A stretch of DNA of 64,000 nucleotides from Senegalia massiliensis (GTDB lineage: Bacteria; Bacillota; Clostridia; Tissierellales; SIT17): assembly GCF_009911265.1 (NCBI RefSeq), contig NZ_QXXA01000014.1, positions 1 to 64,000 of the forward strand, given 5' to 3'. Shown piece after piece: positions 1 through 64,000 of the stretch (positions within the stretch are counted from its first letter, which is position 1; each line of letters opens with the position of its first letter). The notes beneath the pieces are model-generated. The model had not been told where the DNA came from, made no database searches, and worked only from the letters and a program-made list of their open reading frames with translations. The position numbers were made by a program, and so were the translations under genes.

Positions 1-579
1 TAATCCATAAGTATATGATAAAAATGATAATGTAATATCATTCTTTTCTTTTAATATAAATGCTCTATACTCTTCTTTACTAGTACCTATATACTCTATA
101 CCATTATTTTCTATGTTTTTTATAGTGTTTACTATCCCTGTTTTACCAGTATCTAAAGAATGATTATTTGCAGTTGTTAATATATCAATCCCCGAATATT
201 TTAAAGCATCTACAGTAGAATCTGGACTATTAAATGAGGGATAACTAGATATAGGCATTTCACTTCCTGCAGTAGTAGTTTCAAAATTAGCTATTGCTAT
301 ATCTGAATTTTCTAAATGGGGTTTTACATTTTCAAATACTCTTTTAAAATCATATTCTTTTGTATTATTATTATATGCAGATTTAAGTTGAGCACCATGA
401 AACATAATATCACCTGCAGCAGATAGTGAAAGAGTTGAATACTCTGGACTTTCTTCTACAATTAAGTCATCATTTTCACTTTCATCGTTTTCTTCTACTT
501 CATCTACATCAATATATGAGCACCCTAGTATACTAAGAGATATAAATAATACTAGAAAAAATAACAAAATTTTTTTCAC
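1..579 (-). CDS. CapA-family lipoprotein (partial, cut by window edge)
   Basis: Only the N-terminal 193 codons are in the window; the gene runs off the left edge. It starts at a GTG (577-579) behind a GGTGAT ribosome site. Residues 1-20 form a lipoprotein signal ending in a lipobox (SILGC), followed by an acidic Asp/Glu-rich linker. The body then shows the CapA/PgsA metallophosphoesterase-like pattern: AAGDIMFHG near residue 54, IAIANFETT near 99 and TTANNHSLDTG near 136. Family members act in poly-gamma-glutamate or surface polymer metabolism; the actual role here is unknown. It lies downstream of the D,D-carboxypeptidase gene on the same strand, so an envelope role is a reasonable inference. 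Confidence 0.85.
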   Translation of the reverse strand, partial: MKKILLFFLVLFISLSILGCSYIDVDEVEENDESENDDLIVEESPEYSTLSLSAAGDIMFHGAQLKSAYNNNTKEYDFKRVFENVKPHLENSDIAIANFETTTAGSEMPISSYPSFNSPDSTVDALKYSGIDILTTANNHSLDTGKTGIVNTIKNIENNGIEYIGTSKEEYRAFILKEKNDITLSFLSYTYGL

Positions 580-623
580 AATAAATCACCACTTTCATAC
601 TTTATCTTTTGATTTTATAAAAT

Positions 624-1616
624 TTAACTTATTCTCTCATATAATTTTATACTATCATCTAGTTGCATCATATCTGCATCTGAATCACTAATATCTTCTA
701 AAGGTGCTCCCATAACTACTAAAATATATTCTTGCCCACCTTTTACTCCAAGTGTTGCCCAACATTGTCCAGCTTTATAGGTAGTTCCTGATTTGCCTCC
801 TATAATTTCAAAGTCTTCTTGATTTACCCCAATAAGCTTTGATAATACTGTTGATTCTAGCATTATTCCATCAGGATGATCCAAAGTAGATGTTGTTTTA
901 AAAGTTTCTGTAGTAAAAATTTTTTTGAATTGCTCATTATGTAAAGCATAGTCTAAAAGTTTAGCCATATCATAAGCTGTAGTATATTGATTATCATCAT
1001 CAAGACCTTCTGGATTTGTAAAGTTAGTATCTTTAAGTCCAAGTTCAGAAGCTTTTTCATTCATAAGACTTACAAAACTTTCAACACTTCCTGAAATATT
1101 AACAGCAAGGGAATTTGCTGCTTCACCTCCAGAACTTAAAATAGTACCATATAAAAGATCCCGATATGTTACTAATTCTCTACCATAAAACCCTGCCATA
1201 GAAGAGTTTTTATCAACCATTTTCTTATAAGTTTCTACATCTATAGGAACAACAGATGATAAATCATCTATCTGCTCAAGGGCAACAATAGTAGTCATAA
1301 TTTTAGTAAGAGATGCAGGATATGCTCTAGACTTAGCATTTTTTTCATATTCCATATTTTTATCTTCTCTATCGAATAAATAAATATAATTGCTAGAATA
1401 TTCATCTGCAGAACTATGACTTTTACCTTTATCTAAATTACCACTGTCTTTATTAGATTCATCTACAAATCTACTAATATAATTATCAATAAATTTCTTT
1501 GAAATTTCTATAAAATTAAACTCGTCACCTTTATCTTCAGTTACAACTGTTATATATAATAATATAAATACGGTTAAAATAATTAAAAACTTAAAAATAC
1601 TTTTTGATATTTTCAT
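624..1616 (-). CDS. D-alanyl-D-alanine carboxypeptidase (S11 family, DacA-like)
   Basis: 330 residues. Residues 4-25 are a membrane/signal segment, then a charged Ser/Asp-rich linker leads into a penicillin-binding S11 domain. The SxxK motif is SLTK in AYPASLTKIM, and the KTG-type motif is KSGTT in IGGKSGTTYKAG. The second motif, usually SxN, reads SGG in SSGGEAANSLA, so the Asn is replaced. The family trims the terminal D-Ala from peptidoglycan stem peptides outside the membrane. The gene follows a VanRS-like two-component pair, but a hairpin at 1647-1690 separates them, so it is either expressed from its own promoter or by readthrough. It may also belong to S11 members that lack the Asn. 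Confidence 0.88.
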   Translation of the reverse strand: MKISKSIFKFLIILTVFILLYITVVTEDKGDEFNFIEISKKFIDNYISRFVDESNKDSGNLDKGKSHSSADEYSSNYIYLFDREDKNMEYEKNAKSRAYPASLTKIMTTIVALEQIDDLSSVVPIDVETYKKMVDKNSSMAGFYGRELVTYRDLLYGTILSSGGEAANSLAVNISGSVESFVSLMNEKASELGLKDTNFTNPEGLDDDNQYTTAYDMAKLLDYALHNEQFKKIFTTETFKTTSTLDHPDGIMLESTVLSKLIGVNQEDFEIIGGKSGTTYKAGQCWATLGVKGGQEYILVVMGAPLEDISDSDADMMQLDDSIKLYERIS

Positions 1617-1646
1617 AACTTACCTCCTAATTTTTCTCATAAAAAA

Positions 1647-1690
1647 TACAACTTAATTCTTGATATAATCATATCAAAAATCAAGTTGTA
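1647..1690 (-). terminator. Rho-independent terminator after the VanS-like kinase gene
   Basis: Two 20-base arms (18 of 20 pair) around a 4-base loop, followed on the minus strand by a TTTTTT run. It lies just past the kinase stop codon and upstream of the carboxypeptidase gene. Confidence 0.75.
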
Positions 1691-1736
1691 ATATATTAAC
1701 TCTTTCTTATTAAATACTTACAACTTTCTTACAAAG

Positions 1737-2816
1737 TTAAAAAGGAATTCTTATATTCATTTCTACATATTCATTTTCACTTTTAGCATTAATACTTCCA
1801 CCATGAGCCTTAATAATTGATTTGGCTATTGCAAGTCCAAGACCAGCACCTCCTGTCTTAGAACTTCTAGAAGAATCAAGTCTATAAAACTCCTCAAATA
1901 TATAATCTAATTTATTTCTAGGAATTGTTGGTCCATAGTTTTTTACTTTTACTTCTACAATATCATAAATAATATTCATAGAGATATCTATAGCAGTATT
2001 TTCATAAGAATAGTTGATTGCATTTCTAATAACATTATCAATAACTCTTTCTATTTTTCCAGTGTCAATATTAATCATTACTCCACTTTGAATACTACTA
2101 TTAATATTAAGATTTTTATCAATTAATAAAGGTTTGAATTCATAAATTATCTGTTCCATCATCAATGAAAAATCAGTATTTGATTTTTCTAAATTAATAT
2201 CCTTTAAATTATAGCGAGTAATATCAAAAAATTCATTAATTAACTCTTCCAATCTTTCTGACTTATCATATACAATCTGTAAATATTTTTTTCTAAAGTT
2301 ATTACTTAGATCATGTTCATCCTTGAGTATTGATAAATACCCTAGAATAGAAGTAAGAGGTGTTTTTAAATCATGCGCTAAATAAATTATTAAATCATTT
2401 TTCCTTTTTTCAGTATCCTTAGCTAATTTTTCATTTTCTCTCAAGTTAAACTTTATCCTATTCATCTTTTCAGTTACATTTTTTAAGTCTCCAGAAAGAG
2501 AAATTAATACATCATCTTTTCTGTAAACCTCATCAATAGCAGTTATAATTTCATCCATATATTTAATAGATTTATTAAACAATACTAATCCAATAAAAGT
2601 GTAACCAATAGATAACACTATAAATATTAAAAAAATCCTATTATTATCTGCCCAATGATAAAAAGGATACATAGGCTCATACCCAAAATACACTTTATCA
2701 CTTAAAGTTATCTTGAATAGAAAAAATAATAATAAAATAATAACTGTATATAATATAGCTGAAATAATAAATTTTAGTCCAAATTTCTTATATAAAATAT
2801 TAGTGTAATTATTCAA
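1737..2816 (-). CDS. Sensor histidine kinase (VanS-like)
   Basis: 359 residues with two N-terminal membrane segments (about 15-37 and 60-82) around a short extracytoplasmic loop of roughly 22 residues. A HAMP-like linker follows, then the H-box (AHDLKTPLTSILGYL, near residue 148), N-box (NVIRNAINYS) and G boxes (GGAGLGLAIAKSI). Its start overlaps the stop of the response regulator gene by 8 bases, which points to translational coupling. The short sensor loop and H-box resemble VanS of vancomycin-type systems. The nearest downstream gene is a D,D-carboxypeptidase, so cell-wall sensing is likely, but no D-Ala-D-Lac or D-Ser ligase gene is present here. Confidence 0.9.
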   Translation of the reverse strand: MNNYTNILYKKFGLKFIISAILYTVIILLLFFLFKITLSDKVYFGYEPMYPFYHWADNNRIFLIFIVLSIGYTFIGLVLFNKSIKYMDEIITAIDEVYRKDDVLISLSGDLKNVTEKMNRIKFNLRENEKLAKDTEKRKNDLIIYLAHDLKTPLTSILGYLSILKDEHDLSNNFRKKYLQIVYDKSERLEELINEFFDITRYNLKDINLEKSNTDFSLMMEQIIYEFKPLLIDKNLNINSSIQSGVMINIDTGKIERVIDNVIRNAINYSYENTAIDISMNIIYDIVEVKVKNYGPTIPRNKLDYIFEEFYRLDSSRSSKTGGAGLGLAIAKSIIKAHGGSINAKSENEYVEMNIRIPF

Positions 2817-3489
2817 TTATATAACCTACCCCCCAAACAGTTCTTATGAATTTAGGATTTCTAGCATCTTCATTTAACTTTTCTCTTAATCTTGCTATGT
2901 GAGCCATAACTGTATTATTATTGTCTAAATATCTTTCTCCCCATATATTAGTAAAAAGTTTCTCTGAAGAAATAACCTTGCCTCTATTTTTAGCAAGATA
3001 TAGTAAGATATTATATTCCAATGGAGTAAGATCAACTTCTTTTCCATAGAGATCAACTTTATGAGACTCTTCATTAATGTATAGTCCATTAATATCAATA
3101 AAACTTGATTGAACTTCTTTATTATAGTGATTAATTCTTCTAATTTGAGTCTTTACTCTAGCAATAAGCTCAAGTGGATTAAAAGGTTTAGTAATATAAT
3201 CATCGGCACCAATAGTTAATCCCATTATTTTATCAATATCCTCCACTTTAGCTGTTAGCATAATAACAGGATAAAAATATTTTTCTCTAATTTTCTTTAG
3301 AATAGTGAATCCATCAATGTCTGGAAGCATAACATCTAAAATAGCCAAATCAATATTATGATTATTAATAATATCAACAGCATCCTTGCCATTGTTAACT
3401 TTTACTACATTATAACCTTCATTTTGAAGATAAAATTCTAGCAAATCAGCTATTTCTTTTTCATCATCAACGATAAGTATTCTAGTCAT
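2809..3489 (-). CDS. OmpR/PhoB-type response regulator (VanR-like)
   Basis: 226 residues. The receiver domain has acidic residues DDE near the N-terminus, phospho-acceptor Asp in LAILDVMLPDIDG (about residue 53), Thr in VIMLTAK and Lys in YITKPF. A C-terminal winged helix ends with the typical RTVWGVGYIIE. It is the first gene of the pair and its stop overlaps the kinase start. The likely targets are its own operon and the neighbouring carboxypeptidase gene; that is inference from position. Confidence 0.92.
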   Translation of the reverse strand: MTRILIVDDEKEIADLLEFYLQNEGYNVVKVNNGKDAVDIINNHNIDLAILDVMLPDIDGFTILKKIREKYFYPVIMLTAKVEDIDKIMGLTIGADDYITKPFNPLELIARVKTQIRRINHYNKEVQSSFIDINGLYINEESHKVDLYGKEVDLTPLEYNILLYLAKNRGKVISSEKLFTNIWGERYLDNNNTVMAHIARLREKLNEDARNPKFIRTVWGVGYIIE

Positions 3490-3621
3490 ATTATTCCTCC
3501 TATTTATAATTTATATATTTAAATTTCCTCTTTTATCATTATGCACTAATGCAGAACAAAAAACAATGATATTTTTATGGCTATGGTTTTTAAAACTATT
3601 AAAATTTAATTCTATATCACA

Positions 3622-3656
3622 AAAATATCCCTCAAGTCTTAACCTGAGGGATTTAA
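3622..3656 (-). terminator. Terminator of the mevalonate operon
   Basis: ATCCCTCA pairs with TGAGGGAT around a 10-base loop and is followed on the minus strand by TTTTTGTG. It overlaps the stop codon of the last gene of the operon. Confidence 0.75.
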
Positions 3657-4753
3657 TTTATAGATACACCATTTTTTGATATTTTTAAATTTAACGAAAT
3701 AATATCATTTTCCTTCCATAATTCATATAACTCTTTTGCTTGCTCTTCTGACTTTATAAAAGCTATACCACAATCTCCTCCTCCTGCTCCTGAAGATTTA
3801 CCGCTTCCAAATTTCTCAGCTATATCACATAAATCTTTTAATTTATCTATTTCAATATTCATTTTAGCATCATGAGATAATTTTTGAAGTACTTTTCGGT
3901 TTTTCATAAGGCTATCAATTGATTTTTTATAATTATTTTCATTAAAACTATAAATTAATTTATCTACTGCAATAGAACTTTCTCTTAAAAAATTATTATA
4001 ACCTTTTCTATTTCTTTCTTTAAAATATTGAAATTTTTCAATCATTGGTACTGTTTTTGCAGGTTTTTTTGTCCAACCTATAACTAATTTTAGAGATTCT
4101 GGAGGTGAAATTTTATTTATAAGTAAATTAGGCCATGGAATTTTTACTATTTTCATTAAATTTTTGTTATTATACAATTTATCTAAAACCCATTTTCCAT
4201 TAAATGCAGAATACTCTATCCATCCCCCATAAACAGCAGCTGCAATATCAGCTCCTGAACCACTTTTCTGAGTTTTTAAATGCGCAATAGCTGAAAGTTT
4301 AAAAATTTCATCAAGCGAGTATTCTACTTTTTTTCCAGAATGAAAACTTAATATAGCTGAAATTACTGAAACAACAATAGCTGCACTTGAACCTAATCCA
4401 TATTTTTTATTTGTCATATCATCATTAAGTTCACTCTCAATTTTCAATTTAAATGTTTTAATTGTTATAAAATTTTCTTTTAAATATTTAATAGCGATAA
4501 AAATAGCATTTTTAATAAATTCTAATCGTGAATCAAATATACTAAATTCTACTTCTTTATCTATATGCCATGTAATATCCTTTAAATCCATATTTAAAAT
4601 AGTAATACTATTCTCTTTATTCTTTTCTATCTCAGCTGTTATATAACGATTAACAGCTATTACTACTGCTTTCTGATTTTCTTCTAACACAGCATATTCG
4701 CCAGCAATCATAAGTTTTCCTGGTGCTTTAACTTTTAAGCACGAGTTATCCAT
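3653..4753 (-). CDS. mvaK2: Phosphomevalonate kinase (GHMP family)
   Basis: 366 residues from the ATG at 4753. An upstream in-frame ATG at 4762 overlaps the GG of the ribosome site AAAGG, so the later start is preferred. The enzyme phosphorylates 5-phosphomevalonate with ATP. The N-terminus VKAPGKLMIAGEYAVLE is the typical PMK signature, the GHMP ATP loop is YGLGSSAAIVV near residue 115, and the C-terminal glycine motif is SSGAGGGDCGIAF. It is the last gene of the mevalonate operon, 16 bases after the TctA-type permease. It is distinguished from mevalonate kinase by its length and N-terminal motif, and the other two GHMP enzymes of the pathway are encoded nearby. Confidence 0.92.
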   Translation of the reverse strand: MDNSCLKVKAPGKLMIAGEYAVLEENQKAVVIAVNRYITAEIEKNKENSITILNMDLKDITWHIDKEVEFSIFDSRLEFIKNAIFIAIKYLKENFITIKTFKLKIESELNDDMTNKKYGLGSSAAIVVSVISAILSFHSGKKVEYSLDEIFKLSAIAHLKTQKSGSGADIAAAVYGGWIEYSAFNGKWVLDKLYNNKNLMKIVKIPWPNLLINKISPPESLKLVIGWTKKPAKTVPMIEKFQYFKERNRKGYNNFLRESSIAVDKLIYSFNENNYKKSIDSLMKNRKVLQKLSHDAKMNIEIDKLKDLCDIAEKFGSGKSSGAGGGDCGIAFIKSEEQAKELYELWKENDIISLNLKISKNGVSIN

Positions 4754-4769
4754 ATAATACATCCTTTCT

Positions 4770-6128
4770 TTATAGAGCTGATAATGCTTTTATAATCCAT
4801 GGTGCTGAATAAAGTGTCATAAATAAAACTCCATAACTTACACCTAATCTATAAAATAGACCTGATACAATTCCTATTAAAAGAACACCAAAAATATTAA
4901 CTATACCACCGTCTATAAATGCAAGTAACAATACTAAACTAAAGAATAATCCTAGTAATGCTTCATGAGGAATTTTCTTAAATACAAATCTACAAATTTC
5001 CCTTGAATATTTAACTGCAATATAAAAAGTAAAACCACAGGCAATTATTGCACCAATTAAAGTTGCAAGTATAAAGTCTGATGTAGTTAATAAATGATGC
5101 ATATTATTATCTAATGTAAAAACAGGTGGAGCATTGAAAAGTGGGTTACCAGGACCAATAGCTACAGGTGATAATGGAATTCCTAAAGCAATAAGTGGTA
5201 TAAGAGCTCCTGATATATATGTTGATTGAGCTAATGACTCCATTGTAGACACTGCAAGAGAAGCTTTTTCCACTTCATCTTTTGTCCTGCTTGAAAATAA
5301 CTCTCCAAAAAATGTTGTAAGTCCAACAGGACTTAATATAAAAGTAACAGAACCAATAAGTGAAGATAAAATACTATATCCTATCTCTTTTTTTGTTAAG
5401 ATTTTAAAGGGATTTGGGAATTTTTTTATCTTCTCAGTATTTTTCATATGAATAGATTTTTTATCATATCGTTCAAATTTATCTCTTCTATCTTTATTTA
5501 ATAATTCAAATAAAGTAAGTATTACAGGTCCAATTGTAATACCTAAGAAAAAAGAAATAAATACATTAGTATCTTCTGGCACAGTTCCAACTCCCCAATA
5601 CATATATCTAAGTCCTTGAATTAATAATGCAAAAGGTAATATTGAAACAATTGCAATTAATTTTTTCTTACTCATAAGTGCTAATAATATGGCCCCAACA
5701 AAAAATACTGGATCACCATATTTTTCAATTATTTTTGCAAAAGGAATTAATGCTTGGGCTAAAAATAAACTAACTGGTATAGACACAATAGTACCTATAA
5801 TAGCACCTGATGCTATTTTTCTAATACTAGTATCAGTTAAACCATTTTTTTTAAGAACCATAGCATGTTCTACCATTGGAGTAGACATAACACCAGCAGG
5901 AATACCTGCTATTGAAACTGGAACAGAATCAATTAATTTACAAGCTATAATAGCTGAAATAAAAAAAGCTAATATTATAGCAGGATCTAGACCTGATAAA
6001 ACTAAAACTAAAGTTATTGGTGCAATAGTTGCAGTTTCATCTGCACCTGGAGCTGCACCAATTACAGTATACATAACAGCTGCGATTATAGCAGCAATAA
6101 CCATCTGTAAAATTAAAATAAAATCCAT
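4770..6128 (-). CDS. TctA-family membrane permease inside the mevalonate operon
   Basis: 452 residues with about ten to twelve hydrophobic segments. The N-terminal signature GAAPGADETATIAPITLVL and a second glycine/proline region, LIALGIPLSPVAIGPGNP, match the large subunit of tripartite tricarboxylate transporters (TctA/DUF112), although it is shorter than the usual 500 residues. A ribosome site GAGGAG precedes the ATG, which lies one base after the stop of the small membrane gene. TctA systems import carboxylates together with TctB and a periplasmic TctC; no TctC is here. Because it sits between mvaD and the phosphomevalonate kinase gene, uptake of mevalonate or a related carboxylate is an attractive inference. 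Export of an intermediate is the alternative. Confidence 0.85.
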   Translation of the reverse strand: MDFILILQMVIAAIIAAVMYTVIGAAPGADETATIAPITLVLVLSGLDPAIILAFFISAIIACKLIDSVPVSIAGIPAGVMSTPMVEHAMVLKKNGLTDTSIRKIASGAIIGTIVSIPVSLFLAQALIPFAKIIEKYGDPVFFVGAILLALMSKKKLIAIVSILPFALLIQGLRYMYWGVGTVPEDTNVFISFFLGITIGPVILTLFELLNKDRRDKFERYDKKSIHMKNTEKIKKFPNPFKILTKKEIGYSILSSLIGSVTFILSPVGLTTFFGELFSSRTKDEVEKASLAVSTMESLAQSTYISGALIPLIALGIPLSPVAIGPGNPLFNAPPVFTLDNNMHHLLTTSDFILATLIGAIIACGFTFYIAVKYSREICRFVFKKIPHEALLGLFFSLVLLLAFIDGGIVNIFGVLLIGIVSGLFYRLGVSYGVLFMTLYSAPWIIKALSAL

Positions 6129-6129
6129 A

Positions 6130-6372
6130 TTAATTCTCCTCGTTTGTTTCTATAAATATTCTTTTAGGTTTAATAAAAATAGAAGAAATTATAAATCCTA
6201 TTATAGCACCTGTTAATCCAAAAAATAACGGTTTTGGAGGTTCATTAGGCGCTAATATATATGCTACAAAAGTAGTTACACTACAAATTATAAGTGACAT
6301 AACTAAATCTTTAATACTTACAATATCTTCCCAAACTTCAATGTTATTTTTTACATTTTCTTTTTCTTTCAT
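6130..6372 (-). CDS. Small two-helix membrane protein, possible TctB-like partner
   Basis: 80 residues: a hydrophilic N-terminus of about 20, two membrane segments (about 22-42 and 49-70) joined by a short loop containing APNEPPKPLFFG, and a basic tail. It is not clearly a member of a family I can name. It is translated just ahead of the TctA-type permease (1 base between stop and start), so a TctB-like accessory role is likely. TctB proteins normally have four membrane segments and about 150 residues, so this would be a reduced form. The ribosome site is GAGGGGA. Confidence 0.7.
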   Translation of the reverse strand: MKEKENVKNNIEVWEDIVSIKDLVMSLIICSVTTFVAYILAPNEPPKPLFFGLTGAIIGFIISSIFIKPKRIFIETNEEN

Positions 6373-6390
6373 AATATATATCCCCTCTCT

Positions 6391-6418
6391 TGAGACCGAA
6401 AACTGTATCCACGTCTCA
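6391..6418 (-). other. Small inverted repeat between mvaD and the transporter genes
   Basis: TGAGAC at 6391 pairs with GTCTCA at 6413 across a 16-base loop, immediately after the mvaD stop codon. There is no U-tract, so this is not a classic terminator. It could be an RNA-processing or stability element that sets the ratio of enzyme to transporter mRNA. This is weak evidence. Confidence 0.3.
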
Positions 6419-7393
6419 TTATAAGTATGTTATTCCTTTGCCAGGATGACAAGTAATAACATTTTGTACTGATTCTAACTTTAATAAAGATTCATATACC
6501 TTTTTTTCATCACTAGGATGACAAAGTACTTTTACATTTGCACCAGCGTCTATTGTAAAATAAGCAGAAATTCCAGATAATCTTAGATTCCTAACATGAT
6601 GAATTACATCCATAGTACCACATTGCCAATATAATATTGGTGGCTCAGCTCCAATCATAGTGGCATGCATCTTAAGTGCATTTTTCTCTACTACTTCTCC
6701 AAGGCTTTTAAAATCTTTATATTTTATTGCTTTTCTTGTAATTTCTAGATCTTTTTCTATAGTATCAAGCCAAGCAGAATAAAAAGGTGAAGTTTCTACA
6801 GTTCTTTTCATACCTTCTCTACTGGATATATTTTTGTTATTAGAATTTACAAGAACTGAAAGTATACTAATATTCCAATCAGTTTCAGGTAAAAGTCTTT
6901 TTGCAAAAGAATCTTTTCCATCTATTCTTTCACCTTTTTCCCATTCAACATATCCTCCATAAATAGAACGACAAGCAGAACCTGAACCCTGCCTTGCAAT
7001 AGCTGATAATTCACTTTTATCTAATTCTAAGCCAACTGCTTTTATTGATGCTGCAGCAAGTGCTGCAAAACCTGATGCAGAAGAAGCAAAGCCAGCTGCA
7101 GTAGGTACCTTATTTTCAGAATTAACCACTGCATAGAAATTTGTTCCAGAAAAATCTCTTATTTTATCTAAAAAACTAGAGATTTTTATTTGATCTTTTT
7201 TATCAGCCTTTTTATTATTTAAATAAAAAATATCATTTGTAATATTTTTTTTAAATTCAACTGTTGTAACAGTATAAAATCTATCAAGGGTAATAGATAT
7301 ACTATTATTTGTAGGTAAAAATAATTTTTCATCTCGCTTACCCCAATACTTTATAAGTGCAATATTAGTATTTGCTTTTGCTGTAGCTTTCAT
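6419..7393 (-). CDS. mvaD: Diphosphomevalonate decarboxylase
   Basis: 324 residues, the normal length. The enzyme converts mevalonate 5-diphosphate plus ATP to isopentenyl diphosphate, CO2 and ADP. The N-terminal TANTNIALIKYWGKRDE-like signature, PTNNSISITL, the ATP loop AAGFASSASGFAAL and RQGSGSACRSIYGGYVEW are all present. The start codon immediately follows the stop of mvk, with a GGAGG site inside the end of mvk, so the two genes are translationally coupled. It makes the pathway complete from mevalonate to IPP together with mvk and the phosphomevalonate kinase. Confidence 0.96.
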   Translation of the reverse strand: MKATAKANTNIALIKYWGKRDEKLFLPTNNSISITLDRFYTVTTVEFKKNITNDIFYLNNKKADKKDQIKISSFLDKIRDFSGTNFYAVVNSENKVPTAAGFASSASGFAALAAASIKAVGLELDKSELSAIARQGSGSACRSIYGGYVEWEKGERIDGKDSFAKRLLPETDWNISILSVLVNSNNKNISSREGMKRTVETSPFYSAWLDTIEKDLEITRKAIKYKDFKSLGEVVEKNALKMHATMIGAEPPILYWQCGTMDVIHHVRNLRLSGISAYFTIDAGANVKVLCHPSDEKKVYESLLKLESVQNVITCHPGKGITYL

Positions 7394-8356
7394 TTATTTA
7401 ACCTCCATAACAATATCTTCATTAGTTGAAAAATACCAACTTTGATATGCCCCTGATTTTATTAATCTATTTGAAATTATTTTAGCTTGTTCTATATCTT
7501 TTGCAAGAGCAATCATGCAACCACCTAATCCGCCACCAGTCAATTTAGCTCCTAAAGCTCCTGCCTTTAAGGATTTTTCAACTAATTTATTAAGGAACTT
7601 ATCGCTAACTCCAATGTTTACAAGCTCATTATGATTATATGTAAGTAATCTACCAACTAAATCAGTATTACCTTTTAAAAGAGCTTTTTTTATATCAATT
7701 GTAATTTGTTCTATTTTGTTAAGTATTCTTTGCACTTTTTCTGGATTATCATTATATCTTTTCCTTACATTTTCTACTGCTACTCTAGTATTAGCACTAT
7801 TGCCAGTATCAGCTACAACTACATATAAAGGTTTTTGATTCTTTATATATGTTATTCCTATTCTCTTTTCAAACCATATAGGATATTCACTTAATTCAGC
7901 CATAATATCTAATCCACTTGAATTTCCATGGGCATAGTTTTCAGCTACTTGTACAAAAGAAAATAATTGTTTTTGTGTAAGTTTTTGACCAAAAAAAGAA
8001 AATAAACTTCTTACAATGGAAATACTAATTGCAGCACTAGATCCAAGTCCTCTACCTATTGGGATAGAAGAAATAATCCTAATTCGTAAATCACTAATAG
8101 GTTTATTTAAATAATTTAATATTTGTTTTATACAATTAGAAATACCTTTGAGCTGCAAAGGCATATCATCAAGAAAACCAGTATATATATCAGATTCAAA
8201 TATAATATTTCCACGTGATCTTTCTATAGTAGAACTAACTTTTAAAGGAAAAGGGATTGCAATTGCAGGTTTTCCATAAACAACAGCATGTTCACCAGCT
8301 AATATAATTTTACTATGGGCATTACTTGTTGATAATTTAGCAGGTAATTTATTCAT
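7394..8356 (-). CDS. mvk: Mevalonate kinase
   Basis: 320 residues. The enzyme phosphorylates mevalonate at O5. The N-terminal motif HSKIILAGEHAVVYGKPAIAIP, the GHMP ATP loop IGRGLGSSAAISISI (about residue 101-115), the SSGLDIM segment and the C-terminal KLTGGGLGGCMIAL are diagnostic. Its ATG overlaps the fni stop (ATGAATAA arrangement), and mvaD follows directly. This is the entry step of the part of the pathway encoded here, so its substrate must come from enzymes elsewhere or from outside the cell. Confidence 0.96.
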   Translation of the reverse strand: MNKLPAKLSTSNAHSKIILAGEHAVVYGKPAIAIPFPLKVSSTIERSRGNIIFESDIYTGFLDDMPLQLKGISNCIKQILNYLNKPISDLRIRIISSIPIGRGLGSSAAISISIVRSLFSFFGQKLTQKQLFSFVQVAENYAHGNSSGLDIMAELSEYPIWFEKRIGITYIKNQKPLYVVVADTGNSANTRVAVENVRKRYNDNPEKVQRILNKIEQITIDIKKALLKGNTDLVGRLLTYNHNELVNIGVSDKFLNKLVEKSLKAGALGAKLTGGGLGGCMIALAKDIEQAKIISNRLIKSGAYQSWYFSTNEDIVMEVK

Positions 8357-9398
8357 TTATATTAACCATCAATTCTTTAAGTTGTCCCTTTATTCTATAT
8401 GGTACAGTTTTTAAATCTCTTATATTCTCTTTTCCTAAAAGAAGCATTATTACTTTAGATTTATATATTATATTTTCTAGATATTTATAAGCACTTTCAT
8501 GACCTCTTTCTTCTAATTCCCTTAAGATCGGGCCACTAATACCTACCATATTTGCTCCTATACTTAATGCTTTTATAACATCATTAGCAGTTCTCATACC
8601 TCCACTACATACAATATTTAAATCACTAGCTATATTTTTATTTTCTAAAAGACTAAGGGCTGTTGGTATTCCCCATTCAAATAATTCATCAAAATCGAAA
8701 TCTTCATTTCTTGCATTTTCAACTTTTATAAAATTGGTTCCTCCATGTCCACCTAAATCAATATATTTAACTCCTACATTATATAATCTTTTAGCTACAT
8801 CATTAGAAATTCCGAAGCCAACTTCTTTTACAATAACTGGCTTTTCTATGTTTTTTACTATCTTTTCTATTTTTTTTAAAACTCCTTTAAAATTTCTATC
8901 TCCTTCTGGCATGCAAATTTCTTGAGCAGGATTTATATGTATTTGAAGTGCATCTGAATGAATCATGTCAACAGCCTTTTTTGCTTCATCTACATCTACA
9001 AAAGCATTAACATTTGAAATAACAACTCCATCATTCAATATCTCTCTAACTATTTTAAAAGAGGATTCATAATCTTTATCTTTTATAGCAATAGTCTGAG
9101 AACCTACTGCCATAGGTATATTTAATCTTTTTGCTACTTTTGCAAGATTACTATTGATTTCTACTGCTCTATCAAATCCTCCTGTCATTGCATTTATCAT
9201 TATAGGAAAACTTATATTCTTACCTAAAAAATTATATTCTGTATTAATATCATTAAAATCTATTTCAGGTAAAGAATTATGTTCTAAATATATATCATTA
9301 AAATAATTATTACTTTCAAATTTATTTTTTAATACATGTTCTACATGATCTCTTTTTCTTGAACTTCTTATTTCAGCTTTTTCTTTCAAATCTTTCAA
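8349..9398 (-). CDS. fni: Type 2 isopentenyl-diphosphate delta-isomerase
   Basis: 349 residues. An FMN-dependent enzyme that interconverts IPP and DMAPP. Seen motifs are the N-terminal RKRDHVEH, MINAMTGG, AVGSQTIAI, QIHINPAQE, VKEVGFGIS, DLGGHGGTNF and the FMN-phosphate site CSGGMRTANDVIKAL. A TTG start is preferred because it lies behind GGAAGGA and no better ATG is nearby. It is the first gene of the mevalonate operon and overlaps mvk by 8 bases. Type 2 isomerases often accompany mevalonate pathway genes in Gram-positive bacteria. Confidence 0.95.
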   Translation of the reverse strand: MKDLKEKAEIRSSRKRDHVEHVLKNKFESNNYFNDIYLEHNSLPEIDFNDINTEYNFLGKNISFPIMINAMTGGFDRAVEINSNLAKVAKRLNIPMAVGSQTIAIKDKDYESSFKIVREILNDGVVISNVNAFVDVDEAKKAVDMIHSDALQIHINPAQEICMPEGDRNFKGVLKKIEKIVKNIEKPVIVKEVGFGISNDVAKRLYNVGVKYIDLGGHGGTNFIKVENARNEDFDFDELFEWGIPTALSLLENKNIASDLNIVCSGGMRTANDVIKALSIGANMVGISGPILRELEERGHESAYKYLENIIYKSKVIMLLLGKENIRDLKTVPYRIKGQLKELMVNINE

Positions 9399-9521
9399 GT
9401 CTATCTTCCTTCCAACATATAAGATATTACTATTATTCCCCTTTTTAATTGTTTTAATTATAAAAATAATATCATATTGATATTGTTTTGTAAATGATAG
9501 GAATTATCAACGAATACACAA

Positions 9522-10250
9522 TTATACTTTTCTATTATTTTCACTAATATCAATTTGAGATTCAATTTTATCATCATATTTATCAATGTATATTTTATTA
9601 TTTTCATCTATGGCAGAATAATATATTTCATCAATACGATTAATACCAAATGGTTTAATCATTTTCATTAAATCTTTTCCAGTCATCTTTCTTTCTCTAA
9701 GGTTTTCGTAAATGATTTGTCCTCCTATTATTATTTCAGTAAAAAGTGAATCTTTACTATTTGAAATTCCTAAATCTTCACGAGTAGCAGTTTTCTTGTC
9801 TGACTTTTTTATTACATTTAATTTTCCATTTATTTCTAATAATCCAAACTCTACATCCTCTATAGAAAATACATCCTTATCTCTTAATAAAAGATTCAAT
9901 TCATCTATACTATATCTAGCTCGTTTTAAATTATTCTCAAGTATTTGTCCTTCTTGAATAACTATTATAGGTTCTCCCTCAATAACTTTTCTAAATTGCC
10001 TTTTTTTAAGGGAAATATATGAAACTAAGCCAGTCAAAACACCAAATAATAACAATCCAATAAAATGTTGATAAGTATGTTGATTAACATCAGTAGCAAG
10101 AGTAGCAGCTATTGATCCAAATGTTATTCCATTAATATATTCAAAAAATGTAAGTTGAGCAACTTGTTGTCTTCCTAAAAGTCTTGTTATGAATAATATT
10201 GTAAAAAAAGCTAAAAATGTTTGTACTACTACCTCTAAAAATAATTTCAT
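9522..10250 (-). CDS. YetF/DUF421-family membrane protein
   Basis: 242 residues. Three N-terminal membrane segments lie within the first about 85 residues, followed by a cytoplasmic domain with the family pattern VIQEGQILENNLKRARYSIDELNLLLRDKDVFSIEDVEFGLLEINGKLNVI. The family (YetF, YdfR, YkjA and relatives of Bacillus) is widespread in spore-forming and related Bacillota; its biochemical role is not established. The gene is monocistronic here, 123 bases upstream of fni on the same strand. Confidence 0.88.
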   Translation of the reverse strand: MKLFLEVVVQTFLAFFTILFITRLLGRQQVAQLTFFEYINGITFGSIAATLATDVNQHTYQHFIGLLLFGVLTGLVSYISLKKRQFRKVIEGEPIIVIQEGQILENNLKRARYSIDELNLLLRDKDVFSIEDVEFGLLEINGKLNVIKKSDKKTATREDLGISNSKDSLFTEIIIGGQIIYENLRERKMTGKDLMKMIKPFGINRIDEIYYSAIDENNKIYIDKYDDKIESQIDISENNRKV

Positions 10251-10339
10251 GTTTTACCTCCGAAATAAATTTTATATTTGTATTTATTTTCTACAATATT
10301 GAGAATACTATACTTAAATATCTTTGTGAGGTGTATAAA

Positions 10340-10432
10340 TTGAATTTAATTTATGAAACTATTTTTACATTAGTATTTATAATATTTGGATTTATTCTTA
10401 TATATATTTTAGAAAAAAATGAATATATTTAA
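10340..10432 (+). CDS. Possible 30-residue single-span membrane peptide
   Basis: A TTG start follows GTGAGGTG at 7-base spacing. The peptide has one hydrophobic stretch (about 6-24) and ends in charged KNEYI. It is followed by a hairpin terminator at 10473-10516. No family is recognised. Support is the ribosome site, the membrane-segment shape and the terminator position; a chance open frame is still possible. Confidence 0.35.
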   Translation: MNLIYETIFTLVFIIFGFILIYILEKNEYI

Positions 10433-10472
10433 GTATGCTAAAAATAAAATTGACAACTAAATTTAATAATAA

Positions 10473-10516
10473 AAAATACCTACTTACAGTATCTAATTAC
10501 TGCAAATAGGTATTTT
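10473..10516. terminator. Bidirectional hairpin terminator
   Basis: AAAATACCTA pairs with TAGGTATTTT, and an inner CAGT/ACTG helix extends it. A-rich and T-rich flanks on both sides suit convergent transcripts: the small plus-strand frame and the minus-strand anti-sigma-like gene. Confidence 0.6.
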
Positions 10517-10520
10517 ATAC

Positions 10521-10967
10521 TTATTTAATCTCATTCCATATTTTTAAAAATTTATTTTCATTCATTTTAAAATATATATTCATATACCCATAATAGATAT
10601 ATCCACCTTTAATTAATGTTAAATTAACTTTAGATCCATCATTTAATTCAATTATTAAATTTCTATATTCCTCATTATTTCTAGAATTTCTTATTGGATC
10701 TGCATCTGATAAATCCTCTGATAATTGAATTTTAGTAATCTTTATACTTTCATTAGAAATATTATCATTTCGATTCCAGTTATTGTAAATATAAATAACT
10801 CCAATTAATACAATCATACTAGCAATTAGACTAATAGCTTTAAATTTATAGTTTTTTCTATTTTTATATCTTTCATTTTTAACCTTTAAAACACCCATTT
10901 TACTTCTCTCATGGAGTTCTTTAGGAATATTGATTTTATTTATTTCTTGCTTTATCTTATTATTCAT
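10521..10967 (-). CDS. Anti-sigma-factor-like membrane protein
   Basis: 148 residues from the ATG at 10967, chosen because it overlaps the stop of the sigma-factor remnant (ATGAATAA arrangement). The N-terminal 45 residues are basic and cytoplasmic, one membrane segment lies at about 46-62 (AISLIASMIVLIGVIYIY), and an extracytoplasmic domain of about 85 residues follows. This is the layout of ECF-type anti-sigma factors, and the coupling to an ECF sigma remnant supports the call. Sequence-level family membership is not clear. With its sigma partner broken, it may be non-functional or act on another sigma factor. Confidence 0.6.
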   Translation of the reverse strand: MNNKIKQEINKINIPKELHERSKMGVLKVKNERYKNRKNYKFKAISLIASMIVLIGVIYIYNNWNRNDNISNESIKITKIQLSEDLSDADPIRNSRNNEEYRNLIIELNDGSKVNLTLIKGGYIYYGYMNIYFKMNENKFLKIWNEIK

Positions 10968-11076
10968 TAATATCATCTCCCTTCGAGTATTCATATCTAA
11001 GTTTCTTTAATGCTCTATATAATATAGATTTTGCTGTTCCTAAAGGAATATCTAATACCTCTTGTTTTTTATCCTT
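10960..11076 (-). pseudogene. C-terminal remnant of an ECF sigma factor gene
   Basis: Read on the minus strand, 38 codons give KDKKQEVLDIPLGTAKSILY and continue RALKKLRYEYSKGDDINE before a TAA. This is the helix-turn-helix of sigma region 4 (the pattern PLGTAKS...RALKKL). Immediately upstream is an in-frame TAG, and no sigma region 2 can be found, so the 5' four-fifths of the gene is gone. The remnant still overlaps the start of the anti-sigma-like gene, as in intact sigma/anti-sigma operons. A deletion that ended near 11076 is the simplest explanation. Confidence 0.65.
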
Positions 11077-11132
11077 CTACTTATTAGACGACTATACCCT
11101 TAATTTGGCTTAAAACTTCTTCAAAAAATTAG

Positions 11133-11171
11133 AAAAAGTTAAGTAATTAGATTCTAATTACTTAACTTTTT
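11133..11171. terminator. Strong 18-bp hairpin with no obvious gene to terminate
   Basis: A perfect 18-bp stem (AAAAAGTTAAGTAATTAG at 11133-11150 with its complement at 11154-11171) around the loop ATT, followed by T residues on the plus strand. No intact plus-strand gene ends before it, and the minus-strand side faces the broken sigma gene. It is probably left over from a deleted gene. Confidence 0.6.
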
Positions 11172-11276
11172 TTAATTTAACTTTTATAAAAACTCATACA
11201 TTCTTTATTAATATGCATAGTTTTTTTTATATTACATAAAATACCCTTTGAAACTTATTTGAGGAGGGAATTTTTT

Positions 11277-11567
11277 ATGGAAGAGTTTCCAATTATTCAT
11301 ACAAATCTTTGGGATGCTATTATAGCAGTGCCTACAGTTGTAGTAGTTACACAAATTATTAAAATATTTTTTTCAATTAGAGGTATTTATATCCCATCAA
11401 TTGCAAATTTAATAGGACTTATAATATCAATCTTCTTTGCACATAAACAAGATTTAAGTGCTGGGATATTTATGGGTTTATTTTACGGAAATGCAGCTGT
11501 AGGTGTTTATTCTTCAATTAAAACAAATTGGAAATCTTATAAAAAAAGGCATATAAATAAATCATGA
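11277..11567 (+). CDS. Small holin-like membrane protein
   Basis: 96 residues from the ATG at 11277, behind GAGGAGG at the usual spacing. Two or three hydrophobic segments (about 10-30, 40-56 and 64-80) and a very basic C-terminus (SYKKRHINKS). This topology, with a short periplasmic linker and lysine-rich tail, resembles phage-type holins, but no diagnostic motif is visible and no lysin gene is adjacent. Its stop codon lies within the left arm of a long hairpin terminator. It is monocistronic. Function is unknown. Confidence 0.65.
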   Translation: MEEFPIIHTNLWDAIIAVPTVVVVTQIIKIFFSIRGIYIPSIANLIGLIISIFFAHKQDLSAGIFMGLFYGNAAVGVYSSIKTNWKSYKKRHINKS

Positions 11568-11602
11568 CCTTCATCATAGATATGATTTATTTATATGCTT
11601 TA
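11545..11602 (+). terminator. Terminator overlapping the stop codon of the holin-like gene
   Basis: A 17-bp stem (11549-11565 with 11582-11598), extended by wobble pairs on either side, with loop 11566-11581. The stop codon is inside the left arm. Confidence 0.7.
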
Positions 11603-11651
11603 TATTTTAATCTAAATACTCAAATGTAGTTTTCTAAACAACATATGAATA

Positions 11652-11861
11652 TTAATTATTAATTTTTATAAACTTAGGAACTATATAAATTAATATTGCT
11701 GAAATAATAGAAATAGCTGCAAGTAATAATCCTATTGGAATAAGAAAAAAGGGTTCAGATAATGTACCATCTGACAAAACAGTAGATCCAATTATATTAT
11801 ATCCCATCAAGCATATAAAGCTCATAATCCCTAAAATAATACTAAATAAATATTTTTTCAT
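11652..11861 (-). CDS. DUF3955-family two-helix membrane protein (copy 1)
   Basis: 69 residues with two membrane segments (about 5-24 and 40-62) separated by the conserved loop GSTVLSDGTLSEPFFLIPIG, the hallmark of DUF3955 proteins. It is the last gene of a three-gene operon (DUF2975, small HTH, DUF3955), starting 2 bases after the HTH gene. A close paralogue lies at 43375-43596. Function is unknown. Confidence 0.85.
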   Translation of the reverse strand: MKKYLFSIILGIMSFICLMGYNIIGSTVLSDGTLSEPFFLIPIGLLLAAISIISAILIYIVPKFIKINN

Positions 11862-11863
11862 TT

Positions 11864-12082
11864 TTATTCCTCCTCATTTAAATCTTTATATTCTAATATA
11901 TCTCCTGGTTGACAATCTAACGCTTTACATATTGCATCTAAAGTAGTCAATCTTACAGCCTTAGCTTTTCCATTTTTAAGAATAGAAATATTAGATATAG
12001 TTATACCTACTCTTTCAGATAATTCTGTAACACTCATCTTCCTTTTTGCTAACATTATGTCAATATTAATTATAATAGCCAT
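11864..12082 (-). CDS. YozG-type helix-turn-helix regulator
   Basis: 72 residues, essentially one Cro/C1-type HTH (MSVTELSERVGITISNISIL...LDAICKALDCQPGDILEY). It belongs to the short YozG-like group usually encoded next to a DUF2975 membrane protein, exactly as here (9 bases after the DUF2975 gene). It probably regulates its own operon. This matches the known pairing and gives no hint of substrate. Confidence 0.9.
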   Translation of the reverse strand: MAIIINIDIMLAKRKMSVTELSERVGITISNISILKNGKAKAVRLTTLDAICKALDCQPGDILEYKDLNEEE

Positions 12083-12091
12083 ATAATCACC

Positions 12092-12568
12092 TTATATTGT
12101 AAAATCATTTTCATTTTTTATCTCAACTACTTTCCTGAGTAATTCTTTAAGTATTGCTGAAAATATTGCAATAATAAATGAAGCAAATATAATTAAAATT
12201 CCAAATAATAAAACTTCAAGTTGAATTGCATTGTTAATACTTATAAAAATCATACCAATAATATATATAACTATAACTAATACAGCATATACATTTATTG
12301 CTCCTAAAGACTTACAAGCCTTCTTAGTAAATGCACTATTTCCTTGTATTAATTTAAGAAGCTTAAAAGTATGGAAAATACCCATATAAAAAGGTATACC
12401 TGTAATATAAATCCCAAAAAGTAATGGATATCTTAGGTATGCATATTCAGGATTTAATATTGCTAACCTCCTTGATACATTAGGTAGCCAAAATATAAAA
12501 AGTAATAATACAGCTACTCCAATTAAAATAATAGATATTTTAAAAGCATTAACCATCCATGTTCTCAT
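12092..12568 (-). CDS. DUF2975-family membrane protein
   Basis: 158 residues from the ATG at 12568, behind GGTGAT; an in-frame TTG 15 bases earlier would overlap this ribosome site. Four membrane segments (about 8-30, 44-66, 90-112 and 120-142) and the conserved NPEYAYLRYPLLFGIYITGIPF region. First gene of the DUF2975/HTH/DUF3955 operon. Its function is unknown; the conserved pairing with a YozG-type regulator suggests a membrane component of a small regulatory or immunity unit. Confidence 0.85.
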   Translation of the reverse strand: MRTWMVNAFKISIILIGVAVLLLFIFWLPNVSRRLAILNPEYAYLRYPLLFGIYITGIPFYMGIFHTFKLLKLIQGNSAFTKKACKSLGAINVYAVLVIVIYIIGMIFISINNAIQLEVLLFGILIIFASFIIAIFSAILKELLRKVVEIKNENDFTI

Positions 12569-12900
12569 ATCATCACCATCCAATTATATTATAATTCCAA
12601 CCTTATCATATATCAACATTAATTTGTTGTTTTACGATAAAATAATGTTGGCATATAATAATCAAAATATTTGTTTTATAACCAAATCTAAACTATAATA
12701 ATTTCAATTATGATTATTTTAACTAAATATTCCAATAAAAAAAGAAAGTATTCAAAGCCTAAGCCATGATCCTTCCTACTATTTATAATTTACTTAATTA
12801 ATTTCTTAATAATAACTTCCATATAATTATCTCATATTTTGCTATATTATGATACAATATTCTATAGGTTTAAAATATAATATACGTATAGGAGATTTTC
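12569..12900. other. Intergenic region between divergent genes
   Basis: 332 AT-rich bases with the promoters of the divergent DUF2975 operon and AEC transporter gene. No coding frame, repeat or RNA was recognised. A ribosome site GGAGA lies just before the AEC start. Confidence 0.5.
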
Positions 12901-13863
12901 ATGGATATCTTTTTTCACATTTTAATAAATAATATAATACCAATATTTTTTCTAATTACAATAGGATATATATTAAATAAAATTTTTGATTTAGATATGT
13001 ATACTTTAAGCAAGCTAAATTTCTATGTTTTTGTTCCAGCTTTTCTTTTAGTAAATATTTATACTACAGATTTAGATTCTAGATTTTTAAAGGTTTTTTT
13101 ATTTGGTATTTTATTAGTTGCTTTAAATTATATACTAGGAATATTAATTTCATTATTATTAGGATATAGTAACTCTTTAAAAAATGCATTTATTAACTCT
13201 ATAACTTTTATAAATTCTGGTAATATAGGAATACCTTTAATCACTTTAATTTTTAGTAATGAAATTTTCATTGTAAATGGTACTAATCCTTATATTGATA
13301 TAGCACTTACTAGTCATATAATAATATATATAACTCAAAATATTTTTACAAATACACTCGGATTTTATAATGCTAGTAGAGGAAGTACTGATTGGAAGAA
13401 TTCTTTAAAAAGTATATTTAAAATTCCTGTTATCTATATAATTATATTAGCTATTTTACTAAAATTCATTCCATATGACATGACTCAAAACCCTATTTGG
13501 ACTGGTCTTTCATATGCAAAACAAGGAATGATATCATTTGCTTTATTAGTACTAGGTATTCAGTTATCTAAAACTCCAATATTCTTTAAAAATAATGTGG
13601 TTTATCTATCAAATTTTATTAGACTTTTAGGTGGTCCTTTTATAGCTTTTATACTAATTAAAACTTTAAATATAAATACTATAATGGCTCAAACTCTTAT
13701 GGTATCATCTAGTTTGCCTACTGCTGTAAATACTGCTTTAATAGCTGTAGAACATAATAATGAACCAGAATTTGCTTCTCAAGTTGTTATGACATCTACT
13801 ATTTTTAGTGTAATAACATTGTCATTTATAGTTTCACTATCAAGAATAATATTTCCATTATAA
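12901..13863 (+). CDS. AEC-family (auxin efflux carrier type) transporter
   Basis: 320 residues with about ten hydrophobic segments arranged as two five-helix halves. The NSGNIGIPL sequence in helix 4 and the C-terminal half VMVSSSLPTAVNTALIAVEHNNEPEFASQVVMTST are typical of the AEC family, whose bacterial members export or exchange carboxylates such as malate or other weak acids. Substrate cannot be read from the sequence. It is monocistronic and ends in a strong bidirectional terminator. Confidence 0.9.
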   Translation: MDIFFHILINNIIPIFFLITIGYILNKIFDLDMYTLSKLNFYVFVPAFLLVNIYTTDLDSRFLKVFLFGILLVALNYILGILISLLLGYSNSLKNAFINSITFINSGNIGIPLITLIFSNEIFIVNGTNPYIDIALTSHIIIYITQNIFTNTLGFYNASRGSTDWKNSLKSIFKIPVIYIIILAILLKFIPYDMTQNPIWTGLSYAKQGMISFALLVLGIQLSKTPIFFKNNVVYLSNFIRLLGGPFIAFILIKTLNINTIMAQTLMVSSSLPTAVNTALIAVEHNNEPEFASQVVMTSTIFSVITLSFIVSLSRIIFPL

Positions 13864-13905
13864 AAGATATAAAAAAGTGCTTCTAAAGCACTTTTTTATA
13901 TCTTT
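13863..13905. terminator. Bidirectional terminator between convergent AEC and ZIP genes
   Basis: A perfect 20-bp stem (13863-13882 with 13886-13905) around loop CTA, with A and T tracts in both arms. Confidence 0.85.
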
Positions 13906-13914
13906 ATTTTTATA

Positions 13915-14727
13915 TTATGAAGTTAAAAGTAAGCTTAATGCCATTACACCCATTCCACCTATAAGTCCATATATTGCAATATGATGCTCACCATACTTTT
14001 CAGCTGTAGGTAACAATTCATCTAATGATATGTATACCATAATTCCTGCAACACTAGCAAATACTATTCCAAACATAGCATCAGTAAATATATTCATAAG
14101 TATAAAATATCCTACAATTGCTCCTATAGGTTCTGATAATCCTGAAAGAAAAGAATATTTAAATGCTTTTTTTCTATCACCTGTAGAAAAATAAATTGGT
14201 ACTGATACAGCTATTCCTTCTGGTATATTATGTATAGCTATTGCTATAGCAATACTAATTCCAAGGGCCGGATCTTGAATAGCCCCAATAAAAGTTGCAA
14301 GTCCTTCAGGAAAGTTATGTATAGCTATTGCAAGAGCAGAAAACAATCCCATTCTAAGTAAAGCCGGATCACTCACATCTTTTTCTTTCATATCTTTTAC
14401 ATCTCGCATTTCATGAGGATTTTCAGAGTTTGGTACAAATTTATCTATTAATGCGATAACAGCAATTCCCGCAAAAAAAGAAATTGTAGTAATCCAATAT
14501 CCTTTACTAGCCCCATAAACAGCCTCTAATGAATCTCTTGCCTTTACAAATATTTCAATCATTGAAACATATATCATAACTCCTGCAGAAAATCCTAAAG
14601 CCCCTGATAAAAATTTCTTATTTGTTTGCTTAGTATAAAATGCTAAAATACTTCCTATACCTGTTGATAAGCCAGCAAAAAGTGTTAATCCAAAAGCAAA
14701 TAATATATTGTTTATATTCGTATCCAT
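13915..14727 (-). CDS. zupT: ZIP-family metal transporter (ZupT-like)
   Basis: 270 residues, about eight membrane segments. The metal-binding helices carry HNFPEGLATF and HNIPEGIAVS, the two ZupT-type motifs, and a short histidine-poor cytoplasmic loop separates helices 3 and 4. The family imports Zn2+ and other divalent metals with broad specificity. It is monocistronic; no Zur-type operator was identified by eye. Confidence 0.92.
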   Translation of the reverse strand: MDTNINNILFAFGLTLFAGLSTGIGSILAFYTKQTNKKFLSGALGFSAGVMIYVSMIEIFVKARDSLEAVYGASKGYWITTISFFAGIAVIALIDKFVPNSENPHEMRDVKDMKEKDVSDPALLRMGLFSALAIAIHNFPEGLATFIGAIQDPALGISIAIAIAIHNIPEGIAVSVPIYFSTGDRKKAFKYSFLSGLSEPIGAIVGYFILMNIFTDAMFGIVFASVAGIMVYISLDELLPTAEKYGEHHIAIYGLIGGMGVMALSLLLTS

Positions 14728-14767
14728 ATCTTACTCCTTTATTAATTTTTCACTATAAAATTTTCAC

Positions 14768-15592
14768 TTATTTTAATTGCAGAATTGCAGCTTGACTACC
14801 TCTTTTTCCTTCATGTCCTCTATGTGAAAAAAATAAATCTTTATTTTCCATAGTGCATATATTAGATAATTTTATATTTTCTTCTTTTACTCCTTTATTA
14901 ATCAATAAAGCTTTATTAATCCTTGGAATATCAGGATAATATTTATTTTTTTTATTATTAAAACTAATATATGATGATGTATCTATTGACATATTATTAA
15001 ATTCATTCTTAACATCTTCATCAATCTCATAACATTTATCACATATTGATGGGCCAATTACAACAATTAAATCTTCAGAGTTTGTATCAAATTCTAAGGA
15101 CATCTTTTCTACCATTTCACCTGAAATTTCCATTGTTGTACCTTTCCAACCTGCATGTGCTAATCCTATAACTTTATTTTTAGGATCATAAAAATAAATA
15201 GGGGAACAATCTGCATGAAGTGTTACAAGTGCTATTTCAGCAGTATTTGTAATAAGGCCATCAATATCTTGATAATCCTTATTTCTAACTATCCCCTTTC
15301 CTTTATCTTTCTCTTTAACTACTTTAATATTATTATGATGATATTGAGATGAAATAACTATATTTTTATAATTAATATCTAAATATCTTGAAAAAATTTT
15401 ATAATTTTCTAATACATTTTGTTGATTATCACCAATTTCAAATCCTAAATTCATACTTTCATAAATTCCTTTACTTACTCCACCATCTCTTGTACTAAAT
15501 GCTGCAATAATATCATCCATATATTTATCAAATATAGGAAACTTAACAATTTTCAAGCTTTCATTTTCTTCAATATAAGCATTACTTTTCAT
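14768..15592 (-). CDS. pgeF: Peptidoglycan editing factor PgeF (laccase-domain protein)
   Basis: 274 residues. The Cu-oxidase_4 fold is marked by AAFSTRDGGVSKGIYESMNLG near the N-terminus, TLHADCSPIYFYDPKNKVIGLAHAGWKGT (His and Cys ligands), GPSICDKCYEIDEDV and the C-terminal SHRGHEGKRGSQAAI. PgeF (YlmD/YfiH) removes L-Ser mis-incorporated in place of L-Ala in muropeptide precursors, and the family was earlier called polyphenol oxidase. It is in the same direction as the LysR gene and starts 11 bases after its stop. Confidence 0.93.
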   Translation of the reverse strand: MKSNAYIEENESLKIVKFPIFDKYMDDIIAAFSTRDGGVSKGIYESMNLGFEIGDNQQNVLENYKIFSRYLDINYKNIVISSQYHHNNIKVVKEKDKGKGIVRNKDYQDIDGLITNTAEIALVTLHADCSPIYFYDPKNKVIGLAHAGWKGTTMEISGEMVEKMSLEFDTNSEDLIVVIGPSICDKCYEIDEDVKNEFNNMSIDTSSYISFNNKKNKYYPDIPRINKALLINKGVKEENIKLSNICTMENKDLFFSHRGHEGKRGSQAAILQLK

Positions 15593-15603
15593 GTAATTCT
15601 CCT

Positions 15604-16473
15604 TTACTTTTGATTTATACCCATTTTATTTTCAAATAAAGAAATTATTTCTTTTGCATCTGTATTCTTAAGATATACATAATTAAATTCCCTAGTAATA
15701 GTATTATTATCAATTGTAAAATATGATAAATTACTGTCACTATTTGCTACTGACTCGTATACAAATGATATGCTTTTTTCAGCCAATAAAAGTTTTTTTA
15801 TGATTTCAAAACTACTAATGCATATTTTTTTCTTAAAAGAATCCAATGTAAAATTATTTTCATAAAGAATTTGTTCAAAAATTTCTCTTGTTCCTGACCC
15901 TTTCTCACGGACAATTAAAGTTTCTTTAAATATATCTTCAAAAGATACATTCTTTTGTGCAAAAGGATGATTTTTGCTACAAATCCCAACAAAAGGCTCT
16001 TCTTTATATAAAGCATAATTATACTTTTCTTTATCAAAAAAACCTTCTATTATAGCAAAGTCAAGTTTATTATGTTCAAGTAGAAATAATAAATGCTCTG
16101 TATTATCTACAATTAAGTTCAATGTATAATTATCAGTGTCAAAAAAACTCTTAACATTTTCAGCAATTACATATTCACCAATTGTTTTCGTTGCACCAAT
16201 ACGCAATTCTATTAAAGGTTTTTCCTTAATTTGATTTTTCAAAACATCTTCATTATATTTAGCAGAACGTGCATAAGATTCAAGCTTATATGCTTCTTTT
16301 GTTTTTTTTAATATTTTACCATCATAAGTAAATAGTTTACATCCATATTCATTCTCCAAAAAATGAATATGGTGTGTTACTGCTGGCTGTGTCATATGTA
16401 GTAGTTCTGCTGTTTTATGATAATTCATAGTATCACATAGTTTTAAAAATGTATGAATTCGATAATCTAGCAT
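15604..16473 (-). CDS. LysR-family regulator (YeiE/CysL-like)
   Basis: 289 residues. The N-terminal HTH reads FLKLCDTMNYHKTAELLHMTQPAVTHHIHFLE, followed by a typical LysR co-inducer domain with LRIGATKTIGEYVIAENV and REKGSGTREIFEQIL. It is divergent from a YeiH-type transporter gene 105 bases away. In several bacteria, LysR proteins of the YeiE/CysL type control the adjacent yeiH gene, so it most likely regulates that transporter and itself. Confidence 0.9.
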   Translation of the reverse strand: MLDYRIHTFLKLCDTMNYHKTAELLHMTQPAVTHHIHFLENEYGCKLFTYDGKILKKTKEAYKLESYARSAKYNEDVLKNQIKEKPLIELRIGATKTIGEYVIAENVKSFFDTDNYTLNLIVDNTEHLLFLLEHNKLDFAIIEGFFDKEKYNYALYKEEPFVGICSKNHPFAQKNVSFEDIFKETLIVREKGSGTREIFEQILYENNFTLDSFKKKICISSFEIIKKLLLAEKSISFVYESVANSDSNLSYFTIDNNTITREFNYVYLKNTDAKEIISLFENKMGINQK

Positions 16474-16578
16474 AATTCCTCCAATAAATATTTATTATCA
16501 ATAAATAATATTTGATAATTAGATTTTATCACTTAGTGATGATAGAATCAATATGTCAGAAGAAAAGGAGGACTTATA

Positions 16579-17625
16579 ATGTTTAATAAAAGTATAATAA
16601 ATAAGATAGTTGATCTGGTTCCTGGAATTTTCATTGCATTGTTGATAGCAACAATTGCAAAGTATATAGAGAACTTATTACCAATTCATCTTATTGGTGC
16701 ATCAGTAATAGCACTTTTTATAGGTATGTTTATTAATAGTATAATACAACCAAATGAAATAATTAAACCAGGATTGAAATTTACATCAAAAAAAATATTG
16801 AAATTTGCTATAATTTTACTAGGTTTATCATTAAGTATTAATACAGTTTTAACTGTAGGTAAACTATCATTAGTAGTTATGTTTTTTACTCTTTTAACAT
16901 GCTTTGGTGGAGGATATATAGTAGGTCGCTTATTAAAATTAAATTGGAAACTATCAAACCTAATTTCTGCAGGAACAGGGATTTGTGGTGGTTCTGCAAT
17001 TGCAGCTATAGCACCTGTTATTGATGCAGAGGATAAAGATATTGCATATGCTATGTCAGCTACATTCTTATTTGATATTCTAATGATTTTATTATTTCCT
17101 ATTATGGGTGAATGGATGGGACTTTCTGATATGGCCTATGGTCTTTGGACAGGAACAGCTGTTAATGATACATCTAGTGTTGTAGCTGCTGGTTATGCCT
17201 TCAGTGAATCAGCAGGAGATTTTGCAACTATGGTTAAATTAACTCGTACAATTTCAATTATTCCTGTTGTGACTATTTTTGCATTTATAAATTCTAATTT
17301 AAAGAAAAAAGAATTATCTTCAACAAAAAATGTTACAAGTACTAATACAAAGGCAAATATTACATCTGTTTTTCCATGGTTTATATTAGCCTTTATTGGA
17401 TTAGCTATTATAAATAGTTTTGGAATTATTCCTGATACAATATCAATTATGGCAAAAGAAATTAGTAAATTTTTAATGATCGCAGCACTAGCATCTATTG
17501 GGCTAAGTACAAACTTTAATGAAATGAAAAAATCTGGTGTTGCTCCAATGATGCATGGATTTACTATTTCAGCTTTAGTTGTAATTGTTGCTATTACTGT
17601 AGAATATTTTATGGGGATTGTTTAA
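16579..17625 (+). CDS. YeiH/UPF0324-family putative sulfate or anion exporter
   Basis: 348 residues with about ten hydrophobic segments. Typical YeiH motifs: KPGLKFTSKKILKFAIILLGLSLS, GGGYIVGRLLKL, SAGTGICGGSAIAAIAPVI, LWTGTAVNDTSSVVAAGYAFS and VKLTRTISIIPVV. Proteins of this family are annotated as putative sulfate exporters and have been linked to sulfur oxyanion or taurine-derived sulfonate handling, but the substrate is not firmly established. Divergent from the LysR gene. The ribosome site AAGGAGG is 8 bases from the ATG. Confidence 0.92.
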   Translation: MFNKSIINKIVDLVPGIFIALLIATIAKYIENLLPIHLIGASVIALFIGMFINSIIQPNEIIKPGLKFTSKKILKFAIILLGLSLSINTVLTVGKLSLVVMFFTLLTCFGGGYIVGRLLKLNWKLSNLISAGTGICGGSAIAAIAPVIDAEDKDIAYAMSATFLFDILMILLFPIMGEWMGLSDMAYGLWTGTAVNDTSSVVAAGYAFSESAGDFATMVKLTRTISIIPVVTIFAFINSNLKKKELSSTKNVTSTNTKANITSVFPWFILAFIGLAIINSFGIIPDTISIMAKEISKFLMIAALASIGLSTNFNEMKKSGVAPMMHGFTISALVVIVAITVEYFMGIV

Positions 17626-17626
17626 T

Positions 17627-17668
17627 AGTAAAGAAAATACCACTTATATAAGTGGTATTTTCTTTACT
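17627..17668. terminator. Bidirectional terminator between convergent yeiH-like and hcp genes
   Basis: A perfect 19-bp stem (17627-17645 with 17650-17668) with loop ATAT. It overlaps the hcp stop codon. Confidence 0.85.
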
Positions 17669-19319
17669 GATAATGTTGTTGAAGAGAGTTTTTTAAATCA
17701 TCATCTGGAGTACTTATTGGCTTTAGACTAAAAGTATCTACTAAGTATTGTAATACATTAGGAGATATGAAAGCAGGTAAAGTTGGCCCTAAGTACATTC
17801 CATTTACTCCAAGGGATAATAATGCTAATAAATCAGCAACTGCTTTTTGCTCATACCAAGAAAGTACTATAGTAAGAGGTAAAGAATTAATATCTGTATC
17901 AAATGCATCTGCAAGAGTTGAAGCAATCTTAACTGCTGAATATACATCATTACACTGTCCCACATCTAATAATCTAGGTAATCCTGCTACTGTTCCAAAA
18001 TCTAGTTTATTAAATCTATACTTACCACAAGCTAATGTTAAAATTATACAATCTTTTGGAACTTTTTCAGCAAATTCAGTGTAATAATTTCTTCCTGGTT
18101 TTGCACCATCACATCCCCCTATTACAAATAAATGTTTTATATCCTCTTTCTTTATTGCATTCACTATAGCTTCAGCATTAGATAAAGTTTCATTATGTCC
18201 AAATCCTACTATAATTTCCTTTTCCTCTTCATCTTCTTTAAATCCACCTAATTGTAATGCCTTTTCTATAAGTGAACTAAAATCTTTTGTACCGTCTTCA
18301 TTTAGTTTAATATTTTTAACACCCTCCCATCCTACAACATTTGTAGTAAATATTCTATCTTTATATGATTCTCTCGGCCTCATCAAACAATTAGTGGTCA
18401 TTAAAATAGCACCAGGTATATCATTAAATTCCTTTTGTTGATTTTGCCATGCAGACCCATAGTTACCTACTAAATGTTTATATTTATTTAATTTAGGATA
18501 ACCATGACATGGCAACATTTCTCCATGTGTATATACATTGATTCCTTTTCCTTCTGTTTGTTTAAGCACTTGTTCTAAATCTCTTAAATCATGTCCAGAT
18601 ACTACTATAAATGGTCCTTTCTTAATTTTCACATTAACTTTATGTGCACTTGGATTTTCATATGTTTCAGTATTGGCTTCATCTAAAATCCTCATTACTT
18701 CTATACTAATTTCTCCAGTTCTCATAACCATTCGTATAAGATCTTCAACTGTTAAACTATCATTCGTTGTTGCCTCTAATGCTATAAAGTAAAAACGATC
18801 TACTTGTTCACTATGATAATTAATATATCTTGCTTGATGTCCATATGCACTTATACCTTTTAATCCATAAATTACTGTCCATCTTAACGAACGAATATCT
18901 GGATCAAGGTCTTGGTCATACATAATACCAGCTTTAATTGAATCTTTTAACATTTCCTCTTTATTATCACTTAAATTATATGTAGCTTCATTAGAGTATG
19001 TTCCTGTAGGTGCTTTTGCTCTTAGATCTTCTTTTATCTCTTGAGATTCTTTTAATAATTCTACATGAGCTTCTACATCAAAGTTTACATTAGTTAATGT
19101 AGTAAACAAACTATTCTCTACAAATTTTACAATTTCTTTATTAATACTTTCCCCTTTTTCTATTAATTGCTTTGCATAACATGATATACCTTTCAATTGA
19201 TATATTAATAAATCTTGTAGATTAGCTATTTCTGGCGTTTTTCCACATACTCCGTGTTTGGTACAACCCTTTCCTCCCATTGTCTGTTCACATTGATAAC
19301 AAAACATAGCATTTTCCAT
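17664..19319 (-). CDS. hcp: Hybrid-cluster protein / hydroxylamine reductase
   Basis: 551 residues from the ATG at 19319, which has AAAGG at 9 bases; an in-frame TTG at 19328 is too close to this site. N-terminal iron-sulfur ligands Cys7, Cys10, Cys19 and Cys25 (CYQC...CTKHGVC). The hybrid-cluster ligands lie in HGEMLPCHGYPKL, MTTNCLMRP, VIGGCDGAKPG and LACGKYRFNKLDFG. Hcp reduces hydroxylamine in vitro and acts as a nitric-oxide reductase or S-nitrosylase component in cells. Its partner reductase Hcr is not adjacent. The divergent gene is an FAD reductase, and an A-type flavoprotein is encoded at 36258-37481, so the region has two candidate NO-handling enzymes. Confidence 0.96.
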   Translation of the reverse strand: MENAMFCYQCEQTMGGKGCTKHGVCGKTPEIANLQDLLIYQLKGISCYAKQLIEKGESINKEIVKFVENSLFTTLTNVNFDVEAHVELLKESQEIKEDLRAKAPTGTYSNEATYNLSDNKEEMLKDSIKAGIMYDQDLDPDIRSLRWTVIYGLKGISAYGHQARYINYHSEQVDRFYFIALEATTNDSLTVEDLIRMVMRTGEISIEVMRILDEANTETYENPSAHKVNVKIKKGPFIVVSGHDLRDLEQVLKQTEGKGINVYTHGEMLPCHGYPKLNKYKHLVGNYGSAWQNQQKEFNDIPGAILMTTNCLMRPRESYKDRIFTTNVVGWEGVKNIKLNEDGTKDFSSLIEKALQLGGFKEDEEEKEIIVGFGHNETLSNAEAIVNAIKKEDIKHLFVIGGCDGAKPGRNYYTEFAEKVPKDCIILTLACGKYRFNKLDFGTVAGLPRLLDVGQCNDVYSAVKIASTLADAFDTDINSLPLTIVLSWYEQKAVADLLALLSLGVNGMYLGPTLPAFISPNVLQYLVDTFSLKPISTPDDDLKNSLQQHYQ

Positions 19320-19476
19320 TTTTATCAACCTTTCTAAATGTTTTAAGTTGTATATTTTTTATTATTTATTATTTGTATTAGTTATAATTTTTCCATGACT
19401 CATCTATTCTATTCTTTTATTTGCTATGATTATTAAATTTAATTTATTATTAAATCAATAAACTAAAACTAACCAT

Positions 19477-19511
19477 AATAAATTATTATTAAAAAATAAT
19501 AATAATTTATT
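19477..19511. other. AT-rich dyad overlapping the promoter of the FAD reductase gene
   Basis: A 14-bp inverted repeat (AATAAATTATTATT at 19477 and its complement ending at 19511) with a 7-base spacer. It overlaps the first base pairs of the -35 element of the divergent promoter. It could bind a repressor that controls both hcp and the flavoprotein gene. AT-richness makes chance dyads common, so this is modest evidence. Confidence 0.35.
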
Positions 19512-19538
19512 GACATTCGATAAATTATAAATTATAAT
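19510..19538 (+). promoter_or_regulatory. Consensus sigma-A promoter for the FAD reductase gene
   Basis: TTGACA at 19510-19515 and TATAAT at 19533-19538 with exactly 17 bp between, about 30 bases upstream of the start. A perfect consensus promoter usually implies tight repression or very high expression. Confidence 0.75.
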
Positions 19539-19569
19539 TTACCTATTAATAATTAAGTGAGGTGTATTT

Positions 19570-20631
19570 ATGTATGATATTGCTATTATAGGTGCAGGTC
19601 CTGCTGGAGCTAACCTTGCACGATTAATTGGAGACAAGTATAAAGTGTTACTAATAGATAAAAGAAATCTAGAAAATAAGAAATCTAGAAACCTTACCAG
19701 GAAATGCTGTGGAGGTTTACTAGCACCTGATGCTCAGAAAATGATTGCACAATTAGGATTAGGAATGCCTAAAGATATTCTAGTTGATCCACAACTTTTT
19801 GCTGTGAAAACTATTGATTTAACTAATAATCTAGAAAGTTTATACCAAAGATTTTATTTTAATATGGATAGAGAAAAGTTTGATAAATGGCTAATTTCAT
19901 TACTTCCAAATAATATAGATAAAAAATTTAACTCTCTTTTTAAAAGTCTTTCTAAAATACCAGAAGGATATATAATTAGATATGTTCATAATAAACAAGA
20001 GAGATCTTCAAAAGCAAAAATTATCATAGGTGCAGATGGTGCTTTTTCAATGGTAAGAAAATATATTAGTAAAGATATAATAACCCCTAAAAGATATATA
20101 GCAATTCAAGAATGGTTTAAATCTCCATATTCTATGCCATATTTTACAGCAATATTTGATGAAGAAATAAGTGATTTTTATTCTTGGATTATACCAAAAA
20201 ATAATCATATATTATTAGGATCAGCTCTTAGTCCTAAAAACAATACTAAGGAAAAATATAATATATTAAAAACAAAATTAACAAGATTAGGATTTAATTT
20301 TGAAAACAAAATAAAAGTAGAAAGTGCATATATCTATCGACCTAAGAAAATATCCCAGTTTTATATAGGAAAGAATAATATAGCTCTAATTGGAGAAGCA
20401 GCAGGTGCTATTAGTCCCAGCTCTGCAGAAGGAATAAGTTATGCATTAAAAACTTCTTTATACTTATCTGAAAGTCTTGAAGAAGGAATGGATGGTTTTT
20501 TAGATAGATATAAACAAAAATCAAAAGATATTAAATTAAATTTACTTATTAAAAATTTAAAATCTCCAGCTATGTATAACTCATCTCTTAGAAAATTAGC
20601 TATAAAATCTGGTATTACAAGTATTAAATAA
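19570..20631 (+). CDS. FAD-dependent oxidoreductase, geranylgeranyl-reductase family (CbrA-like)
   Basis: 353 residues. N-terminal Rossmann fold IIGAGPAGANLARL (GxGxxG) for FAD, a Cys-rich CCGGLL sequence after residue 45 that matches CbrA-like proteins, GADGAFSMVRKYI near residue 155, and the C-terminal FAD motif NIALIGEAAGAISPSSAEGISYAL. The family includes archaeal geranylgeranyl reductases and E. coli CbrA, which confers colicin M resistance; substrates here could be polyprenyl or quinone-like lipids. Its strong promoter is divergent from hcp. It is convergent with the next gene, their stop codons lying back to back. Confidence 0.85.
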   Translation: MYDIAIIGAGPAGANLARLIGDKYKVLLIDKRNLENKKSRNLTRKCCGGLLAPDAQKMIAQLGLGMPKDILVDPQLFAVKTIDLTNNLESLYQRFYFNMDREKFDKWLISLLPNNIDKKFNSLFKSLSKIPEGYIIRYVHNKQERSSKAKIIIGADGAFSMVRKYISKDIITPKRYIAIQEWFKSPYSMPYFTAIFDEEISDFYSWIIPKNNHILLGSALSPKNNTKEKYNILKTKLTRLGFNFENKIKVESAYIYRPKKISQFYIGKNNIALIGEAAGAISPSSAEGISYALKTSLYLSESLEEGMDGFLDRYKQKSKDIKLNLLIKNLKSPAMYNSSLRKLAIKSGITSIK

Positions 20632-21399
20632 TTAAGGAGTATTATATATTAAGAAGTCAAGAGATGATAAAGATTTAATAAATAGTTTGATACCAGGATT
20701 TTCAGCAATATTATCAGCAACTATAGCTATACCATCTACTTTTGTATCTGGTTCTAATTTAGGTTGAATCGATGGATTACTTGGATATGTTATTCCATCA
20801 TATTTAATCAATGCAAAAAATTCTTTTATACCTCCACCATAGACATTCATAATAATATCTTTATAACCATTTGTTTTACTATTACTTATAATGACAGGAT
20901 TATTAACAAGACTAAATCTTGTTAATAACTTATATTTTCCATTTTCTTGTTTAAAAATAGCAGCACTACATCCACCAGTACCACATACTAACGAACCAAC
21001 TAAATATACAAATATTTCAGGAATTCCATCTCCATCTAAATCTATTTTATTATAATAGTACCTTATATTATCCTTATACCTATCTAAATTAAATTCTTTT
21101 ATCAATGCTTTTTCAAGTTTTATATCTCTCTGTGTTTCAGAACAAATGTATTCTATAGATGATAAATCTATTTGATCTTGATTTACAAAAGGTTTATACC
21201 TACATTTATCATCTCTTATTATCTCATAATCAAAATATGATGATATGTCATGTCTTTCTTTAAATATATTAACTACATACCAGTAACTATAATAATATTT
21301 TAGTATTATAAAATAACTTTCTTCTTGAAAATTATAAATATCAACTAATTCTAACTCCCCATCTCCATCTACATCCACCATATATCTATTACTCCACAT
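20632..21399 (-). CDS. Hypothetical protein with two DxDxDG metal-binding motifs
   Basis: 255 residues, no signal peptide in this start. Two calcium-type DxDxDG loops occur: VDVDGDGELE (about residues 8-17) and IDLDGDGIPE (about residues 123-132). A CGTGGC stretch follows the second. Such loops occur in FG-GAP, VCBS and EF-hand-like repeats of secreted proteins. The start is set by an AAGAGGTG ribosome site. No family was recognised. An upstream start that would add a signal peptide is not visible, so location is uncertain. It is probably a pair of divergent beta-propeller or dockerin-like repeats. Confidence 0.55.
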   Translation of the reverse strand: MWSNRYMVDVDGDGELELVDIYNFQEESYFIILKYYYSYWYVVNIFKERHDISSYFDYEIIRDDKCRYKPFVNQDQIDLSSIEYICSETQRDIKLEKALIKEFNLDRYKDNIRYYYNKIDLDGDGIPEIFVYLVGSLVCGTGGCSAAIFKQENGKYKLLTRFSLVNNPVIISNSKTNGYKDIIMNVYGGGIKEFFALIKYDGITYPSNPSIQPKLEPDTKVDGIAIVADNIAENPGIKLFIKSLSSLDFLIYNTP

Positions 21400-21500
21400 A
21401 TACTAACACCTCTTTATATTTATCTTGTTATTAATATATGTGAACTTAATTAATAAGTGTTTTATATATTAAGTTTCTATAAATTAAATATAGCTATCTT

Positions 21501-23414
21501 TTATTTTCTAAATTTAACCTGATTTTTTCCCTCTGCTTTTGCTTGATATAAAGCTTTATCTACAGTCAAAAATATATCTCTATATGAAAGATTATCCTTT
21601 GGAACCACGGATGTTACTCCTATACTTACAGTGACAAAATTATTTACTGATGATGCTCTGTGATGAATATTAAGTTCTAGGATATTATTTCTTAATTTAT
21701 TAGCAGTCTTCATAGCATCTTCTTCACTAGTATCACTTAATAATACAACAAACTCTTCTCCTCCATAGCGAGCTAAAATATCTGTTGATCGAGATAAAGA
21801 ACTCTTAAGAGTCTCTCCTATCTTAGCAAGGCATTGATCCCCTGCCATATGTCCATAAGTATCATTAAACAATTTAAAATCGTCAATATCTATAAGAATT
21901 AAAGCAATTGGTGTCTTATCTTCTAAGGATTTGTTCCACTCAATTTTCATTATTTCATCATATTTTCGTCTATTCCATACACCTGTTAATGAGTCATTAA
22001 GCGCAAGATACTCTAGATAATTATTTACTCTTTCCAATTCAAGTTTTTGCTGCTCTATTTTCTTAGCAGAAATCTCTAAATTTTTTGTTCGCTTTAATAC
22101 TAAATCATCCAAATGTATATTCATATCAGTTAATTTTTTAGTCATAATTTCTTCTTGTCTCAGGGAGTTAGAAAATCTCCTAGCTAACACTAAAGAATTT
22201 AAAAAAGCAAAAATAAGTTGTCCAAAAGAACTAAGATTAGGCGTTTTAAATATGTTTTTCAATATAGAAGGACCATTATCATTTATCCATGGACTAAGAA
22301 AAATAATATCATTCAAACTCGTAAATAATAAAACTAAAGCCCCTATAATAATAATCCAGCTATCTTTGTCCTTATGAATTGAAATTCGAGTCAGTATAAA
22401 TAATACATAAATTATAGCTACAATAGTCCATATCTGATATAAATAATTAACACTACTAAAAATCCTTGCTTGTGTAAATAAAACTAGAATACCAAAGGTA
22501 GCTCCAATAAAAGTAGCCAATATAATTAACCATTTATGAAAATATTCTGGAAAAATACAAATAAAAAATTTTAACATCAATGGTACTCCTAAATAAAAGG
22601 TCAATGTTTGTATCTTATGAGCAATCTCCCAGTTAAATTCAGGAAAAAGATATATAAAAAAGCATTCACCTACTAATAGAGTTCTAATTCCTATCAAAAT
22701 ACAAAATAAACCAAAATACAACCTAGATTTATCCTTTTTTCTAAAAAGAAATAAAGCAAGATGATATGTACCAATAAACATTAAACTTCCAAAAACAAAA
22801 ATTTCCCTTGCTATAGCATTGTATCTCAAACTAAGAATTTGTTCTTCACTTCCAAGCTTTATCCCTTCCAAAATACCTCCACTTCTTTGATGAAAATTAG
22901 ACACCTGAATAAGAATCTCATTCGTTCCATATTGTGACTCTAAAAATGCAATTTTAGGAATATACTGAGGTACCATGCTAGTCCTAGTTCTATCTACCTT
23001 TCCAGATGATGTAATTAGTTCTCCATTTATCCAAAGTTTGTATGCAGTTCTCACCCTTGGTATCTTAAGAGCTAATCTTCTATTTTCATCTGAAATAAAT
23101 ATAAGTCTATAAGTTGCATACCCATATCCTTTTTTTGATTCTCTACTTTCTATAAACTGATTCCAAGTATTAGGAATATCAATATATCCAGTCATAAAAC
23201 TCTTTTTCAATTCATTAGGTTCTATTAACTGCTTCCAGTAAAATTCCCATTCACCATCCAACTGAACTAATTCATTATCAAACTGTACCTGAGTTAAATC
23301 TATAGTTCCATTTTTAGCTTTATGTTCAGATATTAATAATGAACTGGAACATCCACTTAAAAATATTATTAAAATTAGTATAATACTAATTAAGATTATT
23401 TTCCTATTATACAC
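21501..23414 (-). CDS. 7TMR-DISM-type diguanylate cyclase (GGDEF)
   Basis: 637 residues. The N-terminus has a lipoprotein-type signal (IILIIFLSGCSSS, Cys22), then an extracellular galactose-binding-like domain (about 45-190) with the DISM pattern GEWEFYWKQ, YATYRLIF, YKLWINGE. Seven membrane segments follow (about 200-410), a coiled coil (about 415-460), then a GGDEF domain with active-site RYGGEEF and an I-site RSTD five residues before it. It makes cyclic di-GMP in response to an extracellular ligand, probably a small sugar or polymer. The signal position and the seven-helix region are read directly; the ligand is unknown. Confidence 0.9.
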   Translation of the reverse strand: MYNRKIILISIILILIIFLSGCSSSLLISEHKAKNGTIDLTQVQFDNELVQLDGEWEFYWKQLIEPNELKKSFMTGYIDIPNTWNQFIESRESKKGYGYATYRLIFISDENRRLALKIPRVRTAYKLWINGELITSSGKVDRTRTSMVPQYIPKIAFLESQYGTNEILIQVSNFHQRSGGILEGIKLGSEEQILSLRYNAIAREIFVFGSLMFIGTYHLALFLFRKKDKSRLYFGLFCILIGIRTLLVGECFFIYLFPEFNWEIAHKIQTLTFYLGVPLMLKFFICIFPEYFHKWLIILATFIGATFGILVLFTQARIFSSVNYLYQIWTIVAIIYVLFILTRISIHKDKDSWIIIIGALVLLFTSLNDIIFLSPWINDNGPSILKNIFKTPNLSSFGQLIFAFLNSLVLARRFSNSLRQEEIMTKKLTDMNIHLDDLVLKRTKNLEISAKKIEQQKLELERVNNYLEYLALNDSLTGVWNRRKYDEIMKIEWNKSLEDKTPIALILIDIDDFKLFNDTYGHMAGDQCLAKIGETLKSSLSRSTDILARYGGEEFVVLLSDTSEEDAMKTANKLRNNILELNIHHRASSVNNFVTVSIGVTSVVPKDNLSYRDIFLTVDKALYQAKAEGKNQVKFRK

Positions 23415-23689
23415 TTATTCACCCCAATTCAATCTATTAACATTTAATGAAATAGTATAATTTTTAAAAATATATATAGAATTATAACTGTTAATTTTAT
23501 TTAATTTTATTCAAGTCTCATATTATTTGATTATTTATTAAATATTGAACATAGAAAAATCTACTGCTAATGCAATAGAATTGTCCTTTTATAATTTTTG
23601 TCTAAGTGATAGTAGTTCTTTTGAATATATAATTTAGTTTTTATTATATCATATACTAAATTTAGATAGTGTATAAAATACATATTAAA

Positions 23690-23725
23690 GTAGCTCCTCT
23701 AGATCTTATCATTAAGAGGAGCTAC
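23690..23725 (-). terminator. Terminator after the AraC/GyrI regulator
   Basis: An 11-bp stem (GTAGCTCCTCT with AGAGGAGCTAC) around a 14-base loop, followed on the minus strand by TTTAATA. It lies just past the regulator stop codon. Confidence 0.6.
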
Positions 23726-23742
23726 AAAAGTTTCATTAAATA

Positions 23743-24618
23743 TTATTTCTTTTTCAATACTGGTATCCATATTTCACTTCTGAAATTTTGTGAAGTAACA
23801 TCCTTATTCTCATTCCATAAAATTTCTGGTCCTTCTATTTGTTCATAGTTTGACATTGGAAACCACTCTGAATAGATACGTCCCCATACATTCTGAAGTG
23901 TATCAGGAAATGGTCCTCTCGCTTCAAATACAGCCCACGATGAAGCTTGAACTTTAAGTTGTGTTAAATTATCTGGACAATCCCTATTTGTTACCACTCC
24001 TATATAATGATCCAATTCCCCTTTTTCATCCATTCTCCCTTCTGAAAAATTTGTAGATGCGCTAATCAATCCTATAGGCTCTAGATTAGATAACTCTTTA
24101 AGTTTATTAACTGTTTCATCATCCAAACTTTTCCACATTGTAGAAATCTCTGGATTTACTCCATTAAAAATAATAGGCACTCTTTTTTTGATACCAACTA
24201 TTCTAAATGCTTCTTTCTCTTCGATTCTATAGTTCATTTGATTTCCTCCTTTTATTGATAATTGGAAGGTTATTTTAGGATATGCTTTTAGATATTGACC
24301 ATTCCTTCTAGCTAATGATGGTGTAACTCCATGCATACATCGAAATGCTCTTGTAAAAGAATCTGGGGAACTGTATCCATATTTAATTGCTATGTCTATT
24401 ATTCTTATACTAGTATTTATAACCTCAAAAGCTGCTAATGTTAGTCGTCTACGTCGAATATATTCAGACAAGGTAACACCAGCAAGAAAAGAAAACATCC
24501 TTTGAAAATGATACTGAGAACATAAGGCTATATTAGCAACTTTTTTTAAATTAATATCATTCACAAGATTTCTTTCAATATAGTTTAATGCTTCATTCAT
24601 TTTTTTAAGCGAATCCAT
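23743..24618 (-). CDS. AraC-family regulator with GyrI-like effector-binding domain
   Basis: 291 residues. The N-terminal half has two helix-turn-helix motifs ([20 protein letters not shown] and [29 protein letters not shown]). The C-terminal half (about 128-290) is a GyrI-like small-molecule-binding domain ([60 protein letters not shown]). This Rob/SoxS-like layout is common in multidrug-responsive regulators. It is similar in layout to the gene at 57312-58199. Targets are unknown; it is monocistronic. Confidence 0.92.
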
Positions 24619-24936
24619 TTTTATGACCTCCTCTCATCTATAGAATACCAAGAATTAAATCTATTTACCCTACATTAATTGCACAATTATGTAGGATTGT
24701 TTTTTAAAATATGTATTTTCATAAATTCATTATTTTTATCATCTAATTATACTATTATTTTTAATTCTACTACTTCAATGCCTTTTATTAATTTTTTTTG
24801 TTGAGAAATTAACTTATATATAGAACCTTCTACTAACTTCTTCATTTAAAATATAAGTTTCTTATACTTTATATTTACAATAAAAAAATTATTTTGATAC
24901 CATTATTAAAACTTATTTTAATATATTAAATATATC
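24619..24936. other. Intergenic region with no recognisable feature
   Basis: 318 AT-rich bases between the regulator start and the stop of the upstream gene. It should hold the regulator promoter, but no element or frame stands out. Confidence 0.4.
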
Positions 24937-25956
24937 TTATTGCATTTGTGAATAATACAATATTAATAAACTTCTAAAGGTTAAATCACACATACGTCTT
25001 TTTTCTGTTCTCCAATCTTTTTCCAATGCTAAACCGGTATATGTCCCCCATTTTGTAAAATAATAGTGATTTAATCTTTTCTTGAATACTCCATCATTTT
25101 CATTTAATATCTTAATAAGAAAATCAACTTGATCTTTTAACTCTTTTATATACTTTATTACACCTAGCCTAGATAGTAATTCCATTCTATGAAACCATAT
25201 CATCCAATCTTTATCTTTAAAGTTATTCATGTCTGAACAAAAATCATGCATGCAAAATGAAGCAGGTGAAATTAATTGATGTCCTTTTAATACAAGTATA
25301 TCTGGAATCGGTGATAATCTTATTAACTTAATTATTGAGGAAATAATCATTTTTTTATTTTCTTTGCTTCTCCACGTTTTTGTAAAAGCAAGAAGACTAA
25401 TGTCATATATACTTGGCCATTTTACTTTATCTTTAAAAACTAATTTATTTTTATATTCTGTTGTAATATCTTCTATTTTATCTACTGAAAGTATGAACTT
25501 AAATTTATCCAATGCATATTCCATCTGCTTTTTGATAAAGTCTTTATTTTCTATACCTGCATAAGCAAATATAGTTGCTCTGATTAACTGTGATCCTCCA
25601 AATCCTTTTTTATCTAATATTTTTCCAACATTAAATAAACATCCCTTGTCAAATGTATCCTTTCTTATTTCTAATTCATTGAGCATTTTTTGAATTGAGG
25701 GTTGTTCTGATAACATGCCTTTTTCTGATAATACTCTTATTGCTGTTTCAATTCCCTTATTACTGTGAAAGTCCTCATCTATCCAACCATATGAGTTTTG
25801 TTTTGATATAAATTTCTGAATCAATTTATCCTCTAAAATTTGACTTTGAAGCTTTTCTTCTTCATATGAATCTATATTATTTAATACTTCCTTTTTTATC
25901 CTATACCTTATAGATGGACAAGCATTATCTAATAAAAATTTTAATATTTTATTCAT
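24937..25956 (-). CDS. Hypothetical helical protein, possibly alpha/alpha-toroid fold
   Basis: 339 residues, soluble, rich in Lys, Ile and Leu with no membrane segments. It begins LDNACPSIRYRIKKEVLN and has motifs NSYGWIDEDFHSNKGIETAIRVLSEKGML and GGSQLIRATIFAYAG. Repeated helix pairs with conserved aromatic and glycine positions suggest an alpha/alpha-toroid fold like prenyltransferases or squalene-cyclase-type proteins; this is a fold guess only. Proteins like this are present in anaerobic Bacillota without known function. It is monocistronic, and a perfect 56-bp palindrome lies 82 bases upstream of its start. Confidence 0.55.
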   Translation of the reverse strand: MNKILKFLLDNACPSIRYRIKKEVLNNIDSYEEEKLQSQILEDKLIQKFISKQNSYGWIDEDFHSNKGIETAIRVLSEKGMLSEQPSIQKMLNELEIRKDTFDKGCLFNVGKILDKKGFGGSQLIRATIFAYAGIENKDFIKKQMEYALDKFKFILSVDKIEDITTEYKNKLVFKDKVKWPSIYDISLLAFTKTWRSKENKKMIISSIIKLIRLSPIPDILVLKGHQLISPASFCMHDFCSDMNNFKDKDWMIWFHRMELLSRLGVIKYIKELKDQVDFLIKILNENDGVFKKRLNHYYFTKWGTYTGLALEKDWRTEKRRMCDLTFRSLLILYYSQMQ

Positions 25957-26037
25957 ATGTTTCTCCTTTTACTCTAAAGAATTAAAATACACCTATTTTA
26001 TTCAATGTTTTTTCATTTCACAAACTTTAACATTAAC

Positions 26038-26093
26038 CGTAATACTTATAAGTTATAATATTATTAATAATATTATAACTTATAAGTATTACG
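26038..26093. repeat. Perfect 56-bp palindrome with no spacer
   Basis: Arms of 28 bp, from CGTAATACTTATAAGTTATA... at 26038 to ...TATAACTTATAAGTATTACG at 26093, match exactly around the centre TATTAATA. It lies between two minus-strand genes: 82 bases upstream of the hypothetical gene start and 83 bases past the siderophore operon. It carries no T-tract, and a separate terminator for the operon follows it, so it is not simply a terminator. Cruciform DNA, a dimeric-protein site or a recombination product are possible. Confidence 0.85.
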
Positions 26094-26138
26094 CTATCTA
26101 TAAAAGATCAAAAATAATTTGAATATTTTATTAATTTA

Positions 26139-26174
26139 AAAACGCACTATTAAAAAATTTTAATAGTGCGTTTT
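26139..26174 (-). terminator. Terminator of the siderophore uptake operon
   Basis: A palindromic AAAACGCACTATTAAAA / TTTTAATAGTGCGTTTT hairpin directly past the stop of the solute-binding gene. Confidence 0.75.
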
Positions 26175-26176
26175 CT

Positions 26177-27142
26177 TTATTTAAATGCTTGAGTAACATC
26201 TTCTATCATTTTATTTGTTGCTTCAATTCCACCAGAAGCTACATACCAAATTGGAGAATCAAGGTATACTATATTCTCATTTTTATATGCCTTTGTTGAT
26301 TTTATTATATCATTGTCTAAGGTTTGTTTAGCTGAAATATCTCCGCCTACAATCACTGATCTATCCATTACAAATAAAATATCTGGATCTTTTTCTAATA
26401 TATATTCAAAACTAACCTTTTGACCATGAGTACTAGATTCTATATCTGTATCTATTGGCTTTATTCCAAACTCATCATATAATATTCCAAATCTTGAACC
26501 TGGTCCATACACACTAAGTTCTCCATCATTTGCTAGAATATATAACCCAGTTTTATTTGATTCTTTAGCCATTGTATTTAACTCTTTTACTTTCTCTTCT
26601 ATTTCTTTTATACTATTAGCCATTTTCTCTTCATCATCAAATATTTTTCCTAATTTTTTCATATTATCTTTGAAAGATTGCATATAGTTAGAACCATCTA
26701 TTGCCATATAAGCAGTATTACCTACTTCTTTAAATTCATCATATTTTGATGCTTGTCTAGCTGAAATTATTATTAAATCAGGATCAAGCTCAAATATTTT
26801 TTCAAAATTTGGTTCTTGCAAAGTTCCTACATCTGTATAACTATCACCTTTAAATTTACTTAAGTACTCTGGAGCATGTTTTTTAGGTAAGCCTATTACA
26901 TTATCTCCATAACCCATTTCATTTATAGCATCTAAAATACCATAATCAAATACTACAACTTTCTCTGGAATTTCTGTAAGTTCTACTGTTCCATATTCAT
27001 CTTCAAGAGTTACATTATAATCTTTAGAATCCACATTTTCTTCGTTCTTTTCTACTACTTCTCCCTCTTGTGAACAAGCTCCTAAAGTAAATATTAATAC
27101 TAATCCAAATAAAATAAATGTAATTTTTTTGCTGATTTTCAT
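26177..27142 (-). CDS. Iron-siderophore ABC transporter, solute-binding lipoprotein
   Basis: 321 residues. A lipoprotein signal (residues 1-23, lipobox LGACS) precedes a periplasmic-binding fold of the FecB/CeuE/YclQ type: TEIPEKVVVFDYGILDAINEMGYGDNVIGLP, DPDLIIISARQ and DPDILFVMDRS. It anchors on the outer face of the membrane and delivers ferric siderophore (catecholate type by family) to the permease pair. It is the last gene of a four-gene operon, 15 bases after the ATPase gene. Confidence 0.93.
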   Translation of the reverse strand: MKISKKITFILFGLVLIFTLGACSQEGEVVEKNEENVDSKDYNVTLEDEYGTVELTEIPEKVVVFDYGILDAINEMGYGDNVIGLPKKHAPEYLSKFKGDSYTDVGTLQEPNFEKIFELDPDLIIISARQASKYDEFKEVGNTAYMAIDGSNYMQSFKDNMKKLGKIFDDEEKMANSIKEIEEKVKELNTMAKESNKTGLYILANDGELSVYGPGSRFGILYDEFGIKPIDTDIESSTHGQKVSFEYILEKDPDILFVMDRSVIVGGDISAKQTLDNDIIKSTKAYKNENIVYLDSPIWYVASGGIEATNKMIEDVTQAFK

Positions 27143-27157
27143 TTTTTCTTCCCTCCA

Positions 27158-27913
27158 TTAAAAATAGACACAAAGTCTTTTATTATTTATATCAGTTACT
27201 GTTATATCTAAATTATAGATATCTTTTAATGTATAACCATTAATTATATTGTGAGTTTTGTTATGTTCTACTACCCTCCCTTCCTTTAATGCTAATATAT
27301 AATCTGAATAAACAGATGCAAAATTTATATCATGAATAACTATAATTATAGTTTTCCCTAAATCAACTACCATTTCTTTTAAAATCTTCATAATCTCTAC
27401 AGAATGCTTCATATCTAAATTATTTAAAGGTTCATCTAAAAGAATATATTCTGTATCTTGAGCTAGTACCATGGCAATGTATGCTCTCTGTCTTTGACCA
27501 CCACTTAATTGATCCAAATATTTATTCTGAATATCTTCTAATTTCATATATTTAATTGATTCATCTATAAACTTGTCATCTTCTTTTGTAAGTCTTCCTT
27601 GATTATGAGGAAATCTTCCAAAAGCAACTAATTCTCTAATAGTAAGTCTAATATTTATATTATTTGTTTGTCTTAAAACGCCTATTTTTTTAGATAAATC
27701 TTTATTATTCCAATCCTCTAGTTTTCTACCATCTATTATTACTTCTCCTTCATAATCTTTTATTATTCTAGATATAATTGATAGCAAAGTAGATTTTCCA
27801 GCACCGTTAGGACCTATAAAAGAAGTAATACTTTTTTTATTTATATCTAAAGATACATCGCTTAATACTTTTTTATCTCCATATGATTTATCAATATTCC
27901 TAATTTCTATCAC
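27158..27913 (-). CDS. Iron-siderophore ABC transporter, ATP-binding protein
   Basis: 251 residues from the GTG at 27913, behind AAAGGAG and overlapping the permease stop (GTGA). A longer open frame extends to 28054, but it runs through the end of the permease gene and is unlikely to be translated. Walker A IGPNGAGKST, Q-loop, signature LSGGQRQRAYIAMVL, Walker B YILLDEP and H-loop IVIHD are present. It matches FecE/YclP-type ATPases of ferric siderophore importers. Confidence 0.93.
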   Translation of the reverse strand: MIEIRNIDKSYGDKKVLSDVSLDINKKSITSFIGPNGAGKSTLLSIISRIIKDYEGEVIIDGRKLEDWNNKDLSKKIGVLRQTNNINIRLTIRELVAFGRFPHNQGRLTKEDDKFIDESIKYMKLEDIQNKYLDQLSGGQRQRAYIAMVLAQDTEYILLDEPLNNLDMKHSVEIMKILKEMVVDLGKTIIIVIHDINFASVYSDYILALKEGRVVEHNKTHNIINGYTLKDIYNLDITVTDINNKRLCVYF

Positions 27914-28860
27914 TTTATATTCTCCTTTACTAGTAAAAATATGAAATATATTCCTCCAACTAAATTTATTATTACACTTATTGGCGTTCCAAAATTTAAG
28001 ATTTTTTCTACTATAAATTGTCCACCTACTAAAAATATAATACTCAGTAAACATGATGTTATTATTAAATAAGTGTGTTTATAAGTATTAATATATTCTC
28101 TAGCTAAATTTGCGACTAATAGCCCTAAAAATGTTATAGGTCCTACTAAAGCTGTTGAAACAGAAACCAATAAAGACACTATAATAAGTAGTCCTGTATT
28201 TAGTTTGTCATAATTTATTCCCAAATTTATTGCATGATTTCTACCGAGAGAAATAACATCTAACTTTCTAATATTTTTATAAATATATATATAGGACAAA
28301 ATTATTATTATAGAGGCTACTTTTAATATATCTTTATTAATTACATTAAAACTAGCATACATTTTATCCTGAATATGCATAAATTCATTAGGATCTATAA
28401 TCATCTGCATAAAAGATGATAAACTTTCAAATAAAGTTCCCACTATAACTCCAATTAATAATAGTTTCATTAAATTATTACCAGTAATTTTAAATAAATA
28501 TTTAAATAAAAAGGTTGAAAATAAAGCCATGACTAATATAGTTATTAAAAAATTCAAATTGAAATTTACTATTAATTTACTACTAGAACCTAGTAAAAAA
28601 ACTATAGAAGTCTGTATAAAGATATATAAAGAATCTAATCCTAATATACTAGGAGTCAATATCCTATTATCTGTTATAGTCTGAAAAATTAATGAAGATG
28701 TACTTATAGCTATTCCAGTCATTACTATTGCTAAAATTCTAGGGATTCTCTTTGACATAGCATAAGAATAATTTTTTTCATTAACCCCTATAAATAAAAG
28801 TAAAGATATAAAAATTAGTGCCAAAATAATAAGTAGAATTATTTTTCTATTTTCCTTCAT
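27910..28860 (-). CDS. Iron-siderophore ABC transporter permease (second)
   Basis: 316 residues and about nine membrane segments of the FecCD family. Typical motifs: RIPRILAIVMTGIAISTSSLIFQTITDNRILTPSILGLDSLYIF and VGPITFLGLLVANLAREY. It starts on the last base of the upstream permease gene and overlaps the ATPase start by 4 bases, so all four genes are probably translated together. Corresponds to YclO/CeuC-type subunits by order and pattern. Confidence 0.92.
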   Translation of the reverse strand: MKENRKIILLIILALIFISLLLFIGVNEKNYSYAMSKRIPRILAIVMTGIAISTSSLIFQTITDNRILTPSILGLDSLYIFIQTSIVFLLGSSSKLIVNFNLNFLITILVMALFSTFLFKYLFKITGNNLMKLLLIGVIVGTLFESLSSFMQMIIDPNEFMHIQDKMYASFNVINKDILKVASIIIILSYIYIYKNIRKLDVISLGRNHAINLGINYDKLNTGLLIIVSLLVSVSTALVGPITFLGLLVANLAREYINTYKHTYLIITSCLLSIIFLVGGQFIVEKILNFGTPISVIINLVGGIYFIFLLVKENIK

Positions 28861-29804
28861 TACTGATTCCCCCTAATTAATAAGTATAGAAAAATAATAC
28901 TTCCAAAGACACCTACTGTTAAACTTATGGAAACTTCATAAGGATATATTATGACTCTTCCAACAATATCTGATATTAAAAGAAAATTAGCTCCTATTAA
29001 AGCAGTATATCCTATACTATTTTTCATATTATCTCCCTTAATAAGGCTTACAATATTAGGTACTATTAATCCTAAAAATGGAATTCTACCTACTGTTACT
29101 ATTACTATTGCTGAGATTAAAGCAACTATAGTTATTCCTAAGTTTACGACAAACTTATAATTCAAACCTAAATTTATTGAAAAGTCTTCTCCTATACCTG
29201 CTAAAGTAAATTTATTAGCATAAATTACAGCTATTATTAGTAGAGGAATACTTATGTATAACATTTCATACCTACCTTTTATTATCATAGAGAAATCCCC
29301 TTGAAGCCATGTTCCAATACTTTGTACTAAGTCAAATCTATAGGCTATAGCTGTAGTAATAGAGTCTATTACGCCTCCTAACATCATCCCTATCAAAGGA
29401 ATAAATACTGTGTTCTTTACTTTAATATGCCTTAATATAAACATAAAAAGAAAAGTTCCTCCCACTGAAAATAAAAAAGCTAATAGCATTTTATTAAGAG
29501 AGCTTGCAGATGTAAAAAAAATAAGAGAAAACAATATTCCCAATTTAGCAAAATTTATAGTTCCTGCAGTTGTAGGAGATACAAATTTATTTTGAGTTAT
29601 TTGCTGCATAATAAGTCCTGCAATACTCATACTAACTCCAGCAAATATAATACTAATTAATCTTGGCAATCTGCTTAAAATTATAATATTTAAATTTTCT
29701 TCACTTAAGTTAAATATATTTTTTATACTAATATCCTTAGCCCCTATAAAAATTGAAACTACAGATAACATTAATAGTAATGCAACTAGATACCTTTTCT
29801 TCAT
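28860..29804 (-). CDS. Iron-siderophore ABC transporter permease (first)
   Basis: 314 residues with about nine membrane segments, FecCD family: SRLPRLISIIFAGVSMSIAGLIMQQITQNKFVSPTTAGT and VGRIPFLGLIVPNIVSLIKG. First gene of the operon. A near-consensus Fur box lies 62 bases upstream of its start, between it and a divergent AraC regulator gene. Corresponds to YclN/CeuB-type subunits. Confidence 0.92.
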   Translation of the reverse strand: MKKRYLVALLLMLSVVSIFIGAKDISIKNIFNLSEENLNIIILSRLPRLISIIFAGVSMSIAGLIMQQITQNKFVSPTTAGTINFAKLGILFSLIFFTSASSLNKMLLAFLFSVGGTFLFMFILRHIKVKNTVFIPLIGMMLGGVIDSITTAIAYRFDLVQSIGTWLQGDFSMIIKGRYEMLYISIPLLIIAVIYANKFTLAGIGEDFSINLGLNYKFVVNLGITIVALISAIVIVTVGRIPFLGLIVPNIVSLIKGDNMKNSIGYTALIGANFLLISDIVGRVIIYPYEVSISLTVGVFGSIIFLYLLIRGNQ

Positions 29805-29865
29805 AAAACCTTCCCATCTTTTGTTTATTATTGATTAAATTATTAAATATGATATGATATTTAAT

Positions 29866-29884
29866 GATAATGATAATCCCTATC
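29866..29884. promoter_or_regulatory. Fur box of the siderophore operon
   Basis: The 19-mer GATAATGATAATCCCTATC matches the classical Fur consensus GATAATGATAATCATTATC at 17 of 19 positions. It lies in the divergent region between the transporter operon and the AraC gene, so both are probably iron-repressed. Confidence 0.75.
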
Positions 29885-29967
29885 AATTATCCTAGCATTA
29901 TTTAATTTTACTTTATTTGAATATTTCTATATTTTTATTAATTTTTTTAAGTGTATGAGGTGATATT

Positions 29968-30717
29968 TTGATAAATAAATTACATATTTCAAATGTAATG
30001 AAAAAGTTTAATCTTTTAACTAATATATCTATTATTGCATTTGATCTAAATGGAGTTCCTATAAGTGCGTCTGGATATGGAAAAACATTGTATGATTTTC
30101 TAGATAAAAATACTATCTATGATAAGATGATTAACAATTACTTTAACGATGGAGAAAATATTTTCAATTCTAATTGTTATAATAATATAGAATATATTCT
30201 TTCTCCTATTTGCCCTAGAAACATTTATAGAGGCATATTTATTATAGGTCCCATATCTCAGAAAAAAAATAATTGTATAGGAGCACCTTATAAGCCAAAA
30301 CATTTATATTCATATATTTTAAAATCTTTAAGATTAATTTTTAAGGATTTCCCTAAAAAGCATATTGAAATGGAAAAAGAAAAGGAATATAGTTTACACA
30401 TAAAAAAGGCTATTGATTATATTGATTCTAGATATATGGATAACATTGGATTAGATGAAGTTGCTAATTATTTAAATATAAATAAATCGTATTTTTCAAC
30501 TATATTTAAATCAGAAACAGGAGAAAGTTTTACTAATTTCTTAAATAGATTAAGGGTTGAAAAAAGCAAAAGCTTACTTGTTAACAAAGATTATTCTATG
30601 TTAGATATTGCCCTCATGGTAGGTTTCAGTAACCAAAACTACTATAATATTATATTTAAAAAATTTACTAGCTATACTCCTCTTCAATATAGGAAAGTAT
30701 ACACTGTTTACAATTAA
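29968..30717 (+). CDS. AraC-family regulator divergent from the siderophore operon
   Basis: 249 residues from a TTG behind GAGGTGATA. The C-terminal 100 residues form the AraC DNA-binding domain (KAIDYIDSRYMDNIGLDEVANYLNINKSYFSTIFKSETGESF... MLDIALMVGFSNQNYYNIIFKKFTSYTPLQYRK). The N-terminal domain (about 1-130) has an IIAFDLNGVPISASGYG-like start, two Cys and a glycine-rich GIFIIGP strand; it may bind the siderophore or iron complex. Position suggests it activates the uptake operon when the ferric siderophore is present, as for AraC activators of siderophore genes elsewhere. Confidence 0.85.
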   Translation: MINKLHISNVMKKFNLLTNISIIAFDLNGVPISASGYGKTLYDFLDKNTIYDKMINNYFNDGENIFNSNCYNNIEYILSPICPRNIYRGIFIIGPISQKKNNCIGAPYKPKHLYSYILKSLRLIFKDFPKKHIEMEKEKEYSLHIKKAIDYIDSRYMDNIGLDEVANYLNINKSYFSTIFKSETGESFTNFLNRLRVEKSKSLLVNKDYSMLDIALMVGFSNQNYYNIIFKKFTSYTPLQYRKVYTVYN

Positions 30718-30760
30718 TAAAGGTTGTATCTTAAATTTTAATTTAAGATACAACCTTTAT
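30717..30760. terminator. Bidirectional terminator between AraC and GAF genes
   Basis: Arms of 21 bp (30717-30737 and 30740-30760) with a 2-base centre, perfect match. It immediately follows the AraC stop. Confidence 0.8.
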
Positions 30761-30796
30761 ATTAACTTTATATAATAGTAATTTAATAAGCTTATT

Positions 30797-31321
30797 TTAA
30801 TTTTTACTCATTAATAATTTCAAGTCTTTTTCCATAGATGATTTAAATTCTCTTAAAAGAAGTTTTTGATCAGATGTTAAATCCATAGGCTCATCATCTA
30901 GGACACAAATAGTTCCAAAAAATTCACCATCTGGCCACTTTATTGGAAGCCCATAATAAGAAATCATATCAATATCAACATCAGGATTATCTTTCCATGA
31001 TTCTAATTGCATTGCATCCACAATAGATAATTCCTTATCTGTTCCAACAACTGTTTCACAATAGAGACCATGACATAGATAATCATTGCCCCCTACTTTA
31101 TATGGATTAGACTCATTTTCACTCATTAAAAATACCTGCATAGCTTCTTTTGTAATTTCCATTATTAGACCTGCACGCACATTAGTAAAAGAAGCAATTA
31201 AGTTTGCCATGTTTTGCCATCCTTTTTTCATATCATCTTCTACCTTTGGCTTATCTGGACTCGTTATAGGAACTTCTTTATAAGAACCATCAGATCTAAG
31301 CTTTATTCTAACTTTTGTCAT
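30797..31321 (-). CDS. Stand-alone GAF-domain protein
   Basis: 174 residues, soluble. The GAF-like core runs from about residue 35 to 170, with NLIASFTNVRAGLIMEI, YCETVVGTDKELSIVDA, SYYGLPIKWPDGEFFGTICVLDDEP. This is the pattern of GAF proteins with a Cys-containing ligand pocket that often occur singly or fused to GGDEF. The ligand is unknown. Start is supported by a GAAGGGAGA ribosome site. No neighbouring gene is co-directed within 250 bases upstream. Confidence 0.85.
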   Translation of the reverse strand: MTKVRIKLRSDGSYKEVPITSPDKPKVEDDMKKGWQNMANLIASFTNVRAGLIMEITKEAMQVFLMSENESNPYKVGGNDYLCHGLYCETVVGTDKELSIVDAMQLESWKDNPDVDIDMISYYGLPIKWPDGEFFGTICVLDDEPMDLTSDQKLLLREFKSSMEKDLKLLMSKN

Positions 31322-31486
31322 AAAAAATCTCCCTTCAAAATTTAAGGTACTTAATCCTACAATTTTTCAAACTTGAATTAATGTACATTAGTTAATTACC
31401 CATATTAATCTTAAATATTCATTAAATTATTAGATGCTACCTTATTATAAATACTCTTATTTTCTTTGTCATGATTTAAAAATTTT

Positions 31487-31516
31487 AAACCTCTCAGAAA
31501 ATTTTCTGAGAGGTTT
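31487..31516. terminator. Terminator of the beta-glucoside operon
   Basis: A 30-bp perfect palindrome (AAACCTCTCAGAAAA with its complement) between the GAF gene and the bglA stop, followed by AT-rich DNA. Confidence 0.65.
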
Positions 31517-31579
31517 ATTTTTATTTCATGTTACATTCAACTTATATATTTATATTTCACTTTAATTATTAGGTGTTTT

Positions 31580-34959
<3,380 letters not shown>

Positions 34960-34993
34960 TCCATCTCCTCCTTATTTAATTTTAATATAAAAA

Positions 34994-35053
34994 AACCTAA
35001 ACAAAATTTGTAATAACTATTTTAAAATAGTTATTACAAATTTTGTTTAGGTT
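34994..35053 (-). terminator. Conditional terminator in front of bglP (60-bp perfect palindrome)
   Basis: Two 30-base arms match exactly with no spacer (centre TTTTAAAA), followed on the minus strand by TTTTTATA. Its 5' arm begins with AACC that also ends the RAT hairpin, so formation of the RAT excludes the terminator. This is the bglP switch. Confidence 0.85.
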
Positions 35054-35076
35054 AATGCCCCTATTAAGTAACACGC
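35050..35076 (-). promoter_or_regulatory. RAT antiterminator for bglP
   Basis: On the minus strand GTGTTACTTAATAGGGGCA followed by TTAACC resembles the LicT/SacT ribonucleic antiterminator consensus (GGATTGTTACTG...CAGGCAAAACC), and overlaps the 5' arm of the terminator by the AACC end. LicT dimers would stabilise it when beta-glucoside is being transported. Confidence 0.8.
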
Positions 35077-35088
35077 CTTAACAAAAAA

Positions 35089-35925
35089 TTATTTATTTTC
35101 TCGAACAATTCTTTCTATGTGAATAGTAAGGTAAATAATTTCATCATTACTAATTCCCCAATTATACTCATTTTCTAACATTTCTTTAATTACTAGACAA
35201 CAGTTATAACTTTTTTTATATTTTTCTTGAATAATCTCCCTGAATGATTTATCCATATCCATTGCATACGATTTATTCATCTTATGACGAGCAATAAAAT
35301 AGCGAAGATGCGTTATAAACCTAGAGTAATTAATTGTAGTTTTGTCTAAATTTATATCAAATAATCTTTGAATAATTTTAATAATCTTTTTTATTACTTT
35401 CATAATTTCCATAGTATCCCCTAATGAATGCCCATCTATTTGAGCATTAACAAAATGAAGAGCTATAAAAGAAGCCTCTATTTTAGGTAATATATGACCT
35501 AAACGATTTTCAATGATTTTTAATGCTCCTTTTCCAACTTTATATTCTTCATTATATAAAGTTGGAATCTCCCATTGAAGTGGATTATCCTCGTAATTTT
35601 TATTTTGATCTCTGTTAATTGCAAATTGTAAATGATCTGACAAAGAAAATAATATTGATTGATTCAATTTTCTTTTTAGTAGTTCTTCACCGAATACAAT
35701 AATTTCTTCAGTAACAGTTAAAACTTCTGCTGAAATCTGTTCTAATAATTGACTAGCTTGTATGCTTTTTTCAGGGTAAAAAGTTTTTTTAGCTAAACTT
35801 GCATTTACTAAATCACCTTTCTTTTTCTTAAACCCAATTCCTGTACCAAATATAATTACTTCTTTATTTTTCTCTGTTTCTGCTAAAACTATATTATTAT
35901 TTAATGATTTTATTACTTTCACCAA
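35089..35925 (-). CDS. licT: LicT/BglG-type transcription antiterminator
   Basis: 278 residues. The N-terminal CAT RNA-binding domain (about 1-56) has KVIKSLNNNIVLAETEKNKEVIIFGTGIGFKKKKGD, then two PTS-regulation domains. PRD1 has conserved His in SDHLQFAI and ALHFVNAQ, PRD2 has THLRYFIAR and LTIHIERIVR. It is inactive when PRD1 is phosphorylated by BglP and active when the sugar drains the phosphate. Its own leader has a RAT and a terminator, and a second pair lies before bglP. Confidence 0.95.
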   Translation of the reverse strand: MVKVIKSLNNNIVLAETEKNKEVIIFGTGIGFKKKKGDLVNASLAKKTFYPEKSIQASQLLEQISAEVLTVTEEIIVFGEELLKRKLNQSILFSLSDHLQFAINRDQNKNYEDNPLQWEIPTLYNEEYKVGKGALKIIENRLGHILPKIEASFIALHFVNAQIDGHSLGDTMEIMKVIKKIIKIIQRLFDINLDKTTINYSRFITHLRYFIARHKMNKSYAMDMDKSFREIIQEKYKKSYNCCLVIKEMLENEYNWGISNDEIIYLTIHIERIVRENK

Positions 35926-35950
35926 AGAGAATCACCTCTAAAAAAGTATT

Positions 35951-36025
35951 AAAAAAACACCAACATCAAAAACAACATCAAAACGATTAAAACAATTCGT
36001 TTTGTTATATTTGACTTGGTGGTGC
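35951..36025 (-). terminator. Conditional terminator in front of licT
   Basis: An imperfect long hairpin, with CACCACCAAGTCAAA on the 5' side against TTTTTGATGTTGGTG, closed by an inner AACAAAACGA/TCGTTTTGATGTT helix and followed by TTTTTTT on the minus strand. Confidence 0.75.
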
Positions 36026-36047
36026 CTGACTAGATCAGTTACACTCC
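36018..36047 (-). promoter_or_regulatory. RAT antiterminator for licT
   Basis: On the minus strand GGAGTGTAACTGATCTAG, then TCAGGCACCACC, matches the BglG/LicT RAT consensus (GGATTGTTACTG...GCAGGCAAAACC) and overlaps the 5' arm of the following terminator. This and the bglP RAT recreate the two-terminator layout known from the E. coli bgl operon. Confidence 0.85.
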
Positions 36048-36084
36048 TGCATCTGCTCATCTATTCACTTATTTATCTATTTAC

Positions 36085-36113
36085 AGAATATCATAACAAA
36101 TAAAGATTGTCAA
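36085..36113 (-). promoter_or_regulatory. Promoter of the licT-bglP-bglA operon
   Basis: On the minus strand TTGACA (36108-36113) and TATTCT (36085-36090) with 17 bp between, located about 40 bases upstream of the licT RAT, as expected for a leader-controlled operon. Confidence 0.6.
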
Positions 36114-36160
36114 TACTTTTTATATTTTAATTTCAAATATAGTCAGCTAAATTTTAAAAA

Positions 36161-36193
36161 AAGACCAGCTAAATTTTCACTTAAACTGGTCTT
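36161..36193 (-). terminator. Terminator after the flavodiiron protein gene
   Basis: AAGACCAG pairs with CTGGTCTT around a 17-base loop, with TTTTTAAAAT following on the minus strand. Confidence 0.6.
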
Positions 36194-36257
36194 AATAATA
36201 ATTGTATTCAATTTAATTTATATTTAATAATATAGAATTAATAATTAATATAATAAC

Positions 36258-37481
36258 TTATACTATTTTTTCTTCTATTTTTTCTAATAATTTGAGAACT
36301 CCTGATTCAACTTTATTCAAATCTTCTTCATTAGGAGAACCTTCAAATTCAACTGTTTCAACAAAGTCCCACTTCATTTTACTTTTTTCTATTATATCTT
36401 TTAATTCCCTTTCAGCTCCACCTGACCATCCATAAGATCCAAAACGAAAAGCTGCTTTATTAATAACTTTTTTTCTTCCTAACTCTTCTATTGCTGCTGC
36501 TACTGGTGGAAACATCTTATATTCATAGGTAGGTGCAGCAATTATTAATCCTGCTGATTTAAAAACAGTAGCAATCATTTCACTTTCACTTTCTAAAGGC
36601 ATTTCAAGTTTATTTACTTTTATCCCTTCTCTTTCTAAGACCTTTTCTACAAACTCAACTGCTTTTGCAGTCATACCATACATTGAACCCCATAATATAG
36701 TGATTTCCTTTTTACCATATCCTGCTGAATATTTGCAGAATCTAGTATAATCATCTATTATTTTTTCAGGATTTTGTCTATATACTGGCCCATGTCCTGG
36801 AGCTATAATATTTATATCAAATTCTTTAGATTTTTTTATTGCCCTTTTTACCATAGGTGCAAATGTTCCCATAACATTTGAAAAATACCTTATACCTTCA
36901 TTTTCAAAAAAATCTACTTCTTCAGTTGTCATCTCATCATCAAAATAATGTTCCTCCATTCTTCCAAAAGCTCCATACATATCACAGGAAAATAAAGTTT
37001 TAGTATCTGACTCATATGTATACATAGTATCAGGCCAATGTACATTTGGAACTGGATGAAAACTTAATTTTTTTCCCTTACCTAAATCTAATGTATCTCC
37101 TTCTTTAACTACTTTTATTTTTTCTCCATCACCATAAAAAGAATTTATCAATTTAGCTGCTTTATCTGTACATATAATTGTAAAATTATCATTAATCTTT
37201 TTAAAATTCTCAATCCATCCAGAATGATCTGGCTCCATATGATTAACTATCAAATAATCTATCTCTTCAGGATTTACATCAATTTCTCCAAGACTTTTAT
37301 ATAAAGTTTCTGGTACTCCATCCCAACCTATAACGCCATCTATAATAGCCGTTTTTTCTCCTTTTACTATATAAGAATTTAATGTAACACCATTAGCTAG
37401 CTCCCATATTCCTTCAAAAAGCATATCTTCTACATTCATGGATAACATATGTATTCCATCTGCTATCTTTATTTGTTTCAT
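36258..37481 (-). CDS. fprA: A-type flavoprotein / flavodiiron protein (FprA family)
   Basis: 407 residues, standard length. The metallo-beta-lactamase-like domain (about 1-250) has the di-iron site HMEPDHSGW and the His in NVHWPDTMYTY. The flavodoxin-like domain (about 255-400) has the FMN loop GSMYGMTAKAVEF and APTYEYKMFPP. Family members reduce O2 to water or NO to N2O, taking electrons from rubredoxin or flavoprotein partners that are not encoded here. Together with Hcp and YaaA it suggests oxidative and nitrosative stress defence. Confidence 0.94.
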   Translation of the reverse strand: MKQIKIADGIHMLSMNVEDMLFEGIWELANGVTLNSYIVKGEKTAIIDGVIGWDGVPETLYKSLGEIDVNPEEIDYLIVNHMEPDHSGWIENFKKINDNFTIICTDKAAKLINSFYGDGEKIKVVKEGDTLDLGKGKKLSFHPVPNVHWPDTMYTYESDTKTLFSCDMYGAFGRMEEHYFDDEMTTEEVDFFENEGIRYFSNVMGTFAPMVKRAIKKSKEFDINIIAPGHGPVYRQNPEKIIDDYTRFCKYSAGYGKKEITILWGSMYGMTAKAVEFVEKVLEREGIKVNKLEMPLESESEMIATVFKSAGLIIAAPTYEYKMFPPVAAAIEELGRKKVINKAAFRFGSYGWSGGAERELKDIIEKSKMKWDFVETVEFEGSPNEEDLNKVESGVLKLLEKIEEKIV

Positions 37482-37518
37482 AATATAACCTCCATATTTA
37501 TCAATTAATATAATATTT

Positions 37519-38274
37519 TTATCCTTTTTTATTCTTTTTCAAAAAGATGTATGTGCTTTCATCTGATAGATGATCCATGTAAGTATAATCTAGTCTATTA
37601 AAACCTTTAATACCTTCTACATCTTTAATCTGTTCTTCTGCCATAAATCTGACCATTTCACCTCTAGCCATCTTTGCTAATGTACCCTTTTCAACTATCT
37701 TTTCTTCAATCATCTCCCCAAAAACGCAAGTAATAAACTTCACTTCTTCATCCAAATAATTAGAAATACATTTGCTATACTCTTTAGATGCTAAGTTTAT
37801 AATATATTTACTTTCCGAAAAAAGTTGATTAGCTAATTTTTTATCCCAGAATTTATAGAGTGAATTTATATCTTCACTTCCCAATTTTGATTGCATTTCC
37901 AACCTATAAGGCACAACACCATCAAAGGGACGTAGTACACCATAAAATCCAGATAGTATGCGCAAATGTTCTTCAAGATATTCAAATTCTTTAGTTTCAA
38001 ATACATTTTGTCCCATATGCTTGTACTGAAGACCTTCAAATGAAAGTATAGCAGGAGTTAAGTTACTATACAAGTCCATATTATGGATTCGATTATAATT
38101 TAAAGCAGCTATTTTATCACTACATTTCCATATTGATTTTAATTCTTCATAACTTGAATTTTTTAAATATGATAGCAAAATTTCTGTATCCTCTATAAAC
38201 TGAGGAATTTGATTATAATCTAATGAATCTATGTCTACCTTCATTTTCTTTGCAGGTGAAATAATAACCCTCAT
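37519..38274 (-). CDS. yaaA: YaaA/UPF0246-family peroxide stress protein
   Basis: 251 residues with the family motifs MRVIISPAKKM at the start, SFEGLQYKHMG, LRILSGFYGVLRPFDGVVPYRLEM, INLASKEYSKC and KMARGEMVRFM. E. coli YaaA lowers free intracellular iron during hydrogen peroxide stress and binds DNA. The gene is 37 bases upstream of fprA on the same strand, which fits a shared oxidative stress role. Confidence 0.93.
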   Translation of the reverse strand: MRVIISPAKKMKVDIDSLDYNQIPQFIEDTEILLSYLKNSSYEELKSIWKCSDKIAALNYNRIHNMDLYSNLTPAILSFEGLQYKHMGQNVFETKEFEYLEEHLRILSGFYGVLRPFDGVVPYRLEMQSKLGSEDINSLYKFWDKKLANQLFSESKYIINLASKEYSKCISNYLDEEVKFITCVFGEMIEEKIVEKGTLAKMARGEMVRFMAEEQIKDVEGIKGFNRLDYTYMDHLSDESTYIFLKKNKKG

Positions 38275-38398
38275 ATTTACCTCCTATTTTATTAAGCTTT
38301 TCATATCATTATATTTTGTTTGTTTTGATTATATCATAAATATATCTTATTATCTCATGAAAATGTCACACTTCATTTTCTAATATTAAATTCCTTTA

Positions 38399-38452
38399 TA
38401 TGTAAAAAAACAGTTAAAGTGATAAGATCACTTTAACTGGTTTTTTTACATA
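38399..38452. terminator. Bidirectional terminator after ndk
   Basis: A 25-bp stem (TATGTAAAAAAACAGTTAAA... at 38399-38423 with its complement at 38427-38452) that has a single G bulge and the loop AAG, with A and T tracts in both arms. Confidence 0.8.
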
Positions 38453-38482
38453 TAAATATTATCCTAGTTACTAACTAATACC

Positions 38483-38881
38483 TTATTTAAACCATAAATC
38501 TAATTCTAGGTGTGCACTTTCTATTGAATCTGACCCATGGATTACATTTGTATTCATAGAATTAGCAAATTCACCTCTTATAGTGCCTGAAGCTGCAAGC
38601 TTTGGATCCTTATCTCCTATCATATTACGCATTACTTCAACAGCAAACTCTCCCTTTACTTCCATTGCCATAACCGGACCACTTAATATATAATTTATTA
38701 ACTCATTAAAAAATGTTTTGCCTTTATGTTCTTCATAATGTTCCTCAACTAAAGCTCTGCTTGGTTCAAATAATTTAGCCTGTATTATTTTAAAACCCTT
38801 TTTTTCTATTTTAGATATGATTTCTCCCATTATACCTCTTTGTATTCCATCAGGTTTAATCATTATAAATGTTCTTTCCAA
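38483..38881 (-). CDS. ndk: Nucleoside-diphosphate kinase
   Basis: 132 residues. It equilibrates nucleoside di- and triphosphates through a phosphohistidine. Motifs: MERTFIMIKPDGIQRG, GPVMAMEVKGEFAVEVMRNMIG, GTIRGEFANSMNTNVIHGSDS with the active-site His. The length is slightly below the usual 136-150, the difference lying in the C-terminus. Ribosome site AAGGAGG is at the right distance. It is monocistronic with its own terminator. Confidence 0.97.
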   Translation of the reverse strand: MERTFIMIKPDGIQRGIMGEIISKIEKKGFKIIQAKLFEPSRALVEEHYEEHKGKTFFNELINYILSGPVMAMEVKGEFAVEVMRNMIGDKDPKLAASGTIRGEFANSMNTNVIHGSDSIESAHLELDLWFK

Positions 38882-38997
38882 TATATATCCTCCTTAAGGT
38901 TATTTCAGATATTATACCCTATATTGAGGAATTTTAAAAACTATTTATCAAAATAATATCAATAGATATTAAAAGTTATAAAAAGTTAAAAAACTCA

Positions 38998-39099
38998 CTA
39001 TGTTTTAACTTTGTCCTTAAGCAAGAACCTCCAATACACAGAGTATGGGATAATAGCACCAAATATTAAAAAGTACTTATTTATCTTTTCCTTGGGCAT
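38998..39099 (-). CDS. Possible 33-residue single-span peptide after the ABC permease gene
   Basis: An ATG at 39099 opens a 33-codon frame (MPKEKINKYFLIFGAIIPYS, VYWRFLLKDKVKT) with one hydrophobic segment and a basic tail. Upstream, a GGAGGGG site drives a different frame starting at 39115 (MRKHFNAQGKDK, 12 residues) that ends inside it. The two frames could be a coupled pair or one frameshifted small gene. It lies between the ABC permease stop and the next operon, so it could belong to the ABC operon. The evidence is a strong ribosome site and a membrane-like profile; no homologue is recognised. Confidence 0.35.
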   Translation of the reverse strand: MPKEKINKYFLIFGAIIPYSVYWRFLLKDKVKT

Positions 39100-39133
39100 T
39101 AAAATGTTTTCTCATACTTTCCCCTCCTATAAT

Positions 39134-40696
39134 TTATATGAATTTTGATTTACATGCTTTTTGATACATAATACTTGATGCGGTAATAGCTGCCAATGCC
39201 ATGACCCATAATATAGGGATAAGCGGAAAAGCCAGAAACAAATGAAGTAAAACGGGCAAAGCAACTACTGCCATGCTGATTATATTAGACACAATAACCG
39301 GGAGACTTTGTTTTACAACTACAATTTCATTTTCCCACGTATAATTGGGATATTTCTTATTCAAAGTAATACCAACTATAGCAGTAAATAACGAATAAAT
39401 AATAGGGATAAGAAACACACTCACTATTTGGAATATATTCATGCTTAATCGTGTCATAATGGATACTATGGCCAGTAAGTAACCAAAGCTATGTAAAGTC
39501 AAATTTACTGCAATCTTGCTATTTAAAATTGTTTTAATGGAAACAGGTGAACTCTGTAATATCCATATATTTCTTCCCTCTAATGAAATAGAGGATGCAG
39601 CAGGACAACTTAGGGAAAGCATAGCAGCGATAAGAATAGGGGAATAAGTAGAAAGAAAATTATTTATATCCTCAATACCTGTATATTGGCCTAACTGCTC
39701 TGGAGACATAATAATTAGAAGTATACTGAAAAGACATAGCATAACTACTCCAAGAGCTGTATTTAAAACTGCCATATAGGAACTGAATAATCGTCCAAAC
39801 TCTTTCTTGTAAAGTGTAATAAATTGAGATTGCTGTTTTATTTTTTCTCTACGGTTTTCAGTATATTTCGATGATGTGGTTGCAAGAGCATTGAAAAGTC
39901 CATACCTTATTGATACTAATTTCATAGCAACATAAAATACAGAAGCAGATAATATGATGAATGCTACTGAACCAACTGTTGCAGAAAAGCCCTGATGATT
40001 TAGAAACCAATTTGACAGAGGATATAGTCCAGTAATTTGACTAGCAAGCATTGCACCAAGATTTTTAATATCATTTCCCGATTGCATACTGGAAGCACCT
40101 ACATATCCTACTATACCAAGTGCTACAAAAGAAAATATCAGTGAAAATATGTTCCTATTTTTGAAATGGGAAGAACCAAGTACAATTAAAAGTCCAATTA
40201 ACGAAGTAATGCACATTGGTATTAATGGAACAAAAAATATTGAAATAAAATAAAATATAAATCTAAGAACATCCAATGGAGTGTTCATTATCCATACAAT
40301 TCCTCCTGAAGCCATAAACACAGAGCCAATTATAAAATTAAGCAGATACATAAATAAAAATTTACTACTAATAATCTCACTTGCTTTTACAGGTAAAGCA
40401 GACAGCATATCCATATCTCGACTTCCAAATAAAATGCCATTAGAACGAAGTAGTGTTAAAATCAAAATAGCAAAACTAGATATAGAAACCATATAAGCAG
40501 GTATCAGATCTTGTTCTCCCATTTGTACTAAGGCTTGCGCAATCAATACGTTATAAGCGCAAAAGAAAAGTATCAGAGTAACTACACCAACTCCTACGAG
40601 GATAGTTGTATTTTTTTTACTTCCTGGTTGCTTAATTTCATTGAGGGAAAAATAGTTGATTATTTGGGTTCGGAGTAATAGCCATGTTTTATTCAT
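39134..40696 (-). CDS. ABC exporter permease (ABC-2-like, two six-helix halves)
   Basis: 520 residues with about twelve membrane segments in two halves. It does not match a named subfamily by eye; the segment LRSNGILFGSRDMDMLSALPVKASEIISSKF is typical of permeases paired with YtrB/EcsA-like ATPases. It follows the ATPase gene by 5 bases. The operon is headed by a TetR gene, so export of the TetR ligand or of a lipid or peptide is the probable role. Regulated through the operator at 41427-41443. Confidence 0.8.
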   Translation of the reverse strand: MNKTWLLLRTQIINYFSLNEIKQPGSKKNTTILVGVGVVTLILFFCAYNVLIAQALVQMGEQDLIPAYMVSISSFAILILTLLRSNGILFGSRDMDMLSALPVKASEIISSKFLFMYLLNFIIGSVFMASGGIVWIMNTPLDVLRFIFYFISIFFVPLIPMCITSLIGLLIVLGSSHFKNRNIFSLIFSFVALGIVGYVGASSMQSGNDIKNLGAMLASQITGLYPLSNWFLNHQGFSATVGSVAFIILSASVFYVAMKLVSIRYGLFNALATTSSKYTENRREKIKQQSQFITLYKKEFGRLFSSYMAVLNTALGVVMLCLFSILLIIMSPEQLGQYTGIEDINNFLSTYSPILIAAMLSLSCPAASSISLEGRNIWILQSSPVSIKTILNSKIAVNLTLHSFGYLLAIVSIMTRLSMNIFQIVSVFLIPIIYSLFTAIVGITLNKKYPNYTWENEIVVVKQSLPVIVSNIISMAVVALPVLLHLFLAFPLIPILWVMALAAITASSIMYQKACKSKFI

Positions 40697-40701
40697 TTGT
40701 C

Positions 40702-41409
40702 TTACACCTCCATAAAAAAAGCTTCCAAAGATTGATTACCTTTAACTGTTTCAGTAGGCCCGCTTGCAATCAGCTTGCCAGCCTTAATAACGGCAATTTT
40801 ATTGCAAAGCTTCTCTGCAACATCAAGAACATGTGTAGAAAAGAAAATTGCTCCACCCTTCGATACACATTCCTTCATTACCTGTTTCAATAAAAATGTT
40901 GCTTTAGGATCAAGCCCAACAAATGGTTCATCCAATATTAAAAGCTTAGGAGAATGAACTAAAGCAGAAATAATTGCAGTTCGTTGCTTCATCCCATGTG
41001 AATATGAAGATATAACATTCCCAAGGTTTAGAGTCATTTCAAATAAATCACTATATTTTTTAATTGATTGTATCGGTTGAGAAGTTGGAATGTTATATAA
41101 ATCTGCAATAAAGTTTATATATTGATAACCTGTCAAATGTTCATACAAATCTGGATTATCCGGAATATATGCAAGTATAGATTTACAAGCTAACGGGTCT
41201 TTCTTGATGGAATGACCGTCTATGATGATTTTCCCATAATCAAAATCGTGAATTCCTAATACTGCTTTGATTGTTGTTGTTTTTCCTGCTCCATTAGCTC
41301 CAATAAATCCAAAAATATCTCCTGACTCAATAGAAAGGGATAACCCATCAACTGCTTTCTTTTTATTCCCATAAATTTTTGTAAGATTTTTAATTTCTAA
41401 TATAGACAT
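40702..41409 (-). CDS. ABC exporter ATP-binding protein
   Basis: 235 residues. Walker A FIGANGAGKTTTI, signature SYSHGMKQRTAIISALV, Walker B KLLILDEPFVGLDP and switch His in FFSTHVLDVAE. It is the CcmA/YtrB-like type with a C-terminal ASGPTETVKGNQSLEAFFMEV. It starts 17 bases downstream of the operator and belongs to the same transcript as the permease. Confidence 0.93.
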   Translation of the reverse strand: MSILEIKNLTKIYGNKKKAVDGLSLSIESGDIFGFIGANGAGKTTTIKAVLGIHDFDYGKIIIDGHSIKKDPLACKSILAYIPDNPDLYEHLTGYQYINFIADLYNIPTSQPIQSIKKYSDLFEMTLNLGNVISSYSHGMKQRTAIISALVHSPKLLILDEPFVGLDPKATFLLKQVMKECVSKGGAIFFSTHVLDVAEKLCNKIAVIKAGKLIASGPTETVKGNQSLEAFFMEV

Positions 41410-41426
41410 AAATAAATCCCCCTTTT

Positions 41427-41443
41427 ACTGACATTTTGTCAGT
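41427..41443 (-). promoter_or_regulatory. TetR operator in front of the ABC exporter genes
   Basis: A 17-bp palindrome, ACTGACATTTTGTCAGT, between the TetR gene and the ATPase ribosome site. It is nearly identical to the sequence at 42132-42148. Confidence 0.7.
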
Positions 41444-41458
41444 TAATAATCTAAGAAT

Positions 41459-41479
41459 AACCAATGGAAAATACCATTG
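41459..41479 (-). terminator. Terminator after the TetR gene
   Basis: CCAATGG pairs with CCATTGG around a 6-base loop, followed on the minus strand by TTATTCTTAG; a weak, attenuator-like hairpin between the regulator and the exporter genes. Confidence 0.5.
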
Positions 41480-41485
41480 GATTTC

Positions 41486-42097
41486 TTAGGTATTGAAAAT
41501 AGATATTTCTGCACCTAATGTAGATTCTAATAACTTTTTGTATGCCACAATATAGTTTTCCTTCTCATTATCGGACAAAGCATTTACTGTAATAGAAACA
41601 AAGACGTAACCATTTATCAAAAAAGAAGCTGTTTGTGATGGATAGGATACATGAAACACACCTTCTGCAATACCTTGTTCAATAATATCTGTAAAATATA
41701 TTGATATTTTGCTGGAAACTTTATGAGCAAATCGATCCATTACATAACGATTTTGCTCCAAGTCAACAGTTTTTTGCAGCGTAACCATCTCAGCAGTAAT
41801 TGTATCTGGAGATATTAAAGTGGCTTCCACAAAAGAGCGAATTTTTTCTATTGCTGAATTTTCACCATAAGTAATCTCAGATAATCGCCGTAAAAGTGGT
41901 TCCGAATATCGCTCCACTAAACAATAGAGTATATCCTCCTTGTCTTTGAAATGATAATACAGCAAACCACGGGATATTTTAGCTTCCTCTATAATATTCT
42001 GTGTAGTTGTTTTTAAATATCCTTTTTTAATAAATAGACGCAAGGTAGCCTCCATAATTTCAGCTCTACGGACTTCTGGTTCTTTTACATCTCTCAT
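41486..42097 (-). CDS. TetR-family repressor of the ABC exporter
   Basis: 203 residues from the ATG at 42097, behind AGAGGTGG; an in-frame ATG at 42139 would place its first 14 residues inside the promoter and operator. N-terminal HTH: EATLRLFIKKGYLKTTTQNIIEEAKISRGLLYYHFKDKEDILYCLVERY. The C-terminal ligand domain is not diagnostic. It most likely represses itself and the downstream exporter through the two matching operators. Confidence 0.93.
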   Translation of the reverse strand: MRDVKEPEVRRAEIMEATLRLFIKKGYLKTTTQNIIEEAKISRGLLYYHFKDKEDILYCLVERYSEPLLRRLSEITYGENSAIEKIRSFVEATLISPDTITAEMVTLQKTVDLEQNRYVMDRFAHKVSSKISIYFTDIIEQGIAEGVFHVSYPSQTASFLINGYVFVSITVNALSDNEKENYIVAYKKLLESTLGAEISIFNT

Positions 42098-42131
42098 ACT
42101 ACCACCTCTATAATAATAGTATATAGCAACA

Positions 42132-42148
42132 ACTGACACTTTGTCAAT
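42132..42148 (-). promoter_or_regulatory. TetR operator overlapping the -35 element of the TetR gene
   Basis: ACTGACACTTTGTCAAT matches the operator at 41427-41443 at 15 of 17 positions. On the minus strand it contains TTGACA, with TATACT following at 18 bp, so a bound repressor would block the promoter. Confidence 0.7.
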
Positions 42149-42160
42149 AACTTGTTGTGA

Positions 42161-42598
42161 TTATTTAATTTCCTCAGCCAACTCCAAAATAATTCCTTCT
42201 GGTCCACGAACGTAGCATAGTTTATAAGCATTTTCGTAGTTTTGTATCTCACCAATAAGTCCTGTCCCTTCCTTTTTAAATTTGGCAACAATAGCTTCAA
42301 TATCATCAACAGCAAAGGAAATATGACGAATACCAAGAGTGTTTGCCAAAGGACGCTGTATGCCATTTTCATCTGATGGTGTGTGAAATTTTACTAGCTC
42401 TATATTTGCTTCACCATCTGATGTTCTAAGCATTACAACTTCCTCTCTAACCTCTTGAAGTCCTATTATTCGCTCTACCCACTCACCTTCTACTTCTCCT
42501 TCGCCTATCATTTCAAGACCTAGGTCAAGAAAAAATGCTTTCACAGCAGGAAGGTCATTAACAATTATACCTACATGATCTATTCTATGAATCTTCAT
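42161..42598 (-). CDS. VOC-family (glyoxalase-like) protein
   Basis: 145 residues, one vicinal oxygen chelate fold: IHRIDHVGIIVNDLPAVKAFFLDLGLEMIGEGE, ANIELVKFHTP, GIRHISFAVDDIEAIVAKF, YVRGPEGIILELAEEI. The His in DHVG, the Glu in ANIELV, the His in RHISF and the Glu in ILELAE are the four likely metal ligands. Methylmalonyl-CoA epimerase, glyoxalase and resistance proteins share this fold, and substrate cannot be assigned. It lies directly upstream of the TetR gene, separated by the operator. Confidence 0.9.
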   Translation of the reverse strand: MKIHRIDHVGIIVNDLPAVKAFFLDLGLEMIGEGEVEGEWVERIIGLQEVREEVVMLRTSDGEANIELVKFHTPSDENGIQRPLANTLGIRHISFAVDDIEAIVAKFKKEGTGLIGEIQNYENAYKLCYVRGPEGIILELAEEIK

Positions 42599-42739
42599 AT
42601 CTAATACCTCCTTGTTCTAAGATTTAAATTTATCATTTCCTACTTTCTTTTATAACTACCCTATCTAAATTTTTCTAAAACAAGATTTAAAATAAAGAAA
42701 TTCATTAAATGATTACAAAAAAACTAAGCCTATTGATAT

Positions 42740-43262
42740 AGATAAAAATAAAACAATAACACAACAGATTATCAAGTTATGCTAAAGAAAATGGCTAACC
42801 TTTAGAAGAAAAATAAAATATTAAAAAATTCTATATCCATATCCACAAAAAAATAGAATCAAAATTTTTATTTATTAAAAATTATAAAGATCAACATGAC
42901 ATTAAGTTAATGTGTAAAATAGTCGGTATTTCTAAAAGTTATTATTATAAATTCTTAAATAAAAAAGAAAGTAAAAGAAGCATTGAAAATAAAAAAATTA
43001 TTCCTTAAGTGGTAAAAGGAATTCCTATGACAATGCCTGTATAGAATCTTTTCATGATTCGTTAAAGAAAGAAGAAGTTAACCTAGTTATTTATTATGAT
43101 TATGATGCCGCAAGGCTAACTATATTTGAATACATTGAATCTTGGTACAATAGAAAGATAATTTACAGTAGGATTGGATATTTAACCCCTCAACAATATG
43201 AGGATAGTATTAAAAAAACTGCTTCGCACTATAGACTATGCCCATGCCGGGCACACAAATAA
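42740..43262 (+). pseudogene. Decayed IS3-family insertion sequence
   Basis: Fragments of transposase reading frames on the plus strand: an orfA-like tail near 42770-42835 (KKNKILKN coiled-coil type), an OrfB N-terminal stretch near 42877-43006 (FIKNYKDQHDIKLMCKIVGI, continuing SKSYYYKFLNKKESKRSIEN), then after a deletion the C-terminal part (RNSYDNACIESFHDSLKKEE ... FEYIESWYNRKIIYSRIGYL, TPQQYEDSIKK) up to a stop at 43262. Frames are broken by stops and the DDE core is missing, so it cannot move. A hairpin at 43261-43295 follows it. Confidence 0.8.
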
Positions 43263-43295
43263 ATACTCCCTCAACCTTAATTTGAGGGAGTATTT
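43261..43295. terminator. Hairpin at the end of the IS3 remnant
   Basis: AAATACTCCCTCAA pairs with TTGAGGGAGTATTT, perfect 14-bp stem with a 7-base loop and flanking T residues. Confidence 0.7.
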
Positions 43296-43374
43296 TATAC
43301 ACTATTAATAATACTATTGAAACAAATCAGATTTTTTCCAACTTTAAATTTCACTTCTATCAGTTAATTATAAT

Positions 43375-43596
43375 CTAATATTTATCATTACCATAATCCT
43401 TTTTGTTATGATTTTTAATCATTTTTATTACTACTGAAATAACAGCTATAATTGCAAATAAATATCCTATAGGTATAAGAAAAAATGGTTCAGATAATGT
43501 TCCATCTGATAAAATTTCAGAACCTATCAGTTTAAATGCAATAAAACATCCTAAACTAATTATTATTGAAATAATACTAAATAAATATTTTTTCAT
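43375..43596 (-). CDS. DUF3955-family two-helix membrane protein (copy 2)
   Basis: 73 residues. It has the DUF3955 loop GSEILSDGTLSEPFFLIPIG and two membrane segments, and it is close in sequence to copy 1 at 11652-11861 (shared MKKYLFSII...DGTLSEPFFLIPIG). Unlike copy 1, it has no DUF2975 or HTH gene beside it, and it stands between the IS3 remnant and the Bce-type transporter genes. The ribosome site is GGAGGG. Either a duplicated gene or an independent insertion. Confidence 0.8.
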   Translation of the reverse strand: MKKYLFSIISIIISLGCFIAFKLIGSEILSDGTLSEPFFLIPIGYLFAIIAVISVVIKMIKNHNKKDYGNDKY

Positions 43597-43705
43597 ATAT
43601 TTACCCTCCTTACACTCTTTAATTTATATGCATTTTTTGAAACAACAAGTTTTAATATTATCATAGAATCTTATAAAATTCATAAAAGAACTATAAGCTC
43701 TTATC

Positions 43706-45712
43706 TTAACTATTCTTAACTATATTTTTATATCCAGTATAAGCAGCGTATAAATAGGTCCCATATACTCCAATAACTATAATTCCTGTTATAAATATAG
43801 TCGGTCCAAGCTTGAACAGAAATACTAAACCTACATTTCTTGACAATTTACCTATTATTGCTAATGCTACTATAGAATGTACTATTGATAGCATTAGAGG
43901 TGCCATAAAATGTATTAGAATTTGAGTAAATATAGTTTTATTAATCATATTATTAGAAACACCAATTTTTTTGAGTGTCTTATATCTGCTTGCACTATCA
44001 CTTGCTTCTGTTAACTGTTGGATTGCTAATACTGCTGCACTAGCTATTAAAAATACAAATCCCAGATATACTCCTATATATAAATTTGTTCCTATAGCAC
44101 TTTTTGTTTCATTATATACTTGTATTTTAGTTTCTGCGCTTATAATAAAGCCATATTTATCTAAAATATCGCTACGGTTATAATCTACATTGGCAAATTT
44201 TTGTCTCAGCTTTTTAACATCTTCTTCTAGATCTTGTTTATTCATTTCATTTAGATTGTTTATATGCATAGTTGAATAACTTTTAGGCATTCTTTCTACA
44301 GCATCGTCTGGCACGATTGCTATTAAATTATACTCAATATCTTTTAAATCCATATCTTTGATTAAAGTATATTTATTCCCATTAATATTTATTTCATTTT
44401 TATTATTCATTAATTTGTTTAATGCTTGCTTCTCATTATTATCATTTGTTAACAGTAAAACTTCATTTTTTTCTAACTCTACTGTTGAATCTCCCTTTAA
44501 CTTTCTCATTTCATTGTACTGTGATACCTTTATAGTTTCTAATACCCCAACATATTTTTTAAGTCTCTCTTTTAACTCTTTATTTGAATATTCATTTAAT
44601 AAATCAGATACTTTAATTTTTGTATAGTATGCATCTAATACAGCATATTCATAGGACTGTCTTAAGTTAAAATCTACTGTTTTTAAAGCCTTTTCTATAT
44701 TTTGTACTTCTTGTTCGTCACTACCAACATTTAGTTCAATATTAGCATCAAAAGGTGATAATTTTTCTAATTCTTCTTCTAATTTGGACTTAATGCTTAA
44801 GCTTGATGATGAAATTACTATAGTGACAAATAACATGAGGCATATTATTCCCATTGATATAAAGTTTGTATTTATTTTATTACTAAACTGTTTTATAACA
44901 AATATATTTAACTTTTTTAAATATATTTGTTTATTTTTTTTCATTATAAATAAGATAAATCCAGCTAATCCAAAGAAGAATAATAGTGTACCGGCACCTC
45001 CCCATACTATAGACAGAGGAAAATTAATATCTTGAGGATTAGATGAATACTTCCATCCTAAATAGTAAGCTCTTGATAAAACACCTATAGATATAATGAA
45101 TATTGTAACTGAAATTACAGGATTTCTAACTTTTATTTCTTCGCTTTTCTTTGATGCATTTATCATATCAATTAGTTTATGCTTGGACACAGCTACTGTA
45201 TTAAATATCATAACTAAAATAAACATTGTACCAAAATATATGATAGTTTTTCCAATAGCATTGGTAGACATAATAAATTTATACTCTTCCATATCAAACT
45301 CAAACAATTTGCCTGTAATTACTGATATTCCTTGAGATAATATTATTCCTAGCAATAATCCTGTACCTAATGAAATGATGCCTACTATAAGGGTTTCATA
45401 AGTTAATATTCTAGATACTTTTTGTTTTGACATCCCTAAAGTAGTATATATTCCAAACTCTTTTTTCCTTTTTTTGACTAGAGCATTATTTGCATATATA
45501 ACTAGTGCACAAAAAATAACTGAAATAAATATAGATATATAGGATATTAATTTAACTAATATATCTATTTTATTTATATCTTCTATTACTGTTTGAGAAT
45601 TCATTGAATTAAAATTATAAAATATACACACTGCTAATGTAAGAGTTATAAAGTATATTGTATAATCTTTAAAACTCTTTTTTATATTATTAGTGGCTAT
45701 ATTAAAATACAT
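43706..45712 (-). CDS. Bce-type ABC permease (peptide antibiotic resistance)
   Basis: 668 residues from the ATG at 45712, chosen for its spacing to the GGAGGAG site (a previous ATG at 45721 touches that site). Ten membrane segments in the BceB/VraG order: one, then an FtsX domain with three, two more, a large extracytoplasmic domain of about 200 residues (about 310-520) and three C-terminal helices. N-terminal YFNIATNNIKKSFKDYTIYFITLTLAVCIFY and KKRKKEFGIYTTLGMSKQKVSRIL are hallmarks. It overlaps the ATPase gene by 11 bases. Confidence 0.93.
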   Translation of the reverse strand: MYFNIATNNIKKSFKDYTIYFITLTLAVCIFYNFNSMNSQTVIEDINKIDILVKLISYISIFISVIFCALVIYANNALVKKRKKEFGIYTTLGMSKQKVSRILTYETLIVGIISLGTGLLLGIILSQGISVITGKLFEFDMEEYKFIMSTNAIGKTIIYFGTMFILVMIFNTVAVSKHKLIDMINASKKSEEIKVRNPVISVTIFIISIGVLSRAYYLGWKYSSNPQDINFPLSIVWGGAGTLLFFFGLAGFILFIMKKNKQIYLKKLNIFVIKQFSNKINTNFISMGIICLMLFVTIVISSSSLSIKSKLEEELEKLSPFDANIELNVGSDEQEVQNIEKALKTVDFNLRQSYEYAVLDAYYTKIKVSDLLNEYSNKELKERLKKYVGVLETIKVSQYNEMRKLKGDSTVELEKNEVLLLTNDNNEKQALNKLMNNKNEININGNKYTLIKDMDLKDIEYNLIAIVPDDAVERMPKSYSTMHINNLNEMNKQDLEEDVKKLRQKFANVDYNRSDILDKYGFIISAETKIQVYNETKSAIGTNLYIGVYLGFVFLIASAAVLAIQQLTEASDSASRYKTLKKIGVSNNMINKTIFTQILIHFMAPLMLSIVHSIVALAIIGKLSRNVGLVFLFKLGPTIFITGIIVIGVYGTYLYAAYTGYKNIVKNS

Positions 45713-46469
45713 TATTAACATCTCCTCCCAACAGTGTCATTACTTCAATAATTCTATTGAAAAATTCTTTTCTAGAATCATTACCTCTAACTATCTCATT
45801 AAATATTTTACCATCTTTTATAAATAGTATCCTATTAGCATAACTTGCAGTGAAAGCATCATGGGTTACAAGTAATATAGTAGCTTCCAAATCTCTATTT
45901 AATTTCTCAAAAGATTCTAATAATAACCTTGCAGATTTGGAATCTAAAGCCCCAGTAGGTTCGTCGGCCAATATGAGTGATGGGTTAGTAACTATTGCCC
46001 TAGCGCAAGCTACTCTTTGCTGCTGTCCACCTGACATTTGGTAGGGATGTTTATTTAAAATATCTGAAATGCCAAGTGTTCCTGCAACTTTTTTTATTAA
46101 ACTATCTATTTCCTTTGGCTTTCTTTTCTGTATTGTTAAAGCTAAAGCTATATTTTCATAACCAGTTAATGTATCAAGCAAATTGAAATCTTGAAATATA
46201 AATCCTAACTCATCTCTCCTAAACTTATCTAGCTTTTTAGATTTTAATTTTGTAATCTCATGATTATTTATAGTAATATTACCAGTTGTTACGTTATCTA
46301 TTGTTGCAATGCAGTTAAGCAAAGTAGTTTTTCCACTTCCAGATGGTCCCATTATTCCAACGAACTCACCTTTATCCACCTTGAAGCTTATGCCATCTAA
46401 TGCTTTAGTTACAACTTCTTTTTTTCCATAATACTTTTCAATATTTTCTATTTTTAATATATTTTTCAT
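45702..46469 (-). CDS. Bce-type ABC ATPase
   Basis: 255 residues from the ATG at 46469, behind GGAGGATATAA. Walker A GIMGPSGSGKTTLLN, signature MSGGQQQRVACARAIV, Walker B SLILADEPTGALDS, H-loop LLVTHDAF. It is the MacB/BceA type that partners long FtsX-like permeases for peptide antibiotic detoxification and flux sensing. It is the first gene of a two-gene transcript; the kinase and regulator genes lie upstream, separated by a terminator. Confidence 0.94.
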   Translation of the reverse strand: MKNILKIENIEKYYGKKEVVTKALDGISFKVDKGEFVGIMGPSGSGKTTLLNCIATIDNVTTGNITINNHEITKLKSKKLDKFRRDELGFIFQDFNLLDTLTGYENIALALTIQKRKPKEIDSLIKKVAGTLGISDILNKHPYQMSGGQQQRVACARAIVTNPSLILADEPTGALDSKSARLLLESFEKLNRDLEATILLVTHDAFTASYANRILFIKDGKIFNEIVRGNDSRKEFFNRIIEVMTLLGGDVNNVF

Positions 46470-46768
46470 ATTTATATCCTCCATTCAACTTTATTGAATT
46501 TGCTAACTACCTTTTAATCTACCTTATAACATTATTATATTAGTCTATTAATAGATTACATATCGAATTAGCTTTCATTAAAGTTTCATTTTTGTAAGAT
46601 AATCTTTTGTTATAAGTTTTCCATTTGTACAAATCCTAATACAAATTTACCTAATGACTTACTTCCACTTCTTTAAGTGACATATATACACCTAGTACCT
46701 TTTTTATATGAGCATTTTGCCTTAAATCGTATAAAAAAGTTTAAAAGCAAATTTAAAGATTAAAAGAA

Positions 46769-46798
46769 AAAAGTGTGAGTATTTTAACTCACACTTTT
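46769..46798 (-). terminator. Terminator between the BceS-type kinase and the Bce ABC genes
   Basis: AAAAGTGTGAGT pairs with ACTCACACTTTT around a 6-base loop, perfect 12-bp stem with the minus-strand T tract. Confidence 0.75.
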
Positions 46799-47811
46799 CA
46801 ATTCAATAAATTAAATTTGCTTAATGGAAATATTATATTGACCTTTGTTCCTATCCCTAATTCAGATTTAATATTTATTTCTAAACCTAACTTATCACAA
46901 AGCTTTTTGCAAAGATATAATCCCATACCTGTAGATGTGTTATATTTTCTTCCATATTCTCCTGTAAAACCTTTTTCAAAAACTTTATTGATATCCTTCT
47001 CTGAAATTCCTATACCACTATCTTGAATTGTAAGTATTACGTTATTCTTATTAGTAGTTGAATATATCTTTATACTACCTCCTGTGGATTTTATATACTT
47101 GATTGAATTAGTTATAATTTGATTTAGTATAAACTCTACCCATTTTATATCACTATATACAACAGCATGTATTTCATCTAGCTGTAAATTTATTCTTTTA
47201 TTTATAAAATCTTTAGAATTTCTTTTAATAGTATTATTTATAGCTACTGATAAGTCAAACCTCTTTATTATATAATCTTTACTAACATCACTACTCCTTG
47301 AATAGTACAATGCCTGCTCTACAAATCCTTCTATTTTCTTTATTTCTTTGCCTATATTCTTTGTAATAAGACTTTTATTATTTTCTATAATCAACATACT
47401 AGATGAAATAGGTGTTTTAATTTCATGAACCCAAGTCTCAATATATTCTCTGTACTCTAACTGAAGATTTTTATAATAATTTACATGCTCATGCATTTCT
47501 TTATTACATGTTTTTAATATATCATAAAAAAGTTTTCCTTCTAAAAAATCTGTTTTTTCCATGATTTCTGGTAATAAATACTTTTTATCAAGACCTTGTA
47601 ATATTTCTTCCATATTATTATAATATTTTGCATATTTAAGAAACTCTATACTTATATAAACTGCTAAAGGTAAAAACCATATTATAAAAATTGAAAATAT
47701 AACAATACTTCTTATTTCCAGTATAGCTAATATTAACGCTAGAATTAAAAAAACTATAGAATTTACAAAAATGAATAAAAATCTTTCTTTTAAATATTCT
47801 TTTATACTCAT
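46798..47811 (-). CDS. Intramembrane-sensing histidine kinase (BceS-like)
   Basis: 337 residues. Two membrane segments (about 11-31 and 36-56) separated by only a few residues, so no extracellular sensor domain: the intramembrane-sensing type that receives its signal from the ABC permease. H-box WVHEIKTPISSSMLIIEN, N-box NQIITNSIKY, G-box GISEKDINKVFEKGF and GMGLYLCKKL. The ATG overlaps the regulator stop by 4 bases (ATGA). Confidence 0.93.
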   Translation of the reverse strand: MSIKEYLKERFLFIFVNSIVFLILALILAILEIRSIVIFSIFIIWFLPLAVYISIEFLKYAKYYNNMEEILQGLDKKYLLPEIMEKTDFLEGKLFYDILKTCNKEMHEHVNYYKNLQLEYREYIETWVHEIKTPISSSMLIIENNKSLITKNIGKEIKKIEGFVEQALYYSRSSDVSKDYIIKRFDLSVAINNTIKRNSKDFINKRINLQLDEIHAVVYSDIKWVEFILNQIITNSIKYIKSTGGSIKIYSTTNKNNVILTIQDSGIGISEKDINKVFEKGFTGEYGRKYNTSTGMGLYLCKKLCDKLGLEINIKSELGIGTKVNIIFPLSKFNLLN

Positions 47812-48476
47812 GGCATTATGTACCCTAAACCTCTTCTTGTTTGTATTACATCCTTTACACCTATATCTTCAAGGGTTTTTCTTAACCTTGTTACATTTAC
47901 AGATAGTGTATTATCATCAATAAAAACATCTGAGTTCCATAAGTATTCCATTAATTCTTCTCTAGATACTATAGTTCCTTTTTTCTTTATAAGATAAGAA
48001 AGTATCTTTATTTCATTCTTAGTTAATTGTTCGGTGTTTTCCTTATAAACAATACTACCATTTAATAGATTTAGTTTCATATCATTATAAGATAATATAT
48101 CACTAAGACTATTTTTGGAGGTTCTCTTCAAAACTGCTGAAATACGCGCTAAAAGTATTTGTGTATTATAAGGTTTTGTGATAAAATCATCTGCACCTAA
48201 ATTCATACTCATGAGCTCATCTGTTTCACTATCTCTACTTGTAACTACTATTATTGGCGTATCTAAATTTTTTCTAATCTCCCTGCATATATGATATCCA
48301 TCAAAGACAGGTAAATTTATATCTAGTAAAATTAGGTCAGCATCAGATTTATATATATATTCAACTATATTGTTAAAATAATCTGGAGCATCAATCTCAT
48401 AATCATATTTAGATAAAAATATTTTAAGTTCTTCTCTTATAATTTTAGTATCCTCTATTATAATAATTTTCTGCAT
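47808..48476 (-). CDS. BceR-like OmpR-family response regulator
   Basis: 222 residues from the ATG at 48476, behind GGAGGATAGAT; the longer frame to 48524 would include leader sequence and the ribosome site. Receiver: IIIIEDTKIIREEL, LILLDINLPVFDGYH, SRDSETDELMSMNLGADDFITKPYN. The winged helix has TRLRKTLEDIGVKDVIQTRRGLGYIMP. Probably activates the downstream ABC genes when the sensor complex detects a peptide antibiotic. Confidence 0.93.
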   Translation of the reverse strand: MQKIIIIEDTKIIREELKIFLSKYDYEIDAPDYFNNIVEYIYKSDADLILLDINLPVFDGYHICREIRKNLDTPIIVVTSRDSETDELMSMNLGADDFITKPYNTQILLARISAVLKRTSKNSLSDILSYNDMKLNLLNGSIVYKENTEQLTKNEIKILSYLIKKKGTIVSREELMEYLWNSDVFIDDNTLSVNVTRLRKTLEDIGVKDVIQTRRGLGYIMP

Positions 48477-48953
48477 ATCTATCCTCCAATATAAATCTCT
48501 GAGTATCCAAAAAGTCACTTTCATCTAATAGTTTATTAATGTATCACTTTGCTATTCATATATTACTTACTTAATTATATTTAATATCGCTGGGAAAAGG
48601 TATCTACATATTTGGATTTAGGTTAATAACTAAGAATTTAACTTATAGAAGTTAAGTGTAAATTACTTTTTTATAAATCTTTACATTATTATAACTAAAT
48701 TAAAATCAAATATCAACGACAAAAAGTTTTGGACTTTACACAAAATACTATACACTACCTATATCAAAACTAGTTTATATTACTTGTAATAAAAGAATAC
48801 ACATAATCTTTTATTATATTTTTTTGAGTTACTATTACTATAACCTTACAGTTTTTCTAAAATACAAAAAGGCTGAGTAAAAAATATTCAAATAAGTTAT
48901 TTTTTAAAATTTTATTCAAATTTGAGGGCATAATTTATATAAAAATAATTCCT
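48477..48953. other. Intergenic region upstream of the Bce regulator
   Basis: 477 AT-rich bases between the regulator start and the CPBP remnant. It should contain the regulator promoter. No gene, repeat or RNA was recognised. Confidence 0.4.
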
Positions 48954-49259
48954 ATGCTTTTTGGAGAAGAATTGATTACTATAATACCATTTTTAATAGT
49001 ATTGGAATTTAGTTATAAAAATTTAAATCTCTCTAGAAAAAGATCAATTATAACAGCTTGGATTGTTACTTCTTTACTTTTTGGAGCTATTCATTTGCCC
49101 ACATATAGTTGGAATATTATTCAAGCGATTTTAGGAATAGGAATTGTTAGAATAATTCTTACTTATCCATACATTAAAACAAAGAATATTTGGACTTCTT
49201 TGTTAGTTCATCTATTAAATGATTGGATTCTTTTTTTACCTGCTATATTTTTAGGATAG
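48954..49259 (+). pseudogene. Truncated CPBP-family intramembrane protease
   Basis: 101 residues from the only plausible ATG, which lacks a good ribosome site. The CPBP motifs are seen: GEE at residues 4-6, FGAIHLP (His) and HLLNDW (His, Asn/Asp), in the normal order. The family normally has 220-300 residues with several helices before the first motif; the Arg of EExxxR is absent, and upstream the frame stays open for only about 25 more codons without a start. It is probably the C-terminal remnant of a protease (bacteriocin immunity or self-protection type). CPBP genes often accompany bacteriocin systems, which fits the flanking peptide transport modules. Confidence 0.6.
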
Positions 49260-49647
49260 GATGCAAGGACTTATTATTAGCTCCTAAGATAACTACATGA
49301 TAACGGTCATAGGTGTGAAGGACCTGCATCATATCTGAGTTTTCTATCATAATTATGTTAGAAATTATGTCAGCTGACTATGTAAATTAGTTTAACAATA
49401 TTAGGATTCAGAGTCATTAGTAAATTTAAGTCCTAAACAATATAAATTACATAACCTTAAAAAATATCTAAATAAGTGTTGACAATTCACTTCTTTTCCA
49501 TCAACTTTGTATTTTTTCCAATGCCCTAACTAAAGTATTTATATTTTTAATACCTTTATAATCTGAATCCTTTCTTCTTATATATCATTGTCGAGAGCCC
49601 TTAAAAACATTACTTAACTATTTCTGTGGAATATCTATCTATAAATA
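49260..49647. other. Intergenic region with probable decayed sequence
   Basis: 388 bases with no intact gene. On the minus strand 49480-49570 has a short protein-like stretch (RKDSDYKGIKNINTLVRALE) that ends at a stop, too short to name. The rest shows no repeat or RNA. Confidence 0.35.
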
Positions 49648-52050
49648 CTAATGTGCACCATGACGCAATCTTGAAACCAGACTTTCCTTCTGAAATAATC
49701 TTACTAAAATACTAGAAACAACTATAGGCACCATGACAATAATCATAATATATATTAAAAGATATCCTATTGGAAAATGGTAATGAAGATAAGTTGCACC
49801 AAAGTGCTGCAATACTCTTATTAATCCATATCCTAATGCTGTACCAAATATTAAAGTTATTATTAAATTTCCAAAAGACAAACCTAAGCCTTCAAATTGA
49901 ATCATTCTTATCAATTGTTTATGGCTTAATCCAATAGATTGGAGCATTGCAAATTCTTTTTGTCTCGCAATAATATTAGTTATTATTGTATTGACTAGAT
50001 TAATTAAACTAAATAAAATGATAAAACCACTTAATCCTATTATTACTTTATTTATTAAATCAAATGATTGCTTATCTTCTATTAAATTTTGTTTTAATGT
50101 ACCCATTTCAAGCAAAGGACTTTCTTCTATTATATTAGAAAGTTTCTTTTCTACTTTATCTCCTTCCTTCTCAAAATTATTTACAGATATAACTAATGTA
50201 TCTATTGTATTAATGCCTGGAAATAATTGTTCTAACTTTTCAATTGGTAAGATAAACCACCCAGAGTTATATGTGACATTACTAGATTTATCTATAGACC
50301 CTATGACCTTAAATGTTTTTTCAATTTCCTTATTTCCATCAAAGTACCTGAATTTAACCTTATCTCCCATGTCAAATTTCCACCCATAGATTTCTTCCGC
50401 TACTTTATTATGTGCTACAAGGATTTCATCATTTTCTATCATCCTATTATAATCAAAAGTCCCTTCTACCAATGTTTTGTTTATTATATCAATATCTTCT
50501 CTCTTAAATGCTGAAAAATAGTCCCCTTTATTGACTACATCCTTATAATCATATTTTACAGATGTACGATTAAATTCTATAATATCATCAACCTCTGGTA
50601 TTGACTTTATCTTTTTCACTAATTCTTCATTCATTGGGTTTTTCAATTGAACTCCTGTTATGCCCTTATCAATAGTCTGTACCGTATTATAATCAAAGGA
50701 AATAATATATTCTCCCAGTTCATACATACCTTGCCTTGAATATTCTTCTAAAGAAGTTGATACTATCATAGTTGTGCTCATAATAAATAAAGCTCCACCT
50801 ATTCCAAGGGAAACTAATGTCAAAAAAGATTTGTTCCTATTCCTTCCTATGCTAATTCTTGCCATGGAAAAAGGAGACAATTTTCTATGTAATTCCTTAG
50901 TTTCCTTTAATCCTTTGCCTTCAAACCCTGCAAATCTAGATGCCTCAACAGGTGAAATAGAAGAAGCCACTTTTGCTGGTTTTTGAACTGAAATAATTAT
51001 GGTAATGAATTCTGCTATTGCTATGATTAGACTTAGAATAGAAGTATGTTTAAAACTCCATCCTTCTGGAATAAGCCAGTATGAAATTATCCAGGATATC
51101 AGAAGTCCTATAGGAGTTCCCATTAAAAACATAATTGTCCCTTCTCTTCTTACCATTGCTTTAATTTGTTTTTCAGAAGTACCTATGGTTCTCAACTGAC
51201 CAAATCTTTGAATATTATCTAAAACTGAAATATAGAATATACTGTACACAACCAATATGCTGACCAATAGAATTCCTAGAGATACTACTATTATAACTAA
51301 AGCATCTTGTTTAGATAGGGTTAAGGAATTAGCAAAAAAATTGTTTGGATTTATGTCTTTTCTTTCAATTCCTGCATCTTTCCCAATTCTTCTTAGGCTG
51401 TCTAAAAACTCACCTTCTGACATTATAGATGCATTTTTTATTTTACAAAAAACAATATAAGGTTCATCCTTCATCTGCTCTCCTTTTTCAGAATACGCCT
51501 TGGAAAATAGGATTGAATTGATACTGGAATTCTCATTACCTTCCTCATAAAATCCACTAATTACAAATTCTTCCTCTTTGCCATCTAAAAATTTTATCTT
51601 TATAGAATCTCCTATATTTTCTGCATCAGGAAATAATTCTAATATAGGTCTATCTACTACAACCTCATTAAATTTTTCTGGATAATTTCCCTCAGCTATT
51701 GTTTTTGTCTTTATACTCTTTGTATCTTTTTCAAAATAAACTGGATGAATCATTTTATTTTCCATCTTAAAACTACTAACACTCTTTCCTAATGTTAAGA
51801 AATCTATTTCATCAGAAGCTTTTAACTTCTCAATCTGTTCTTCATTGACATTCTCATAAATAACATGCTGTACCGTATCTAACTGCTTTTTAGTTTTCTG
51901 TTCCCTTGCTGATTGAAAAAGAGACATGACTCCAAGTAATGAAACAGATAATATAATAGTTATTAATATAAAAACATTTCTTGTCCTATTAAATTTCACG
52001 CTCCTACTTGCTAATTTTTGTATGACTTTTCGATTATTATTTGCTATCAT
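49648..52050 (-). CDS. FtsX-family ABC permease of the second export module
   Basis: 800 residues from the ATG at 52050 (an earlier start at 52098 overlaps the ATPase end and its ribosome site). Two FtsX domains and about eight membrane segments with two large extracytoplasmic regions: one early (residues 45-250) and one central (about 440-660). IARQKEFAMLQSIGLSHKQLIRMIQFEG and FGQLRTIGTSEKQIKAMVRREG mark the two FtsX domains. It pairs with the ATPase encoded 10 bases upstream. The layout fits antimicrobial peptide or lipid export/sensing. It differs from the Bce-type permease in having two FtsX domains. Confidence 0.9.
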   Translation of the reverse strand: MIANNNRKVIQKLASRSVKFNRTRNVFILITIILSVSLLGVMSLFQSAREQKTKKQLDTVQHVIYENVNEEQIEKLKASDEIDFLTLGKSVSSFKMENKMIHPVYFEKDTKSIKTKTIAEGNYPEKFNEVVVDRPILELFPDAENIGDSIKIKFLDGKEEEFVISGFYEEGNENSSINSILFSKAYSEKGEQMKDEPYIVFCKIKNASIMSEGEFLDSLRRIGKDAGIERKDINPNNFFANSLTLSKQDALVIIVVSLGILLVSILVVYSIFYISVLDNIQRFGQLRTIGTSEKQIKAMVRREGTIMFLMGTPIGLLISWIISYWLIPEGWSFKHTSILSLIIAIAEFITIIISVQKPAKVASSISPVEASRFAGFEGKGLKETKELHRKLSPFSMARISIGRNRNKSFLTLVSLGIGGALFIMSTTMIVSTSLEEYSRQGMYELGEYIISFDYNTVQTIDKGITGVQLKNPMNEELVKKIKSIPEVDDIIEFNRTSVKYDYKDVVNKGDYFSAFKREDIDIINKTLVEGTFDYNRMIENDEILVAHNKVAEEIYGWKFDMGDKVKFRYFDGNKEIEKTFKVIGSIDKSSNVTYNSGWFILPIEKLEQLFPGINTIDTLVISVNNFEKEGDKVEKKLSNIIEESPLLEMGTLKQNLIEDKQSFDLINKVIIGLSGFIILFSLINLVNTIITNIIARQKEFAMLQSIGLSHKQLIRMIQFEGLGLSFGNLIITLIFGTALGYGLIRVLQHFGATYLHYHFPIGYLLIYIMIIVMVPIVVSSILVRLFQKESLVSRLRHGAH

Positions 52051-52060
52051 AACTTTTCCC

Positions 52061-52729
52061 CTATCTATTATAAATTTTTCCATCTTCAATTCTGACAATC
52101 CGATCAGCTAATTGAGCAATTTCGTTATTATGGGTAATCATTACAATAGTTTGATTAAATTGTTTACTTGTTCTTTTTAATAATCCCAATACTTCAGAAC
52201 TGGTTTTACTATCTAAATTTCCAGTAGGCTCATCTGCTAAAATAATAGAGGGCTTAGTGGCCAAAGCTCTTGCTATTGCTCCCCTTTGTTGCTCTCCACC
52301 TGATAAGTAATTAGGAAATCTTCGTTTTTTATCTCCTAAATGTAGTAGTTCAATTACTTCTTCTATATATTCCTCATCAATTGTTTCTCCATCTAAGTCC
52401 AATGGCAAAACAATATTTTCATAAAGATTTAGCATAGGTACTAGATTAAAATTTTGGAAAATAAATCCTACATTTCTTCTTCTAAAAATAGTTAATTCTT
52501 CATCAGACAGCAGAGAAATATCCTGTCCAGTTACAATCACTTGTCCTGTAGTAGGATTATCTAACCCACCTAACATATTTAACAAAGTAGACTTCCCTGA
52601 TCCCGAAGTTCCTACAATTGCAAGAAACTCACCTTTTTTTACTGTTATATTTACTCCATCTATGGCTTTTACAATATTATGTTCTTCTCCATAATATTTT
52701 TTTAAATTTATAGCTTCTAATATATTCAT
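52061..52729 (-). CDS. ABC ATPase of the second export module
   Basis: 222 residues, MacB-like. Walker A IVGTSGSGKSTLLNML, signature YLSGGEQQRGAIARALA, Walker B IILADEPTGNLDS, H-loop VMITHNN. First gene of the transporter transcript, 131 bases after the stop of the kinase gene with a terminator in between. Confidence 0.94.
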   Translation of the reverse strand: MNILEAINLKKYYGEEHNIVKAIDGVNITVKKGEFLAIVGTSGSGKSTLLNMLGGLDNPTTGQVIVTGQDISLLSDEELTIFRRRNVGFIFQNFNLVPMLNLYENIVLPLDLDGETIDEEYIEEVIELLHLGDKKRRFPNYLSGGEQQRGAIARALATKPSIILADEPTGNLDSKTSSEVLGLLKRTSKQFNQTIVMITHNNEIAQLADRIVRIEDGKIYNR

Positions 52730-52812
52730 TATATCTTCCTCCTTTTCTTAAGATAACTTTATCAAGTAAATCTAACACAAATATAACAGAATATATTTTT
52801 AATTAAAAAAAA

Positions 52813-52850
52813 CAATACCAATTCTAACTTTTTTGTTAGAATTGGTATTG
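52813..52850 (-). terminator. Terminator between the second kinase and its ABC genes
   Basis: CAATACCAATTCTAAC pairs with GTTAGAATTGGTATTG, a perfect 16-bp stem with a 6-base loop, followed on the minus strand by TTTTTTTT. Confidence 0.85.
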
Positions 52851-52860
52851 AGCATATTAT

Positions 52861-53880
52861 TTATAAATCATTTGGTAAAAAAACTGAAAAGGTAGAACCT
52901 TCTCCAACAATAGATGATACTTTTATATACCCCTCTTGTTTTTGAATAATTTCTCTTGATAAATAAAGTCCAATGCCTACTCCTTCTTTATCATAACTAC
53001 TTTCTTCTCTAAAAAATCGTTGAAATATCTTACCAAAATTTTTTTCCAGAATACCTACTCCCTGGTCAATAATATCAACTTTGGTGTACATCTCCCATTC
53101 TTGCACTTTAATCTCTATTTTTGTCTTATCTAAGGAGTATTTAATTGCATTTTCTAATATATTAGACAAAGCTTCTGATGTCCATTTTTTATCATGTGAT
53201 AAATTATAATTCTCTGGACACTCTACAATAATTTCTATACTTTTATTCTCTGCCTTTACTGTGATTTCCGATATAGCTTCAGCAATAGTGTCAAATAAAT
53301 TTGATGGGGTCTTATTTAACTGAATTAATCCTGTTTCCAACCTTGATGATTTAATCATAGAATCTAATAGAAAGCCTAGTTTGTCCAGTTGCTCATCCAT
53401 AGACTTTAATAGTTTTTCTTTCTCTTCTTTAGATACTTCTTCCTTAACTAAAGCTGATTGCAGTATCTTTAAATTAGTCATAGGAGTCTTTACCTGATGA
53501 GAAACATCTGAAATTAGATTTTGCAACTTCTCTTTTTCTTTTAATCCTTGTAAAGATTCTGCCTTCCATATTTCTGATAATCGAAGAATTTTTTGATTTA
53601 TTTTTGAATCAAAAGTTTCATCTAATGTTTTTAATTTGTTAATCTTTTGATGGTCTCTATTGATTAAATAAATTAGTGAATAATTTAAAGTATTGATATA
53701 ATCCATATATTTACTAATAGTTTTTTTCTTATTGTAATAAAAAATCAATATAATGGCAAAATAAGTAATTAATGAAAATAATAATAATGTTACATTATAA
53801 AAATATAAGGTTAAAAAAACATGATATATAATACCTATTATAATTAAAATAATCATTTCAAAAAAATCTCTATTCCTCAT
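52861..53880 (-). CDS. Intramembrane-sensing histidine kinase (second module)
   Basis: 339 residues from the ATG at 53880, which is better spaced to GTAGGAG than the ATG at 53886. Two membrane helices (about 8-24 and 30-48) with a very short loop, so no extracellular sensing domain. H-box SDVSHQVKTPMTNLKIL, N-box NILENAIKYS, G boxes GVGILEKNF and GVGIGLYLSREI. The short sensor suits a kinase that is signalled by the neighbouring ABC permease. It overlaps the regulator gene by 11 bases. Confidence 0.92.
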   Translation of the reverse strand: MRNRDFFEMIILIIIGIIYHVFLTLYFYNVTLLLFSLITYFAIILIFYYNKKKTISKYMDYINTLNYSLIYLINRDHQKINKLKTLDETFDSKINQKILRLSEIWKAESLQGLKEKEKLQNLISDVSHQVKTPMTNLKILQSALVKEEVSKEEKEKLLKSMDEQLDKLGFLLDSMIKSSRLETGLIQLNKTPSNLFDTIAEAISEITVKAENKSIEIIVECPENYNLSHDKKWTSEALSNILENAIKYSLDKTKIEIKVQEWEMYTKVDIIDQGVGILEKNFGKIFQRFFREESSYDKEGVGIGLYLSREIIQKQEGYIKVSSIVGEGSTFSVFLPNDL

Positions 53881-54556
53881 AGGCATCTCCTACCCACTGA
53901 TAGCCCATTCCATAGATTGTCTTAATATATTTTTTATCTTTAGTTTCAATCTTAGACCTAATTCGGCTAACCATCATAGTTAAAGCATTTTCGTCCACAT
54001 ATTTTTCATTTTCATCCCATAGCTTTTCCAATAATAAGCTTCTCGTTAGTACCATTTTATAGTTTATAACAAATAAATATAATAGGTTAAACTCTGCAGT
54101 AGTCAATTCAATATTTTTTCCTTGTATCATAGCTGTACGTTTGGTGAAATTCAAAATCAAATTTCCATCATCATAAATATTCCCTGTATTCTTTATACTG
54201 GTACTCTTTAACCAAATCTCTACTTTTTTAAGAAAGATGCTAACATGAAATGGTTTTGTAATATAATCCTCTGCTCCCAATTCGTAACCCTTCAACATAT
54301 CACTTTCCATGTCATTTGCAGTTAAAAATATAATAGGTATTGTTGTTTTACTCCTACACATTTTACATAGTTCAAAACCGTTTCCATCTGGAAGGTTTAT
54401 ATCTAATATAATCAAATCAAATTTACCTTTTGAAAGATAGTCTTTAGCAGTTGCTACATTATGAGCAGAGATTACTTCATATCCTTCCATTGTTAGGTGA
54501 AAAGCTAAAGTTTTATTTAACAAACGATCATCTTCTACTAATAATATTTTTTTCAT
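53870..54556 (-). CDS. OmpR-family response regulator (second module)
   Basis: 228 residues. Receiver: LLVEDDRLLNKTL, LIILDINLPDGNGFEL, IIFLTANDMESDMLKGYELGAEDYITKPFH. The winged helix has TMMVSRIRSKIETKDKKYIKTIYGMGYQW. It resembles the first module regulator in layout and sits in the same order relative to its kinase, so the two modules look like separate copies of one design. Confidence 0.92.
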   Translation of the reverse strand: MKKILLVEDDRLLNKTLAFHLTMEGYEVISAHNVATAKDYLSKGKFDLIILDINLPDGNGFELCKMCRSKTTIPIIFLTANDMESDMLKGYELGAEDYITKPFHVSIFLKKVEIWLKSTSIKNTGNIYDDGNLILNFTKRTAMIQGKNIELTTAEFNLLYLFVINYKMVLTRSLLLEKLWDENEKYVDENALTMMVSRIRSKIETKDKKYIKTIYGMGYQWVGDAYEE

Positions 54557-55235
54557 TCGCTTTACCTTCCTTATGGTATTTTAATCAATAAATCTTTGAC
54601 ACTTCTAATACTAATATGTCAATAAAATTAACATGTGGTCCTATATAGTTTCCTATACAACCTTTTAATTATAAATCTCTAGGATAGAGCTTCAGAAATC
54701 TAATTTATGTATATCTTATGCTCTTGTCATTATTATAGCATATTCCCCGCAGGCTAGTTCGGATAGAAATTGAGCACTTTTGTTATGATTTTAGTTTATT
54801 TTCATGTTTTAAATATAAATTAAGAGAGAATTAAGCTTATATTTAATTCTCTCTTATTCTGTTATTTACAACTTTTTATTTTATTTCTTTTTATAACTAC
54901 CTTATCTAAAGTCATTTGAAACAAAATTAAAAATATCATGATAAAAACCAGTGGGGATAGAATATATTTTTGCTCTACATGCCTTGAGAAGATAATAAAG
55001 ATGATAGTTGAATACTATATCTCCTTGAAGAAAAAGCTTATTGTTTAACAAGGACAATTTTTTTATTTTTATTATAGCGACAAAAATATAATTGTAGGTA
55101 GTTATATTCTAAAATAAAAAGAAGACTCAGAATTAAATCCAAGTCAACCTAATAAATAATACTTATTCATCCTCATACTCCATTAGTATTCACAAAAATA
55201 TACCAACTTAGGTTTACCCCATAGTGCTGCACAAA
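54557..55235. other. Long intergenic region with a terminator and possible IS-related fragments
   Basis: 679 bases without an intact gene. A hairpin TAAGAGAGAATTAA/TTAATTCTCTCTTA sits at 54821-54856. From about 54885 a stretch of some 50 bases (TTATAACTACCTTATCTAAA and following AT-rich DNA) resembles the sequence next to the IS3 remnant at 42647-42700. A GTAGTTAT at about 55095 is the inverse of the ATAACTAC at 54893. These look like debris from mobile DNA, not genes. Confidence 0.45.
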
Positions 55236-55781
55236 CTATTCTTTATTCTCTACTTCTTTATCGAAAAAAGAACCATAGAAAGTAGTCTGTGATAGATTCA
55301 GACGTTTATTATGATTAGAATGTGGAACTGCTTCATTGCTAGGATAACCGAGCAATAGCAACGCGACAGGAATGATATTTGACGGAATATCAAAAGTTTT
55401 TATTATAATATCTGGATTAAAATGCCCTACCCATGTAGAACCTAACCCTAAGTTTGTTGCCTGTAGCATCATGTGTGTTGCAACAATGCTTGAATCAATA
55501 TCCCCACTATCCTTATTATCAAATTTTCTTTTCCAGCTTGAATTTCTATCATAGCAAACTAAAAGAGCCAAACTTTGATTAAACTTATAGGGTGTACAAA
55601 GGCTTAGTTTAGATAGATCTTCCTTATTATCTAGAACAAGGATTCGTTGTGGCTGATAATTAACAGCAGTGGGAGCTACTCGTCCCGCCTCAAGTATTAA
55701 ATTCAATTTTTCTTTTTCAACTTTTTTATCACTAAATTTCCTAACAGAGTATCTCTTTTCTGCTAATTCTAAAAAATCCAT
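55236..55781 (-). CDS. Nitroreductase-family protein
   Basis: 181 residues from the ATG at 55781, behind AAAGGAG; 14 codons of upstream open frame lack such a site. Motifs: AEKRYSVRKFSDKKVEKEKL (FMN phosphate contact), AGRVAPTAVNYQPQRILV, GLGSTWVGHFN and VALLLLGYPSNEAVPHSN. FMN-dependent reductase of nitroaromatic or quinone-like substrates. It is divergent from an HxlR-family gene, the common arrangement for regulated nitroreductases. Confidence 0.94.
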   Translation of the reverse strand: MDFLELAEKRYSVRKFSDKKVEKEKLNLILEAGRVAPTAVNYQPQRILVLDNKEDLSKLSLCTPYKFNQSLALLVCYDRNSSWKRKFDNKDSGDIDSSIVATHMMLQATNLGLGSTWVGHFNPDIIIKTFDIPSNIIPVALLLLGYPSNEAVPHSNHNKRLNLSQTTFYGSFFDKEVENKE

Positions 55782-55909
55782 ATCACATTCTCCTTTAATT
55801 AGAGTTATATTTGACTTTGACAAGTATAGTGTATATTATTATATTAAGTTCTTCAAGTATGAACATTTTTGTTATATACTAAACTTTTTGTAAGTATTGA
55901 GGTGATATT

Positions 55910-56242
55910 ATGGATTTTAATAGTAAGTACGGAAAATGTCCAATATACTACACGATTTCAAAAATCCAAGGAAAATGGAAATGGGCTATTTTATATAAAC
56001 TCTATAAATCTAAAGTAATTCGCTACAATAAACTTTGGAATGATTTGAAACCCATAGCTCATAGAACGTTAAGCAAGCAGCTTAAAGAACTTGAATCAGA
56101 TGGATTAGTTCATCGAGAACAGTATAATGAAGTTCCACCAAGAGTTGAGTACTCTCTTACAAATGATGGACAAACCCTTTCTCCCATTCTTGAATTGATG
56201 TCTGACTGGGGATCTGAACGCATAAATAGCGATATAAAATAA
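55910..56242 (+). CDS. HxlR-family transcriptional regulator
   Basis: 110 residues, single winged helix: KCPIYYTISKIQGKWKWAILYKLYKSKVIRYNKLWNDLKPIAHRTLSKQLKELESDGLVHREQYNEVPPRVEYSLT. The Cys in the N-terminal KCPIY sequence is the conserved HxlR Cys involved in aldehyde or redox sensing in relatives. Divergent from the nitroreductase gene; GAGGTGATAT precedes its ATG. Confidence 0.94.
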   Translation: MDFNSKYGKCPIYYTISKIQGKWKWAILYKLYKSKVIRYNKLWNDLKPIAHRTLSKQLKELESDGLVHREQYNEVPPRVEYSLTNDGQTLSPILELMSDWGSERINSDIK

Positions 56243-56490
56243 GAAAAGTCAATAAAGACTCCTACAGTTTGATTGACTCTGCTATTATCTTCCATCATTT
56301 TAATAATTATGATCTTTTGGTCTTTTACATTGATTAAGTTGATTAAGGTTTCCTCTTTGCATTTCAGAAAAAACAACAGAAAATGAAATCGAATTACCCT
56401 ACATCATCTATGTTTCACCCTAAAAAATGGGTGTTTTCCAGCCTGGTTTTTGCCTGTTTTTCATTTCAAAACTACAACATAATACCATTT

Positions 56491-57249
56491 CTATTTAATA
56501 GCAACAGCCTCAAAAGTAATTATCTCTTCAGAATTTGATGGATATTGTCCAAATTTATAATCTGAAGAAATCACAATATTTTTAAATCCTATACTTTCAA
56601 GTATTAATTTAAACTCTTCTACTCCATACCATCGTAATGGAAAATACTCTAATTCAGTTTGAATAAGTACACCTTCACGCCACTTTTCATATCGTCCATG
56701 GGAAATAGTATATTGATTTATATAGTCAACTTCAACAATTTTATTTTCTAATGTAATTATATCTCCATTAGAACATTCCAAAGTTTTTGTAGAAACTGTG
56801 TCTATTGAAATATCTGTTTGTAAAGATATATCAACAATTAATCTACCACCATTAGATAAATGCTTATAAAAGTTTTTTAATGCTTTTATTGAATCTTCTC
56901 TTTTATGTACTAGAAGGAACGTTCCCGTTGGTACAATAATAGCGTCATATTTTGTATCTTGTGAAAAAGACTCCATCTTTGCCTCAAAAAGTTTAGCATT
57001 TAAACCTATCTTTTTACAGTTATTCATACATATATTTAACATATCTTTTGAACTATCAAACCCTTCAACATTTAATCCTTTTTTTAAAAGAGGAATTAAT
57101 ATACGACCAGTTCCTATTCCAGGTTCAAGAATAGGTCCTTTGCATGACTCTAATCTATTCATATAAAACTCAACATCCCCAAAAGAATGACCTATAGGTT
57201 TATCCATATCATATACTTCTGAAGACAATCTACCATAATAACTTAACAT
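56491..57249 (-). CDS. Class I SAM-dependent methyltransferase
   Basis: 252 residues. The SAM site is CKGPILEPGIGTGRILIPLLKKG (motif I near residue 38-52), EGFDSSKDMLNIC binds the ribose, and YDAIIVPTGTFLLV is the post-motif. The target cannot be predicted. It starts 62 bases after the stop of an AraC/GyrI regulator gene, in the same direction, so the two are probably co-transcribed. Confidence 0.92.
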   Translation of the reverse strand: MLSYYGRLSSEVYDMDKPIGHSFGDVEFYMNRLESCKGPILEPGIGTGRILIPLLKKGLNVEGFDSSKDMLNICMNNCKKIGLNAKLFEAKMESFSQDTKYDAIIVPTGTFLLVHKREDSIKALKNFYKHLSNGGRLIVDISLQTDISIDTVSTKTLECSNGDIITLENKIVEVDYINQYTISHGRYEKWREGVLIQTELEYFPLRWYGVEEFKLILESIGFKNIVISSDYKFGQYPSNSEEIITFEAVAIK

Positions 57250-57311
57250 TTTTTATCACCTTCTTCTTTTATTTATAAGTAAACTTTGTAAACATAAAGA
57301 GATAGTTGCCT

Positions 57312-58199
57312 TTATTTTACTTTTTTAATAGGAACGTAAATATCCATTACAGTATCCTGCCTATGATGACAACGTTCATCATAGAATTCAAAATCAAGTT
57401 TACTTTCGTCATATACATATCCACTATCTTTAAACCAATCTTCAAAAATATATTTCCATGTGCCTGCAATGATCTTTGCAAACTCCTTTTGTTCTTTTTC
57501 ATTTGTAGTATCAATAGGAGGCGTTGTAAAAACTGCATACTCAGCTTCTGGAACTTCTACTGTTAGCATATTTTCTTCTACCTTTGAAAAGTCATCCACT
57601 ATAACACCTAAAAGATATATTGTATTTCCATCTTCAGATAATGGAACACATAATCCCACTTCACCATGCTTAGCAGGATTTAAAATTTTATACATTTTAC
57701 TTTCTAAATTTTCACCATTATAATTGCTCCAAAAGGATGCAATATCCTTTGTATATGTTCCCCCAGTAATATTGGTTTTAATTCCATAGCCAGCTACCTT
57801 AAAGGCAGCTTTCTTTACAATAACAGGATACATAATATAACCTCCAATTTCAAATGTTGTTTTTGCATCATCATATCCAGCCATTCGCGCTATATATTGT
57901 GTTGGACTATAACCAAAAGATTTACGAAATGCCTTGGTAAACCCACTATGTGTTTCAAATCCATATTCTAAAGAAATATCAATAATTTTTCTACCTTTGA
58001 ATAATTCTATAGCTGCTAAAGACAACCTTCGTTCTCGAATATATTCCATAACAGACATGCCTTTACATAGGCTAAAAACTCTACAAAAATGATAAACTGA
58101 GTACCCTAATTGATTAGCAACATCTTTAATAGTAATATTTTCTTTGATATGCTCCTCAATAAATTTAATACACTTCTCAATATCTCTCCTATAATTCAA
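57312..58199 (-). CDS. AraC-family regulator with GyrI-like effector domain
   Basis: 295 residues. AraC HTH pair: NITIKDVANQLGYSVYHFCRVFSLCKGM and IIDISLEYGFETHSGFTKAFRKSFGYSPTQYIARM. The C-terminal GyrI-like domain (about 120-295) ends MDIYVPIKKV. Same layout as the gene at 23743-24618. Located upstream of the methyltransferase gene, which it probably controls. Rob-like regulators of this kind respond to hydrophobic drug-like molecules. Confidence 0.92.
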   Translation of the reverse strand: MNYRRDIEKCIKFIEEHIKENITIKDVANQLGYSVYHFCRVFSLCKGMSVMEYIRERRLSLAAIELFKGRKIIDISLEYGFETHSGFTKAFRKSFGYSPTQYIARMAGYDDAKTTFEIGGYIMYPVIVKKAAFKVAGYGIKTNITGGTYTKDIASFWSNYNGENLESKMYKILNPAKHGEVGLCVPLSEDGNTIYLLGVIVDDFSKVEENMLTVEVPEAEYAVFTTPPIDTTNEKEQKEFAKIIAGTWKYIFEDWFKDSGYVYDESKLDFEFYDERCHHRQDTVMDIYVPIKKVK

Positions 58200-58495
58200 T
58201 TTCCACCTCCACCTGACCTTTCTCCGTACTCTAACTTTATTATAACAACAACATTAAAATAAAACTGTTCCTGTTTTGCTAAATATTGATATATGATTCT
58301 TTTTTATATTAAAGTCTTTGTATTATTCTCATATCTTTCAGATTTGTTTTGAAATAAAAAATTAACAAGTTCTCTAAATTCCGAAAATAGTTTAACTCTT
58401 AGTGCTATAATTATTTAATTTTAAAAAAATCAGATTTTAATCCTTTATGTATAAATTCTAAAGTAACTTATGATTATATTATAATAAAATATACC
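58200..58495. other. Intergenic region between divergent regulators
   Basis: 296 AT-rich bases with the minus-strand AraC promoter. No frame or repeat was recognised. Confidence 0.4.
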
Positions 58496-58524
58496 TTGAC
58501 ATGTAAATTATATAATGATATTAT
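58496..58524 (+). promoter_or_regulatory. Promoter of the TetR/small membrane protein operon
   Basis: TTGACA at 58496-58501 and TATTAT at 58519-58524 with 17 bp spacing. The TetR-type operator starts 10 bp downstream. Confidence 0.65.
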
Positions 58525-58534
58525 TTAATTATAG

Positions 58535-58547
58535 ACCGACGGTCGGT
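58535..58547 (+). promoter_or_regulatory. TetR-family operator
   Basis: A GC-rich palindrome ACCGACGGTCGGT that stands out in this AT-rich DNA. It lies between the promoter and the TetR start, so binding would give autorepression. The ACCGAC/GTCGGT half-site pair is typical of TetR-family operators. Confidence 0.75.
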
Positions 58548-58562
58548 ATGAAGGAGGGTATA

Positions 58563-59222
58563 ATGATAAACAACAATTCATCTAATCAAACATATGAAGA
58601 TATTCTATCTACTGCATATAGCTTTTTTATTAAAAAGGGATATGAAAAAACAAGTATACAAGAAATTATTAATGAGTTAGGAATTTCTAAAGGAGCTATC
58701 TATCATTATTTCAAGTCAAAAGAAGAAATATTACAGTCAGTATTACTTTCTGAAAGAGAAAAAGCCAATACTTATTTGGATAAATTAATTCTGGAAGTAG
58801 ATGGCTATAATGCACAAGAAAAGATTAAACATATATTAAACAGATTAACAAGTGATGAAAAAATAAATACAACAAATAGATTTTTACTTAATCAAACAAA
58901 CAATAGTAAGGCTATTATGCAAAATATTATTCAAACAGTTAATATAGATTCAATTAAATTTTATGAACTGATTCAAGATGGAATTAAAGATGGTTCATTA
59001 AATACAAGATTTCCAAAAGAATGCTCAGAATTACTACTTTTACTGTGTAATATATGGCTAAATCCTATTTTATTTAATAGAACATACGAAGAGACCATAA
59101 ATAGGTTTATATTTATTCAATTTACTATGAAACAATTAGGTGTAGATGTTATAGACAATAAATTATTAGATAAAGTTAAAAATAATCTTAAAGGAGTTGG
59201 AATAAATGAAAACACTAAATAG
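58563..59222 (+). CDS. TetR-family regulator
   Basis: 219 residues from the ATG at 58563, behind GGAGG; the longer frame to 58515 would run through the operator. HTH: YEDILSTAYSFFIKKGYEKTSIQEIINELGISKGAIYHYFKSKEEILQSV. The ligand domain is not diagnostic. It overlaps the downstream small membrane protein gene by 17 bases, so the two are translationally coupled. Confidence 0.93.
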   Translation: MINNNSSNQTYEDILSTAYSFFIKKGYEKTSIQEIINELGISKGAIYHYFKSKEEILQSVLLSEREKANTYLDKLILEVDGYNAQEKIKHILNRLTSDEKINTTNRFLLNQTNNSKAIMQNIIQTVNIDSIKFYELIQDGIKDGSLNTRFPKECSELLLLLCNIWLNPILFNRTYEETINRFIFIQFTMKQLGVDVIDNKLLDKVKNNLKGVGINENTK

Positions 59223-59478
59223 CAAGGCTTTAGAAAATAGAAAAAAGGCAATGGAATCATCAAAAAAAATTGTTAAAGATTATAAAATATTTACAGCACC
59301 TTTAGATGTAAGAAAAAAACGTGCCATGCTAGGTACTACTTGTGGAACTTTAGGAGTTTTAGCAGCTGGAGCATTTTATGTAGTTAAGTCATACAACATA
59401 GCAACAGGATTAATGATTGGAGGAGTAGCAACACTAGGTGTTAACTTAGCAACATCAAAATTATTAAACAAAAAATAA
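59206..59478 (+). CDS. Small two-helix membrane protein co-transcribed with the TetR gene
   Basis: 90 residues. Hydrophilic, basic N-terminus (about 1-45) then two glycine- and alanine-rich helices (AMLGTTCGTLGVLAAGAFYVV and IATGLMIGGVATLGVNLAT). AAAGGAG inside the end of the TetR gene drives its start. No family is recognised. TetR-coupled small membrane proteins often act in envelope stress or drug response; it is the likely effector of this regulator. Confidence 0.7.
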   Translation: MKTLNSKALENRKKAMESSKKIVKDYKIFTAPLDVRKKRAMLGTTCGTLGVLAAGAFYVVKSYNIATGLMIGGVATLGVNLATSKLLNKK

Positions 59479-59526
59479 ACTTAGTACCAAATTAGTTAAA
59501 TGATATAAACAAAAACTAAAATAATA

Positions 59527-59580
59527 CGTGTAAGTCGGTCATATGAATTAGTTCAAAATTAAGTGGCCGATTTTTACACG
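59527..59580 (+). terminator. Terminator after the small membrane protein gene
   Basis: CGTGTAA-GTCGGTCA pairs with TGGCCGATTTTTACACG through the outer 7 bp plus an inner wobble-containing helix. The long loop makes it imperfect, so this could also be the edge of a mobile DNA fragment. Confidence 0.45.
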
Positions 59581-59708
59581 CATATCTATTCCATTTATAA
59601 TAGTTATTACAATGATTACCCTTAAGGGATGTCTTTAATTAATTGCGGTATGATAATTGTAATCTCTATTAATTCTCTCTACTATATACTGATAAAATCG
59701 CTAAACTT

Positions 59709-59886
59709 GGATCTATGTCAATAAAATAGACACAAAAAATCAAACTTTTATGTAGATTTTTAATCCTTTGCTCATATTGTTAAGGGCTTAAATATCAAAT
59801 AATACTGTGAAATCTCTTTCTATTGTACCAAAATTTAATGTACTTAAATATGTCTAGACTTGCAGAATCATAATCATATCAAGACT
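59709..59886 (-). pseudogene. Decayed IS3-family transposase 3' end
   Basis: On the minus strand the frame gives YDYDSASLDIFKYIKFWYNR, then KRFHSII, stop, YLSP, QYEQRIKNLHKSLIFCVYFI, and ends in the typical IS3 terminus TGTCTATTTTATTGACATAG. This is the C-terminal end of OrfB with several stops. It is similar to the C-terminal part of the copy at 42740-43262 (YDYDAARLTIFEYIESWYNR) and lies in the opposite direction. Confidence 0.75.
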
Positions 59887-59947
59887 GAATACTTTTATAA
59901 GATTTCATATCTGTAGAAGCATACCTTTCTACGCTCCACCTTATCTA

Positions 59948-60184
59948 CTATTCCTCCACTACCTTATTTACTATCTTCTCTGCCAATGGAATAAATATAT
60001 TCGCCAATGGTATAGAAATTGCCGTACCCAACAATGAAGATTTTAAAAATGCCATCATGAATCCTGCTCTAAATCCATAATTTATTAATACCATAAAAAA
60101 GGCAATAGGTACAGATATAAATACAGCAGCAAGACATGAAAATACAACTCCCCTATACTTCTTATTTATTTTCACAAATATCAT
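59948..60184 (-). CDS. DUF2798-family membrane protein
   Basis: 78 residues with two membrane helices (about 12-34 and 40-65). The pattern MVLINYGFRAGFMMAFLKSSLLGTAISIPLANIFIPLAEKIV matches DUF2798 proteins, a family of unknown function. It overlaps the MarR gene by 23 bases and so is co-translated with it. Both face the PadR operon across a palindrome, and may be controlled by MarR. Confidence 0.8.
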   Translation of the reverse strand: MIFVKINKKYRGVVFSCLAAVFISVPIAFFMVLINYGFRAGFMMAFLKSSLLGTAISIPLANIFIPLAEKIVNKVVEE

Positions 60185-60623
60185 CTCCTTTTTGATTTCT
60201 ATCTAGTGATTTTATTGACATATTCTTTAATATATTGGATAACACCTCTAATTCATCATCATTTACATTTGGTGAAATCAATTCATCCCAAGATTTTAAT
60301 GCGTTATATATTCTGTGTTTCACCTTTAAAGCTTTTTCTGTGACTTGAATTCTATAGGACCTTTTGTCCCTTTGATTTTTTATTCTTTTTATATACCCTT
60401 TATCCTCAAGACTCCTTATACTCCTTGTTATCGCTGCCTTATTAATATAATATATTTCAGCTAAATCCTCTTGAGTCAATTCTTTATTTTCATAAAGTTT
60501 TATCAAATATATATATTCACCTGATGTTATATCTAAGTCCTTCAACTCATTATTTATAAATTTCTGAAACTGTCTATACAATATAGATATCCATCTGCCA
60601 AAGTCTTCGTATACGTTTTTCAT
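60162..60623 (-). CDS. MarR-family transcriptional regulator
   Basis: 153 residues with a MarR winged helix: DITSGEYIYLIKLYENKELTQEDLAEIYYINKAAITRSIRSLEDKGYIKRIKNQRDKRSYRIQVTEKAL. Starts at the ATG at 60623 and shares an operon with the DUF2798 gene. A perfect dyad at 60652-60675 between this and the divergent PadR gene is the probable MarR operator, in front of both promoters. Confidence 0.94.
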   Translation of the reverse strand: MKNVYEDFGRWISILYRQFQKFINNELKDLDITSGEYIYLIKLYENKELTQEDLAEIYYINKAAITRSIRSLEDKGYIKRIKNQRDKRSYRIQVTEKALKVKHRIYNALKSWDELISPNVNDDELEVLSNILKNMSIKSLDRNQKGDDICENK

Positions 60624-60651
60624 ATTTTATCACCATATTTATTTTATAAAA

Positions 60652-60675
60652 ATATAGTTGATAAGTCAACTATAT
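60652..60675. promoter_or_regulatory. 24-bp palindromic operator between MarR and PadR genes
   Basis: ATATAGTTGA and TCAACTATAT flank a 4-base centre (TAAG), perfect 10-bp arms. The AGTTGA...TCAACT core is typical of MarR-family sites. It lies 28 bases from the marR start and 16 bases from the padR-type start, so one dimer could control both directions. Confidence 0.8.
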
Positions 60676-60691
60676 TAGAGGAGGAAATATA

Positions 60692-61291
60692 TTGATAAAA
60701 TTAATGCTATTAGGTTTATTACAACAAAGAGATTTGACAGGTTATGAAATAATACAGTATTTAAAGTTGAGTCATGCAGAGAGTTGGGCAGGTATTAAAA
60801 TAGGCTCAATATATTATGCACTTAATAAAATGGAAGAAAGTGAACTGATAAAAGTTCAATGTATTGAGAATATAGGAAATCGTTCACGAACTTTTTATTC
60901 GATTACTGAAAAAGGAGAAGATTTTTTCGAAACCGAACTAGAAGATATCCTCAGTAAAGTTGACCTTAATTTTCCTAATTCTTTATATACTGCTGTAACT
61001 TTTTTAGGAAAACTACCCTATGAGAAAGCAATAAACGCTATTAATATTCACATTAAAAATCTGGAAAAAGAGTTGCTAAATTGGAAAGCTGCTGAGAAAT
61101 CAAAAGAAAAAGTACAATCAAAACCATTGCCTAGTTATATGAAAGCTCTGCTAAAAAATGGTTGTACCCATATTGAGGTAAACATAGAATTTTTAAAAGA
61201 GATAAAGGAGCTGCTGCATAAAGAATCATTTGAGGTTCACTTACCTCCATTAAATAAAATAGGAAAAGGAGAAAAAGATTATGAATCCTAA
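60692..61291 (+). CDS. PadR-family transcriptional regulator
   Basis: 199 residues from the TTG behind GAGGAGG. N-terminal winged helix: LMLLGLLQQRDLTGYEIIQYLKLSHAESWAGIKIGSIYYALNKMEESELIKVQCIENIGNRSRTFYSITEKGE. The C-terminal Vir-like helical domain (about 95-180) mediates dimerisation. It overlaps the downstream acyltransferase-like gene by 11 bases, so the two form an operon. Its ligand may be the substrate of that enzyme. Confidence 0.93.
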   Translation: MIKLMLLGLLQQRDLTGYEIIQYLKLSHAESWAGIKIGSIYYALNKMEESELIKVQCIENIGNRSRTFYSITEKGEDFFETELEDILSKVDLNFPNSLYTAVTFLGKLPYEKAINAINIHIKNLEKELLNWKAAEKSKEKVQSKPLPSYMKALLKNGCTHIEVNIEFLKEIKELLHKESFEVHLPPLNKIGKGEKDYES

Positions 61292-62534
61292 AATAATTTT
61301 ACCATCAACTAATCAACTAATCGACGAAAGTCTAAAGCTTCAAATTACAGGATTAAAACCAAACCAAAAGGTGAAAATACAAGCAGAAATGCAAGACGAT
61401 GTAAAAAGAACATGGTGTTCCTTTGGAATTTTCACAGCTGATTACCAAGGAACTATTGATTTAAATACAACAGCACCTAAAAAAGGCTCATACAGTGGTT
61501 GTGACCCTAATGGTTTGCTATGGTCTATGCAAATAAAGGAAAGTAATACTCCTTTTCCACCTATATTTTTAAAAATGACTACTCAACCTAATAAGGTAAG
61601 TTTTTATTTGTTAATAAAAGATAAAATAAAAGATACAAGAGAAGTACATATTAACTTTACTAATTCTGATACTGAACAAATTGTTGTTCAAAATTTAATA
61701 GTAGGAAAACTTTTTAAGCCTAAAGGAAAGGATAATCTACCAGCTGTAATTATAGTTGGGGGATCTACAGGAGGACTCTTTTGGACAGAACAAATAGCAG
61801 CTTTACTTAGTAATAAAGGATATGCAGCTCTTGCTTTAAATTACTTTGATGTTCAAAATGATAATTTACCAAATGAACTCATTGAAATTAAAATAGAATA
61901 CTTCAAAAGAGCTCTTGATTGGCTTAAAAGCAAACCCGAAATTGACGACAGCAATATAAGTATAATGGGAATTTCTAAAGGTGGTGAGTTATCATTATTA
62001 TTTGGTTCATTTTTTTCTAAGCATTTAACTTCTATTATTACTTACGTACCTTCTTCCCATGTATTTGAAGGAATTTCCATGGTAGAACATAAGACAAAAT
62101 CATCATGGACTTATAAAACCACCCCTATTAACTTTATACAATACCCATCAAATACAAAATTCTCAAAAAATATGACTCCCACTGATATACGAAAAATTCA
62201 TGATAATGCATTAAATTCAGCTACTTCTAAACAATTAGAGAGTGCTCGTATTCCAATTGAAAATATATCATGTCCTATTCTTATGATTTCTGGTGAAAAA
62301 GATAATACTTGGCCATCCTCAAAAATGTGTAGAGATATGATGCAAACTTTAGAAGAACATAATAATCCTTATCAATCAAAACACTTAAATTTTAGTAATA
62401 TGGGACATACTTTCTTTCTCCCTAATATCCCTCCTATGATTGATCATCCATCAGTAATGGCAAAAAACGCTGCAAATGCTAACAGAAAAGCTTGGGAGGC
62501 AACACTCAATTTTTTGGTTAAACATTCTAATTAA
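61281..62534 (+). CDS. BAAT-like acyltransferase/thioesterase (alpha/beta hydrolase)
   Basis: 417 residues in two domains, as in bile acid-CoA:amino acid N-acyltransferase and acyl-CoA thioesterases. The N-terminal beta domain (about 1-130) has KLQITGLKPNQKVKIQAEMQDD and FGIFTADYQGTIDLNT. The C-terminal hydrolase domain has PAVIIVGGSTGGLFW, the nucleophile elbow MGISKGGELSLL (Ser), the Asp in SGEKDNTWPS and the His in SNMGHTFFLP. The bacterial function is unknown: conjugation of acyl groups to amino acids, or a thioesterase. It is the last gene of the PadR operon, and a terminator follows. Confidence 0.9.
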   Translation: MNPKIILPSTNQLIDESLKLQITGLKPNQKVKIQAEMQDDVKRTWCSFGIFTADYQGTIDLNTTAPKKGSYSGCDPNGLLWSMQIKESNTPFPPIFLKMTTQPNKVSFYLLIKDKIKDTREVHINFTNSDTEQIVVQNLIVGKLFKPKGKDNLPAVIIVGGSTGGLFWTEQIAALLSNKGYAALALNYFDVQNDNLPNELIEIKIEYFKRALDWLKSKPEIDDSNISIMGISKGGELSLLFGSFFSKHLTSIITYVPSSHVFEGISMVEHKTKSSWTYKTTPINFIQYPSNTKFSKNMTPTDIRKIHDNALNSATSKQLESARIPIENISCPILMISGEKDNTWPSSKMCRDMMQTLEEHNNPYQSKHLNFSNMGHTFFLPNIPPMIDHPSVMAKNAANANRKAWEATLNFLVKHSN

Positions 62535-62573
62535 ACTATGGGAAATCTCAACATAATTACTACACGTAAAAAT

Positions 62574-62597
62574 AATGCACCTAAATTTCGGTGCATT
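62574..62597 (+). terminator. Terminator of the PadR operon
   Basis: AATGCACC pairs with GGTGCATT around the loop TAAATTTC, followed by TTGTTTTTATT. Confidence 0.8.
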
Positions 62598-62653
62598 TGT
62601 TTTTATTATCTGAGATATTTTAAAAAACAGTTAACACAAAATCATAAATCTAA

Positions 62654-62828
62654 TCAATGAATACAAACTTCCAACTCGCCAATTTGCACTTTATTTCTAA
62701 ACTCATCACCATTTGTAATGGAATAAAAATAACCTATAGCCTTATATATAGCTATTCCATAGATTCTACTCTTTATATTCCTACAACAAACTCCACATGT
62801 GTTTAGGTAGTTAAATAATACTAAAACT
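62654..62828 (-). other. Open frame of 57 codons without a start codon, Cys-rich; possibly a decayed gene
   Basis: Between the PadR operon and the GGDEF gene, the minus strand is open from 62828 to a TGA at 62654 and reads VLVLFNYLNTCGVCCRNIKS then RIYGIAIYKAIGYFYSITNG and DEFRNKVQIGELEVCIH. It has four Cys residues in the first 15-45 codons and a protein-like composition, but no start codon and no ribosome site. It may be the end of a decayed gene or chance. Confidence 0.3.
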
Positions 62829-62916
62829 CAGATTATATTATTATTATTTGCAACTTCTTTTGCAAATTCAATAAGTCAATGATTAGATTGTTATTATCTT
62901 TCCTGTGATTTTTTAT

Positions 62917-64000
62917 CTACAAATTTTTCATCAGTAAATCTACTCTTTCAACTCTATTTCGTCCATCTTTTTTTGCTTGATACAATGCTTGATCAGCTGC
63001 ATTTATAATGTTTTCAGGATACATACTTTCATCAGGAACAACTGATGCTACTCCCAAACTAATAGTAATAATTGTGGCTAAGCCTTCATTTTTCATACCT
63101 AGATTTTCAGTTTTAGCTCTTATATCTTCAGCTACTACCATAGCACCATCTTCTGTAGTATTGGATAATAAAACTACAAATTCTTCACCACCGAAACGAG
63201 CTACAATATCCCCAGATCTTTTTAATGTATTCTTTATTACATCAGCTACATTTCTTAAGCATCGATCTCCAGCTAAGTGTCCATAACTATCGTTATACAT
63301 TTTAAAGTTATCAATATCTACCATAATTAAAGATAAAGGAAGATTTTCTCTTATACTACTCTCCCATACCTTTTGTAAAAAACTATCAAAATATCTCCTA
63401 TTAGAAATATTAGTAAGTGGATCTATCATTGAAATTCTTTCCAAATCTTCATTCGTTTTTTTAAGCTTTTCATTTGCATTATTAAGTTCTTGAGTTCTTT
63501 CCATAACATCTAACTCAAGTTTTTTATTTAGTGCTCGAAACCTTCTAACCCCATATAAAGATATCAGGGAAATTAAAAATAGGATTATAATAATTGCATA
63601 TAGAAAAGTTCTCTGTATGCTCTCTTCAGTAAAATAAACAACTTTTTTCCCTTGCCAATCACTGAGTATATCTGCCATTGTCCCGTCATCATTTAACTCT
63701 TCTAACCCAACATTAATTAAATTTAACAGTTCTTCATTTCCCTTTTTTATTGCTATCCGTGAATATTGTGTTTCTATAGGCTTCTCTAAAACCTCTATCC
63801 CTTCCACTTTGCTCTGAGCTAATTCATATTTACCTATCCACCTATCAGCAACAATGGCATCTAGTTCACCAGACTTAATCATTTGAAAGCCAGTGTTCCA
63901 GTCTGATATTGTCACTATATTTATTCCATCATATTCTGTTAGTAGGTAATATGGATATCCTCCAGATTCTACACCTACATTTTTATCTTTTAAATCAATA
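62917..64000 (-). CDS. Solute-binding-domain diguanylate cyclase (partial, cut by window edge)
   Basis: The frame is open to the last base of the window, so the gene continues to the right. Visible order: the C-terminal part of a family 3 extracellular solute-binding domain (GVESGGYPYYLLTEYDGINI, then SGELDAIVADRWIGKYEL), one membrane helix (AIIIILFLISLISLYGV, near 63600-63550), a coiled coil of about 40 residues, then a GGDEF domain with RFGGEEF and I-site RSGD five residues before it. Such proteins sense a small molecule such as an amino acid outside the cell and make cyclic di-GMP. It is the second diguanylate cyclase in the window. Confidence 0.9.
   Translation of the reverse strand, partial: IDLKDKNVGVESGGYPYYLLTEYDGINIVTISDWNTGFQMIKSGELDAIVADRWIGKYELAQSKVEGIEVLEKPIETQYSRIAIKKGNEELLNLINVGLEELNDDGTMADILSDWQGKKVVYFTEESIQRTFLYAIIIILFLISLISLYGVRRFRALNKKLELDVMERTQELNNANEKLKKTNEDLERISMIDPLTNISNRRYFDSFLQKVWESSIRENLPLSLIMVDIDNFKMYNDSYGHLAGDRCLRNVADVIKNTLKRSGDIVARFGGEEFVVLLSNTTEDGAMVVAEDIRAKTENLGMKNEGLATIITISLGVASVVPDESMYPENIINAADQALYQAKKDGRNRVERVDLLMKNL

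Follow-up and report, generated by a model that had tools for sequence, protein, structure and literature searches.

Introduction

The closest described counterparts of the locus analysed here are the BceRS-BceAB and PsdRS-PsdAB systems of Bacillus, the MacB/YtrF-type exporters, clostridial transposons with transporter cargo, and the CPBP (Rce1-like) endopeptidases. According to the available part of PMC5786555, in Bce-type permeases TM7 and TM8 are separated by an external domain of some 200-250 residues, and BceS-type kinases have a loop of about 25 residues; the available part of PMC9020739 gives the BceR operator consensus as TNACA-N4-TGTAA. Tn6104 and Tn6115 of C. difficile are presented, in the portion of PMC3158075 at hand, as clostridial conjugative/mobilisable transposons with ABC and two-component genes as cargo. 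In the window (the whole stretch of 64,000 nucleotides that was analysed) of Senegalia massiliensis, two transporter sets lie next to each other with a CPBP fragment between them. All parts are of already known kinds, and the two modules are further members of these. We consider it likely that they are two independent, self-regulated modules directed against envelope-active peptides and carried as cargo of a variable site, and that the CPBP piece is unrelated to them.

Results

Two complete modules in a variable block

Module A (43706-48524) and module B (49648-54556) each form a complete set of response regulator, histidine kinase, ATPase and permease, as the sequence-only reading had proposed. 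All eight genes were confirmed at their coordinates in the ORF list, the expected Pfam domain scored above cut-off in every module protein (the module A kinase matched HATPase_c, with no HisKA match), and the ATPase, kinase and receiver motifs are intact in both modules. Two FtsX stretches were recognised by Pfam in each permease. The same reading had placed the sets back to back, which has to be corrected: both are on the minus strand, head to tail in tandem, and the CPBP fragment between them lies on the opposite strand.

Both modules are held in a variable block of 17.5 kb (38954-56477), flanked by ndk and a methyltransferase gene and delimited by blastn synteny with the sister genome G003 (window 38953 corresponds to G003:C1:1003054 and window 56478 to G003:C1:1000928). 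In the sister, which has no module B and whose RpoB is 98.3% identical to that of the present genome (G000), unrelated DNA, 2.1 kb long, takes the place of the block. With a single sister genome for comparison, the block may have been gained here rather than lost there. The contig has several stretches without a match, and this block is the longest of them. Like Tn6104 and Tn6115, as far as the available part of their description goes, it carries exporter and two-component genes as accessory cargo, but unlike them it has no recognised integrase or relaxase, only the scar of an IS3-family element. Base composition, judged by eye, showed no clear shift, and the Rfam and tRNA scans gave no matches. 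Promoter-like sites were not commoner than in shuffles (82 versus a mean of 90.0), whereas terminator-like sites were (7 versus a mean of 2.5). The whole genome has 12 FtsX matches across 8 proteins, including another Bce-type set (L098) and two further two-domain permeases (L099, L100); given these other sets, the adjacency of modules A and B may be no more than chance.

A Bce-type module

The earlier assignment of one module to the Bce type, with a permease of 671 residues, was borne out. This permease (43706-45721, minus strand; PF02687 twice) matched BceB and PsdB at about 1e-27, PsdB at 2e-27 over positions 7-631 of 671 and BceB at 1.4e-27 with the best stretch at 9-303. Of the ten TM helices expected in a Bce-type permease, nine segments exceeded the hydropathy threshold and a tenth, near residues 20-38, was judged by eye; the gap at 306-548 (243 residues), which is followed by three segments, corresponds to the external domain of Bce-type permeases. 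The ATPase (45702-46484, minus strand; PF00005 at 1.1e-35) has intact Walker A, signature and Walker B motifs. The sensor kinase (46798-47811, minus strand; PF02518) matched BceS at 4.9e-33 over 23-331 and NCBIfam SapS over its full length, below cut-off. By hydropathy, its two TM segments are at 12-30 and 35-53 with an external loop of about 4 residues, an arrangement of the BceS type with a loop shorter than the published one. The OmpR-type response regulator is encoded at 47808-48524 (minus strand; PF00072 and PF00486). Compared with the Bacillus systems, module A has the same gene order of regulator, kinase, ATPase and permease, a homologous permease and kinase and a BceR-like predicted operator before the ATPase gene, but it is distant in sequence; within the order, full-length relatives of its permease share only 31-42% identity.

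The predicted operator, TTACA-AAAA-TGAAA, is located at 46584-46597 (minus strand), 113-114 nt upstream of the ATPase start, and has one mismatch to the published consensus. A terminator-like hairpin was found by the terminator scan 3' of the kinase gene (46768-46799, minus strand). Allowing at most one mismatch, the consensus occurs in 6 of 7 module A-type intergenic regions (shuffle mean 0.5; 0 of 1000 shuffles as high). Since the window contains 16 TNACA-like sites with one mismatch on its two strands, including one near each of two other module intergenic places (48681 and 52773), the operator call is based on where the site lies, which is conserved, and not just on the match. Through family membership, the predicted function of module A in peptide sensing and export is well supported.

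A MacB/YtrF-like module in scattered genomes

Module B, judged from its sequence, is not Bce-type, and its permease is MacB/YtrF-like. The previously described permease of about 800 residues with two FtsX domains was recovered (49648-52050, minus strand; PF02687 twice). Its ORF has 816 codons from a TTG, or 800 residues from the ATG at window 52050, and the shorter form is favoured because the proteins of L011 and L046 begin at the equivalent of this ATG. Hydropathy gave 8 segments (4+4) and two large external domains, and together with the FtsX domains an external domain follows the first TM in each half, as in MacB/YtrF-like permeases. In profile searches against the PDB, YtrF (1.2e-19) and MacB (8e-13) were matched, and the structures related to it by sequence are YtrF, MacB, LolF and LolC. 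BceB and PsdB matched only in the final 130-150 positions, at 2e-6 and 4e-7 respectively, and the arrangement of one external domain between TM7 and TM8 is absent. Module B thus resembles MacB/YtrF-type exporters in profile match, 4+4 segments and two external domains, but differs from them in that the permease is a single-chain duplicated form and has a dedicated two-component system whose kinase lacks an external domain.

The ATPase gene is at 52061-52729 (minus strand; PF00005 at 8.9e-35, motifs intact), and the OmpR-type regulator gene at 53870-54556 (minus strand; PF00072 and PF00486). The sensor kinase (52861-53886, minus strand; PF00512 and PF02518) has two TM segments with an external loop of about 2 residues by hydropathy. 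This short loop resembles BceS, which the kinase matched at 5e-14 over 21-338; other kinases matched better (best 2.5e-27). Before the ATPase gene, a predicted regulator box at 52768-52788 (minus strand) consists of the direct repeat TGTTATATTT / TGTTAGATTT with 11-bp spacing. The repeat is conserved in 7 of 7 close module-B loci, regions that are related to each other and so not independent (shuffle mean 0.27, maximum 2 of 7). A terminator hairpin of 16 pairs, seen in the alignment and the terminator scan, lies 3' of the kinase gene (52813-52850, minus strand); both-sided changes occur in 4 of the 16 pairs and 96.4% of 112 cells are paired, and further pair types, one of five summary measures, were not above shuffles (4 versus 4.5). 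The sequence upstream of the regulator gene is not conserved among close relatives.

With at most four candidates scored per genome, the module B permease was found in 6 of 248 other genomes of the order at 73-78% identity and in none of three congeners at E<=1e-100; the gene order is retained in all six close relatives. The permease tree is star-like, with one starred fork of four. Permease identity is 73.6% for G236 and G238, at an RpoB identity of 95.8%, and 75.3% for the syntenic pair G207 and G211, at 91.6%. The permeases of G000 and G211 are 78.1% identical at an RpoB identity of 79.2%, which in light of the G207-G211 comparison is higher than descent alone suggests. Mobile-element genes occur near several relatives, namely genes for an integrase-core transposase (L045), TnpB (L046), a serine recombinase (L047), a DDE transposase (L049) and MobA/MobL (L097), and in Agathobacter rectalis a module-B-like set is near MobA/MobL and integrase genes. 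Two same-family pairs of module-B loci (L048/L049 and L045/L011) have flanking genes in common, and yaaA is 0.3 kb (L048), 1.8 kb (L049) and 11.4 kb (window) from module B; the shared flanks and yaaA indicate that recent mobility does not apply to the module at every locus. As an alternative to spread, an ancestral common neighbourhood followed by frequent loss keeps some standing.

The substrates of YtrF, MacB, LolF and LolC differ. With these as the sequence relatives of its permease, module B could be a MacB/YtrF-superfamily machine that maintains the envelope or handles lipids or lipoproteins, with no part in peptide defence. We regard this as unlikely, though it is the strongest of the alternatives, since the patchy distribution and the nearby mobile-element genes fit an accessory resistance trait better. 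Peptide sensing and export by module B is plausible from its architecture and distribution. The proposal of a peptide-defence island in the sequence-only reading thus holds in part: the absence of the block from the sister and the family of module A agree with it, and for module B it is plausible only.

The CPBP remnant

A truncated CPBP gene between the modules had been noted before and was confirmed as a 3'-only remnant at 48861-49259 (plus strand). Its ORF at 48954-49259 encodes 101 aa (132 codons from stop to stop) and matches PF02517 at positions 31-93 of 93 with 48.8 bits (cut-off 22.4). The CPBP family is marked by EE, FxxxH and HxxxN-or-D motifs. The fragment resembles these endopeptidases in that it represents the C-terminal half of PF02517 and retains EE, FGAIH and HLLND, but it differs in having no N-terminal part: 26 intact relatives have 228-253 aa, so the fragment lacks roughly 100 residues at its start and, with 132 codons, is short of full length. 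With the three catalytic motifs and the open frame kept, the remnant may still give a short translated product. A search of the window for an N-terminal piece gave nothing above chance; its best hit (E 0.025) fell within the gene of the module A kinase. Because such a piece was missing around 43 kb as well as in the rest of the window, we rejected the idea that module A had inserted into a CPBP gene. At a distance of 120 bp from the fragment is the scar of an IS3-family 3' end (49379-49489, plus strand), comprising the transposase C-terminus and the element end with a broken frame; along 114 bp it shares 75% identity (E 8e-9) with the end of a Peptoclostridium gene annotated as an IS3 transposase. 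Pfam gave nothing above cut-off for two short read-outs beside the fragment, no viral contig searched with the fragment was confirmed, and phage DNA searched with 48500-49700 gave nothing. In G003, the 2.1-kb segment has a weak match of 35 residues to the fragment (E 0.025), which we took to be chance.

The sequence-only reading had proposed a defence island that lost its immunity protease, a member of a family often linked to bacteriocin immunity; spelled out, this would be a bacteriocin-immunity island in which a CPBP protease once worked with both exporters and has since decayed. Such a history is improbable, although the fragment does lie between the two modules and some bacteriocin loci code for CPBP-type proteins, such as SilX in the available part of PMC9298176. 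At a threshold of E<=1e-8, relatives of the fragment were found in 25 of 248 other genomes of the order, all from one other family; none was found in the three congeners. The wider surroundings read for 5 of 27 intact relatives placed four in GntR/ABC-2 operons, which include a small regulator, and one after metK. When an intact CPBP gene was sought beside the modules of relatives, a narrow profile found nothing in 26 module loci, a negative that proved misleading, since a broader profile recovered one at L105. There, in a distant module-B-like locus, the regulator gene is directly preceded by an intact CPBP gene of the same orientation; this CPBP protein does not align with the fragment. The broad profile was negative in all six close module-B loci and in seven scanned module-A relatives (of nine found, one with 1.5-kb flanks only). 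Inspection by eye of the ORFs of at least 60 aa at 41-57.5 kb revealed no bacteriocin precursor gene, and, with L105 as the one exception, an adjacent bacteriocin or immunity context kept in relatives was not seen. The congener, neighbourhood and broad-profile negatives led us to reject CPBP as a partner of either module. Loss of an immunity protease is unlikely in view of the missing congener relatives, the other contexts and the IS3 scar, and the broken protease gene is most likely unrelated debris.

Discussion

Compared with the readings weighed above, the idea that modules A and B form one regulatory unit with cross-talk, for example with one sensing and the other exporting, is the least probable: the two adjoin on the same strand with similar architecture and a predicted regulator box before each ABC pair, but these boxes differ (inverted-type versus direct repeat), each module has a full signalling set of its own, and the modules were never found together in the six close module-B loci or the module-A relatives read (flanks of 1.5 to about 12 kb).

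As two independent modules, both gene sets probably serve to sense peptide antibiotics and to export or neutralise them. We infer the signalling route and the peptide substrates of both. In each module, a kinase with almost no external loop would respond to the state of the module's ABC transporter by phosphorylating the OmpR-type regulator, which would activate the ATPase and permease genes through their separate promoter, 3' of the terminator. Module A would act as a Bce-type target-protection/export system, and module B would be a horizontally spread cassette whose MacB/YtrF-like permease has two external domains. Their adjacency would result from both being cargo of one variable chromosomal site, and the CPBP piece would be an unrelated gene end remaining beside the IS3 scar, with no role.

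A more specific proposal is that module B is a horizontally mobile peptide-defence cassette in which the MacB/YtrF-type exporter itself is the sensor for the kinase lacking an external domain, with the direct repeat, placed between the terminator and the ABC genes, as operator. We put this forward tentatively, as somewhat less probable than the envelope-maintenance function and more so than the decayed immunity island.

In conclusion, a tempting story can be corrected, as the piece of a protease gene is better taken for debris at a variable site than for a lost immunity factor. A non-Bce exporter/two-component cassette is documented, scattered among anaerobic Firmicutes, and with its predicted operator the inducer of module B can be sought by a simple reporter. 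If our proposal for module B is true, transporter-coupled sensing would have arisen outside the Bce family.

Layout of the two modules

Contig 14, in a genome of 3.1 Mb and 53 contigs, carries two complete sets of genes for a response regulator, a sensor kinase, an ATPase and a permease, and gene order, Pfam domains and intact active-site motifs bear out the sequence-only reading on this point. Module A comprises the regulator (47808-48524), kinase (46798-47811), ATPase (45702-46484) and permease (43706-45721), and module B the regulator (53870-54556), kinase (52861-53886), ATPase (52061-52729) and permease (49648 to about 52050). Since all of these genes are on the minus strand, the modules, described earlier as back to back, are indeed adjacent but stand in tandem. 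Pfam domains were above cut-off in every module protein, except that the module A kinase showed HATPase_c only, with no Pfam match to HisKA. No paper among the literature matches listed describes this tandem or a CPBP gene beside such modules.

Module A as a Bce-type system

Judged by sequence, module A is Bce-type, as had been proposed for one of the sets, with an inferred substrate for its predicted peptide-defence role. Features of Bce systems are given in sections of PMC5786555, and the BceAB-S structure in sections of PMC10314905. Against solved structures, the permease matched BceB (1.4e-27) and PsdB (2e-27), and the kinase matched BceS (4.9e-33). By hydropathy, the permease has an external domain of 243 residues followed by its last three segments, and the kinase has two segments with 4 residues between them. 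In addition, a predicted operator, TTACA-AAAA-TGAAA, lies 113-114 nt 5' of the ATPase start; the consensus for Bce-type regulators is TNACA-N4-TGTAA in sections of PMC9020739, and parts of PMC3128592 treat the GraR operator. Among relatives of module A, matches lie at 114-117 nt in L064 and L065, at 73 nt in L062, and 5' of a small gene, itself ahead of the ATPase gene, in L063 and L061. At most one mismatch to the consensus was found in six of seven upstream regions, the sole miss being L068 with two mismatches, and shuffles gave a mean of 0.5, with 0/1000 reaching six. This count leaves out L066 and L067, where the ATPase gene has no adjacent kinase gene and its upstream region no operator match. 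The permease was found in 10 of 249 order genomes, own genome counted (E<=1e-60, scoring up to 4 candidates in each genome); full-length relatives are 31-42% identical, and one partial relative 53%.

The small gene 5' of the ATPase gene in two relatives (L063:8048-8467 and L061:1674-2090) encodes a protein of 138-139 residues with one hydrophobic N-terminal stretch, as judged by eye. The L063 copy has no Pfam match, and no counterpart of the gene was seen in the window.

Module B and its intergenic signals

Module B, from its sequence, is not Bce-type. Hydropathy gives its permease 8 segments, with two external domains that span about 205 and 238 residues. A profile of 15 sequences finds YtrF (1.2e-19), MacB (8e-13), LolF and LolC, and matches BceB and PsdB weakly, over the last 130-150 positions. 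The kinase carries HisKA and HATPase_c (Pfam) and two hydropathy segments about 2 residues apart, and it matches BceS at 5e-14, other kinases scoring better.

From the intergenic layout, the ABC genes would have a promoter of their own, and we infer that the module's regulator controls them. In the stretch from the kinase gene to the ATPase gene, seven close module-B loci share a hairpin of 16 pairs with T residues after it; 4 of the pairs show changes on both sides, one pair is unpaired in 3/7 sequences and another in 1/7. A direct repeat with 11-bp spacing lies 3' of the hairpin in all seven; the seven sequences, with a mean column identity of 86%, are akin to each other and so do not count as independent cases. 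In six more distant intergenic regions the same box was not seen; other 11-bp repeats occur in L097 and L106 and weak ones in L107 and L105, with none in L104 or L051. The stretch 5' of the regulator gene shows no conservation.

A variable site

Longer matching pieces of the window are 92-98% identical to the sister species G003, in which window positions 38953 and 56478 are only 2.1 kb apart. The 17.5-kb block between them is the largest of several non-matching stretches in the contig, smaller ones being, for example, 21700-24918 and 31431-36262. Besides the modules, it encodes a further ATPase and large permease forming an ABC exporter, accompanied by a TetR-type regulator (39134-42139), together with a glyoxalase-fold protein, a DUF3955 protein, a nitroreductase and an HxlR regulator. 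No integrase was identified within it. An IS3-family element is represented by its 3' end (49379-49489; 75% over 114 bp, E 8e-9), 120 bp beyond the CPBP stop codon. ABC and two-component genes appear as cargo of C. difficile transposons in parts of PMC3158075.

The DUF3955 small protein (43375-43596) lies just downstream of module A, and a 177-bp stretch 78% identical to its region occurs in G003 at another syntenic position. Elsewhere in this clostridial relative, window 3653-9398 carries mevalonate-route genes, namely diphosphomevalonate decarboxylase (Pfam), GHMP-type kinases and an FMN-dependent isomerase-like protein (the latter two partly by eye). Most clostridia use the other isoprenoid route.

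Distribution and descent of module B

In our reading, module B spread horizontally and was afterwards in part inherited vertically. At E<=1e-100, 6 of the 248 other genomes in the order have its permease, 73-78% identical, and none of three congeners does; one of these, G002, has two 28% relatives at 1e-30. In the phylum sample, 7 of 397 other genomes gave matches (E<=1e-50, scoring up to 2 candidates in each genome), all 25-29% identical. RpoB is 98.3% identical between the own genome and G003, yet G003 lacks module B. Two same-family pairs of loci each have flanking genes in common, on both sides in L048/L049 and upstream in L045/L011. The latter pair has 91.6% identity in RpoB and 75.3% in the permease, so that under plain descent the permease changes faster than RpoB, and the values for the own genome and G211 (79.2% and 78.1%) therefore argue for transfer. 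For G236 and G238, the values are 95.8% and 73.6%. Mobile-element genes lie near L045, L046, L047, L049 and L097; near L011 and L048, reading the ORF lists by eye revealed none.

Many losses from an old locus retain some probability as an alternative. The permease tree is star-like (one of four forks starred), one gene is common to L046 and L049 at 3 to 6 kb from module B, and yaaA, the gene of a peroxide stress protein, is found at 0.3 kb from module B in L048 (12059-12898), 1.8 kb in L049 (13500-14255) and 11.4 kb in the window (37519-38274), there just beyond the variable block. The position of yaaA may come from a neighbourhood shared since long ago, from use of a common insertion site, or from chance.

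The CPBP remnant

The CPBP piece between the modules (48861-49259, plus strand) is most likely the relic of an unrelated gene. It has 132 open codons covering PF02517 positions 31-93 (Pfam), compared with 228-253 aa in 26 intact relatives (27 loci besides its own matched; L015, with no single ORF over the match, was left out). It retains EE, FGAIH and HLLND, and the arginine after EE is absent, likewise in aligned relatives. A search of the window for its N-terminal part gave nothing above chance.

Loss of an immunity protease from a defence island, as suggested earlier, is poorly compatible with the surveys. No relative of the remnant occurs in the three congeners (E<=1e-5) or in 397 other phylum genomes (E<=1e-15); relatives in 25 of 248 other order genomes (E<=1e-8) all belong to one other family and are 34-48% identical. 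In the sister species G003, the site (L168:1658-2977; G003:C1:1001657-1002976) encodes one 439-residue protein with three consecutive Ribonuc_L-PSP (RidA) stretches. Wider surroundings were examined for 5 of the 27 CPBP relatives, the others being viewed with flanks of about 1.5 kb or less. In four, the gene is 3' of genes for a small regulator, an ABC ATPase and short permeases (L069 by Pfam: GntR, ABC_tran and three ABC-2 permeases; L070, L072 and L073 by eye and ATPase similarity), and in L071 it is 3' of metK (Pfam); dnaJ adjoins the L070 copy (Pfam). Fourteen plasmid records hold 33-47% relatives, with no A- or B-type module beside them in the two contexts examined (Paracoccus, Enterococcus). 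A broad CPBP profile, run over 26 loci of 5 to 20 kb that carry A- or B-type sets, gave a single clear gene, intact, at L105:11074-11919; it lies immediately upstream of the regulator gene of a distant B-type module, in the same orientation, and the kinase of that module has a HAMP domain. The L105 protein does not align with the remnant. This case leaves some probability to a link between CPBP genes and such modules in general, but not for this fragment.

In G153, the CPBP relative (L072:7441-7896) also looks broken, being divided between an ORF of 151 residues and another, separate frame of 107 residues.

In conclusion, both modules are real, complete and of known kinds, and they lie at a variable site.
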